DNA from: Phorcus lineatus
Lineage: Eukaryota; Mollusca; Gastropoda; Trochida; Trochidae
Direction of reading: 5' to 3'
Length of the DNA stretch: 64,000 bases
Assembly (NCBI GenBank): GCA_921293015.1
Contig: OV121081.1
Coordinates: forward strand, 73,549,022 to 73,613,021
Part shown: piece after piece, positions 1-64,000 of the stretch
Layout: the number at the start of each line of letters is the position of its first letter
Position numbering within the stretch: the stretch's first letter is position 1
The notes under the pieces: model-generated
Seen by the model: the letters and a program-made list of their open reading frames with translations, nothing else
Told to the model about the DNA's origin: nothing
Databases searched by the model: none
Position numbers and translations under genes: made by a program

Positions 1-3000
1 CTTTAGATCACTCTAAACGTAGCTGTTTGTTGTTGTGTGTGTTGTGTGAGAGTTGCTTGATAACCTTCCTGGCCCTCAACCCTGCAACTGTAAAACGATT
101 CCTTACTGTTTTTTTATGGCTGAACTGTTGGTGAAATGACGTCAAACCAACCTGAGCAATGCTCAGCCATCTCTTATTAAGGTCTTACATGGTCAGCCTG
201 AGTGACTACGTTAAATTTGTTTGTAACTTTGCTGAACAAAAGGCTTATTGTGAGAAGCGATGTACTGTTATTCTGCCAATCTTCTTGAAGGGGAAGGACC
301 TGCAATGTGTAATCCAATAATTTGTCTCTTGATGCTCCTGACATTATTTCGCCCAGCATTGTGTGTTACAATGGAAGAGGCACCCAGAAAACATCCTTTA
401 TGAGCGATTTTAACCAAATCGAGATACTGCAATATGAAACATTCATACGACAAACTATTGCTTCGTGTTTTTGATCAGAAATAATGATAGAACAAGGGTT
501 TAATCAGGGGGTGCTACACACTCTTTACTACGTATATATAACGCATATAAATGGCTGAAGTGTTAATTCTTAGTATGTTTTAAGAGGTCGTTTGTCAATT
601 TACTCATGCATAAACAATTAAGTGAGATGGAATTGCGGAACTTTTTTCACGAAGCAAATGTTTTCGTCGGCTAAATAAACAGAATTATTTTAATTCGTGT
701 CTAAAGAAGTTCTTGCATATCTAACACACAAACAGGTGCGTCTCGTGTTCTAAGAATGAAATGTACTGCTAAGTAATAAAAAATACTCCTATCATACCTC
801 TCTAAATAATTTGGACTCTTTGCTTAACGTGCATTTACACTTAACACAACGGAATTAACTTTGGGTCAGATGACTTGATAATTTCAAAACCAAATGTCAC
901 ATTTAGATGATGTATTTTGTAAATATTATTTCATGTTTATAGTAATGGTTAAACATTAAGATATAATTTGGCTATCATTTCTAGAAAAATGAAGAGATGA
1001 TAGCCATTGTTGTTGTTATGTGCTCACATGGGTTATATGAAGTTTTAGCAGTTAATATGCGGCTCATTTTGTCTCGAATCAATAAATATATGTGTCGGTA
1101 AACACCTACAATATCATGTTTATGCACTGTTAATTTGTGATTAAAAAACGTCAAAAAACACTTGTCTGTCTTTATTTCGTTTACTCTGAATAACACAGAT
1201 TTGGATATTCGTAGAATATGCTCTCTTCATTCACTGTTTTCTGTCTTAGTATTACGGACTGGGTTTCAGCTTTTATGGTAAAAACTGAATAAGCCTAAGG
1301 AAGTCGTAACATGGTGCTTTGAAAGGTTGATCTAGACTGCAAGACCGTTGTAGATTAAACATTTAATTCATCTCAGCTTCAGAAAATACAAAATGTAAAT
1401 AGAAGTAGTTCTTTGTCCTTTACACATATACTATACAGAGACGAAAATAACGTGCAAAAACAATTAGATATATGAAGCCAATGCTATTAACAAAGGTTAT
1501 TACCTCACAGGAATAGTGCACAAAGTGGACACTGAGAAAGAAATCCAAACTCACTAACTAATGATAAAAATGATAATAAAAACTGGTAATTTGTCCTGTT
1601 ATTTATGAACAAAACTTTATATCAAAGTATTGAAATAAAATGCAGTAGATTTGAACAATGTTTTGAGAAAGAAATTCATTATATAAAGTAACCGTTTGCA
1701 AAACAAATAATTTTGAATCATTTTGGGTTTAAGGCATAAAGCATTAATTCTTGTTAACATTTGACCAAAACATCATACTAACACCTTTTAAATTTTTAAT
1801 GATGAATCAAGCGACCAACTGTGCACGTGCAGCGACTTTTGTTTTTAGATCTTCAAACTCCGTTATGCAATATAAAATATATGCCAGAGCGAGCGAATGA
1901 CTAATATAAAGATTAGATAGGACATGGCATATATTTGATATATATATTTATATATTATATATTTATATCAAGTTAATATAAAGGAAATTGAGACAACGTA
2001 GAATGTCAGCATTCTTTCAATCTAAAATAAATACCTGTTGTTAACACTTTTAAAAAGAAATATTCCATAGACCTTTATAGTTTTTGTTACACAGTATTAC
2101 TTTAACGTCGATACAGTAGCGCGAATAGGAAATAGAAATCGTGAAAAATATAGCATTAGGTTTTTACTAAGAAAGATTCAGTTTAAATGGTTTCATTCAT
2201 AACGTGAATAGATCGATGCAAGTTTTGTAGGCACTAATTCGTGGTCTTTCACTGGTGAAAAAAAGAAAAGGAAACTGATTGATTTGTAGGATGCATTCAG
2301 AAGCACTCAGGAGAGCTGAGCGGACTGCTTGAAAGAGGTAACTAAACTCGCTATCATTCCTCAAGTTTCCTTTTTACATTTTCTTTCTTAAATATATAAA
2401 AATGAACTCTAGTGGATCAATGAGCAGATAAAAAAACAAAGTTCCGATTTAAGCATCTTTTCAACAGACACTTCAAATTAAACTCTTCAAACCTTTCAAC
2501 CGCATTGTTGTTCAAATTGATTGATTGGCACTTAATTTTTATTTTAATAAAGTATTTTAGCAAATAGTCCATCCATCACGAAAGAAAGCAATGAAATCAA
2601 TATCTTTCTCGGTTCGAAAATGCTGAGAGAAGGACGTATTTACCCTTAATGGTGATTATATGATCAAAATTATAAATAATTGGTAAAATTATACCTGGAA
2701 TATTGACAGTAATAGAGTGTTTGCCGTCGAAGGTATTTGTCTTAGCAATATCTACACAAATTCAATACATTATGCTTTCTGTCAAAGACACTATTACTAA
2801 TTTAGACTCCTTTTAATTGCTTTAATCATTTAATAAAATTGTAAACTGTCTCTATATATAAAGTTTTTTGGGGTTTCTGAGAACGAATGTCAGTCTAAAT
2901 TATGGTCGAGTGAATGAGTTTTTTTCCATCACTATCTAATGTTAAGATGTGTGCTTCTAAATCTGAAAAATTAAAGAGGTCATTGAAATATAGTTATTAC

Positions 3001-4020
3001 CGAGTTATCAACTATCGGTCATAAATATCTAATATATACTACAAATAATGTATTTATCATCTTTTTTTGTCTTGCTTTTTTTACTTAACTATGAACAACT
3101 AATTATTAAACAAAACTAATGGAACTTTTATGAAAATTCTATGGGGAGATATTAATTACAACACATTAATTAGAACCAAAAAGAATCAGAACAACACTTC
3201 GATTATTCAAGAAAATTTCAATCAATTTTTATTGAGATATGCATGATGGCAATAAAAACAGAAATATAGTTATATATATATAGTATATGTAACCTTCATT
3301 GTCCTCAAGTGACTATAACATGACGATAACTTTGAGAGTTTTGTGTCAGTATTCGGATAAGCCTGTACTCGAAAAAAATGTGATAAAAAGATTCCAAGAT
3401 TTCCTTAAAACAATAAAATTTGTTACTCTAAGCGAGTTTGATTTCTGGGTCTTTTTTCTCTTTAAAATTATCGACATTGACATATCAACTCAATCTTTTA
3501 ACTTTAACTATACGTTACTTACATAAGACTTTATAACTCGTTGACTTTTTAAATTGGTATGTTATATCCCGTCTAGTTATTTGGCGTTAATATCGAAAGT
3601 TTTTTTGAAAATAACATCACATAAATTAAATAACGAAATAAGGCAAAAGGCATACAAAGAACCCACGACGGTCCACCATGATAGTTGGAAATCAACGGAG
3701 ATATAAAATTCTTATCAAAACATCGTATCAAATTTTCTCGAAACAACACTAAATTGAGACTTATTTCTTAAACCAGAAGAAATCGATTATATTTCATTTC
3801 TGTTTTTAAATTCTATCAACAACAGTTATGCATACGAGAAATTCCTACGGTTGTGATATATTTACATTAACAAACATCAATATGCCATTAATACATTAAA
3901 TATTGTTTTTCCTGTAATGGTTCAGAGACGTTTGTTACGGCATTTATATTGGAGATAACAAACGGCGAAACCTCAAACATTTATTTCAGGTTCTTTAGTT
4001 GTAATTAAGGATTCAGCAAT
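1..4020. other. Unassigned AT-rich sequence
   Basis: I see no recognisable gene or element. There is one perfect TGACGTCA (CRE-type) octamer at 137-144, a short TA-rich tract near 1935-1975 and a (ATT)n run at about 4027-4043. The two overlapping minus-strand frames between 177 and 453 match no family I know and overlap each other, so neither is called. Confidence 0.5.
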
Positions 4021-4099
4021 ATTCAAATATTATTATTATTATTCCACGATTCTTGTGTACAAAATTCAGCCAAAACTAGCGACTCGTTAACAACCAAAC

Positions 4100-4690
4100 A
4101 TTACGATCTTATAGCCCTTACAAAGACCTCGCGACACGAAGCTTTGGAGCCAATTCGGACATTGCATTAAACGCTCAGTACCACTCAAAATTTGAAAAAT
4201 TAACATTGTAAAAATTTTCAAAATGCTCTTACAGACTTGCCACTTGTTTTAAACGATCGATTATAAAATTGCAAGTAAAAAAAAGTAAAACATGGCGAAT
4301 TCGTAGCATGATTACTTTCGCCGCCATGTTGCTTTTTTTGACTTTTTGGAATTTCCGGACCCCATGCATCTTTGAAATGTAACTCCTCTGAAGATACTTG
4401 CATTTCAGAGCTGAAACTCTCAAATAATGTAGCTGAGGCATTGCAAATTTCAAGGTGTTCTTGATTTTTAAGAAAATTTAATACTTTGTTCTCATCAAGC
4501 CTTTAAATCGGGCGACTTTGCTCATTTGAGCATATTCAAGGGCAGATAACTCAAAAACCTACCCGTCGAATTTCATGATTTTTGCAAGAGAGTTTGAAAT
4601 GACCAAGGTCTTTAAGAATCAAGAATAAAATCGCTGGCGAACATTCCTTTCCGGTCATGAGTGAAGGTCAAAGTCAAAGACTGTAACAAA
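4100..4690. repeat. Dispersed repeat of mollusc type (tentative)
   Basis: The stretch contains the words GGGCAGATAACTC (about 4540-4552) and GAAGGTCAAAGTCAAAG (about 4664-4680). Motifs of this kind are widespread in mollusc interspersed repeats. Two overlapping minus-strand frames run through it, as often happens in such repeats, but neither resembles a protein. Boundaries are approximate because no second copy lies in the window. Confidence 0.35.
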
Positions 4691-5599
4691 CAAACAATAA
4701 ATTGTACAACAATGTGAAATACCTCAAAAGAGAGATAAAAGAATATGCTTTCTAGGATATTAACATTCTATTCAATCGTGTTTCTATCAACTGAGATACA
4801 GGCCGTCAAAGTTGGTAAATTTCAAGTTTCATTTGTAGCGTGACTAATAACAGCAATACATGAAACAACATGAGCACAAAACAGCTCGGAGCAAAAACAG
4901 TACATATAGTGAATTTATCAGAAATGTAGTAAATGATAACTGTAAAGTGTAAACATGAAGTCATTGCACTAATGCATTTAACTAACGCACTTTACCTGCA
5001 ACATAAGCATATATGTTACGATTCCTCTATTTCATTTCCTATGAACTAAAATTGTATTGATTCAACTATATCTTATATATAATACGATATTGGTGATATG
5101 TGACCTGTTACGAATTTAGTTTCACAAAGGTTTTTGACTGGTAAAATAATTTTTTGTAATATATCATCATCCTTTAGAGTAGCATTTTTTTCACATTGTC
5201 ATCTTCTTTGCAATGATCGCAATTTGGTTAGGATATTCGGTGAGATGAAACATGCTGTTGTAGCTTTGTGCCTCGGCGAATTTTAATGAAACTTTGACGG
5301 AGGATTGTTAACATCAATTTGTGCTTAATGAATGTGCTTTTGATGGGCTGAATCCGTTTGTCGTCGCTTGCGACTATATTTGGTATTTTATTACTAAACT
5401 TTGTTTATGTTCCTTTAAAGTAAATAGGACACATGATTGCTTTTAAGATATATTTGTTGTGTCAAACAGGAAATATTTAAATGATTCGATGGGAGTGTTT
5501 GCTAATTTGAAAATAACAAATCGTACCCATAATCTTTCTTCTTAAATTTATTCAGTTTTATGGAAATCATTAAACCTGTCAGCTTTGTAGCACAATATT

Positions 5600-6007
5600 A
5601 GCATGGTAAAAACACCTTTTACGGCGATGAAGAGGTGTAAGGATAGGTCCTCTATAGGATCTCCGTGCGCGAAGTTCAGCGGCACACAAGTTATTTCAGA
5701 CAATCTGTAGGGTTAGCCGTCCACCAAACATCTTCCTTCTTGTTGAAGTTGCAGTTACAAATCGGTTACGAAGATGACGTAAACGTATTGCTGCATCTTC
5801 CCAGTGTGACGTCACACGTGACACTCCTGGCCGCAGGCGGTCTGCAAATGTTCCCGTTTGATGCACTCTCACCCTGAGATTTAAAATTGTTTGTCGTGAA
5901 CAGTTGAAAGCTGACCAGCATGGAGCCTTCCAACTTTGAATTTGTTTTTCCAAATGAGCTTCAATGTGCTTAGTCAGTTCATGCACATATACATCGATTG
6001 ACCTCAT
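5600..6007 (-). pseudogene. Tc1/mariner transposase, N-terminal fragment
   Basis: On the minus strand an open frame of 103 residues (6007 to 5696) carries the N-terminal DNA-binding region of a Tc1-type transposase. Recognisable blocks are FNCSRQTI (helix-turn-helix recognition helix), HQTGTFADRLRPG (linker, usually xQTGTxxDRPRSGRP) and IRLRHLRNRFVTATST (second helix-turn-helix). After an in-frame stop the similarity continues with LRARRSYRGPILTPLHRR, matching the usual RARRPYxGPxLTPxHRxxR segment. It ends near 5600. The DDE/D catalytic domain is absent, so the copy is a dead fragment of roughly the first third of a transposase of about 340 residues. I see no terminal inverted repeats. The family call is firm; the subfamily is open. 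The TGACGTCA at about 5807 lies inside this fragment. Confidence 0.85.
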
Positions 6008-6009
6008 AA

Positions 6010-9000
6010 TTTTGTGTTTGCACGTGCACAGTTTTCCGATTTCTTTGGCTACAACGTCAATGATTTCACGTGATTTAAAAAATTCCTTACATTAAAGGAG
6101 TCAAAACCATTACTTTCACTACAAATAGTGTTTAACATATTTCAATGAACAGACAGAAACGATTTCATAAATTTACTTGTGTCAAGTTTTCAGTTTTGCT
6201 TAGTGAACAATTTCTTCATATTCGTTATAAATTGATTAACCTTAGATCCTTCTAAACTTCAGTTTGTAAAATTCCGTTTGTGAATTAACAAGATTTACTT
6301 TTTGTGATGAACGTCTCTGTAAAAATGTTCGAAAAAAGCTGTCAAATTGCCCTTAAATTGAATTAGATGTTTTAATTGTCATCCTGTGTTCAATGCATTA
6401 ATAAATATGGAAATCGTTGTTCTTAGACAAAAAGTTTGTGTTTGTGCAGATGGCAATTAAATCCTTAAAGCCAAATGATTTTAACATTCAGTCAAGTATG
6501 TCATGTTTTACGATAGTCATTAGTGTTCACTCTCTAAGGTGTTATCATACTGGTTTTCTTTACAGAATGATGTGTTGGGAATTTATCATTTCCGAAGGTA
6601 ATCTTGATCTTATTAAAAAAAAATTTAAATGAATACTAATAGTGTCACAATAGTGTTGATGAAAAACTGATCGTGCTCACTGTAAGACAAGGATTGAAGA
6701 CATTCGGCGTATTTTCTTGTTTCATTAACTTAATAATGAACCATTATTTTCTGTTCCATAACAGCAGGTTTAACTGGCATGCCGATTCTATTCATACAAT
6801 CAATCACTCAAGTTAAATCCGATTCTTCGCCATCACTTAAAATTTATTCTTAAGCATAAGACAAACTATTTTTGGTGTTCGATGCGCGTTTAAAATGTAA
6901 AATGCCAACCAGACATTTTGCAAATCAATCACACTAAGACGCTGCATGATGCTTTATGGGGTGAGATCCATTCATTCCTGAAAAGCACCACATGGTGTGG
7001 ATACTGATAGAACCAATATTGGCACTTTATCAAGGGTCGCTGGCGTCTTGCATGGCAGCCAGATAAATTGAAAAACTGAGTTACAGATAGCTCACGCTCT
7101 TAATTTACTGCTGCCCTCAAAATAGTAGAGGTAAGCCTCTCCTTTGGTGTAAACAAGCCACGTAAATGTCAAGATGGGGTCAGAAAGGGCGGGGGTGGAA
7201 GTATTGAAAGCATTTTTCTCGATTTTTTACTGTTAATTCTTTGAATTTAATTTAGAAATACTAAACAAATCGCTGATTAACATTTTAGTCTCTTCATTAA
7301 ATGAATGCTATGAAATATTCAATGTTTTGTATAATATTGATTGAAAAATTATTTTGAATTTGTTTATTGCAGTTGTTTTCATTTTGAGGCAAAATGCGCC
7401 TCCCTACCAAATACCAAGAAATGTCAATTGGTATTTCAGAGGTAAGTAATAAATACAATTATGTGTTTTCCTAAAATAACATAGTCATGTGGTGATTGCT
7501 TTGTGTTCTGTTTGGTCCAAGATGCTCATTAGGGACCAATACACCATCTACTATAGCACTATAAGTCTGAAGTTGATAGGCAATCGGATTCTACACAGAC
7601 TTTACTTGTATTTACCACAAAGCAAGGACAGATTTTCGCCACCATGGGAGTAGTTGCTCTAGCTAGCTCTAAATGTTGACTCCTCATACGTTAAAGTGTC
7701 AAAGCAGAACTTTAGTCTGGGATGTACGTTTTGACATCTTTATCTTGAGTACATCCCTTATATGATATGCATTCTTGGCTACTCAGTTGAGGAGAAGACA
7801 TTTTTTTAGCAATGCACACGGGGAATTTAAAAATAGATAGTTTGATTTTGTAGGACATTATCATATGAAGTAAGTAAATGAGTTCAATTATCACTATCGC
7901 TTATTATCGCTGATTGTCGCTTCATAACTTGTTTTTTTTGTGACACCATGCATCCTATTGATCTAATTTTAGTAACATACGTAGCTGTCACCCTGCGTTG
8001 TTGTCGCTATAGAATATGGTTTTGATATTGAAATGGACAAGAGAGAAAATATAAGGATGAAATGACACAATCAACATAGTCCTACATCCTACAAAAATAT
8101 CCCTTCAAAAATTAAATTTCAACTTTTGAGAATAAGTATCCATACTATAATCCTTAAGGTATAATAGGTATGGCAAATGTATTTTGGTCTCTACTTAAAA
8201 GTATTTATTACATTTCATGTCAGAACTAATTGCACTGCAACCAACGTTAAATGACTATTCATATACTTGTTTTGCTTGTAGACATATTCTCCTATCGTAA
8301 GAAACTACACACATGATGTTGTTATTTCTTTTTTAGGGAGTCGATATTAAGATAAAAATAATCTTGTATCTAGTTACACTGAAGCTTGCAATCTGTATTT
8401 GATGACCGGCATGTAATTGGAAACCGAATCGAAAGACGTTTCATACCGTAGAGAATTCATGAATGGACTACTAATTTACACCTTAATCACTCCTCTTTAG
8501 AAAGACGGAAATAGTCATGAGTTAGTCTAGTTACCTCGATATGAAATCTGACGCTATCATACGATTGTATCTGAGGAAGATTGGTGGTTTTCAATAATCT
8601 ATCAGAATCCTCCCCTTTCCGGTAAAGTAGGAGAATAAATTGGCAATATTTGCTTATCATCGTGATTCTCGATACTTTACCTTTACGATTCATAAGTATG
8701 CTCAACAGTGAGGAAATATGTTTTTAGTATCTACCTCACTAATTCTCTATGTTTGAAATGAACATATATATCGCTCTTTGATTCATATCATGTCATGATA
8801 TCATATCTTTAAATCAAGAAGTACTGTTTGTATCCGACAATTGCCATTTTAATGCTTATTAGTCCAGTATAGTGAGAGAAAAGGCAGCTTAACGTTGTGA
8901 TTTGTGATCGAAAAATGGACAGTGACGCGCGTCATTGACTTAAACGTAATTTCGGAAACTTATCTTCACGATAACCAACGACAAATATGGGATAGTAGTG

Positions 9001-9244
9001 TTAAGCACGTCACATAACTAGTATACAAGCAAATGGGACGAAAAAGTTCAACCCCATAACATTTATATTGCCTTTTGTCGATAATTATTGAAAATAACTA
9101 TATATCATAATTTTGGCATTGGTGATGAAAATGCAATTATTTCGACATCACTTGATCTTTACGCAGGACACATGGTATACTGGTTACTAAGCGACATTCA
9201 CAATTTTGAAACATACTCTTTGTCACGTTAAACTTATTTCGGCC
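6010..9244. other. Unassigned AT-rich sequence
   Basis: I recognise no gene. The only compact feature is a perfect 12-bp palindrome, TGACGCGCGTCA, at 8923-8934, made of two face-to-face TGACG half sites. It stands out because CpG is otherwise sparse here. Confidence 0.45.
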
Positions 9245-9246
9245 TA

Positions 9247-10479
9247 AGAGTAATTGAGGGGTCCGAATGACGGGGTATCTAAAACGTCTATAAAATGCTA
9301 CCCAGTCCTTGAAAATAGTTCAGATGAATTTACTCTGAAAGCTGAAATAATTGACTGTAACATACTGTATTATTAGGAATCCTGGAATTTAGTTGCAAAA
9401 TGAAAAATCATCATGAAATCTAGTACTTTTCGAGTTTGGTTGCAGTCCCTTATGGGCAACTGCAACCAAATTATTTTTTGTCAAATATTCATCATTTTTC
9501 ATGTCTTGGCTAATAATAATTTGGTTGCAGGTAATATAATTATTTTTTGAAAAGGTTATCAGATCAATTTGGTTGCAGAAGACTTCAAATTAACCTAAAT
9601 TGACGAGAAAACGACCAAATCAACAGTTTCAGTTTGACATGTTCCCTCTGACACAACGTGTGACGTAATACCATGCGCTAAGTAACACGTCTTTCAATTG
9701 GCTAATTCAGTATCAAACATTTTCAATAAAATTTTGACGTTCGTTTTTACTTATTTATGATTGATTTTGATCGGTTTTTAGATAGAAACTTGTCATTAAA
9801 CTTACTTGATGATGTTTATTTTCTATCAAAATTAGTTTGCTATCAGAGGCATCTGTTACAACCAATGAGAATAGTGTTGAGATTTGACAACAATTCGAAT
9901 TCATCTCTGGGCCACGTTGTAAAAACAAATGGCAATTTAGGAATAAATTGGTCAAGGAATGCCATAAATACTTACCAAAACATGATAAACTATAGAGAAT
10001 GTTAGATTAAACAAGGTTAGTAGAAATTTTCCATCCACTTAGTCAGAAACGACAGCTAAGCGGGACACAACATGATCGAAAACCGGACTCGGTAGCTTTG
10101 AGCAAGTTGCCGATGTTTCATTGAAATGTAAATAAACAGCCAGGTAAAGTTCCAACATTTGCGATATCATCGTTTAGTTTCTCTCTGCAACCAAATTATG
10201 TTTAGTCAAGACTCTTCTGTTCTGTGAAAACGTGTATTTTGATGGTTTCAAGAATTTGGTTGCAGTTGCCTATAGGGGACAGCAACCAAACTTGAAAATT
10301 AGACGTTTACAAGGTGATAAATCGATCTGCAACCATTCTCAAAAGGTTTCATGTTATATATCATTGTATAGAAAATTGTCTCAGCTATAAGAAAAATTCC
10401 ATTTGGGCTATTTTGGAGGACTAGGTTGCATTTTACAGTTGTTTTAGAGACCCCGTCATCCGGACCCCTCAATTACTCT
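9247..10479. mobile_element. Non-autonomous DNA transposon with long inverted ends and iterated motif
   Basis: The outer ends are inverted repeats. The left end starts AGAGTAATTGAGGGGTCCGA, and the right end read in reverse agrees over about 38 bp with two mismatches. Looser inverted similarity continues inward for about 250-300 bp on each side. The flanks are TA at 9245-9246 and TA at 10480-10481, consistent with a TA target duplication. Inside both arms the 11-mer TTTGGTTGCAG or its reverse complement recurs: left at 9435, 9460 (inverted), 9520 and 9568; right at 10185 (inverted) and 10255, with a one-base variant at 10280 (inverted) and a shorter one at 10327. One pair in each arm forms a hairpin. 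The central part, about 540 bp, has an 82-codon frame (9757-10005) that I do not recognise. TA duplication suggests a Tc1/mariner-like group, but these termini match no family I can name. Confidence 0.8.
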
Positions 10480-10494
10480 TAAGATTGCAAAAGT

Positions 10495-12119
10495 AGATTT
10501 TGCATAAAGCTAACACCAAACTAGTTAAATAGAAGGGCCCTCCTAATCATTCCTGTAAACCAAAGACGGTATTTATAATCTGCATTATTGAGGTCCGTTG
10601 GTTCAATGTAAATGGGAATCTCTAAGTTCAATACAAAGGGGGGTCCATGCGATTTTAACCGAAAACAATGAGAAGTGACTACGCACTTTGTCGGATTCGA
10701 TGAATTATGTCAATGAGCTTACTTTCAAGTATAAAATACCAACTGGGTGGCGTTGCAAGTGAAACTCCTCTACGAAAATACAGTATTCCTGAAATAATTA
10801 ATGTGACCAGAATGAGAAGATCGCTGAAATCCTCTATTGATCATTCTACCATGAATGTGCTGGGTACCAAGAATGTGATTGGTTGATCTGTCTGAGGCAC
10901 ATAACATTCCTGGTAAATGTATGGGTATGATGTATATTGATGTGAATAGGTTTGAATACAGTTGGTAAAATACACACATAATTAGGTCAACATCAATGAT
11001 GAACATATTTACTCTATTTGAGATTGATAAATATTCAGAAGACTATGAACTTGTCATCAGTCTGATCAGCAGTGCTGCACCAAAGCCAAATTATCAGTGA
11101 CGTTATCAAAGATTGGGATATTTCCATAGACTAGTTGATGTCGAGTTGAACAAGGATGGAAGTAATTAAACGTATGTATTTACAATCGGTATATGTACAG
11201 CAATTAACAAACATACACTGTAGTACGTCCTATCACTATGCACGAAAGGACCAATTGACAATTTAACATTCTAAATTACAAGAAATTGATATATGTTTGT
11301 ATCGGCGAAACAGTATAGGAAGTAATCGAGACACCACCTTGAGGAAAGATTAGACAGTCTGTCATATTCAAAGGGCAAAGTTTCTACGGGCTGAAGGGGG
11401 ATTTAACAGAACAATGGCCAATCATACAAATATACCTCATGTTATTCATGATACCTGAATTCATTGATTTCATGTTACAATTATCAGGTATGTTTTGAAA
11501 TACGCAAATACTATAGTAATAAAATTACATATTTCATTTTGAAGTTTTAACTGCATTATTTTTATATTTGGAAAAATAAAGTATCTGTGATTTCGACTTC
11601 GACTCTTGTTAAACATTTATAAATTTTTGACCCACTACAAACCTATGAAGAGAAAATAACGTATTCCGTTTTAGTCTGGGTACGAGAACGAAGTTTATTT
11701 CTTAAAGGCTTTCAGTTGAGTATTGACATTTTTAAAAGATATTTATATCCATCTTCCCAATACACTTTTAACAAAATAAATTCTGATTTTAAATGGATGA
11801 CATGACATTTTTTACATGTAAATTTCCAGAATATGTTGTATCGGTTTCATAGATAATTTCGAACTAGCTTTCATTTCTTGAAATTCATCTCACTACCAAC
11901 ATGCATGGATATTCATTTATATAGATATGGTTTGGTAACATAGATTTAATTGTTATAATCATGATAGTTTATGTTAGTTATAAATACTTTTTACAGATTG
12001 CAAATCTGGTAGCCTTATGTCGCTGTATTTGCTCGCTTCAGAAGACAGTGATAACTTGCGTGAATCCCTTCTCGTTTCTACTTGAATGGTTGTTACAGAT
12101 TTTGCATAAAGCTAACACC
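10495..12119. repeat. 1.58 kb segment bounded by 23-bp direct repeats
   Basis: An identical 23-mer beginning AGATTTTGCATAAAGC lies at 10495-10517 and 12097-12119. Similarity stops sharply at both edges of each copy. This is what an insertion (10518-12096) flanked by an unusually long target-site duplication would look like. The insert has no inverted ends, poly-A tail or recognised protein. It includes the X1 block. Confidence 0.5.
11318..11420 (-). repeat. X block, copy 1
   Basis: This is the most diverged of three related blocks (see 13660 and 18375). The shared core, read on the minus strand, is GACAGACTGTCTAAT, then CTCAAG followed by GTGGTGTCT. An AG precedes the core (CTTCAG) and a GT follows it, as in a short exon of about 53 nt. 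The frame used by the other copies is interrupted here. It may be a dead exon or just a repeat. Confidence 0.4.
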
Positions 12120-13131
12120 TGAAATCACATAAAAATTATTTACATAATTTTAAAAGATAAAGTTATCAATTCTATTTTTTAATTATATAAAACATTGCCA
12201 CCATTATTTCAGTTTCCAATGAAATATCCGGATAAAATATCATTTGCATGTGTGCCAATAAAACTTGGGTAGAATCATTAGTGAGTAAATATTTTATATC
12301 CCATTGGCATTTCCAACAATATATAAATATATGAAGCTCTTGTCATGCATTGCCACATGGGAATCAATAACACGTCTGTTCAACTTTGTGTTTCAAAATC
12401 TCAAGAAGCAAACATTTTCTTGTATGTTGTCAAATGTGTAGCTACTTCCAGTATGCAATTTTCATTCTGCCAAATGACATATTTTGAAATATGTCTATTG
12501 CTAAAGCAATATGTTTTATTAAATTCAATACATTGTAAAAGAAGTACATTATTTATGAAAGATTTTTAAGGTGAAAAATCGCCTTTCCCCCTGAAATTTC
12601 AAGAAATATTTGGTGACCTGTCCGTTATATTGTTAAGGAAAAACTCTTGATACTGGATAAAGCTTGTCTGGCTTTCATTTTTCATCTACCACAGGATTTC
12701 AAGAGATAATATTAGTCACAATTATTTGTTATATGTGTCGTTTGAGCATTTTTGGTGTAAGTTTGTTACACACCCGTTCAAAATATTTAAAATCGTTTTT
12801 ATTTAAAAACAATTCAAATTAAAATCTAGTTAACAGACACTTCATGAGATGAAGTCAGCCATTATAAATTTATCGAGAAGTATTGAATGTTGGTTAAAAT
12901 AGCACTATTAATCTAATCCAATCAGTAATTGTCTATGTAAGGGTGTAAGGTTGCGTACATTTAAAACACGGACAACGTAACGCGCCTAGATGAGCAGACA
13001 GATAGACAGGGCATGAAAGTGCTTGGTTCTATATCTTATATTCTGGTAAAATGGACGTGTGTGCTTCATTTGTCATTGAAATCTTTCACTTTGTCTAGCG
13101 TGTAAAGGTGACTTGCGTGAATGCATTATCC
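12120..13131. other. Unassigned sequence
   Basis: No recognisable feature. The 74-codon frame at 12345-12569 has no motif and is of a length expected by chance. Confidence 0.4.
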
Positions 13132-13132
13132 A

Positions 13133-13165
<33 letters not shown>

Positions 13166-13352
13166 GAGAGACAGAGACAGAGACAGACAGAGAGACATAG
13201 AGAGAGAGACATAGAGAGAGAGACAGAGAGACAGAGACAGACAGAGACAGAGACAGAGAGACGGAGAGAGAGACAGAGAGAGAGACAGACAGAGACAGAG
13301 AGAGAAACAGACAGAGAGACAGAGAGAGAAACAGACAGAGAGAGGAGGAGAA
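13132..13352. repeat. (GA)n / (GACA)n microsatellite
   Basis: About 220 bp of pure purine-rich tandem repeat. A uniform GA run at the left passes into interspersed GACA and GAGA units. It creates long artificial Arg/Glu and Ser/Leu frames on the two strands. Confidence 0.97.
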
Positions 13353-13659
13353 CACTTCTACCAGTCGTAAGTTAAGAGTCAAGTGATGGTGCTTTGATTT
13401 TCAGTTAATGGAAATAATTTGAAAATGTTTTCTAAAATGAAATTGAAAATGGAAAGCATGATTATTTCTCAAACCAGTAATTGTATTATAAAAGAAGGTT
13501 GAATTTTGCCATATAATCTCCCTATATGCTTAAACAGTATTTGAAAAATTTGATGTTCCCACAAGACTCCCTTACAACACAATCCAGACATGACATTTCG
13601 AAATCTCATTCATTTTTATGACATTATATTGCCGGCTTTCAGAAATATAGATGAAATAT

Positions 13660-13815
13660 TGGCAATTACCCTAGACATCACCTTAAGGGACATATTAGCC
13701 AGCCTGTCACTTGCAAAGAGCAAATGTCCAGTGGGCGCTCTGGGGAATTATACAGGTCATCGTCATTATACATTTGTAGATTCCTTCCTCACAGCAAGTT
13801 ACACACCTCGTCGAT
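13660..13815 (-). repeat. X block, copy 2
   Basis: This block is clearly related to copy 3 at 18375 over about 200 bp. On the minus strand it can be read as a 58-nt exon between CCCCAG and the donor-like GTGATGTCTAGG, giving APTGHLLFASDRLANMSLK in the open frame, against EPTRGFLFPKDRLTNVSLQ in copy 3. Similarity extends beyond both putative splice sites. A comparison of codon positions (about 6, 3 and 7 changes at positions 1, 2 and 3) is not decisive for coding. The protein is unrecognised. Confidence 0.45.
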
Positions 13816-13849
13816 ATCTTGCCATCACTTCTGTGTAATTAGAAATACA

Positions 13850-16140
13850 AATGATCAACAAGGATTTATTTAGGTGTTTGGTTGAGTTTAAGAAGACGAA
13901 TTAAACGTTATTTCTAGCCTGTAATAGAGCACTACGAGTTACGTTTGTCACAATGTGTGACAATACCACATTATCATAACCCTTTTCTATATATGGTGAG
14001 GTATTGGTTTATAGTTAAGATGTCACAAATGTGATACCTTGGCACAATTGTATAACATCATGTGAGATTTACGGGAAGCTGATTGTAGGCAACATTTTCT
14101 GTAATTTTCAAAATGATTTTAAGACATCAATTGCATTAAAGACTTCTCCTAAATAAGAAAGTCCGATTTCTAATCGTGGTATTTTTTTTATACACGTGAG
14201 GAATTTTCTATATTTTATGCATTCACATTCCATTAGTTCCATTAACGGTTTTGTATCTAAACTTATCTTAAACCTGTATACTGCTGAACAAGAGTTTGTG
14301 AAATTGATATGTTCACATGGCTATAAAAACTTACATTTACTCTATATTTACCTTTTATATCTATAAAACTTATACTGTATGTATATCAGTATTTGGCATC
14401 AATAGTATTAACATTCGATAAGGAGAATGAATGACCCACCTGTACTTTTTAGGCATGGCGACAGGTATCCATTGAGACTGAATACCATTATTATTTTACC
14501 AAATTCAAAGATGTTTCTTTCAACTTTATTACCAATAGTGTCCCAGAGTGTCTCTTTGGGGCTAATGACACAGAAGTCATGGTAAGTTCCTGGAAGCCAA
14601 AAACTTACGAGTACTTTCAGAATATGACCAGGCGCTTTTTTACTGAACTATGAAGTTTTTACACAAGACATTCGCCCTTTGTCTCAAGGCCATTGTGATC
14701 TCAGTCTGATATTTCTTCGGATATTTCAACTTTACCGGTGCCAATTGATGACAAGAGTTCCCAAATAAGGACCTGGATTTGGTATTGGTAACAGTCACTT
14801 GGGAACAATAATTTCGGTATCCCTAACGTTCAACCTACTGAAGACTCTGAAATAAATTCATTGGAGAATAATACACGGTTCCAGTCTTGCACCCGGAAGT
14901 GCTCGTGCGAAGTCGCTTTTAGTTTCCTGTATTGCATTCAAAGTCGCTTTCCTACAGAGGAAATACCATTTTAACAAAATTGATGTAGACCTTGAGATGG
15001 GATTGATCTTTACACCAACCCTTACCTCACAACACCTCTCTAAATATTGAGTGTTGAAAATGTTTCACATACATAGCTTACATGTCAATCTGTCTTCTCT
15101 GTAAGTTAAAGTCTCTGCATTAAAGTCTGTCACACCTTGTATCAAACTTGTTAAAAGTCCATGCATTGTTACACTAAATATGTATTTGTTCGTCTTCTTT
15201 CACTAAAGGTTAAACTTTTTTCATTGCAATAGTAACTGCAGCAGATATTGATATAACCAGTAATCTAAAACATTCTGTTATTGTAAATAACCAAAATTTT
15301 ACGAACCTTAACTTACTAGCTGTACAATTCTATTGCACTAAATATGACCTGTGTCAATATGGCACACTCTTTGAATATTAAGGCAATATCTTTTATCATA
15401 ACATGGCACTCCACTGTAAAAATATATCCAAATAGTATGTATTCATGTTCTGTTTTTCATGTCATCAGTTATACCATTTTGAGAAAATGTATTTCATGCA
15501 ATAGTCGGTTGCGGGGATAACATTATATAATCTCTCATGAAGTTTAATAGTCCAGCCATGGTTTAGTACTTTTGACACATCATAGAAAATTCATAACTAA
15601 TCAAACTGCTAATAAACCTGAAATGATTGATAGTTGGGCATCAGACTGCTATGGTTAATTGTTCATTATATTGGGGCAGTTAAGTGGAGGTAACCTTTGG
15701 AGCGTGACTTACTTTCCAGTCGACGTATTAATTACAATTCACTTTATCACGTGCTAGCTTAAGCTTATTTACAAAAGCTATCATAACCAATCACTTACTT
15801 GTTCAAAGTGTGTGACTTTGACCGTTCCAACCACATACATTGCAAACTTACACGAATCGTGATTGGGTTAACGACTTTTAAACTTTGAACACTTGTTACG
15901 GGAAAACATTTAAGCATGAATTGAAGGAAGAAGAAGCAACCGAATTTTATCTATAGCTCTCCTTCATTTATTTTCAAAAATAGAGACAAAGACATAGAAT
16001 AGACAAGCCATTTCTTCTTTCTGAAATATGTCATTTAATAGTTTATTGATTCATACTAATTTGATAAACAGGATAGAGGGGGAATGGTTTTGAAGTGTTC
16101 GTGAGGTACATTTATTCTATAATCACGGTGCTAGCATTCC
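13850..16140. other. Unassigned sequence
   Basis: I see no gene, RNA or mobile element in this 2.3 kb interval. Confidence 0.4.
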
Positions 16141-16143
16141 TAA

Positions 16144-16350
16144 TTACAACGCTATCGTGAACCTTCTTGAAAGTACCATACCAAATCCAACCAACTGATC
16201 AAGAGCTGTGTATACAGCTTGGGCCCAGATGTAGAACAGAGGGCGAGTTAAACTTGCCCCCTTCATCCTAGAACAGAAGCCAAAGCTGTGTTGATTGATG
16301 TATATTTCTGGGCTTTGTTGCTGTTCAGACAGATGAGAGAAAGCATCCAA
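16144..16350 (-). repeat. Y block, copy 1 (possible exon)
   Basis: The minus strand holds a 68-codon frame containing LFYIWAQAVYTALDQLVGFG. The paralogous block at 24638-24795 encodes LFYTWVKAVYRVLYPLMC in one frame. Both end in a shared GTATGGTA, which could be a splice donor. In this copy a pyrimidine-rich stretch ending in CTGAACAG precedes the frame as a possible acceptor. DNA identity between copies is about 65% by eye. The aromatic and hydrophobic pattern is shared, but the protein is unrecognised. It could be an exon of a decayed gene family or a repeat. Confidence 0.4.
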
Positions 16351-16589
16351 AAGTATATCAGCATTTACCTTATATTTTTACAGCAATTTCCCTACAGGAG
16401 AATGATTGTCATACTTACAAGAAGACATGTTTACTTTTTATAGGCGCTGTAACACGTTGATTTGGATTTTCATTTTTCAATTTTATATCTTTAAATGATT
16501 AATACATGAACGAATTTGTAACTATAAATAATTAATTAGTTACATACAGGTACATAGGATATATACAAGGCATTCAAAGCAAAACAGGG

Positions 16590-17340
16590 CACGCTACTAT
16601 ATTCGGACGTAAGACGTTAAGTAAGATTTATAGAATACATATTTGGACACATTTTGAATATTCATGTGAAGTTTTGGATGGGTGTACATTAGAACAAGCA
16701 CACACACTGGATAGGCAGCAAACAGAAGCCGCAAGAATATAGTTACGGGACTCCAACGTTATGTTTCTAGAAGAACATTTTATAATGAAACTTGGTGTGA
16801 ATCGTTAAATGAACGTAGATGTAAAGAAGAGCTATGTATGCTTTTTAAAATCTTAAGTGAGGAATAACAACTTTAACCATATGGATTCAGAATATCTTCA
16901 ACTATCAAGAATCTAGGAATCTTATGAATCCTTCTTTCCCTTTAGCAATTCGACAATGGGACAATATTCCCCTTAAAATAGGAAATTGCCCATCCATTTT
17001 TCTTTAAATTAAACGTAACCTTATTAAGACATCAGATGCAGCGTCTAAATATTTTTCAGAAGGATATAGGGTTTGTGAACTTTTTCACATAAGACTTATA
17101 TTAGACATGGATGTATTTAGTTAAACTATTTATTAAAAGCAGGTTTAAACAACGACCCCGCTATTCATATAAAAATTCATGTGGAAATGCATTTAATTTA
17201 TTTTGGTTTGTATATAAGTTCCTCGCAATACGCAATAATTAAACAAGGTATTAATTGTGAATCTAGGGAGAGTGCTCTCAAGCTTAGACATTTGTTTAGT
17301 CCTTAATAGCAATGCAGACCTATTATTATTATTATTTTTT
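16590..17340 (+). mobile_element. LINE, 5'-truncated 3' end
   Basis: The plus strand encodes the C-terminal region that follows the reverse transcriptase in many APE-type LINEs. It reads, with frame changes, RKTLSKIYRIHIWTHFEYSC, then HTLDRQQTEAARI, VTGLQRYVSRRTFYNET, CESLNERRCKEELCMLFKIL and SFPLAIRQWDNIP. The family pattern is LExxQxEAARIVTGL...ETxWExLxxRR...AIRxWNxLP. At least two frameshifts and several stops are present. The 3' end is a short (ATT)n tail at 17321-17335 followed by Ts, typical of elements that end in a microsatellite rather than poly-A. It is a different family from the LINE at 43.5 kb, as its tail and protein differ. It lies between blocks Y1 and Z1, so it inserted into the old array. 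Confidence 0.75.
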
Positions 17341-18159
17341 AAATGAATCTGTATTCAAACATTTGTATAAGAAACAAAGAGATATGTGTGCCTCTTAATC
17401 ACAGATTCCTTAATCTCTCTCTTACTACTCTGCATCTTTTGTATGACATTGTTTATTCTGACTGTATAAATAATGTAAACATAAAATGTAAATATTATAT
17501 GCCCAGTCCTTTTTACTTCTGTGAATAAAATATATTAATGTCAATACAATATTTTCAACAAGGACAGTTCGGAATTATTTGTTCATAGAGTTTTTTCGTG
17601 CCATGTATATATTTCAATCGTAAATCAATTACGAAAGTTTGCATTAGTAATGGCCCAGGAACGTCAACAGGTGCACCGCAAAATATTGCAAGAATATAAT
17701 CATCATTGAAAAGCTCTATATTTACAAAGGCACCCAAATCAAATAGGTTATTAAGGTTCGGTAGACTTTATACTTAGTGCATGATGAAGTAAAGCTTATC
17801 TCCTAACTCAATCAAGTTACCCCTACTCGTAGAATGAGGTGTCACGTATAACTACAAGCAGCCATTTAGCGGGAACTTCTTACAATGATATAGTAAAAGT
17901 ATATATCTTGTAATTCTGATGATTCCTAATTAATATTATACAAATAAAGTTGAAGCATACTCAATTGATTGTTTTATTTCTGCGTCGGTATTAAAAAAAA
18001 AAGAATGCTGTAAGTTAAGAAAAGTTAGAATTGACTTATCACCGTACATTTTCTTCCCTTCACGTAAAAACGAAAATTGGGTGTTTCTTTTGTTAGTTAA
18101 ACAATGCATGGCGTCAGTGTTCTGTTGGAATTGTATAAACTGAATATATTATCATCATT
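17341..18159. other. Unassigned sequence
   Basis: No recognisable feature. The short frames at 17343 and 17555 show no motif. Confidence 0.4.
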
Positions 18160-18295
18160 TCATAAGTTCATTCACGATTTACTTCTTTGCCATGCTCTAC
18201 ATCTTTAAATACGCATGCGTAAAGAAACAGTTACACTATCTCACTTTCGTCTGGTGTAGGAGCGATCTTACATTCGTGCAAACGTTCCCACTTCA
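18160..18295. repeat. Z block, copy 1
   Basis: Related to copy 3 (26904-27060) through shared words such as TTCATTCACGA, TTTACTTCTT, AAATACGC and GATCTTACA. This copy lacks a 16-22 bp piece that includes the acceptor-like CTCTTCAG of copy 3. It sits only about 80 bp to the left of X3. Confidence 0.45.
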
Positions 18296-18374
18296 TTAAA
18301 AAGCAGCATTATGTGAACATGAATTTTCCAAAGCTTACTCTTATTGATAAAATCATATTGCTTGCGTTACAGAC

Positions 18375-18535
18375 GAAATTTTGGTAAAACCCTAGACATC
18401 ACCTGAAGGGACACATTAGTCAGTCTGTCCTTTGGAAATAGAAAACCCCTTGTGGGTTCTCTCAGGAATTATACTGGTCATCAGCAAATTATTCATTTAT
18501 GGATTTCATTCCTCGCAAATTATCTGCATCCGTTT
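18375..18535 (-). repeat. X block, copy 3
   Basis: Best match to copy 2 at 13660. The shared core on the minus strand ends CCCTTCAG followed by GTGATGTCTAGG. The open frame across the putative 58-nt exon reads EPTRGFLFPKDRLTNVSLQ. Similarity continues about 45 bp past the donor-like site. Confidence 0.45.
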
Positions 18536-18559
18536 TGTGTGGACATTATAACTCTCCAG

Positions 18560-20300
18560 GATACCTCAGCGTCTTCACGTGCGCTCACGTTATGAAACAA
18601 TTCATATCTGTGACGATCCGAAGTCTTTACAAGAGATGAATATGGCTGACAGCATCCAACAAATGAACACCACAAGCCTATTGTTATTATTAGACCATTC
18701 TAACTGCTGTTTGTTTCGCATGAGCGTTTGCAAATAATGTTCGCTTGTGTGCGCAAGTTTTTGTTATCTGTTTTTCACATGACAAAAGCAATCATTTTAC
18801 AATGCCTATTACACCATTTCCATTTTATGACTTTCGTGACAATGCAATAACCTTATAGCATCGGACAAGGGCGTACGACCATGGCTAAGTACGATTTCTT
18901 ATCATTCATGACTGGTTAACTATAGTTATTGGTGCCGAAAGCATACTATATCGAAACTAATGCTTGTAATGAGTAACAACTTTTCAGTCCTCTCTTAATG
19001 CTGTGACACTGTTAGTAGACTATGGTTTGACTCACAGATGCTATAAGCGGTACTGCAATGTTAATGATAGTCTTACATAAATATTTTCTGACATCGTATA
19101 AAATCGCTTGTTTTCGGCTGGTTATTATGAATGAATGAGTATGTGGGTAATGTGTTTTAAGAAAACGGACACGTTTCATTTTCTTCATTATGTTCAGTGA
19201 AGCAAGTGATTTACCCACAAGAAATACCTTATTAAAAGCTAATCTTGATTTATATTATCTTCTGTAAATTAAAGTGGCATCGATGGTGTAATATGTTGTA
19301 TGTAGAAGTCACAAATTTTGCATTGCTGAAATTATTTTGATACTTATTAGCTCAGTCTAATGACAATATAAAATGTTTAAGCATTGTATGCGCGAATTAG
19401 TAAAACTTAATTTTTTAAAACGTATCTAAGGTACATGTAGACTGAACGACGGACCGTGGTTGATATATAACAAGCCCACATGCTCGAGCTCTCGGCCTAG
19501 GCATATTTTCTCAACAATATAAGTTTATAGGAGCGTATGTCGTAGATTTAAATTAAGATGGCTTATGCTTGTATATATTCGTAAGAAACGTATGGTCTTC
19601 GTTTTTAAGTTTTTCTTAAATATTCTTTTATATTTGACTTGAGTAAAATATGAACTATGGACAAAAATAAGCGCACATCCGTTAAAAAGAAACCTGATTT
19701 TAAATTGAGCCTAGTCGTTGGCGGTACGAGTGAGGAAAATCGTTTGAATTAATCTTCGATAACATGTTATTGTCATATATCTGGCAGTTTGGGACTGATC
19801 GTTTATTTGAAAAACGACAATCTCCTTATACCAAAAGGTCATATCTTGTATCAAACCCTTGCAAATGTGTCTACCTCATCGACAAATTATGATCAAAATA
19901 GATCATATTGTGTTCATGTTCGTTCATTTCATGTCATCTTCTGAAACATTTTGAGCAAAGATCTGTCATGGACGAGTTGGTAACAGGGAAAGCATACAAA
20001 AAGTCGAAATATCAGCCATCGATCGGTAAATCAGAATATATTTGGACATCTAGAACAATATTCAAAATAACATTTAAGTTGAAGTGATTGACACGTGGTC
20101 AAAAGAGGGTTATTTTTGTCCATTCTTGAGAATGCAGTTGAAACATTTTGATAGATTTATTTCTGTTTTCAGCTGAACTCAAATTTTTTTTGTCAATTCA
20201 CAACATCAGCTGTTTTCATTTCTAAATTGGTTTCATCGACAGAACAGAATAAATTATAAACGTAAGGGCTGTTATTACCAAGCATACCTAGCCAAAGCCA
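18560..20300. other. Unassigned sequence
   Basis: No gene or element recognised. Confidence 0.4.
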
Positions 20301-20321
20301 GCTTAAGAGGTAGATTTTCAA

Positions 20322-20592
20322 GCGTTATCGTCGTCCCTTTAAACACTTGGAAGGTGCATTTTATACGTGTACGATAACGCATGCTGACTGTTAATGCACT
20401 GAAGCGGTGCTGACGACGTAATGATCGAGCACCGCGTTTTCAAATGACGTAACCTAACCGTAAAAGCTTCACCAACTAGAGAGACAATTCTTGGTTAGAC
20501 GCTGTTCGGTGTAACTCGCTAGTTTGCCTGTACTGATAGATCAATCTGTCAGACGTTCCTTTAGTGTAGCTCATTACTTTATAAAAAATAAG
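20322..20592 (+). promoter_or_regulatory. CpG-rich region with two perfect inverted repeats; possible promoter and first exon
   Basis: CpG dinucleotides cluster here against a CpG-poor background. Two successive perfect inverted repeats occur: GCGTTATCGT (20322-20331) with ACGATAACGC (20371-20380), and GCGGTGCT (20404-20411) with AGCACCGC (20428-20435). A CRE-like TGACGTAA follows at about 20444. The stretch ends in AATAAG followed by GTAAAT (GT at 20593), a good splice-donor match. I infer a plus-strand promoter with a short 5' untranslated exon leading into the small frame at 20791. No transcript evidence is available. Confidence 0.3.
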
Positions 20593-20790
20593 GTAAATTT
20601 CAATTCCAGCATTCAGTTGTTTTGTTTTCTTGGCACGGGTTTAGATGACAACATATTTCCTCGGCAAAACCAAGACATATGATAACAACAAATAGTTTGG
20701 TTTGTATTTATTGTAACACATATTGGAAGATTTGAAGTACAATTTCTTTTCAATAGAAAACATGCGAAAGTTCCTTCAGATCTCATTTTA

Positions 20791-20943
20791 ATGGCTGTTT
20801 GGGGATATTCCTATGCTATAATTTTGACTATTACGACAGTTATGATAACATCTATTTTTGGAACGTTTATTGTACAGCGTTTATTGAAATACATTGAATG
20901 GTATATCTGTTATAGGATTAGGATTAAATCAGAATTGATGTAA
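20791..20943 (+). CDS. Hypothetical 50-residue membrane microprotein
   Basis: A small frame lies in a plausible exon. The acceptor-like TTTCTTTTCAATAG ends at 20756, and the frame from 20758 is open to the stop at 20941-20943. The first ATG, at 20791, gives MAVWGYSYAIILTITTVMIT and then SIFGTFIVQRLLKYIEWYIC plus a basic tail RIRIKSEL. Residues about 8-29 form one hydrophobic segment followed by Arg and Lys, as in a single-pass membrane peptide. An AATAAA at 21005-21010 followed by GTTCTGTTGCCTGTTTTT resembles a polyadenylation site. With the CpG-rich stretch upstream this makes a compact two-exon gene model (intron 20593-20756). Length and composition could arise by chance, and I know no homologue. 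Confidence 0.2.
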   Translation: MAVWGYSYAIILTITTVMITSIFGTFIVQRLLKYIEWYICYRIRIKSELM

Positions 20944-21591
20944 TTTGTATGGTATTATATACAGTATCAGTAAACTTTTCTGCACTGTTCGTAAATAAGA
21001 ATTAAATAAAAAGTTCTGTTGCCTGTTTTTATTCTTAAAAAATCCTTCGAAATGTTTCTCATGTCATCAACACGCATGTTCGAGGGCAACTGCTGCAACA
21101 ATGTGTAACGATATGCGCTCGGTTTCAATTTTAAATGTACTCGCTATACATTCCAGTAAAACATGTCTCACAATTAATGTTTATTTCCTAAATTATTATT
21201 TTCTAATTATCTAAAACATTTCCTAATTTAAACATAGACTTGTATTTCAGTGTGCTACATTTTTATAGTTACATCAATGCAAAAAATACTTAAAACAACA
21301 AATGGACAAAGTTTTAGAACGGGCAACATACGTATAGGTTATAAAATTTGTATAAGTAAATTCATTTTTGAAAATACTTCAGTGCCCACAGTATTCAAGC
21401 TTGGGTACAGATTACTGTATCTCAGAAATGATTCGACCTCAAACATTGAATTGCAACTCCTTATATATAGTACAAACAGATATGACTTACATCAAATATC
21501 ATACAAACGTATCCAACGATCTTTGTGTTTGATTTATTCAGATGAAAGAACCCTCTCATTCCATATCCATTTATAGCTTTCCCTCGCAGGT

Positions 21592-21720
21592 AATGAAAAT
21601 TCACGCTGTACTTGATCAAATACTGACATGTGAAGGGACTGTTAGATAAACATTACACTATATTACGTGTGTCTGACATAGATTCCACTTTACATCAAAA
21701 TGCACAGTTCGTGAGGAGAT
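21592..21720. repeat. Z block, copy 2
   Basis: Aligned with copy 3 at 26904: both have ATTCACGCT(G/C)TAC, then TCAAATAC, TGAAGGGAC(T/C)GTTAG and TAAACATTACACTA. On the plus strand the block starts after TTTCCCTCGCAG, an acceptor-like sequence. It overlaps the end of a 99-codon frame (ATG at about 21277, stop near 21576) that I do not recognise. Confidence 0.5.
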
Positions 21721-21829
21721 ATTCAGTGCTCGAAATGATACACTGGAGGGTCTTTCAGAGGAGTTTTATTTACAGTATACTGATACACTGCGTGAATGGA
21801 TTTATAATTTTCAGCATGGTCAGTTAAAA

Positions 21830-24600
21830 ATCATGCGATTTGAGAATGTTAAAAGTGGCTTAAACTCTTTTTGGATTGGACCAAATTGATTGTACAAATT
21901 TACATTTTCATTCGCAAAAAGAAACCAGCTGAAGGTTAAATTAATTAAAACATAAATGTCTATCATATGACTGCATTATTTGTATTCTATTCATCACCAC
22001 AAGATAATTAGCTATATTTTGTTATTCTACTGCTCATGGTCATAATCGCTTTTTTCCATTCAAAATGTCTTTGACAAAGATGGTACACACAGAGGCTAAG
22101 CGTTTAGTAATAAAAGTTATTTCTTCATGCTGACTTGTATCCATCACATATTAGCTTTCCTTTTGACACGCAAATACCATCAGCCTGCTCAATTCTTTTA
22201 GATTCGGTTTTAAACTTATCAAGAAGGACTATGAGTTTACATAATTATTATTGTTAGTATTTAGGTGATATTCTATAAATTAGATGATGTGATACTTCTA
22301 TTCACCTTAAAATCAGATCACTTCCATTTCTTTTTGAAATCATAAATTACAATAACACTTTTAATTCTTACAAGTAGATTCCTGAAGTAACACTTAAAAA
22401 GTAAAAAGCAGACAGAGTCGGCTATATTGAACAATAGTTGTGGAACTGTTCTATATCAAAACCCTTCATGATGATTGTTTCATATAAACGGCCAGACTTA
22501 AATAAAGTGAGAGGTTGAAAACCCCAAAAGCCGTCATTTCATTTTTATTAGTATTACATAAACCAAGTTTGAATACTATACCTATTAAGTTCTTACCCGG
22601 AAAAGAAAAGCTGATCATGACACGTACGGACAGACGGAGGAATTCATTTCTTTTTAAACCTAAAACTTTCTAAAACTTTCCTTAGCTTTCCATACTTTAG
22701 CCTAAGGAAAACAGCTCAATTATACTTCACAGCGAAAAAGGGAGGGACACATGTAGCCTGACCAGTGATCACATTTACAACCAGCTGTCGAATTTCATAT
22801 TTGTTCTGTGATTACATGCGAGCTATTTCATTTCCATTGGTTATCTTATTGGTTTAAATGGATCGATCTAATATTTTTTTAAACCTAAAAAAACTGACAC
22901 CTCTTATCAATTTCGCATGAAAAGTTAAATTAAAACTGACTGTCATAAAATGTAAAAAAAATATTACATTAAATCAGTTCAATTCAATGACAACAGGCGA
23001 CTGTGATTATAAGAATATACAAGTCATTTTAAGGATAATTATTATAGTGAATCTAACAGTTCTACAGTGTTTCTCTTAAACATTAAACTTTTAAAAGTTC
23101 TTAAAATCTATTAAGGCAGGTTTGCAAGTGTTGGAGAGTTCGTCCCTTTTTCTGTTTGGTTTAAAATAGGACTCAAGGTTGTTTTCTATTTTTGTGATTT
23201 TCAATGAGTTACTGGTGAACTTTGAATTTTTCCGTACGGTTTCCTTTTCCTTCAAGCCATGGCTATTTGCAAATCTAGATAAATTTGAGACTGCATATCA
23301 GGTAAGCATCCATATAATTGATGGCTAACTACATACGTTAGTGCTGCAGGCAATCTAATGTGGCGTTTATAGATAAGAAAACTTTAGAGTTGAACCTCGT
23401 AAATGATCAATGCATAATATACATGTATGTATTGAGACACGGCATGGCTTGTAACTTACACTGTAGTAATAAATACTTGAAAGGAGTAAATATAGCACAG
23501 TTGAGACGTGGTCAATCTTCTCTGAAGTGCACGCAAAACAGCGATATAGCAGTTGAAGATACATTAATTGATACAGTCATATTCGCAATAGGTGATCATG
23601 GAGCATCGTCCTTCCTTATTGGTAGGAGGCCAACAGCTTGAACTTCTCTCTTTATTACACTTGGAATTTTCAAACAAGCGTTCTACCAATCATACTTAGA
23701 CTCTTTGCATTTGGCAATATCTTATAACCAATGAACATATTTGTATTACGATCAAATCCGCGTGACCATGCAGGTAATCCGAAATAAGTGGCAACTTTGA
23801 TACGGAAAACGATTGTTTCTGCATGCGTATCTCAAAATGAAGGGTCTCTCTGGTGTTTAAGAGTCAAAGCAGCAGAACAAATCTTCATGACCACACGTGC
23901 ACAAACCCTACCTACAACGCTACACGCTAGACACAAACAGTTACAATTCGATAAGTAATAAAAGTGTTGGAGACGTTGTCAACAGTTTTTTTTCGCTACA
24001 TAAGGGACAGCGAAAAAGTAAAATAAGCTTTAGACATTACTTTGATAAAACTTGTACTGGCAATTCTGGCAAGACAATAAACAAATGAAGCATATGGAAA
24101 TATTAAATTGCAAAGCCATCAAATATGACCTATTCCCCTAAAAATAAATCCATTCAGCATTTCCCCAAGGGTAGGTATGTAAATCAGAGCCAGCAACTTG
24201 GACGATTTATAGTTTGAATAAATCGATGAATGTTGTTTAAAACAGAACTGTGTGTCCAAAGTAGATTCGTAATATTAACAAAAATAATTATGTGTGTACA
24301 TATATAAAAGCCAAATAATATTTTAAGTTTTGTTTTAGTCTTGAAATCATAATTACTGACAACGTTCTTACTCGTGATACTGTAAGATTTTCCTTTTTCA
24401 AATAGTCTAGTATTTTGGAACACGTGTTTGAATCCATTAAAAACGTGTAAACGAATAGTTTTATGATTGATTGCTCCAGTGTAGAAGTTAAAAAAATCAT
24501 ACAGAAAAACCGACCAACGACAAATATCACCGAAATATAAAATGATAGAGTTTACTGACGTAAATCATGTTTGACATCTATTTAAATATATTTATTTGAT
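21830..24600. other. Unassigned sequence
   Basis: No gene or element recognised. The 93-codon frame at 23360 has no motif. Two local duplications of about 11 bp (AAAACTTTCT, near 22665) are simple sequence. Confidence 0.4.
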
Positions 24601-24637
24601 ATTAAACTATTTCGCAATCATAGTACTATATTCTACG

Positions 24638-24795
24638 GATACCATACAGCAACACATCAAAGGATAAAGAACTCTGTACACAGCCTTCACCCATGTGTAG
24701 AATAGAATGTAAAATGAACGTGATCCCCCTCCTGCTGACAACGGAGAAGTGTTGATAAATGCCTTTCTTCTCATACTTCAGGCTTCTTGACAGGT
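24638..24795 (-). repeat. Y block, copy 2
   Basis: Paralogue of the block at 16144-16350, at about 65% identity. The minus strand reads SFYILFYTWVKAVYRVLYPL in the frame matching copy 1 and ends in the shared GTATGGTA. A copy of Z lies about 2.2 kb to the right, as it does for copy 1 (about 2.0 kb), so Y and Z appear to have duplicated together. Confidence 0.4.
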
Positions 24796-25773
24796 GCAAG
24801 GTAGGTTAAGAATGATACGAATGATAGAGCCAATTTCAAAGCATTACAGAAAAATACACCTTGGGTATCTTTAATACTAAACACTAACTACATAATAGCA
24901 GGTATGCTTTTCATGATATTAATATAAAGATTTACATGATTTTCTTATAAAATCTGATATCATCTGAAATTAAATAAAAAATGAAATAAGGTTGATTAAA
25001 TCCATTGAATATTTTAATTTTAAAGATTTAAAAAAAGTAAAACCATCAGTTTTCCGTTGGTAAGGTTCTAGGTTTCAGATTACACGTGTAATGATGTCTT
25101 AGATATATTAAGAAAGGTTCACACATGGATTCGTATCAGGAATGGGAATTTTGGCGATTCTGGCATTTCCTTAAATATACTCCTTGACAAAACAGTTGAG
25201 AAAGTGTGGCTGAACATTATCATCCATGATTAATAGACGAGTTGCTAAATTTTAATTTTCAAAAGAGGTACAAGAAAGGGATCAACGATGTCCCATATGT
25301 TGCAACAGCCACGGCGAATATACTTGTACCACAACAAGATAGGACGATATGCCAAGACCATAAGTTACTTCAAACTAAACGAAACAAAACATTGCCTGCA
25401 CAATCTCAGTATCTCTGGTCATCAACACATTACTGAATGCGTCAATAATGTTTGAAAGAAATCGACCTTCATCCAACCTCCATTGTGATGTCAAAATTCA
25501 CGACAGGCTCGTGTGTATCACTATCGTGCAATTCTGGAACTTTTTGACAATATCACTAACTTTTTTTCTTTACATCTTTTGGTACATTCGATGAGGTACA
25601 TGTTGGTAACTTGCATTTCATGCGTGTCCTTTTTTTGCGCATTGGTAGTAGTTTTAAAACTCAAATACCGTTTGAAGCCAAACTTTCATCAGTGTGTTCA
25701 CCGTAACATTATCACAATATTTGAATAGTATAAAATTATCACCAAAAGCATTACATGTCGGTAGTTACTTTTC

Positions 25774-25776
<3 letters not shown>

Positions 25777-25846
<70 letters not shown>
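25777..25846. repeat. (TA)35 microsatellite
   Basis: Seventy bases of uninterrupted TA. It creates artificial Tyr-Ile frames on both strands. Confidence 0.98.
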
Positions 25847-25849
<3 letters not shown>

Positions 25850-25859
25850 TGATGAGTTC

Positions 25860-26390
25860 ATGTTAGAACTGATTTCAGAAATCTGCGGTGACAGTGGAGC
25901 AGAAAATTGCCAAGATAATCTTTCGGAAATATGGAAGAATGACACAATTAGGGAAGAAAATAAAAGTGTAAAATTGTGGATGAAAAGAGAAAACTGGCTG
26001 TTAAAATAACCATCAACTACATCTTCCAATGTGCAGAAAAATAAAAAGAAGAGATCTACAAATAAGGGAAACAATCACCTTCTTAAAAACAGGATCCAAA
26101 AGGACGGGAGGACACACGCCAGGACAACACCCCCAGTAATTGATCGAGAGCAACATTTGGCACAAATATCAAATCAAAACCTACAATCGGAGGACTCCTT
26201 TACTGTAGAGAACTTGATTCAATCTGAGGACTTATCATCATCCGAGGACTTTCAACAATCCAACTCAACTTTATCAAGTGTGAGAGAAGACTCTACTGTA
26301 TCGCAATCGGAAGGGAGAAGTAATGACAATTCATCCACATCATCTCAGAATACCCTTTCAAAAACTCAAATCTTAATCCCTCATACATAG
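25860..26390 (+). pseudogene. Uncharacterised Ser/Glu/Gln-rich reading frame
   Basis: One reading frame stays open for about 176 codons except for a single interruption, unusually long for this AT-rich sequence. The first part, starting MLELISEICGDSGAENCQDN, is mixed and acidic. A basic stretch KNKKKRSTNKGNNHLLKNR follows, then a low-complexity tail rich in Ser, Glu, Gln, Asn and Asp (for example SEDLSSSEDFQQSNSTLSSV and SNDNSSTSSQNTLSKT). It ends at a stop at 26388-26390. The composition suggests a disordered, possibly nucleic-acid-binding region. The frame begins directly after the (TA)n tract and lies between blocks Y2 and Z3. I do not recognise the family. It may be a damaged host exon, a recoded or spliced gene, or part of a mobile element. 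Confidence 0.35.
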
Positions 26391-26608
26391 CGCATTGTTA
26401 GCTAATCCAGGTTACCACTTGTCACTTGCTAATCAATCAAAGTCTATTGTACATTATTACATTGTTAAGCATTTGTACCTATATATTTGCCATGTTGAGA
26501 AAACTCCACACTGTTGAAAAGACTTGTTATCAAGTCGAAATGCGACGCATCCAGTCATCATTAAAATGATATCTACAGCAAGTGTCGTCTGAAGTATTTT
26601 ATTTTCAA

Positions 26609-26628
26609 ATATATATATATATATATAT
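26609..26628. repeat. Short (AT)n tract
   Basis: About 20 bp of AT dinucleotides. Confidence 0.8.
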
Positions 26629-26903
26629 GTGAACATTTTCCATAACCCTTTGCAGTACGGAGACTCAGTTTGTCTTTCTACACAAGTTCCAGATACGTAA
26701 ACCTCAGACGTTTTAACCACATGCTACTGTGATGGTATCGATTCCAAGTTTGCTAAAGGAACCGACAAGTGTGATACACAAATGGTAAGGACACTCATGT
26801 AAAACCTAGCCCCAAGCCAACTTGCTCGCCCCCTTTGGTCATCAAACAACGCTTGTGTGCAAATACCCAGCATAATTTGTTTCAGATGAATGGCGGCGTC
26901 TTC

Positions 26904-27060
26904 TCATAAATTCATTCACGACTTACTTGTGTTCGATTCTCTTCAGATGATAAACATTCACGCTCTACCTCCTCAAATACGCTCAGTGAAGGGACCGTTA
27001 GGTAAACATTACACTACATTACTTTCTTCTGATGTAGCTGCAATCTTACAGTCGAGTCGA
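26904..27060 (+). repeat. Z block, copy 3 (possible exon)
   Basis: The best-formed copy. On the plus strand a pyrimidine-rich GTTCGATTCTCTTCAG ends at 26946, the core of 55 nt starts ATGATAAACATTCACGCTC, and it ends GTTAG before GTAAAC (GT at 27002). This mimics a complete small exon. The frame across it reads MINIHALPPQIRSVKGPLG and stays open to 27090 if unspliced. Copies 1 and 2 lie at 18160 and 21592. No known protein is recognised. Confidence 0.45.
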
Positions 27061-27094
27061 TATTTTTCGGATGGGATATATATTGCTTGAGGGG

Positions 27095-29500
27095 ACTGAT
27101 TGTGGAATGCTTAAGTTGAATCCTACATGTACAGTTCACTGCCCCGTTTCAAGGAGAAAGGAGCCTTGCATTGGAGATAAATACGATTTTTTCCATTTTT
27201 AAAAAAAATAAAAGTTTTCATGTACTTGACTAATGGTGATGTTTCCACAACATTAGAAATATTCCTCTGATCATAAGAAATAAACCGTCTGATATATAAT
27301 CTGCAGCAGAAAGATAAACACAATAACTATTATTTACACGGAGAAATCTGAAATCTTTTTACGAAAAGATTGTAAATTGTGTCTAGTGCCAAAGCGACAG
27401 TGCACGAGTTTCATTTAAATATTGTTACACGCTATGAGTTTAGTGAAGTCTTTAGTATCATTTTCTATTTAGTTTGCTGACCATTCAATGCTATAACCTA
27501 AATCGGGGGAACAGATATGCTATGAGTTATATTTACTTATCAGGAAAACAAATTTGTATGATCAGTATACCTATTCATTCGAGCAATGCAACTTTCGGGG
27601 ATATTTAGATTCATAATCTGCTTGTTTGTTATTTTCTAAATAAGGCTCAGTTGCACCTTTAGATCTTACAATCATTAACATTTTGCAGTTTGAATCCATT
27701 CAATCGCAAGTTCGTTTCGTGCATATTTAAAAATTATCAAATGTACTATGTGACCTATGCCATCTAAAGAGTATTGGATCTACGCGGGAAGAAGTAATCT
27801 CTGATACTGTGGAAATTATGTGTGCACTAGTGCAGTATTTAAAATTATGTTATGTATGTTGCTCGTTACGTTCACCGATGATGGGTAAGGACATTTAGCC
27901 CGTAACTGCATCGTTATATCAATATCAATATAGTGCGGTGTATGATTTTAAAATATAAACTGCATTACTTCACACATTTTCGAGCTCAAAATGGAAAAGA
28001 AAATGCTTATAATTCTTGAAAAATGACCTGCAATCAATTATGAAAAAGTCAAGAAGGCCTACGTCTGGACCTTTTTAAGCAAGAGAACGTAAAAGAGGGG
28101 GGGGGGGGTTGTTCAGTGGCCTCTAAGTTTATGCAGTCACGCAGCAAATTGGAAGTTTTATCTAAAAATAGACACTGCTAGAAAAGTTTTTTTTATACAT
28201 TATATGAGGAAGAACAATATCCGTGTCATATTGTCTTTAAAACAAGTGCTGTCTAACACTGTGGCAAGCTTTATCCAATCAATGTAATCCATTTCGCATA
28301 TCAAATAATCAATAGAAATATCCTTCACCCTGATGGCATATTGTCACCTGCTCCACAGAATTGCGTATGTAGACTTACGAACATGATAGTCCTTACTTGC
28401 CGACCTATACCAGACCCGAACACTAATCACCAGTCTCAGGGGTATTCAGTATATTGTGCAGTCGCAGTCTTTGTTCCTGCTTAAGGGAATTACTTTCATT
28501 TATGTGCTTCGGTTGCCTCCTATCAGTCGCATGATTACAATATCATACTAGTTTCATATTAGAATATAGTTGAAATACGTCTACAGTGTATTGGCTACAG
28601 CCTGAAGCAAAGTACATATTATCTCTCTGAATCAATACCAGAAGCTGTCCTTTCTTCTGAAGTGATGTAAAGGAAAAGAATGAAATATTTCACAAGCATC
28701 TTGAAAGCGTTGATTCGTCCAAATGTATCGGGAAAAAACTCTTGGTTTGTCAGCAACGAGCATGCCTCTCAGCAACTTTTTCATTAAAGTAGATTTAATC
28801 CGACATCATGTTTTCTTTACATGCTAAGTCTTCCCAAGTTCCCATTATGTTGACTGGGCGTTAATAATACTTTCGTTTCGATTTTGTCAAAGGCAACTTT
28901 AAAGTTATCATGTGAAAACGTTAGTCAGTCCATTGTAGGACATTTGAAGCATGTTGTTTGTGTTATTTATTTCAAAAGCTTTTGGGAGTTTTTATGTTAT
29001 GGTTAAACATCAATGTCCATGACATTAGAATTGATCAATAGGAATAGGATTTTGTTTTATAACCTAGTGGAATTTATTTCAACAATGATTATGATCCATC
29101 TTTGCTTAAAATATATTGCGAACATTAAACTAAAAATCAAAATAATTACTTGTTATATTTATATATTGATTTCAAAACGCAAAATTATTGTTTTAAAATC
29201 ATAAACCATTTTAACGTAAGACCGCAACATATATCAACTGAATACTTATTTCAACTAATAGCATTACAGCATTACTGATTATTACTGGAAACGTAGAACC
29301 ATGCATGTTTGTTGTTGTTTTCAACACAATAACCAAGTATCATAACATTGTGTATATAAACCATGCTATTGATACATCTGAACAGGTATCTTAACAGAGA
29401 GTAAAATAGGATCATTTGTCCTTATTTACCTTGACTGTTAGAGCGAGATAATGAAAAACCTTTGATGTTGGCAGTACGAAGATCTAAATCGGCTGCAAAA
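27095..29500. other. Unassigned sequence with a G12 run
   Basis: No gene recognised. A run of twelve Gs lies at 28097-28108. The palindromic GTGCACTAGTGC at about 27828-27839, with TTAA a few bases on, resembles an end of the MITE at 36283, but I found no partner end. Confidence 0.4.
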
Positions 29501-30158
29501 ACACCCCTTAATTAAAAAAGGCCCTACCGTGCAAATTCTTTCATGTTTTTCTCCGTAAGATAACGCCGTATTTTGGAAGACGTCTCATGTGTTTTTAGTT
29601 GCGTTCAGTGATGCCAATAATGTACCAACCAGGGACCAGTTATCTGCAGTAAATCTAGATCTGTTAAGCTGCTAATGGGAGATACGGGTCTTAAAGGGGA
29701 AACTCGATGTACCAAATTAAAAGACGGGACGGTTGTTTTTGGATCAGCCTATGTAGTCATTTATTCTTTAAACCGGACAATACTTTATGTGGAGAGTACA
29801 TTGGAGAGAAACCCTTTTCCGCATTAACGCTTATAGAGCCAGATCAAAGAAGATTTTGTTCTCAGCTTTCTCTTTCAATCTCGTCTGTCGTATTGACATC
29901 CATTATAAAATGCTTGGCAGGGTACTTTTTAGAAAAGAGAAAAACGTCAAACAATTCCTTAAAATGCAATTTAATATATTTATTCCGAATTTTCAACTCA
30001 AGCGCTATGCTCTGCTCTTGTTGAAATAGAGAAGGCCACGTGACCGATGTATCCCCAATGAACAGAGTGGCCATTACAGATATTTAGGAAGGTTACGCAA
30101 AATCCTGAAATTTCTCGGAGATTTGATTCCAGCCTACCACAAGTCTTGGAGGTTGTCA

Positions 30159-30706
30159 CTTTACACGAAATATCAGTTCCGATAATGCTAAACTTGCATA
30201 TAAATAAATGTCTTTTTTGAAATGATGTTTATCCTTTAAGGCATTAACCCAATCTGGATCAGATTCTGTTTCTGATGTTTCATGTTGAACAAAGTAACTG
30301 TTCGTCTCATTTTCCCCACTGAAGGACACATGATCAAAATCAGACTCCTCAAAACTTCTAATAAACTTTTCAGATGGACTTACTTTCCTCTTGCGAGTAT
30401 TAATAGTGATTATTGCCAGATAAATGAAAGAGCTGGGGACATGGACCCTTTAGCAATGCTTGCAAGGGGAAAGAAAACTCTACGCGGGCCTAGGAGGCCC
30501 ATGTCATGTGTTCATGTTATTTTTTGTTTAAAGATGTAATTTTGGGAAACTGCTTAAATCGGGAAAAGATGTTTTGTGCACATTTACAAATCAATACATA
30601 TGTGAGGACAACATGAACGGTCGGCAAAACTATGTCAAATTTGAACAACTGACAACACCATAAAGGTGCAGCGGGCCTCAAAAGCCCCAGTTATGGGCGG
30701 TAGGGG
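30159..30706 (-). mobile_element. piggyBac transposon remnant (5' end and transposase N-terminus)
   Basis: The right end reads, on the minus strand, TTAA (30707-30710) then CCCCTACCGCCCATAACTGG. This is a typical piggyBac terminus with its TTAA target, followed by GGGCTTTTGAGGCCC, a small inverted repeat. Inward on the minus strand is an open frame (about 30401 to 30159) reading RKRKVSPSEKFIRSFEESDF, then ETSETESDPDWVNALKD. This is the acidic, Ser/Asp-rich N-terminus usual in piggyBac transposases. No start codon is visible in this frame, and the DDD catalytic domain and Cys-rich C-terminus are missing. A possible degenerate left end, TTAA followed within a few bases by CCCTACCG, lies at 29512-29528. 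If it is real, the element is about 1.2 kb and internally deleted. The central 29.7-30.1 kb has overlapping frames that do not match piggyBac. Confidence 0.7.
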
Positions 30707-30710
30707 TTAA

Positions 30711-33700
30711 TCAAAACAGTCTTTTTATTACTAATGCCCCTCAATGTGTTTGTGCCGTTACTGCCTCTGCCATTAAGGCTTTGAATAACGCTCAGTCGAA
30801 CTACGAAGTACCAGGTTCGTGTGAGACCATAAGAAAGAGGCCAGTGTGCGCAGTAACTCGAAATTCACGATGTTGCACGACTTAACATTCATTCGGAATA
30901 ACCCGATTCGAAAAGCTTTTTAAGACACTTTACAGATGACAATAAGTTACGATCAGCTGGCAGTTCAGACCTCGATATTTATTCGATGTTCATCGCATCA
31001 TTGCGTGAGTGTTACATAATGATGCTGCTGTATTTCACACTAAACTTAAGCATTACTCATCAGGTATGATGTTGTCATTCTATTTACAACCAACTTTATT
31101 GGGATAATACAACATGGTCCTTGCATTGATTGCGTGCCGTTGAAATTGTAGCAAGTAGAGATCCGTCTGTTTAACTGATAGCTAGCTCAGGGTGACAACT
31201 TGCCTAGGTTTTTATAGCACTCATCCCGAGTTTTGACTTTAATTTAATGGATTTATCATATATACGCTTTCATTACAAGCTTGCCTAGGCCTGTTACACA
31301 AATAACACTACCTAGATCAAAATGGGTTGTAATCGTGTGCGGAAAACATGAAATTCTTTCTAAACATGTGTCATTTAATACCCATAACGTCAGATTTCTT
31401 AACATCATTAACACAAGTGTCCTATAAATAGTATATTGCTTGTTTTGGTACCAAAAATAGTATTATGTGAATATATCATTCCCCGCTGTCGCCACATTCA
31501 ATACTGTACTCAATAGTGGAAATATGACTCACTTCGCTCAAGACAAATTAAAAATACGAAAAACGATATAAGCTTGTAGCTGTCAAAGTATAATTCGATG
31601 TACAGAATTCATCTGTTCATGTGAAATGCAATAAAAAAAAACATCTTGAAAAATCAAATGTCAACTGACGGGTGTTTGATGTTTTGAATACAACAATCAC
31701 AAAACATGGTAAGTATTTGATATTTTACGACCGCTTTGTTGGAACGTAATAAGAATGAGATGGTTGTTTGATAATTTTAATATTGACGTTTTAAAATGTA
31801 TATTTTTTCAAGACAAATAACAAAATATCATTTCTATCCGATCAGTTTGTGCAATAAATCAAATACCAAGAAAAGTCCTATCTGTACTGTCTACCTTTTT
31901 CACGAAGATGTACTTCAAACACTACATTTTCATGATTTTTTACATGATTAAATTACACCGAATTTCCGTTGACGTAAGCTTAAATTTCAAGATCTTTTCC
32001 CCCAATAAACTGGTGACTAACTGGTTATATTCCATGATATTAGACATAGATGTGCAGCCGTTTGTTCATAACATGAAACACGTGAACGCATTGACTGCAA
32101 GTCGTACGTAAAATCCCACAAAGGAAGCCAATATTCATGCATTCAAATGTAGCGTGAAGAAGTCGAATTGAAAGACTTTGATACACATACATCTCTTCTT
32201 CTGTGCTTCCTGGTCAAAGATATTTTGTTTCCAAAATGAAATTTCTATCAATGGTTCAATTCATTCTTATTAAAGTAGAAATAATTCTTCAAAATTATGA
32301 CATATTCATTCATCTTTAAAATATTTATGAATACTCGTTTTTATATAACGATGCATTAATGCACTATGTATTCAGTTAACAGTAAATCTCGGTCACTTAG
32401 GACTAAATGTTCCAATAATTTACACTTCATATGAAGTTATCCTAATTACAAGAAACCACTGAGATTGAAGTCATGTAATGTTGCGAATGTTGAAAATTAT
32501 TAGGTGAGTCAGAGTGACAAATTGGGCTTGATAAGCTTTCAAAAATATTTCGGTCATTAAACAAGTAGATAATCGAATTTGTTAATCTACTGAAAGCAAT
32601 TCATAATGTCATTATGAGTGTTGCAATAAGCGTCGAAGATTCATATTGTTTTGTTTTCAAGTAATGTACAGAAACTTAATCTAGCTCCCATTTATATCGA
32701 CTTGAAAAAATGAATTCTAAAAAAACGAAATCGGAAGTCGTCTATAAACCTCTTAATATTGCCTCTTAATATCATACAATTATAAACCCATCAATATATC
32801 CAATTAGGGCACCCAAGCACTTTCAGTGTTCACATGGCCTCTCTCAAAATATCAACAGTGAAAACATTTACCATACTGCATCTTGATATCTAAATATAGT
32901 TGATATAAACCAAGCGTTTACCAGCATCTGTGAGAGGACCAATCACAGACGTCCTAATGAGCTAAACTTGATCACTGTGAAATTGCTTAAAATAACATGC
33001 ACAGAGTTGCTTCTCTGATCTAGAGGGTCCGTTCTCTGCATCCCACTATCAAATTATATTATCATAAGATCATTTTACTGAACTTTCGCATCGATGAGTT
33101 TTGTTTAAAAATCTGGAGTGCTGTGGAAACCAAAGCTAGCTAATTACTTTGAAGCATACCTCCCACAGTATATCTTCACACAAGCGAAAACTAATAACTG
33201 CTTATTCGATAAAGGTTTTTATTAATAAGAAACTTTTTTGCTTTCTATCGTCTTGTTTTTACTAAAGGTTTTGAATGTTTTTTTTCAAGCTTCATGGAAG
33301 TTATTTTTTCTCATGGATGCAATACATTAAAGATTAGGATCAGAGGTTTATGGTCATATATATGTCAGCGGAAATACTTGGCTTGGTTGTTCAATATTTT
33401 AAATGCGTCGTTCCTAGATGATCAAATCGATGTATGCCAAAACAGGAAATGCGAAATTGGTTGAAATCCTTTCTGCCCCCAGGGCTTTGTGGTTGGATTG
33501 AAATTTCATCATGTAGTAGACTGATATTAGTTCGAGTCAATCACGTCAGTAGTTATTGCACGTGTGCTATTACCAGGGTACTTTAAACGCTCTGGGCGAG
33601 CATATACCAACTAAGGGATCCTATCGTAAAGCAAACGAAATATTAATTAACCTTTACTTGAAATCAGCAAAGAAAACACATTTTCTGAAAGTCTCAAAAT

Positions 33701-33840
33701 CTCAGTTATTCCATCTATAACCTTCGTTCAAGACTGTCTTATGTCAGGAATTGATTTCCTGACACACAGGGCTGTGTTTCATATAAATGTGCAATCAAAT
33801 CCCACTCTCCTGATTAAAGCAAAACATAGTCGACTGCTTC
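30711..33840. other. Unassigned sequence
   Basis: No gene or element recognised. It has no convincing match to the sequence left of block B, so the left edge of the duplication lies near 33.85 kb. Confidence 0.4.
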
Positions 33841-34925
33841 TAAATTCATATGAAATTAATTGAAATAGATGGCGAGCGTGATATCCAACAAATGAGGCCG
33901 CAGAGAAAGGCTGGGTCTCGCATGAAACCTGACTTACAGACGGCTGGTGTTATTACTCCAGTTATTGGCTCTATAGTTGATTTGATGAAGACCGGTCAAG
34001 CGGAGACGGGCGTCAGACGAGCCGGGGATCTGAGACAAGCCGCCTCTCAGATGGGACATCAAAATAATCAGAATTATTTGTAAGTCAGACATTATGGTTG
34101 ATTTGGTAAAAGGGAAAGGCTGTTTCCGTCACGCTGAAAACCGTACGCGTTTAAAAATGTCTGCTCAGACGCAGGAAATACCTCTCGTATGTTAAGGTGG
34201 TATCTGTATCTACCACAAAAAGCATTTGATACGTAAATTGTTACTATTCCGTCATGGCTGGAAAGTCTCAAGTTGTTCTGCTAGGTTCTTATCTTTAGTT
34301 TGATAAATAGACAACGTAGTGTCAGTTTAATTTAGCTTTTGTTCAGAATTTGTTATGTTTTATCTATTGCTAATATTGAATTCGACCATGAAAGTGCTGG
34401 TTGCTCGATTCCGATTGGTTGATATTTCTGATTCAAAAGGCATCAAAACACGGTTGAAGTTGCTCTAGATACCCTAAAATCGTTTATTAATGTATTGCTA
34501 CATTAATGTCTTAACTATCCGACTTGTAACTTTTGAATAGGTATTATGCTTTTAAGTGAGATTGACCCTTTTTTAAAGGAACTACCTGTGTTTTATTTCG
34601 TAAAAGATGGTAACGCTACGCGACCGGTTTCCATTTTACATTTAATCGCTATCAGTCCAGTACAACATGTCTTTGATTTTCAAACACACTAGGTTTATCG
34701 CTTACTATCCTGTGACCACTGTGCCTATAGATATCGAAGTTTTCATATGTTTATACACTGTTATTTCCCCGTTAATTAGAATATGGGCCATCGAATATGT
34801 TGACACTGATAGGCGTGACGCCTGGACGTTTTGTTTGAAGTAAATTCATTACTTCTAATGAGTGGTCTCACCTTCGGTGATCTCCTTTCTCACCAGGAAA
34901 TGTCACGTTCATCGTACTATGGCAT

Positions 34926-34948
34926 GTTGATTGATTGATTGATTGATC
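34926..34948. repeat. (TTGA)n tract
   Basis: Five or so tandem TTGA units. Block B retains a shorter version near 50023. Confidence 0.8.
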
Positions 34949-35885
34949 ATATGGTTTTTGTGTGCATTACTGTCGTCTGGAAAGACAAAGATAACCAAAA
35001 TGCAGGCTTAGTTCGACGCTTTCTAAAGGATATGTTAGTAAAGGTGAAGGCGAGGTTACCACGGCAAATGTGAGTCGGAAGATTTAACCAAGAACTGTTA
35101 CATTCCAAACCTGCTGGTAAAGAAAACTTCTTGAACTCATGCGCCAAACCTTCAACATGTTAGGAATTTAAGCTAACATTCGCCTTATTATCAGGAATCA
35201 CGACTGAAGACAGTGACCGTCAATTACAACGAATACTTAATGTAATGATTTGTGCATATGCAAGAGTATCCATTTTAAGGGCATATATGAAATTATTTTT
35301 TAATGTATCACAAAGTAAAATCTGTAAGTAAAAATGCACGAACGGGCTGACAGGCACTCTTTCCGATGATGTAAAAGCAATTACACGAAACAGTTCGAAA
35401 ACAAACCCTTTAAAACTGCGATTCTAATTAGAATTTCATAAATAGTTCAGATTTCTATTTTTGATGTTTTACAAGTAAGACAAACTCAGTTCAGACAGTG
35501 CACTTTCTAGCTTGTGTATGAATCACAGGTGAAAAATCGTTAGTGAGGAACTTTTTACTGTCAACAAGGAGGTATCTATTCTGGCAATTATCTCTAGAAG
35601 GCCGGAAAAAAGGACGATGATGACTATATAACCTACCGCCGCCTACCGGGACAGAATAGACAACAGACTGTTACCTTCTTATTTTTTCTCGTTGTAACTC
35701 GCCTGATTTTTTTTAATTGAAAATGGTATGTTAGATGACACATTAGGATATGCAGAGACATGATTTGTTTTCATTTGAAAAAATATTCAACGAATAAAAT
35801 CACACTGATTCTTTCTTACTGAAAAGATATATTGTATACCGCCAATATATACCATCCAAGAAGGTTTGCTCCAGGTGGTGTAAAT

Positions 35886-36098
35886 GACTGAAATTGAACA
35901 CTAAAATAGTCAGTTAAAAAGGACAGAGCAGCACGCTACATGAACGTGTATTGACTACCGTTCGCCTTTGGGAGGATGAGAGTCTTCTGACTCATTCCGC
36001 TGTTGCAGGGTAACGATCCATCACCTCACGTCAGCAGAAGATTCCTAGTGCGGGCTATTACGTTACTCTGATTATTGCATGAGCATGTACCTATTGGA
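35886..36098. other. Highly conserved non-coding element, copy A
   Basis: 213 bp with one mismatch (35931) and no gap against 51018-51230. The next 187 bp (36099-36285) show about 22 mismatches, and outer anchors are lower still. All six frames are broken by stops or leave only short peptides (longest plus frame about 31 codons), so protein constraint is unlikely. Possible pairing includes GAGTC-TTCT-GACTC near 35966-35979, and GGGTAACG with CGTTACTC, an 8-bp stem with one G-U pair closing about 45 nt. TTCCGCTGTTGCAG inside it resembles a splice acceptor. It may be a structured RNA, a non-coding exon or an enhancer. It matches no snRNA, 7SK, U3 or SRP sequence I know. Confidence 0.75.
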
Positions 36099-36282
36099 AT
36101 TCACAACAATTACTCAGGAGCTGTCACTGAGCTATGAGATTGGCACTGAACACAACAGAGATGCCAATAGGCTTGGCTAAGTAAGAAAAGAGTCTGTGAC
36201 TGGGAAGACATCAGCATGCTAATTTGTCTACAGATAGCTTTTAACGATGTTATTTTTGTTTTCTTACGACATGTATTTAAAC

Positions 36283-36902
36283 GCACTAGTGCACACCGAT
36301 ATTTCTTTAACACAACGAATGCACAGATACTGCATATCTCTCGATATTATTCAAGAACCTCACTCAAATAATCTACCTCGTAAGTTATTTAACGAATATT
36401 TACGTATTCAGGGAGTAAAGTTGATTTTTGAAGACCGGAAGTATTTAATGTTACGGTACAATAAATCCGCATGAACTACGATATCGGAAATATTAAGATT
36501 TTGCTTATAACCAAAAAAGCGGAAACGGCAGCCGCTTTGGTCAATCTAATAGCAATGCTAATGCTGTGTTATTAAGTCGGTTTATTTAAAACATTGCTTT
36601 CATAAAACATAATTTATTATTTGTTCTCAGTTCAGAGTTTAGGTAAGTTCAACAGCTGCACATAATAAGTGTTCAGCCGCTTTCAACTGTCTATAATTTA
36701 TCCGTTTAGTGCACAGCTAACCTTAGATTTGTTATATGTCCAAGCCGACAGCGGCTGCCTAAATTTTTTCATTGTTGATTGCAGGTCAATTGTAAAGAAT
36801 TTTAAGTATTTCATTGCATCGATAGAAAGCTTAAGTGAATGCATAAGTCCTCGTAAACCTTAAAATAGCCAATTTAAACCGTAAAAGCGTGCACTAGTGC
36901 CT
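36283..36902. mobile_element. piggyBac-like MITE with preserved empty site
   Basis: The element is 620 bp with 14-bp terminal inverted repeats: left ACGCACTAGTGCAC (36283-36296); right, in reverse, AGGCACTAGTGCAC (36889-36902), one mismatch. TTAA flanks it at 36279-36282 and 36903-36906. Block B has one TTAA at the same point (51409-51412) with matching flanks on both sides, so the insertion and its TTAA duplication are read directly. TTAA duplication with short ends is diagnostic of the piggyBac superfamily. No transposase is encoded: the frames at 36247 and 36669 have no motif, and the first starts outside the element. The ends differ from the CCCCTACCG ends at 30.7 kb, so this belongs to a different family. 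Confidence 0.9.
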
Positions 36903-37845
36903 TTAAGTTTTATTGATGTACTTTGCAGTGTGGTGGCAATGAAGCCAGGACTCACTAAAGTTTGTTTGCTGACTGATGACGTGAGGAATGCCAAGACAAT
37001 AAGATTAACGTTTGCCTTTATACCCCATTAAGAAGAAAACTAATAATGGCTTGGAAAAAGTTAAAAGAGAAACCCTTTCATATTTCACTTAATAGCATTT
37101 CCAGAAAAAAAATGGAAACTAACCTTGTACATACGGGGCGGGTACGCCTCATGTTTGAGACCATGACAGGCTTTCTTGCATCATTAAACAGGTAGGTATT
37201 TTGCAACGTTGGTTTACATAAAATGTGGTTTTGACTCATTAGTCACCTTTACAACGTACGTTGTCGCGTAACTCCTGAACATTATTGTGAATTGATAGCC
37301 TGACATTAAATACATTTCGACTAAATTTCAGGAATTGAAGAAAGGTTTCATTCTATATATACTGTATAGAACAATTCATCCTGTGGTCTACACTACCAAT
37401 GAACCAATTTTTCTATACTAGGTTGACATTAGTTAAAAAAATTACGAATTATTCAATACCTAAAATTGCCCATGTGATGTCCCTGATATAGAAAACGAAA
37501 TTTGCAACGGTTCACTCATGCTCATATCATTATAGCTGTTTTTATTAAACATGTTCAATACTATTTGGGGAAAAAACATAACATATATTATTGCAGTTGG
37601 TTAAAGTGTCTGCATGAAATAATTATAACAACGCTAAGCATACATTTATACTATCGTGGGAACCATGTATCATTTCATTTCAATCTCCACAAGTGAGTGT
37701 AAGGGAAATAATGATAATTTTTATGTAAGCTTATTTTTCCGTCGATCCGATTGGTCGAGAAGCGATCACGTGTCAGTCGACAGAAAAGCATATTGACTTC
37801 ACTCCGAGTCCGACCAAAAGTGATATTGACTTGAAATAGACATAA

Positions 37846-37896
37846 TGACGTCAAACAGTTGTTACATGACGTCATGCTACTGTTACCGTGACGTCA
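37846..37896. promoter_or_regulatory. Three phased CRE (TGACGTCA) sites
   Basis: Perfect TGACGTCA octamers lie at 37846-37853, 37867-37874 and 37889-37896, that is 21 and 22 bp apart, or two helical turns. They sit in imperfect 21-22 bp tandem units. TGACGTCA is the binding site of CREB/ATF family bZIP proteins. The surrounding 150 bp is CpG-rich and has an inverted CCAAT (GATTGG, about 37750). An imperfect palindrome with ATGAACA/TGTTCAT arms lies at 37910-37938. The segment has no counterpart in block B. Confidence 0.6.
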
Positions 37897-37985
37897 TTTG
37901 ACCGGCATGATGAACAATTGATCAAAATTGCTGTTCATGGCTGTAGTTTTTTTTTTCATTCGTATTTAATTCGAAACATAATAAA

Positions 37986-38059
37986 ACAATTATGGACTGA
38001 TGAATTTGGTCAATACCTGTTAACAACAGGTATTGACCTCATCACCAGTCTATAATTGT
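37986..38059. repeat. 74-nt near-perfect hairpin
   Basis: Two arms of about 35 nt pair around a very short loop. Inner arm GGTCAATACCTGTT pairs perfectly with AACAGGTATTGACC. The outer arm ACAATTATGGACTG pairs with its partner with one mismatch, and a 3-4 nt bulge lies between. It could be a pre-miRNA-like hairpin or a snap-back MITE. The tiny loop argues against a standard miRNA. It lies about 90 bp from the CRE cluster in a segment absent from block B. Confidence 0.75.
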
Positions 38060-40859
38060 ATAAGGTAACTTGCTGAAGTAAGCATTCTGCTTGAAAAAAC
38101 AAGACATCCAATAGTCACGTTATTTATGTTATAACTTCCAATGCATACTATCTATTGCTTACAGTAGACATAAATTGCGTTAACATAAACATTGAACTTA
38201 ATTTATCACCCCTTCTTCTTTAACATCAAGTTGATCCTGATAAGAATAAAGACAACAGTCATCGAGTAGTTTAGAAACGAAAACAGCATTCTACAAATTA
38301 TTTTTAGTGTCGTTTGATTACTGTTTTTAGAATAGTTTGATATTTTGGCATCAAAATCCAAGTTTTTTCTTAAATTTGAATTTGTTTTATCCCACCGTAT
38401 GAAATACTCAGGATACAGTAGTCGAATTGTATATAAATGCCAGTCTGTAATCATTTCGTTTCCGGAGCCGAACCCTTTAACCGCTTATCAGATATTCCGG
38501 AAACTTTGAATGAGTAGTAAGCACCTACTGTTCCCTTTTACTATTTTAGAATTCTTAAAAAGTATCTTTTGTTTCCATCGAAACGTGTTGAATAAGGACT
38601 CCATAGGGATAGCTTCGTTTCCGACACACAATTCCACAACTGTTAATCAAGTCTTCTAAAAATATGCATGCAAGTTAGCCACCTACTGAAATTGTGGATT
38701 TTGATATTGTCATAATTATTTGATAATACTGTACCTTTTTCAATATCATAACTCAAGCGGCTTGACAGGATAAGAACTTATCCATTTTTACAGTACTTGA
38801 ATTAACACACTGCAATTTCTGAGTATTGATACATGACAAGACATATTTTAAGAGTCCTATAATGTAATGCCAACTGTGTTGACGTAGATAATGGAACAGT
38901 TAGTTTACTCAGATGTGACAGAAAATAATATGTTTGTCTATGAACCTAGTATAGTATGTTTTAAGATAAAACCTTTCTGGGACATTCCGAGATCTCGTTT
39001 TTTTAGTTGATAGAATATTTATATTTCGTTGCAGAATCAAATGGTTTTTTTTATTGCAAATGTATATATACTTTAACATACTTATTTATTATTGATCACC
39101 TTTCAACGATCAGTGGTGGGGTTTGCATGTCTATGTGCCTACAAGTCAAAGTATAAATACAGATGATGTGATCATAAAAAATATGTTCAATTAGGGAGTA
39201 AATAACATTAATTTGAATTAGTAGTTTAAAAGGAATTTGCCAACATTTAAATGCATGATTTCCTCTTTTTATTCCATCCTTAATGTCATGATTGGGATAT
39301 TGTGAATCCCAATGTCACTTGCTCATAATATCAGGATAACTAATCCCGGCCTTACGTTATTGGTTAACTTTGTAAGGAAGATTTAACACATCATTGGCTT
39401 TTTTATTTAGAATTCCATTAATGACATAGTTTAAGATGTGGTTTGAATCCGTTTAGTAAGTGGAGAAAAGTACTCGAATTAATGTAATACCCCCAATTAA
39501 TTTTTCTGAATTATGTAATCCGTTTTGTAGTTTTAGAGGCATGTCAACTTCAAATTTAAATTGAATGGAAGAGGAGGCGGAGATATAAAGAAATAAATGG
39601 CAACCATCTTTTTTGGTTTGTCAAAGATAAATATCCTGTGTTACTAGTTCTGAGATTTCTCTTGCAAGGATTCGACAAGAGTTGTAAAGTGTATTAAGTT
39701 GGCGAAGTTGACAAACACAAGTATTGTTCGAATATATGTCAGTAAAACTCACTATTATATGATGTTTTCATTGCAAGACAACTTTTCATGGACGCGATCT
39801 TCAAGACATTTTAGTGCGAGTAGAGTTGTCATTGGCTGTAATTCGGCAGCTCAATAAGGAACAAACACCTATACTCTTGTAAGAGAAATAATCTATTAAC
39901 GCTATGAGTATATGCTAATAAACAGAGAAAAATCGTTTAAAAGATATACAAAACAGAGGTTTTATCAACCTTTTTTTCTTTCAATTCCTGAACTGCACCT
40001 AACCCTGCAACCTAAAACGATGAATAATTTTCCAAATCCATGTTCATCTTGGTGCATGATACTAATGCCGCTGTTATCATGTGCCAAACTTGATATCTTT
40101 CTTGCAATTGCCTAATCCACGGTTATTGAACTTATGGAAATAACTTATGTAAATTTAATTATTGATTATTAAAGTAATAATTATAAATAAGTCTATCTTT
40201 TCAAGTATCCTTAACGAACCAGTTTAAATATCGTTACACATGCAAAGCAACTCATGACTGAATAGGCAAATGTGATGACTTATTTCGTAAACATTTAATT
40301 CGGTAACTGCCTTACAATGTAACAAAGTACAAGAGTTGATATCCTAATGCCAATATTTGTTAGACCAACATTATTTGTAGTAATCCAATAGTCTGATGGC
40401 TGAGAAAGTCCGTATGAAGACGGGGAAATCAGGGCTTGTCAGCCTACTATAGCTGACTTGATAAGGGAGCTTTGGCATGTCATGTAGTGTCCTGGTTAAT
40501 ACAATCAAAGCTTATTTCTCTAATCAAATGAAAGACAAACTGTTTTATTCATTCAGCGTTTTACGCCGTCTCTATTATGATATCCTGCGATTGATTGATT
40601 AGGGAGGGCTGTACCTATAGTCGTACAAGCATAAACTGATCTCCCGAGGAATAGACAATGCTTATGATTACACAGTTGATCAACTCTTGAGGTCGCAACA
40701 TGTCTGAGTTTGTTTCTGAGATGAATACAATGTACAAGGGGAAAACAGTTACAAAATGGTGAATAAGTTTTATTTTCATATTGGTCTGTACTAAGTAGTC
40801 AATGTATTCAGTATTTAATCTATAAACATTTAATTAACTAACTCCCGAATTATAGCCCC

Positions 40860-43479
40860 TCCAACCCACATTTCACAATATATACATGAGTCAAAACATA
40901 CATGTAAGCACACATTATCAAACACATTGTGGTAATACAAAACATAGAACACATTATTTACTTATAATTCATTGATTGTATCCTTGAAGGTATCGTTTCC
41001 TGTAGATGTTGCATAAGGGTTTCATATATGGTTGTTAAAATGTTACACGACTAAAGAAATGTATATCCCTGTATAATGTTTCCAACATTTCCTGGTTTAC
41101 AACATTTAGTTACTATCTAGTATCAACCACGTTGGTTATATGCATAAGCCGCCATGTAAAGCGCACAGAAATATCCAAAAGGAAATAGTGGGATTCTAAA
41201 TAATGGATTTTTAAAAAGGGAAATGTCGAGAGGGAATATAACTCTCGTACGAAATTGGTAAAATTTGGATTTTATACTTTATCAGTTACACAAGTACAGA
41301 TTTTTTTTGGTATAAAATTAAACAGTTTAGAATGCAAACACGAAATTATTTCGTATTACAAAGGAAACTACCAATGTACTGTGTGAAGAAATAAAAAATA
41401 ATAATTTTGGAGAGCTTGGTCCAGTCCAGAACCAATAGATATTTAATATAGCTATAGCGTGTATTGTTCGTATGTGTACTGCTTATATGGAAAACATCTC
41501 CTCACATGTAGAAAATTAGATTTGGAGATTTCCCAACAGTGGAAGTGCAATAGACGGCGTCAATATTACAGATAGTAGCACGAGTTGAACCTCGTGGTGA
41601 TTACTTCAGTTGTGATATTCTTAAATCCTAGAGGCGATTTGTTCCTGAAGTCAACGATTCTCTCTGTGGCCTGGTAGGGTGCATGATGCACGTGTGTTAG
41701 GCAAATCAAAGCATTTTCAAGGGATCCCTCCCCTAGCTGACTGAAAAGCATGATATCGCAGGATAAGCATGCTAGTGCAGAGCAATTTGCGAGTTTTGCG
41801 GTGAAAGATCGAGATCGACATTTTGCTACCCTCACTCTTTTACTCTACTGTATAGAGGGTGTTGGTGTTTTACATTTGCCCACTGACAATACGAACTTCC
41901 TGTGGAGCGTGATTGATCGTAAAATACTTCAAATGGTTAATCTTGTCAACTATCTGACTTTTGGTCTATAGATGAGGTCTTTGAATTCAACGTGTTGATA
42001 CCTTATTCATAAACACATGCTCATGTATTATTCTCCCAAATGATATTTTACTTATATGGCGAGCAGCAACTAAATATCTAATGGTCTGATGCCTTTCTTA
42101 TATTATTTTATCAAGAACATGTATGGATGTTTTCCTCAGTGGTGACATCAGGTGACTTGTCATTAGTAAATATACTGTTAATAGTAAATGCAGCACACCA
42201 GCTAAACGCGGCTAAATGATGTATCAGAGTCACCAAATGTTTGTGACATATCATACTTTATTTCCTTTTGGCTGTATTCTAACGCAGATACCTGATCACT
42301 GCTCTTCATTCAGTTCTGTCTATTTTGGTGGTACCAAGGTGTACCACTGAAGTACGGTGATACCATTAACGTGTATGCATCTCGCGATTGTCATATCATA
42401 TAGACTCCAATGGAACATACTTCCTGAATGTACAATACAGTTGTGATAATCTGATAAGATTCTCTTAGCACACAATCATATTAAGTGGTTAAAAAAATAA
42501 TACAACCCAAGCAAGGATGACATTTATGCAAAGCAAATCAGATTTGTAGCATACAATGTAAATATTCTAATGTATTCTCCTAAATATTGAGTTAACAGAT
42601 ATATGGTACATTTTATTTAAGCAAGAAAGCGGCACTTGGTAAATGCAGAGAATGTGTATCATGTTCCAGACTAAACCAAAAAAGCTTCGTCTCCATGTAG
42701 CTTATGTGGTCATGTTTCAGGAGGTTTGTTTTCGCTTTGAAGTGTTGCGATATTTTTGTCTACTGTTATCTTAACTCTTATTTTGTCAATTCTCCTCAAT
42801 GCCTACACCCTACCAGAAGAATATTTTGTTAAGGAAACTGTTAATTTTATAATGATTCAAAATCGTTGGGCCGGGTGAATTAAGTTGAGAGGAAATATGG
42901 TCCAAAATTTAGATTGGAAACCTTTTCTCGTATCATCATTTGTCATTTTGGGGTAGAACTATTCAATAGTCTGCCATTAACATTTGAGATAAAGTAGGTA
43001 GATATTGAAAAATGAAAGTAGTTGTGATGCATGTATTGAATATAGGCGGAATCATCTGTAAAAGATATCAAATCCAGTGGTTTGATTTGCAAAACTGAAA
43101 AACGACTCATGTAGAGCTAATTGCTTTTGCAAAGTTTTCTGTTACATCGATCTAGTACTTCTAACTATAGTTTAAGTAGCTTGCCCTTATGGATTTCACC
43201 TGAAATGAGAATACTGATTGCTTACGCCATATTATTACTTCAAAGAACATGTTGTTCTAGACCCATATTAACCTTAGTTTATAACGACAAAATATGCGAA
43301 TGTTGCAACCATTTAGAACACCTATCGAATATTCACTCTTTTCAACTGACGTAAAATAGATCAAACTTATTTTACTTACAACCAAACACGTGTTATTCAT
43401 ATATATCGTGTCATCGTGTATTTATTCTATTGTTTGAAAATTGCACAATTTCTTTTCTCCTTTGATAAGTTTTAAGATG
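40860..43479. other. Unassigned part of block A
   Basis: Alignment to block B becomes too weak to follow by eye. No gene recognised. Opposite-strand frames at 41566-41971 overlap each other and carry no known motif. Confidence 0.4.
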
Positions 43480-43651
43480 TTAAAACTGTTTTGGTTATTT
43501 ACATACATAATAACGTTTCTCAGAAAAGTACCTTAGAAATACTTATTTCTAATTCATTAAATACTGCTTTTGACGTTCAATACGTTTTAAATATGCCATA
43601 TCATGCCATCAATAAATTCTTGATTTTAAAAATCCCTCTTGAGTTATTTAA

Positions 43652-44506
43652 ATCCTTGTTTTTCCTAACAAAACCAAAACTGAAGAGATACCCATATTAC
43701 TGTCCGGAGATTTTAATGCTCGAGTTGGTTCTAATGATGATTATTTGATTGAGAATGAAAATGACATAGATTACCTCCCTTTATCTGATTTCTATTTGCC
43801 TGACTATTTTGACGAGCCAAGAGCGACTGAAGACAGTATAACCAATAAGTTTGGTCTTGCACTCCTGGAATTATGTAAAGTGTGGGGCATACACATTGTG
43901 AATGGCAGAAAGCAAGGGGATAAGACGGGGTCGGTTACTTGTATTACCCATAACGGTTCAAGCCTTGTTGACTATATACTAGCCTCAACAAATTGTTTTA
44001 ATGCTATTGTAGACATGACTGTGCATTCCAGAACGGATTCCGATCATTTGCCACTTTCTTGCACTTTTAACCTCTCTTCTGATCAAGTGGTGTTTAACAA
44101 TAGTATTGTTAATGAGGGAAACATAGAATGTTATCAACTTTGTAAGTTCAAGCCAACCAAAAGCATTGACCTTCAATTTGAACTCAATATAACGTCTGAT
44201 ATAGCCTCCGATATAACTGATGACTTCAAACATTTGGTACACTTAAATGTCAATGCTGCAACTGAGAAACTGGTGGAACTTATGCAGCATGCGGGTAGTC
44301 ATTTACGTGTAAATAACACCTCTAAAATACTTAAGCAAAAACCCATCCAACCTAAATGGTTTAATGCAGACTTTGAGCAAGCTAAGCACAAACAATCTTT
44401 GCACTTAAATATGTTCCGAAAGTGTCGTTCTAATGAGAATCTCAATAGTTACACTGATGCTAAACGTAACTTTAAAAAACTGTGCAAGGATAGGTCACGG
44501 CAATAA
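43652..44506 (+). pseudogene. LINE apurinic-type endonuclease domain
   Basis: The open frame reads EEIPILLSGDFNARVG (GDFNARVG at 43706-43729; the D and N belong to the catalytic/metal site of exonuclease-endonuclease-phosphatase proteins). It continues with GIHIVNGRKQGDKTGSVTC and GSSLVDYILAS, and ends the domain with SRTDSDHLPLSC, where SDH (44039-44047) is the conserved C-terminal active-site block. The first part of the fold, including the usual N-terminal Asn and Glu blocks, is missing or garbled. After the domain the frame runs on through a Lys/Asn-rich linker (QPKWFNADFEQAKHKQS) to a stop at 44504-44506. Confidence 0.88.
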
Positions 44507-44576
44507 AATGAAATAATTACTGATGAAATATGTTCAGCAGCTACCAATGGTGACTGTAAGAAGTTTTGGTTAAAAC

Positions 44577-45470
44577 GGGAAAATCTCCGGGTACTGACGG
44601 AATACCACCTGAGTTTTTTAAAAATGGAAATTTTATAATTCCATATTTAGAATTACTATTTAATGCGTATTTCCCGACTGCTGGAACGTAGGGATGATTA
44701 TACCATTGTTTAAAAAAGGTGATAAGCACGATCCTAACAATTATCGTGGCATTTCTTTGTTGAATATGATGGGTAAAATATTCACATCGATCCTTGACTC
44801 AAGAATTCTTGTCTGGATGGAACTACATGAGATTTTACATGAATGTCAAGCGGGATTTCGAGCTGACTATTCAACAGTCGATAATATTTTTGTACTTCAA
44901 TCTCTGTGCCAAAAGTATCAAAGAAAGCCCAAACATCGGTTTTATGCAAAATGCTTTTGATTATGTGAATAGAAATAAACTCTTATATGTTCTTCTTACA
45001 AAAGGTGTCCATGGTAAAATGTTTAATTTGTTGAAAGATATGTATGATAAGGTATCTGCATGTGTGAAAGTCGGAAATAAGAGGTCAGAAATATTCGACA
45101 CGTCTTCTGGAGTAAAGCAAGGTTGTATGTTAAGTCCAGCTCTATTTATATTCTTTATCAACGAGCTTGTGGATGAGATGAAGAAATGTGGATTAAGAGG
45201 AATATTTGTCAAAGATGGTTTAAATGATATTTTATTACTGCTTTTTGCAGATGATGTTACTTTGCTCGATGACACTGTAATTGGCTTGCAGAAAAAAACT
45301 AGATACACTGTATCGGTTCTGCTCGAAATGGGGTTTTGAAGTCAATCTTGAAAAATCTTGTTGTTTTCAGAAATGGTGGTTATTTAAAGAAATCAGAAAA
45401 ATGGTTCTATAATGGTACACAAATGAAAGTTGAATCGCATTATAAGTATTTAGGTGTTGTTTTTACTACG
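44577..45470 (+). pseudogene. LINE reverse transcriptase domain
   Basis: Successive frames give GKSPGTDGIPPEFFKNG (RT block 1), MIIPLFKKGDKHDPNNYRGI (block 2), ECQAGFRADYSTVDNIF (block 2a/3), FDYVNRNKLLYVLL (block A region), GVKQGCMLSPALF (block B, QGC) and LLLLFADDVTLLDD, where FADD (45244-45255) is the catalytic pair. The thumb-like part KYLGVVFTTKLIW follows. The first catalytic Asp region is shortened (CFDYVN instead of FVDFxKAFDxV). At least two frameshifts lie inside. The preceding linker is abnormally short: FWLK is followed almost at once by GKSPG, where relatives have about a hundred residues, so an internal deletion is likely. Confidence 0.88.
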
Positions 45471-46425
45471 AAATTGATATGGACAAAAACATGTGAAACA
45501 CTGAGTTTACAAGCAAAAAAAAGCTTCGTACCCCATTTTTAAAATGTTTACGGATTTTCCAAATATATCTTTGGAAGTTGCATCAGCGATATTTGATAGT
45601 AAAGTAGCTCCGATATTATTGTACGGTAGCGAAATCTGGGGCCACTCATACCGTGCCCACATTGAGAAAATCCAAACTCCAATTTCAAACGGTTTTTGTG
45701 TGTTAATAAAACGATTTCTTCCAAAGCTATACTTGGAGAAATTGGTAGAACTCCCTTATGTGTTAAATATTTCATTAGATGTATAAAATATTGGTGCAGA
45801 ATTATACATATGGACGATCACCGTCACCCCAAAGCATGCTATGATATGTTAAAGCAACAATATGACCATGGCAGTTGCAGTTGGGTCTCGCACGTACGTT
45901 TGCTTTTGTTTCGTACTGGCTTTTCATGTTTGGATAACACAAGAATGTGGAAATATCGATGCGTTTGTTTTTGAATTTCGACAAAGATGTAAAGATATTG
46001 AAATTCAAAATTGGCATTCCAGGGTAGCATCGTCATCTTTTCTTAAATACTATGGATCAATCAAGTCTGCCCTGGAACCAGAGAAATACATCTTAAAACT
46101 TAATCCCAATAAAGATTTCATACCTATTTTATGCAAATTTCGATGTCAAAGCCATAAGTTGAACATTCAACAACAAAGATATAAATATAATGTTGATATA
46201 CATAGCGATACACTTATTTGTGACAAATGTGATTTTAATGTTCAACAAGATGAATTTCATTTTCTACTTGTGTGTCCCTTTTATTCTTTGCAAAGAAAAT
46301 TGTATATACCCAGCTATTATCATACTTTTCCATCACAATTAAAATTCAAACAACTTTTAGCAACATCAAATGTAAATGTAATTAAATCGGTTGCGATATT
46401 TCTTAAACGTAACCTGCCTGTGTAA
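45471..46425 (+). pseudogene. LINE C-terminal region with zinc-finger-like motif
   Basis: Pieces in changing frames read SAIFDSKVAPILLYGSEIWG, KYWCRIIHM, NKDFIPILCKFRCQSHKLNI and, near the end, CDKCDFNVQQDEFHFLLVCP (46219 on), a C-x2-C-x9-H-x4-C arrangement seen at the C-terminus of Jockey/I-type LINE proteins. The last frame closes after FLKRNLPV at 46425, followed by about 100 bp of 3' untranslated sequence and the (TTC)n tail. Confidence 0.8.
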
Positions 46426-46528
46426 AAAATCAACTTTTATAATCATTTGTTAACCCGTCCATCCGCAAACTATATGTATTATTTCAAATGATTGTACTCT
46501 TGGCCATGAGGCCTCAAATACTGAATAA

Positions 46529-46559
<31 letters not shown>

Positions 46560-46560
46560 C

Positions 46561-49110
46561 CAAAACTGAAGTGACAACAACTGGAGTGCTCTCAATATAT
46601 TTGGTGTTTTCTACTACCAAAGTGTAAACATTTTGTATTGACCAGAATGGTAGAAGCATGACAAACGTGTGTCAGAAGTGAAGCTTCAAATTTAGAGTGT
46701 TAGCTTACGTTCAAACGCGAATTTACCAGCTCTGTGGATTTGGCTTCATTTGAGACGCTGTTCCTGTAAGCTTGTTCCTAAATGATTCTATAACAGTAAT
46801 GCTAAGTTTGATTAAAACTTAGATTATTGATTACAATACAGGTATTTAACACTGTAAATATTTCTTCAGCATTACTAGTGTAGAAAAAAAAAATTAAGCT
46901 CCAATTAAAAAAAACATTTTTTTCTTACTCAACCTTTTTACTAAATGGACGTGTCTTGTAACGTATACCGTAGAGATTACAACATTTATATTACCGATTT
47001 ATTTTTTGGATATATTTATAGTGCTATTCTGCACTAGTCTCTTGTGACACTTTTATGAACAAGGATTTGAATAATAGCATCCGAATTATTTTTGTGATTT
47101 GGCACACTTTAGTGAACCCGTCTTTACTACCACAGGGTATTTTCTGTTAAAGTATGTTTTAGGTTATCTGTTTCAAAGCCAAAATTCTGAAATCCTTCTA
47201 CACGTTTTGGCAAACATTTAAATGAAACAAAAACATCTAAGCTTAAAAAATAGTGACAACTACATTAACGTTTGACGTAAAATTGGAATTATTTTCAAAA
47301 TTTATTTACAGCTGCCGATTCATTTGATGTAATACACTTATTTCAATCATTGTATATTTTCCCAATGATGTTAAATTAAATGAATTTATTGATCATTATG
47401 AATGTGTTATTTATTGACTTACGAATTACAGTTACAGAAACACTCCATGATTTGACGTCATCACATATCGAAAACTTTATCATTGTATATTGAGAAGTAG
47501 TAACTGTTGCAATTCAAAGCTAAATGATTCAGTATAGCAACATTATTGATGTCTAGAGTCCTGACAATGATGTGTGCCAATTAGTCAAACGCTCAGTCAA
47601 AATGTTCAGAGTTGATTTGTGCTTTCAAAAAGCAGGAAATATTCGACATTTTTCAGTGTGTCACCATTGAAATCAGTCATTCATTTACTTTTTGTTATTT
47701 TTCGAAATACATTCTCTAGGAAGAAGCAGTTAAGTGTTACTTGAGTTTGGACCTGAATGTTTCAAATTCCAGCTCATAAATAACAATGGCGTCAATCTTC
47801 ATTCGACAGCATTTTAATTGGTTGCCTTCCACCTGTATATTAACTATCAGTTAATGAGCATTACATATTTAATATGGAGACTGACAGGGTTATGAATGTG
47901 GGAAAGCCAGTACACAATACACTTATTAGCTAACAAGAGCTAACTGGTCGACTAACAATACAGTCAGTGTGACATTTGGATTGCATCATTAGAAAGGTGG
48001 CTGGGCATTCTAAGCAAGTTAATCCTGGTGGGAATTCATTATCTCACTAAAGTGTGATATGTTTGAAAGGTCAAATATAACAAATTAATAAAGGCCAGGA
48101 CAATATATTCCTGAGAGTGCGAAAAATAGATATCCATATATTGTTGAATCTAGAGTTTATATGTGAGAATTTTTGCTTTGGAATATGTATTGACGAGTCC
48201 AGGGTAATGTACTTATCCACGTCCCTAATTGTAATGTGACATGTCACTGCTTCAGAGGTATCTACATTTATGCATTGCTGTCTTGTTTGTTGCAAAGTCA
48301 TTGAAAGTGAAAGTCAATTAAAATTTTAATTGTTTTGTATGTTCTGCTCTGTAAAATCATCAGTGATAATATATTTTAGTCTTATTTATGCAGTAATAGA
48401 AAAGTGAATGTAAGATATGATTTCGCATTTATAAAGATCCTTCTTGAATGCTTCATATTGAAAGGCGTTAACGTTATTGTTTTGTGTACATAGTAAACTG
48501 GAGAGACATTGTGAAATAAATATATATTTAATGTTATTGTGGTACAGTTGAGCAAATATTACTGCTGAGAAAGAAAAATCAAACAACATAACGTTTGATG
48601 GTAAAAGCTTCAGGTTGATTGTTCTGGCTATCGTTTAGCTAAAGCTGAATAATGAATAACTACCAATTAAAGAGACTTAAAATACTAAGAAACCATAACA
48701 GAAAAAGTAAGCATAGTGTTAATTTATGCTATTTTGTTATATTCTACTTTAATGAAATGTGTGGTTGGTATGTCCTTAAAGGGAAAGTAGAGCGTTTTAT
48801 TTGAATACATAGAGAGGTCTAAAAAAAGAAATAAATATTTCCAATAGCAAGACACTATACAGTTCTAAAACAAGCGTACAGTGTTCTTACCGGTTTGATT
48901 AATGAGATGTTTGATAAGATTATATATTTGGCATACATTAATGAGTATTGGGTACACTTTAAAGAAACAAAATTTTCTAAAAGCGTGCTACTACCCCTTT
49001 ACGAGGACGTCTGATGTTGTATGCTTTAATTGTTAATTCAATCCCTTAAATCTTTTTTATAATACATACAGAGATTTTGATGTGTCCTAATAATTCAGTA
49101 TTATTCTCGA
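46561..49110. other. End of block A and spacer between the duplicates
   Basis: 46.92-47.18 kb aligns with 58.36-58.58 kb. The rest up to 49.11 kb shows nothing recognisable. One TGACGTCA lies at about 47454. No gene found. Confidence 0.45.
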
Positions 49111-51017
49111 TTTAATGTAAATATATTTGCATTACAAGAAGACAACTTTAAATAGATGGCCAGCGAGACAAAAAACAAATGAACAGGCTGGGTATCGCTT
49201 GAAACCTGACTTACAGTCAGCTTGTGCTTGTACTCCAGATATTGGCTCTATACTTGTGTTGATAGCAACAGGTCAAGCGGAAACGGACGTCAGATCAGCC
49301 GGGATCTGAGAAAAGCCGCCTGTCATCTACGACATCATGATAACAAGAAATATTTGAATGTCATCCATAATGGTTGATAAGGTCAAAGGGAAAGGCTGTT
49401 TCGGACACACCGAAATCTGCACGCCTGTAAATGTATGCTCAAACGTACAAAAATCCCATGTATGGACGGTGTCTGTATCATACCACTAAAAGCATTTAAA
49501 ATTAATTGTAACTATTAAGTCACTAGAAATTGTCAAATGTTTCTGCTAGATTCCAACTTGGTTTTTTATTTGGGTGTTTTAACACCTTTTCAATTAAGCT
49601 GTTATCCTCACTACGAAACAGCATTGTAAGTGTTCACAAAGCCCTTATATATCTCTCTATTTTGAAGCCTGAAATGTTAACTTTATGGTAAGTGCGAAAT
49701 TACAAACTCGCTTGAAAAATAATTCCAATTATCAATAACAATTTTAAAATAATTTGACGAAAGGTCATTTTGAACCCGATACTTTGATAATGGTGTAATG
49801 ATATCATTTGACCAGTGTGCCAATATATATCGACTTGTTCATATGTTTATTACTGTGTGTTACTTCCCCGTTTAGAAGAATATGGGATATCGGGTATTGA
49901 AATTTGAAGTTGTCGAACCTGAACGTTTTGTTTGACGTAAATTCATTACTTCTAATGAGTGGTCTCACTTTCGTTGACATTCTTTCTAAACAGAAAATAT
50001 CAGGTCCAGCTCGTTGGGATGGTTGATTGATTGATCATGTAGCAAGTGTATCAATGCGGTCTGGAAATACACAGGTGAACAAAATGCAGACTACGTTCGG
50101 CGCTTTCTAAGGAATATGTTTTTGTAATGTAAGGGGAGGTAACCACGACCTGAGTGTAAATAAAAAGCTTGAACAATTAACTGTTACATCCCAATCCGGC
50201 TTGTAGAGAGAACTCTTTGAACTTCTGCGCTCAAGTTACACATTTTTTATTCATGCTAAAATTCGCCTTAACATTAAGAATCATGACAGAAAACAGTGAC
50301 AAGGAATACTTAACATATTGATTTGTGCATTTGCATCAGTATCAATTTTAAGGGCATTTAGATGAAAATATCTCTCACCATTTTAAAGATTGCCATTTGT
50401 CTTTAATCTATCACAAAGTGGAGTGTGCAGGTTTTGAATAATGCACTCTTTCTGATGATGTTAAAGCAATTACACGAAACAGTTTCGAAAAAAATCCTTT
50501 CAAACTGTGATTTTAATTAGTATTTCATAAATAGTTCAGATTTCTATGTGTGATGTTTTACAAGTAAGACAAACTCGGTTCAGACAGTACACTTTCCAGC
50601 TTGTGTATGAATCACAGGTGAAAGGTTGTTAATGTGGAACTTTTTACTGTCAACATGAAGGTATTTTTAGTATAAATTATCTCTAGAGGGCCAAAAAACA
50701 GACGATGATGACTTTATAACCAACCGCCTACCAGGAAAGCATAGGCAACAAACTGTTGTATTCATTTTTTCATTACCAGTATAGTGTGTAATATAATATG
50801 TGAATCCGTTTCGAAATGGCACTTTGAAAGATATGTAACTGCATTTATGCAGAGACAGGTTTCTTATTCTAGAAACAATATCAACGAATCAAATCAATCA
50901 GATTCTTTCTCACTGAAAAGAAATCATGTCTACCACCCTGTATTATGACTATGAAACACTAACTGGACAACATATGGGCCAATCATTTAAATGAGGTTTG
51001 CTCCAGGTGATGTAAAC

Positions 51018-51230
51018 GACTGAAATTGAACACTAAAATAGTCAGTTAAAAAGGACAGAGCACCACGCTACATGAACGTGTATTGACTACCGTTCGCCTT
51101 TGGGAGGATGAGAGTCTTCTGACTCATTCCGCTGTTGCAGGGTAACGATCCATCACCTCACGTCAGCAGAAGATTCCTAGTGCGGGCTATTACGTTACTC
51201 TGATTATTGCATGAGCATGTACCTATTGGA
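51018..51230. other. Highly conserved non-coding element, copy B
   Basis: Matches 35886-36098 at 212 of 213 positions with no gap; the single difference is at 51063. Identity drops at once on both sides. The same internal stems and the same stops are present in both copies. Confidence 0.75.
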
Positions 51231-51408
51231 CTTCATAACAATTACTCAAGAGCTGCCACTAAGGTATGAGATTGGCACTGATCACAACTGAGATGCCGTT
51301 ATGCTTGGCCAAGTAGGAAAAGAGTCTGTGACTTGGAAGGCATCAGCATGCTAATTTGTCTACAGATAGCGTTTAACGATGTTATTTTTGTTTTCCTAAT
51401 ACTTGTAT

Positions 51409-51412
51409 TTAA
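51409..51412. other. Empty TTAA target site matching the block A MITE
   Basis: The context TTGTATTTAAGTTTTATTG is continuous here, whereas block A has 620 bp plus an extra TTAA at the same point. This shows the insertion post-dates the duplication, or that this copy was never occupied. Confidence 0.9.
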
Positions 51413-54400
51413 GTTTTATTGATGCATTTTGCAGTGTGGTGGCAATGCAGCCAGGGTTCACTAAAGTTTGTTTGCTGACTTACGACTTGACGAATGCCAA
51501 GACAATACGATTAACGTTTGCCTTTATACCCCATTAAGAATAAAACCAATAATGACTTTGTCAAAGTGAAAAGAGAAACCTTCATATTTTAAGTAATAGT
51601 ATTTCCAGAACAGTTGGCTAATAACATAAAAAATTGCATCATTACATAGATAGTTTTTTTTGCGACAACGATTTACAAAACAGGTGTTCTTGATCCATTA
51701 GTCACCTTTACGAAGTACTTTTTCGCGTAAATCATGTGTAATTTACCGTGATTTATTAGTCTGACATAAAAGACTTACGGACTGACCTGTAGGAATTGCT
51801 TACGGTTTTCATTTCATGTATACAGCTGTATAAGAGACTTCATCGTGTTGACTACACTTTGAAACTATTGTATCTACGCTGGGTTAGCGAAATCGAAATT
51901 ACAGTTGCTTATTCAGATTGTTATATAAGCCGATGTTGGAAACATGTTGAATACAATTTGGAAAATAAAATAACAGGCGATTCTACACTATCAACTTCCT
52001 TAAGTGAGTGTAAAAATAAATAAAGGAATAGATAATTGCTTAGTATGCTTTGCACTAATGCGTACCCATGGAACATCAAGAAAATGTTGTTTCTTTTTTA
52101 TAATCTACCATCAGATACTGTTTATTGCCTGAAGAAGAAGTGATCTGCATTTATATTTATCAGATACATTTATATTTAGCATATACAATAATATAAGCCC
52201 TTTATCCCTTCGTCTACTGTTTCTGTAGTTTGTTACTACCTTTCAAGAGGTAATCTCAACTTATATCTATTTAATCAATAAAAATATTCTTAAAGCTTGT
52301 TATTTGCTGATGTTTCCTGATAAGCTTCTAATATTTTAAGCATCGACATGAAACGCTTTCGGCTGTTTACATGAGGTTTGAAATAAATTAAATGCATAAA
52401 CTGTAATCTAAGTGGTTTGGAATAAAAAAACTGTAAAAAATGGTTGTATATATTTTCTTATCAAGATGGAATTTAAAAGTGCTCAATTGCAAAAAAAGGA
52501 AATAATGCTTACTTAGAAGGACAATATGCAACACTATGAAAAGGAAACCTCAACAAGAAAATAAGGAAGACTCTAAGGATCTTATACAGCAACGAAGCAG
52601 AACTTTTTTTTATAACATAAGACATTTTTAAAGTTGCTTGACATACGCCTTGTTATTTTTATACCACTGATAACATATTTTTTTCCCGTACTATCCCTCA
52701 AGTACTTTGAATAGATCAGAAGTTGGTAATAACTGTACTTGATTAACAAGGATAGCTATCTTATCTTCCACAATTAGGCATATCTTATCAGTCAAATAAT
52801 GTAATTCCACTTTAACGATTATTTTTTACTGCCGTAGATGCTTATTAGTTTCAGATGTGATAGAAGAATTTTTTTACTGTGAATGTAGTAGTTTAACTTT
52901 CTCGGATAGTCCGAGGTCTAATCTCTTAAGTTGAAAGGATATGTATAGTCTGTCACAGCTGGAACAATACATATGGTTTCTTGATATATATGGTTATCAG
53001 TATAAGTACTGTTTCATTTCGTGAATACCATATGTTTTTAAATTTCTAGGAAATACATATGGTAAATTCTGTGGGAAGCTCATAAGGTGATGGTTACCAT
53101 TGAAGATTTAGTGTGTTAACAACAACATACGAAGTAAAAATTGAAGTATGTACTTGTATGTAAACGTTATATCCCATTAAAACATAACGCGATTGAATGT
53201 AGAAAATTTGGTATTATCATTTAGCCTGTCCGCCTGTGTATGTTAAATTCAGAATCCATCTTATTTTATTAGTAACATATCTTGCCTTATAATTTAAGCC
53301 TTTTTCTACTTTTGAAATAGTTGCCTATCTAGCATTTATTATAATTTTTAAATAATATATTTTCGTAGAATATATATAATTTATTGGCTGTTACAACTTC
53401 CTTGTGTATCAAACTTGTAATATTGACCACAAAAAAATAGATTGCACATTAATAAACTTTAGATTATGTGACTTGAGGAACGTGACACCAACATAGCAGC
53501 CAGGCCCTTCGAAACCAGCAAGATAATCAAAAATGTAATCATTGTTCATATAGGTTGATCCTATCGTCACATTACTTATCTAGTTTATATATTTTCAATG
53601 TTATTATCTAGAAAGCTACAAATTTGAAAATATGAAGATTGTTAACACAGAACAAATTAAAAGAAACATAGAAAATATGATAACGAATTTTAGAAATGAA
53701 GTTTCCTAATCGTGAAATAATCAATACACAAGTTGCATCTGAGCCTCTACAGAAAGATAAATCAGGTACTATTTAAGGTAAATATGCATAGCTAAAGATG
53801 TGGCTCGAGTCTGCAGAAGAATCCTTGCAATGTTATTTAGTATGAAGTAAACTCTTAAATAGTCTTTTCTGTATAACGTTATCGATATTGTATTTTCAAG
53901 AGTATCCCAACTTGAATATGAGAATGGTGAATATAGGTATTGTCTAGTCTGTCATAAAAGATGAATGTCCTTTATCATCAGCTTTGACATTTCTTCTCCA
54001 CTTGTAGCTGCAAAGACAAGTCTTCTTGACAGAACATAATCACAACTGAGTCATAGTATATGCCTTGGTGAAATCAAATGGTTGAAATTCAGTAGCTACT
54101 TTCTGGGAGAAGTCCGAGAAGGACTCGAACATGTAGAGGTCAGCGTTAGGAATTATGAATTGAGCTCCTTAAATTGGTAGATAATACACGAGCTACGATG
54201 TTTGTATTTACTGTTATTTCAGTTCCTCTCAGATATGTTTATAACATTTTCATTCAATGATTGGCGTATGTTATTATAGTAAATAAGAAACAAACACCGA
54301 TAAAACCCTGTAAGAAGTAAGAAAATGCCCTACCACATCGGCTTCTTTCCAACAAATATTAGTATAACATATTAACACTAAACATTAGTTTTAATACGTT

Positions 54401-55369
54401 ATGCTGGTGCATATTGACAACAGAATGACTAATCTCAGAAATACACGGATTGGTTTAACAAAGGGGGTAAACAAATGAAGATACACAGAGGTTTAATCAA
54501 GTTTTCTTTATCATGTATTTTCTTTTAGATCTGTCATTGCAAATATCCCTTAGTGAAATGAATAATTTTCAAAATCCAAACTCGGACATATTCATCTTCC
54601 TACGTGATATAAATGCTGCTGTTATCGTCAAACGTCCTTGCAGTTATCTAATCCATTTTTATTATTTCATTGTATTACCAATTGAAGGAGATCATAACCA
54701 TTTCTCACTTATTTTCATGAATCAGATTTAAACACTTGCAAACCTTTTTTATATATGCGATGCTACTCGTGACTTAATAAATAGGTATGTAACGAAATAT
54801 TAATTCGATCACTACCTTACAAATAACCGTTACGAGAGTTGATACTTTAACACCAAGTTATGTTAGACTTTCAGTGCCTGTATTATTGTCTATTGGGCCA
54901 GAAATCGTACAAGAAGAGGGGGAATCGCAGCTTTACAACCAACAAGAGCTGATTTTGTGAGGAAGCCTTGAATATCATGTAGTGTACTTCTTACTACAAT
55001 CATAGCTGATGTCGCTAATCAAATGAAATACAAATTGTATTATTCATTTACTATTTTTTGTCGTCTGTCTTATGATATGAGATAAATGACTGATTATAAG
55101 GCATCTAGCTGTTGTTTCACAAACTTAAACTGTTCACTGAGGAATAGACAATTCTTTTGATTCACATTTGATTAACCTCTGAGGCCGCACCATGTCTGAA
55201 ATTTTATGTGAGGTGAATGCCACGTACAATGAGAAAATCGTTGAATAAGTTTTGATAACATGGTGGCCTGTTTAGTGTTCTTAGTGGTCAATTTAATCAG
55301 GTTTTGGCGTTATAGTCTTAATCTATACACATTCAAATATTGTTAACTAGTTTGTGGTGAAAGCGCCAA

Positions 55370-57050
55370 TTCATGTAATCGTAATAAAAAAAAATTATGA
55401 ACGGTAAACATTGTGAAGGCATCATCATTATTTGTCCTGTGGTTTTAAATGCGGTCAAATCATCTACTTTTATGTCAATTTAGAAGCAAGATGGACCAGG
55501 CGAATTTGTCGTTACAAACTCTTAGGTAAAACTTATTAATTTTAATTTTGGCGGGATTACTTCTTGCCCTTTTTCATGTAGAAAATATATTTTCTTAATG
55601 AAAATATGATATGCGTTGTATACATTTAACCGTAGAATGGGAAAAATACCCCAGCAACTTTGTTATATGTCGAAGCTTAAAGTTGTTAACAATGATAAAT
55701 GTCTTGTATTATCAATTTCGTTTAAAGCCCTTACCTTTAGGACTAATATTGTCGATGAAATAAGGCTTCCGGCAATTGACATGTTTATGTAGCCACAAGA
55801 GAAAAAAACAACCTTTTAAGCGTTGATTAAACAGAAAAAATAAGGAACGTTATAATTATATGCAGCAATGTATATATATGTATCCTCCGACACCTGGAAA
55901 GATTAATCAATTGTTAACAATTTAGTCCTTATGTTTCAGTAAAGGCATTGACGAGAAATTATACGCACAGGACATTTAAGACCAACTTGACGCCATTACA
56001 ATTATTTGATTTATATTCCTCGGAGAAAGCTTGAAATAGCATCCAGTTGAGTAAATAGTATTAATGTGCAAAAGTTGTATTAGAAGGAGAGTGACAATAT
56101 CGCATAGTTATCTGTCTCTGTGTTATAGGCTGCCTTTTGTTTGCGTGTTTTACTTATTTTAACATATATCCACTATATTTATGAAACAATGAACAAACCC
56201 TTTTAACTTTAAGCGTGCTGAATTGTTTTCCGTTTTTAGTTAGAGCATAAACGTGTATAACATTTTAACAATAAACTAGTATTCAATGCTTATTCGTCTT
56301 ACTAAATATTTATTTGTTAAGATTTTTTCAAGTATTGGTATATTTCCACTTGTTGATTAATAAAATGAAAATGCATACAGGAGGTATACTAAACGTTTAA
56401 AATCGGATTATTTTGTAACCAATAATTGTTTTGAGAGTACAATTTTGTACCAGAAAAAAATTAGGGACGGGATAACATTCCTTAAAAACATTTTCCTTTA
56501 AAAGATAAAAATTAAACGTAACCTGCATTAAACAATATATTTCATTGAACGATAACATTTGTTCCTTGCTGATATCATCTAAATAATGCCTCAATCGTTT
56601 AAAACAATCAACATCAAAGTTGTTTTTTTCAAATGAATTCATAACATCACTGTTATCATAAATGTAAGTGCTAATCTTTCAGTGACGTCGCCTTAAATGG
56701 CAGATCAAAAACACACAATGACCTCACCATTGGGTGCAGTTGGTTTGCCATTGCAAAGGAGTTTCAAATCGAGATGATTTAATTATTATCTTGTCAACAT
56801 TCCATTTGAAATTATAGAAAGAACGCATTTATGGGATTGAGTGTTGATTTTTAACATACGTTATAAATATAAGTGAAAATTTACTTTGGAATGTTTAATA
56901 AAACATTCTGCAAAGTCAAGTTACAGTAAATCTGTATAATTGAACAACAACAAATCCTTGGAAGGGAAACATGATTTGCGGCGCTCATATTATAAAATGT
57001 CACTACGTTTGGTTATATAACTGAAATGAACCTCTTAAATTGTAATTTTC
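55370..57050. other. Unassigned part of block B
   Basis: Alignment with A is not traceable by eye. No gene recognised. Confidence 0.4.
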
Positions 57051-57062
57051 AATTTTAATGAA

Positions 57063-57182
57063 TGAGTTTTAGGTCGTTTCTGCCCACTGCCCTAGCACAT
57101 GATAATATCGATCGAGAAGATTTGCAAATGTTAGAAAATTGGCAGAAGACGATGGGAGTGATACTGAGTCAGTACACATAAT
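57063..57182 (+). pseudogene. Short protein-like frame, unrecognised
   Basis: An ATG-initiated frame of 39 codons reads MSFRSFLPTALAHDNIDRED, then LQMLENWQKTMGVILSQYT, ending in two stops. The helix-like charged pattern looks more protein-like than neighbouring frames. Downstream to about 57.56 kb, pieces such as CPDDEPIEIQKKRGK and KMPRMSSPEAEELILDLKC appear in other frames. The region may be a decayed gene or transposon fragment. No family is recognised. Confidence 0.25.
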
Positions 57183-58599
57183 AATGACATTTGTTTTAAA
57201 TATGAGCAATGTGAACAGACGTTAATGGATCGTGAAACATACTTAAGTCTCTCGTCAAGACCAATCAGGATGACTTATTGAAAGAGACTGTTTACCAAGG
57301 GATGAAACATTGGTCCTAACATTCAGATTCTGAGCAGTCGATGTAGATGGGAGGATGTGATTCATATTAGCCTGTCCAGATGATGAGCCCATAGAAATAC
57401 AGAAGAAAAGGGGCAAATAATAATTGCAGAGGATTTTTTTATCTAGATTCTAGTCTAACGAAAATGCCTCGAATGTCGTCTCCAGAAGCTGAGGAACTCA
57501 TTTTGGATTTGAAATGTTACCTCAACTCCGTTTTACCCTAATCTAGACTTTCCTTAGGCTAATATAAGAACACCACTGAAAGAATGTTTCGGTTAAGGGA
57601 ATGGTTTCCTTTGCAGCAATTCAACATTTGAGAGGTGATTTGTAAAACATGTGAGAGAGGAGCATTGTTCATGTAAATATTGTTTTATCTTGGCAGAGAA
57701 TTATTTGAATTTCCCCTATTAATATTTGGGATAATAAAGTAGCATTGTGCATACATAAGAGCTATCATTTTAGTTATATCTTAATAAGTTGAATCGCTAC
57801 GTAATTAAGAAATGCGAAATTAATCTTATTCTTCAACGTTATAAGTTAATGTTTTTAGCATTAACGATGCTTGATGCTGTTATGTTTCGGAAATAGAAAA
57901 TGTGACTATTGATTATTTGAAATTGTATTGTATTGTTTAAGCATTTTTCTACTTGTGTCTTGTTCGAGTGCAAAGATACTTTTATAATACGATTTTGAAA
58001 TGAAAATTTGATATGTGCCTTTCAGTGCTCCCTTCAAGATAAAATCAGCAATGGCCAAAGCATAACATCCAAGTAAGATATCAAAAGGATAAGAATGCAA
58101 CATATCAAAAAGTGATGTTCCAATTGTTAAACGCCTTTTCAAGTAACTTGCAATACAGATTTCCTTCAGATTAACATATTTATCGTGCCAATTAGCATGA
58201 TGTAAGTATTATCTTTCTCTTTCATTAAGGTGTGTTAATTCATTGAACCTGTTTATTGTCACAGGAATATCATATTTCGAAGCTTTTTTCTGCATTACAA
58301 GTATACTTATCTTAACTTGTTTCATTGATTCGAATTTCAGTAACGAAACCTTTTCATTTTGTTCAGCTTATTTATTAAATGGACGTGTCTTTCAACATTT
58401 CTTTACGAGATTAAAAGTTAAGTTCTTTTAGATATATCAACAGTACTTATCTGCGCTGCTCCCGTGTCACACTTTTAAAAGTAAGGATTCAAATAAATAG
58501 CTTTTGTTTTTGAATCTAGTGAACTCTTCTGTACAACTTCAATGTATTTTCTTCGATTAAATTTTAGACTATTTATCTGTGTATGCATTCCATTTCTCA

Positions 58600-61500
58600 T
58601 TCGTCTCTTTCTTTCCACTTATGCATATGTGGTCAAGCTGTCTCTTAGAAGAAAATAAAATCTATCTTACAACCAAGCACATCAAAAAACGTTTTACCAA
58701 GTTTTATGAAATAACGAATAAAATCATTTTTAACATAGTTCACGATGTATATAAGAGGCCATAACGTCTCTGTTAAATCTGGACAGAAATGTACCAGTTT
58801 GAACTAAGACACGGTGTTGTCAGTAATTTGTATAATTTTCAAAGTATTGAATACGCGAGGAGATTGTTTCGAAAGACCGTGTAGTGTTGCAAAAGTAAAC
58901 GATGGTAACAAATCTATCTCAAAGGCATTTGTCACAATTTCCGTCGCAGTAGCACAATACTTTCTCTGTCTAAAAAACTCTCAAAAGAAAGAACATAATT
59001 TGTTTTGTCAGTTGTTGTCACACATGTCTGTTATTGGTAGATTGTTTTTTAAGCTATCACTCTCTGACAGGTTCATCTTATTTTCATCTACTCCTATCAT
59101 GTTTAGGTGCGCATTCCTTGTCATATTTGCCGTCATTAGTTCTGAGATCGCAATATAAGTATCATTTCTTTTGGGCAGTTAAACACTATATAGAAATGCC
59201 TAGATCATCGTTATTTGTGTATTTATTCATTTTGGCTACCTTTTCAGTTTTTTGTCTGACTGAAATAATGATATCCTGCACTTATTAATATTGTTAATTT
59301 CCAGAAAGATAATCAATTTATCTCTTTGCGGAGTGCCTGAACCACTTAACTTTGTACTTTATAGTGCATTGAAAGTATCTTAAACAACTGCACTAAAAGC
59401 CACGTCATTAAATGTGAATTTACACATAAGCACAATTTCTATGTTAAAAAACTAGTAACATATTTAAGTTACATAACTGCTATTATTCCAATGCAGTATT
59501 ATAAAGGAATAGTTTGATAGAAGTCTTTTTCTTTACTTTTGAGACAATATATGAGCGCAATATTTCTAATGAAAGATGCGGCATATTTTCTTTGCAAAGG
59601 GCTTTAAGTCTGTTATGGAAAGTTAACAATCAATCATGGTAGAACAGATACTTAGTAAGAATGCTTACTCTATCTTAAATTATTAACATCACGATCTGTG
59701 AACACGTTCAGCAGGAGCATCACACATACACTTATACTTGAGATTTGTTTACTTCTTCAACCTACATTGATATATCAAGTAAATGATACGAAGATGTTGG
59801 TTTACGCTTGGGCATGAATGTACTGCTGTAAACAGTTGCCCGAGAAACACGTGTAAGTGTCTAGATAAATGGATAAATGAGAAACAATAACTAAGTTAAC
59901 AAAACAGTGAACGGTCAGAGGCATGCAATTTCCTTACGTGGTAAAACTAAAATATGTCCATCATTTCCCTACTTTATCTGTCCTGAATATTGACCAATCG
60001 ATTAAATGCACTGTTTTGAGATAAGGTGCATAGAAAGGACAAGGCTTCTCCGATGTCTTGAATTATTGATTCATTGACCTTGAACCGTTCGTCCGTTTCA
60101 ACTTTTATGTTTCTTCCTATATCTACTCTAATCTTTTAACACTTGAAGAAGTACATATTATTAAAACTATAATACACAATTGAAATGATAAACTACTGGC
60201 ATGATTTGCTATGCATTTGAAAAATTAAATAAGTAAATGTTTTCTGTCTGCAGTGTAGGATATTCAAGTGTAGTGTACTTTTCCAGAGAAATATTTTTCG
60301 GAGGTGTGAGTACTTTACATCCATGAGCTTACCTTTAGTAAGTTTGTTTTATTTCCATTTTATCATTGCGAGTAAATTGGAAACAATCTATTGAATGACT
60401 TCTAAACACACACTGAAAAATCAAGTCATATTTACAAATATATAAAAAATATGTTCCAATATTCGTCGTACACTTTTAAAACATTTTACAACCAGGCAAT
60501 TTAGCTTTGAGGAACTAAGATTAAGCTATAGATTGTATGCTGTACACTTTTCGTTGGTGATTTCCTTAGCACATCTGACATCTGCGTCTTTTAGAGTCAG
60601 TTTAGCGAAATATATATTGTTCACTCAAAACCATTTAATAAATCTACATACCCTTCTCAATTTGAACCAACATGTTTCTTGAGGGACATCAGTGAAATTA
60701 GTTCTAATTTAGCTTATTGAAACATCAAAGATAAGCAATAGTAGTAATGGTTTCTCAGAGGCTATGAAATTAGTATAATTAAGTAATTAAGTACAAATTA
60801 AGTATAGAATGTATGTTAAACCACGTATTATATATGCCTGGCTTCATTAGTACGTTTTAAGGTTAAAAGTGATCGATGGAGAATAGCAGATTGAAAAAGG
60901 TCCTAAATAAAAATACATCCTAAAGCCCATATGAAGAAAGAGTAATAAACAAACATAATTAGTATTGTTAACTGTTGTTAGAACAATGTACATACGTTTT
61001 GCAGTACTCTACGTAGCTTCAAGTTATTTAGAGAAGATATGACGTGTTGTCTAAAGATATGCATTAACAATGTGACAGATATGATAAAGGGACAGTTGCA
61101 AGATGATTTTAGATAAACAAAAGGATCTCAAAAATGGAAATTGAATGTTGCAAATTGACAGGCTATCCGTTTTTAATCAACAGTAGCAGTCTTCAAACGA
61201 ACTTAGCATATTTTGTTAAGCTACGCTAATCCAATTCCCTATATTCAATATGAATAGGGCGTTTTCACTAAAATGGCCACCATGATTTTTTTGCAGAATA
61301 TTGGATACTTTTTTTCTACTAAAACGGCTAGTTTGTTTGGGTTATGAAGTGTTTGACCCTCTGAAGATAATGCTTTTGGTATATTCATATACTCAGATAT
61401 ATATGGGATCATAGACACAATACCGGGTAGTATTATTCCTGTAAGTCACAAGGGAGTTTTACATTTTTTGGCATTTGATTTGTTGTTGTTAATCAATGAA

Positions 61501-61720
61501 AATGAACGTTGTGCCACAACTATTTCGCTCATTTTTCATGCTTTTCCCGACTGGTAATGTGTACACTCGTATTCTTCATTTTGATAATATATATATGTAT
61601 TTATTTATTTCACGTAGTTGCGAAAGTCATGTCTCAGATTTGCCTCCGCAAAAAACGTGAAATAAGTCTTCCACTTTGCACAAAGTATATAATTAATATG
61701 TCACAACGTTAAGGTTTCAG
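58600..61720. other. Unassigned sequence
   Basis: No gene or element recognised. The 114-codon frame at 58814 begins at a TTG and has a length compatible with chance. Confidence 0.4.
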
Positions 61721-62060
61721 TCGCGAAGGGGTTTTCGTTCTATCAAGATGACGTCATAGGAGCGGCTGTGAAGTCACATTGCCATCAGTTTCGTCACATA
61801 AATTTCAGTTTGAGCCGTCTTGTAGTATTTATGTAGGGCGTCGCTGAAATTTTCAAATTCGAAAAATAAAACAACTTTCAACAACAAGTAAATTTAGCTT
61901 TTATTTTGAAACTTTTTAACAAATGACAATTTATCCGTGCCTGTGTAATTGTCAATTAGAGCAACAGCACTCGCGTATGAATATGAAGATTCGCCACCCT
62001 AATCCTTTATAGAGAAACGCTCGAGAGGCTCGAGAACTACGAAATTTACATAACTCGGAA
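61721..62060. promoter_or_regulatory. CpG-rich stretch with CRE and direct CTCGAG repeats
   Basis: CpGs are concentrated here. A perfect TGACGTCA lies at 61749-61756, a further GAAGTCACATTG follows, and GCTCGAGAGGCTCGAGAAC occurs near 62021-62039. This resembles an invertebrate promoter or enhancer. No adjoining gene can be read in the window, so the target, if any, is unknown. Confidence 0.25.
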
Positions 62061-62099
62061 AAAGTCAATCTGTCATTCCCCGTCACTCGTTAGTTAAAG

Positions 62100-64000
62100 T
62101 CTCAAATGGAATTAAACTGTTGATTAGTTATTCAAGTATTCAAAGAGTTTCGAGATTTCAATTATTTATTTCGTGATTTGATAATATTGATAAATGATTT
62201 GTCATTAAAACAAACTTATATGTTGAGACTTAACACTCATAACATCATTGGGATAATAACACCTATGTCAAATATATACAGGTAAGTTTTTCATTTTCCC
62301 GACCAACACGTATAATTGATTTTGATGTGTTATAAGACTGTAGTTACAGTCGCAATAGAATGGTATTCTAATCTACCAATATATCGGCGCATAATTGACA
62401 GGGTTGGTTAAGATTGATACAATTCAAGTTTACAAAAAAGAAATATTATGAAAAAGAAGTCGAATCGTAACATTATTTTCTCATTCATTTTGTTTTGATT
62501 GTAAGCCGGTTTATATGTACATACTTGCTTTCTTCAAAGGCAATTGTTTCCTCACTTGAACATGACATCAGTTATTCGTCAAACACGGTTGGTTGTTACA
62601 AACAAGTATTTGTGATTGACTTGATACAGCATTGCACTGACATGAAGCTAAATGAGCCATTCTTATCATCTCTAGTCTTATATTGTAAAAGTCAGTGAGA
62701 ATATTCATGACGTTTTTCTTATATTATCAGTTTGCTTATTTTGATGGCTTCATTATCTTTCATAAACGGTTTGACTATCAAGCATGGTTAGAAAGGTTGA
62801 TTCCATTGTTACTCTAGGTATCTTTCAGGTATTGATTTATGCTTACAACTCAATGTACGTTGACATGATGTAATCAACGTTAGCTAATAAGTTAATGTAC
62901 CTTTGTTGGCCATGATCACCCATCAGAGGGATTCAAAACACGGCAAGTAGCGATGATAAACTACTTTATTTGTGTGATTTTTTACCATATTCTACAATAT
63001 AGTCAGGCAAGATTTTAGATATATGTTTTGATAAGATATTATTTCTCTGACACTAAAAGTAAACGTCAGTGAGAATATTTAAAAGTCGGTTTCTTGAATG
63101 AAAAACACCATGGCAATAAAACAAGTATAAATTTGTATCAAAAAGTCAGAATTCCGTTCCTAAGTAATAATATGCCATGCCATATATATATTGCTGTGTT
63201 TTGCGTAGAAAATTCATGGACGATTTGTCAGTTTCATAGATTTACACGTCGGACTCTTACAAAAAACAAGTTAATTGCATCTTGTTTGTTACAAGTTCAT
63301 TTCTCATTTGTCTTACCATCTTGAAACTGTTCTATAATTTTACCGCTCGACCAAATTACATCATTTTTCTAACACATACTTCTTTTGAAGCTGACAGGTA
63401 TCATTCATCATGTCTTTTGATGGAGATGTTTCCATATTGAACCGCCAATTAATCAATTGTTTTACATTTGAAGATGCAAGGTTGAATGGACTTCACAAAA
63501 GAGTGTTGACATGAAAATGTTTCAATATAATTCAATACTCTTCAAAGGTTGTTACAAAAGCCATTGGATAGATAGTAACTTGTGATGTAATTATCTTTCA
63601 AAGAAGAGTTGTATAATATGATTTAACTCTTCATATATTGGTTTACTAAATAATTTTGGCGAGCTCAATGAATAAAAAGATATATCATATCATTCTAAAT
63701 CCACGTTTTTAATCAACGTTTTCTATTCGAAATTTGACCATCCATTATTCACTGCTAATTGTTTCATGCACCGAATGATTAGGAACTTGTGTCTGTTAGA
63801 TATAAATGGTAGTAGTTGAAAACTCGTTAAATACAAGAGAAGATTACGGAATACGATTTCCAACTCAAGCATTTGAATAATTGCTCAATGCACGAGTTCT
63901 AAAGTTTGTAGAATATGTGGGTATTCTTTGCTCAGAAATAAATCATGCAATAACATCATCTGATTTTAAAAGCTAAAAAATACAATACATTTTTCTTACT
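62100..64000. other. Unassigned AT-rich sequence
   Basis: Nothing recognisable; short frames only. Confidence 0.4.

Follow-up and report, generated by a model that had tools for sequence, protein, structure and literature searches.

Two nearly identical copies of a non-coding segment

Two copies of a 213-bp non-coding segment in the genome of Phorcus lineatus lie in a head-to-tail tandem pair, about 15.1 kb apart, and align ungapped with 212 of 213 positions identical, while the sequence around them differs by 12-25%. As judged from the sequence, the segment is probably best explained as a recent interlocus gene-conversion tract. The window analysed is the whole 64-kb stretch of DNA at C1:73549022-73613021, and the assembly searched was that of the same genome (957.8 Mb, 74 contigs). 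The segment and its immediate homology are as follows.

35886 to 36098, no strand assigned: near-invariant segment, copy A; matches copy B at 212/213 positions, with flanking mismatches at 35885 and 36099
51018 to 51230, no strand assigned: near-invariant segment, copy B; 212/213 identical to copy A
35874 to 36282, no strand assigned: gap-free homology piece with the segment, copy A; 409 columns, 25 mismatches
51006 to 51414, no strand assigned: gap-free homology piece with the segment, copy B; counterpart of 35874 to 36282

Pairwise comparison within the window reproduced the ungapped agreement of 212 positions reported in a first-pass annotation of this DNA, and the sole difference between the copies is a G/C at 35931. 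In the 409 columns, whose left limit at 35874 was placed by eye (the full gap-free piece has 415 columns from 35852 and is the longest one in the alignable block), the mismatches fall at 35878, 35885 and 35931, followed by 22 from 36099 onward, and the segment takes only one of the 25. The right neighbour (36099-36282) is mismatched at 22 of its 184 columns, and its 88.0% identity matches the value of about 88% given earlier for an adjoining 187 bp; the short left piece (35874-35885) is mismatched at 2 of 12 columns. The change at the segment edges is abrupt, from 12% right next door to 0.5% inside (95% interval of the mismatch rate within the segment, 0.0001-0.026). Similarly, the Jukes-Cantor distance is 0.005 in the segment, 0.13 next door and 0.31 in the rest of the block, and the ratio of the segment to the surrounding block is 0.015. 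The GC content of the segment, 0.451, is reached by 1.8% of 213-bp windows, and its CpG observed/expected ratio of 0.83 is unremarkable beside the 0.80 of the window.

The identity of the segment is not due to chance. In a run test of our own in the style of GENECONV (not the GENECONV program), which presumes even mismatch rates and alone cannot separate conversion from local constraint, the longest identical run was 167, and 2,000 shuffles of the mismatches of the block reached at most 50; within the 409 columns 35874-36282, P(run>=167) was 3.5e-5. The run thus lies beyond the mismatch distribution, as expected of a conversion tract. None of 200,000 permutations of the 409 columns yielded 213 consecutive columns with one mismatch or fewer.

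The tandem duplication and its later insertions

33860 to 49146, approximate, no strand assigned: tandem unit A, from scores against shuffles; contains a LINE insertion as well as a TTAA-type element
49147 to 60500, right limit approximate, no strand assigned: tandem unit B; 46912-49145 aligns with 58346-60499
33860 to 37394, no strand assigned: slowly diverging non-coding block, unit A; 75% identical to unit B outside the segment
49147 to 51858, no strand assigned: slowly diverging non-coding block, unit B; counterpart of the unit A block
36283 to 36901, no strand assigned: A-only insertion, MITE-like, with terminal inverted repeats and TTAA-type flanks
43450 to 46450, limits approximate, unit A: broken LINE-type retrotransposon with an RVT_1 Pfam match

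The blastn blocks of units A and B are collinear. Over 2,634 aligned columns with 37 gap events, the A-only insertion being left out, the block 33,860-37,394 is 76.8% identical to its counterpart, and 74.8% over 2,421 columns once the segment is removed. Outside the recognisable blocks, homology is visible only as an alignment score above those of 20 shuffles, the printed identities being inflated; unrelated DNA gives an identity of 0.63-0.65 under the same settings, and scores were used instead. On this scale, 37,395-40,294 scored 1056 against unit B (maximum of the shuffles, 796), 40,746-43,450 scored 785 (642) and 46,912-49,146 scored 848 (598). The stretch upstream of 33,860 (score 483, shuffles up to 537) and the short gap 34,289-34,705 (score 90, shuffle maximum 148) did not rise above their shuffles. 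The above-shuffle scores, together with the lack of signal upstream of 33,860, place the unit junction near 49,146/49,147 and indicate that much of the duplication is near saturation. The duplication is longer and older than the earlier estimate of about 75-80% identity for its remainder suggests. The unit size is about 11-12 kb of non-coding DNA when the later insertions in A are excluded.

Other conserved pieces occur in the block, with exact runs of 26 to 32 (e.g., 35433-35534 and 36209-36263); these pieces are also above average in likeness, so the block as a whole looks constrained. The A-only insertion at 36283-36901, which is missing from unit B, lies rightward of the segment and breaks the conserved block there, and its arms (36277-36294 and 36889-36906, TTAA-type flanks included) span 18 nt and are 94% complementary. 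The LINE is likewise absent from unit B, judged by spacing, and contains an endonuclease-like frame at 43652-44506, judged by eye.

Further pairs of short blocks with 72-76% similarity are present in the window (13588-13793/18317-18517, 15419-15523/19884-19995 and 21587-21694/26944-27050), and are perhaps another old tandem duplication or repeats.

A profile search of the surrounding 264 kb located a partial third copy at window coordinates 70,189-73,200, beyond the window, which is homologous to about 40,000-43,350 of unit A. In one of its blocks the third copy is 65% alike to A and 64% to B, with A and B 72% alike; in another it is 69% alike to A, and B does not align (44%). It also contains the piece 43,051-43,293 of A that B seems to have lost. 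The segment is missing from the third copy (70,189-73,200), which was discarded as an outgroup for this reason. A large repeat array, open in several frames, follows at window coordinates of about 77,400-82,200; on one of its strands the unit reads as, or nearly as, GGESILGLMHITYTGK.

Copies of the segment in the assembly

A 213-bp query found two places in the assembly (E<=0.001), and a 409-bp query also found two, even at E<=10. A query with the unit B block matched itself and pieces of A. The genome search skips very common words, and these counts are of places found and no proof of rarity. A mobile element or multicopy gene family, inserted in or homogenised across both units, has nothing in its favour beyond the identity itself, and could be undercounted by such a search. 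The two matching places largely refute this reading; in both copies, moreover, the homology runs on ungapped past the right edge of the segment. We regard it as extremely improbable.

An assembly or polishing artefact, in which the sequence of one copy was written into the other, would leave a similarly isolated patch of identity. On the other hand, the copies stand 15 kb apart with flanks that are 75-88% identical, which reads should presumably distinguish, and they differ at 35931. Such an artefact is accordingly very improbable.

Coding capacity of the segment and its surroundings

Stops occur in each of the six frames, 2 to 7 per frame, in both copies of the segment, which bears out the earlier statement that all frames are closed and that protein constraint is no explanation. 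Pfam found no family at the segment in the six frames over copy A or over copy B. The segment is thus non-coding in both copies by stop counts and by Pfam, as is required of an ultraconserved element. A coding explanation was rejected on the basis of the six-frame stop counts, a comparison of open reading frames between the paralogues, and a Pfam search with X at the stops.

Pfam was run over most frames of the window (the exceptions being about 30,003-33,500 and 41,003-45,000 on the plus strand and 60,003-64,000 on the minus strand, with the flanks lying outside the window), and the sole match above the cut-off was the reverse transcriptase RVT_1; DUF5951 (E 0.3), DUF4214 (E 0.19) and DDHD (E 0.067) stayed below it. 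In these scanned frames, no protein-coding gene was recognised beyond the LINE. The 100-kb flanks on each side were judged by eye, using frames of at least 120 aa and frames of at least 60 aa with a GC content of at least 0.42. Their recognisable frames are mostly transposon pieces, several long frames could not be placed, and one frame at 152,009-152,401 resembles what we take to be a THAP-type domain. A host gene with short exons may therefore be present.

In a look for developmental genes nearby, none of the 150 scored homeodomain candidates (of 354 in the genome) proved to be near the window, and the nearest scored one on C1, at 76.8 Mb, is about 3.2 Mb away. Elsewhere in the genome, C11:13430818-13507666 is a tandem array with units of about 2.8 kb, in which one weak homeodomain-like match (E 2.7e-5) recurs at 18 places, in 17 cases within a 133-aa frame. 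At C17:21009457-21987645, about 1 Mb of sequence carries a row of ten homeodomain matches, each on the plus strand, which resembles a Hox cluster.

RNA families and folding

35990 to 36046, minus strand: possible hairpin within the segment; -21 kcal/mol, z -2.98, equalled by 2 of 200 shuffles

Another account of the segment would be a gene for a structured non-coding RNA, probably transcribed from the minus strand, whose structure selection has preserved. In the whole window, no Rfam family reached its gathering threshold; a search of 35,700-36,350 at E<=10 gave a single match (E 7.7), which lies beside the segment and falls far short of its cut-off. The window contains no tRNA. This agrees with the first-pass annotation, which knew of no RNA family that fits: no match touches the segment. 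The two stems proposed there are both present in the minimum-energy fold of the plus strand, but the fold of the whole segment on that strand equals its shuffles (z 0.09), and that of the minus strand reaches z -1.28. Across 106 windows of 100 bases, taken from both strands of four stretches, the mean z was -0.08, and the four windows below -2 were all on the minus strand.

The local signals on the minus strand are stronger. The window 35940-36039 folds at -34.6 kcal/mol, with z -3.52 (100 shuffles) and z -3.30 (200 shuffles), although a shift of 8 bases weakens the latter to -1.60; the stretch 35966-36049 reaches z -2.86, which 0 of 200 shuffles equalled. The predicted hairpin at 35990-36046 was picked post hoc, after the window scan, and is only suggestive; the copies are identical across it, so covariation cannot be counted. 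In addition, the minus strand carries five T at 35916-35920 (AAAAA on the plus strand), a run that could act as a terminator for polymerase III. By eye, splice sites were weighed too, as was the idea that the minus-strand hairpins are of H/ACA type; both were dropped. The structured RNA proposed earlier thus finds little support in Rfam or in the folds of the whole segment, with one post-hoc minus-strand hairpin at z of about -3 in its favour, and we consider an RNA gene improbable.

Constraint as a possible explanation of the segment

The segment could be an ultraconserved cis-regulatory element, an enhancer or part of one, on both copies of which purifying selection has acted since the old duplication. 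The non-coding block that holds the segment stays 75% alike while the duplication elsewhere is near saturation, and the GC content of the segment is above background. The setting, in which the LINE is the only coding sequence recognised in the scanned frames of the window and the recognisable flank frames are by eye mostly transposon pieces, points the same way. The segment also contains TGACTCA at 35988, overlapping CATTCC at 35993, and GCATG at 36077 and 36083. We take these motifs to be putative AP-1, TEAD and Rbfox-type sites, respectively.

Among molluscs, squid and octopus are reported to share 1187 candidate non-coding elements, each 100 bp or longer and 95% or more similar (PMC9023564). 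Against such selection, both copies would need to evolve at about 1.5% of the rate seen in the block around them, which is itself constrained, and the edges of the segment are abrupt rather than graded. Moreover, segmental duplications in vertebrates are reported to be depleted of ultraconserved elements (Derti et al., cited in PMC11276968), so paralogous ultraconservation would be unusual. Viral and prokaryote pattern scans and a phage blastn search gave no match, as expected for phage, and are uninformative on orthologues. An ultraconserved cis-regulatory element is, on balance, possible but rather unlikely.

In favour of conversion, finding no more than one mismatch among the 213 columns has a probability of 5e-11 at the neighbour's 12%, and of 2e-9 at 10.3%, the rate that a three-state fit made without the segment gives for its most conserved class. 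If a constrained class had 5% mismatch, the probability would rise to 2e-4 and the segment would be less extreme. Hidden-Markov fits made without the segment put the most conserved class at 16.1% mismatch with two states, the fit of best BIC, and at 10.3% with three. When the segment was included, a four-state fit isolated a class of 0.8% mismatch with a better likelihood and a worse BIC (2774, vs 2728 for two states and 2727 for three). BIC favours two or three states, and consequently a separate mismatch class for the segment is not demanded by the hidden-Markov model.

Probable gene conversion between the tandem copies

Gene conversion, which the first-pass annotation had left beside selection as one of two options, appears to be the better fit, and is favoured because of the sharp edges (12% falling to 0.5%), the tract length, the tandem pair, the two copies found and the mismatch of 12-25% around the segment; the ordinary CpG content agrees with it. 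The paralogues are linked, 15.1 kb apart, and share a local gap-free homology of about 410 columns. Interlocus conversion has a mean tract of the order of 10^1-10^2 bp and acts mainly above 80% identity, being possible below it (PMC3924818), and in C. elegans moderate divergence may not prevent conversion between linked paralogs (PMC3966223). Several points argue against conversion: the neighbouring sequence, at 88% identity, is a poor substrate; other conserved pieces nearby indicate that constraint is at work there; the hidden-Markov fits do not call for a mismatch class of its own; and the high GC content of the segment (0.451) is also explicable by a functional element.

The probable course of events is the following. 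About 11-12 kb of non-coding DNA was long ago duplicated in tandem, and the two copies then diverged. Selection had probably already preserved the similarity of the wider block, which would thereby have offered the local identity that conversion needs. Within the longest surviving gap-free homology, one copy may have served as the repair template for the other, and about 213 bp would have been overwritten, from just right of 35885 to just left of 36099. One mutation, at 35931, would have followed. The conversion event and its recency are what we infer from this pattern, and conversion inside a constrained block is its likely form.

If the segment is a conversion tract, it would be a clean, short non-coding tract that imitates ultraconservation, and would caution those who look for conserved elements by comparing paralogues. 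If it is under selection, it would be a duplicated ultraconserved element, apparently of an invertebrate and of a kind reportedly missing from vertebrate duplications, and an enhancer candidate with a built-in replicate. That such an invertebrate regulatory element stands here as two tandem paralogues, both held at 99.5% by selection, perhaps with the help of conversion, while the rest nears saturation, seems to us doubtful.

Comparison with known systems

In a literature survey judged by titles and abstract openings, with most subscription journals outside its scope, no comparable published case was recognised. The segment resembles vertebrate ultraconserved elements and paralogous conserved non-coding elements in that at least 200 bp are almost unchanged and non-coding, with no gene recognised nearby. 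Unlike vertebrate ultraconserved elements, whose depletion in segmental duplications is noted in PMC11276968, the identity here is between paralogues of one genome. The segment also departs from typical interlocus conversion tracts: it is non-coding, it is known from a single assembly, and its surroundings, at 12-25% mismatch, lie near or below the 80% identity above which conversion mainly acts (PMC3924818). In its long identity run, its sharp edges, its tract of about 200 bp and its significant run test, it is like the interlocus conversion tracts of tandem paralogues.
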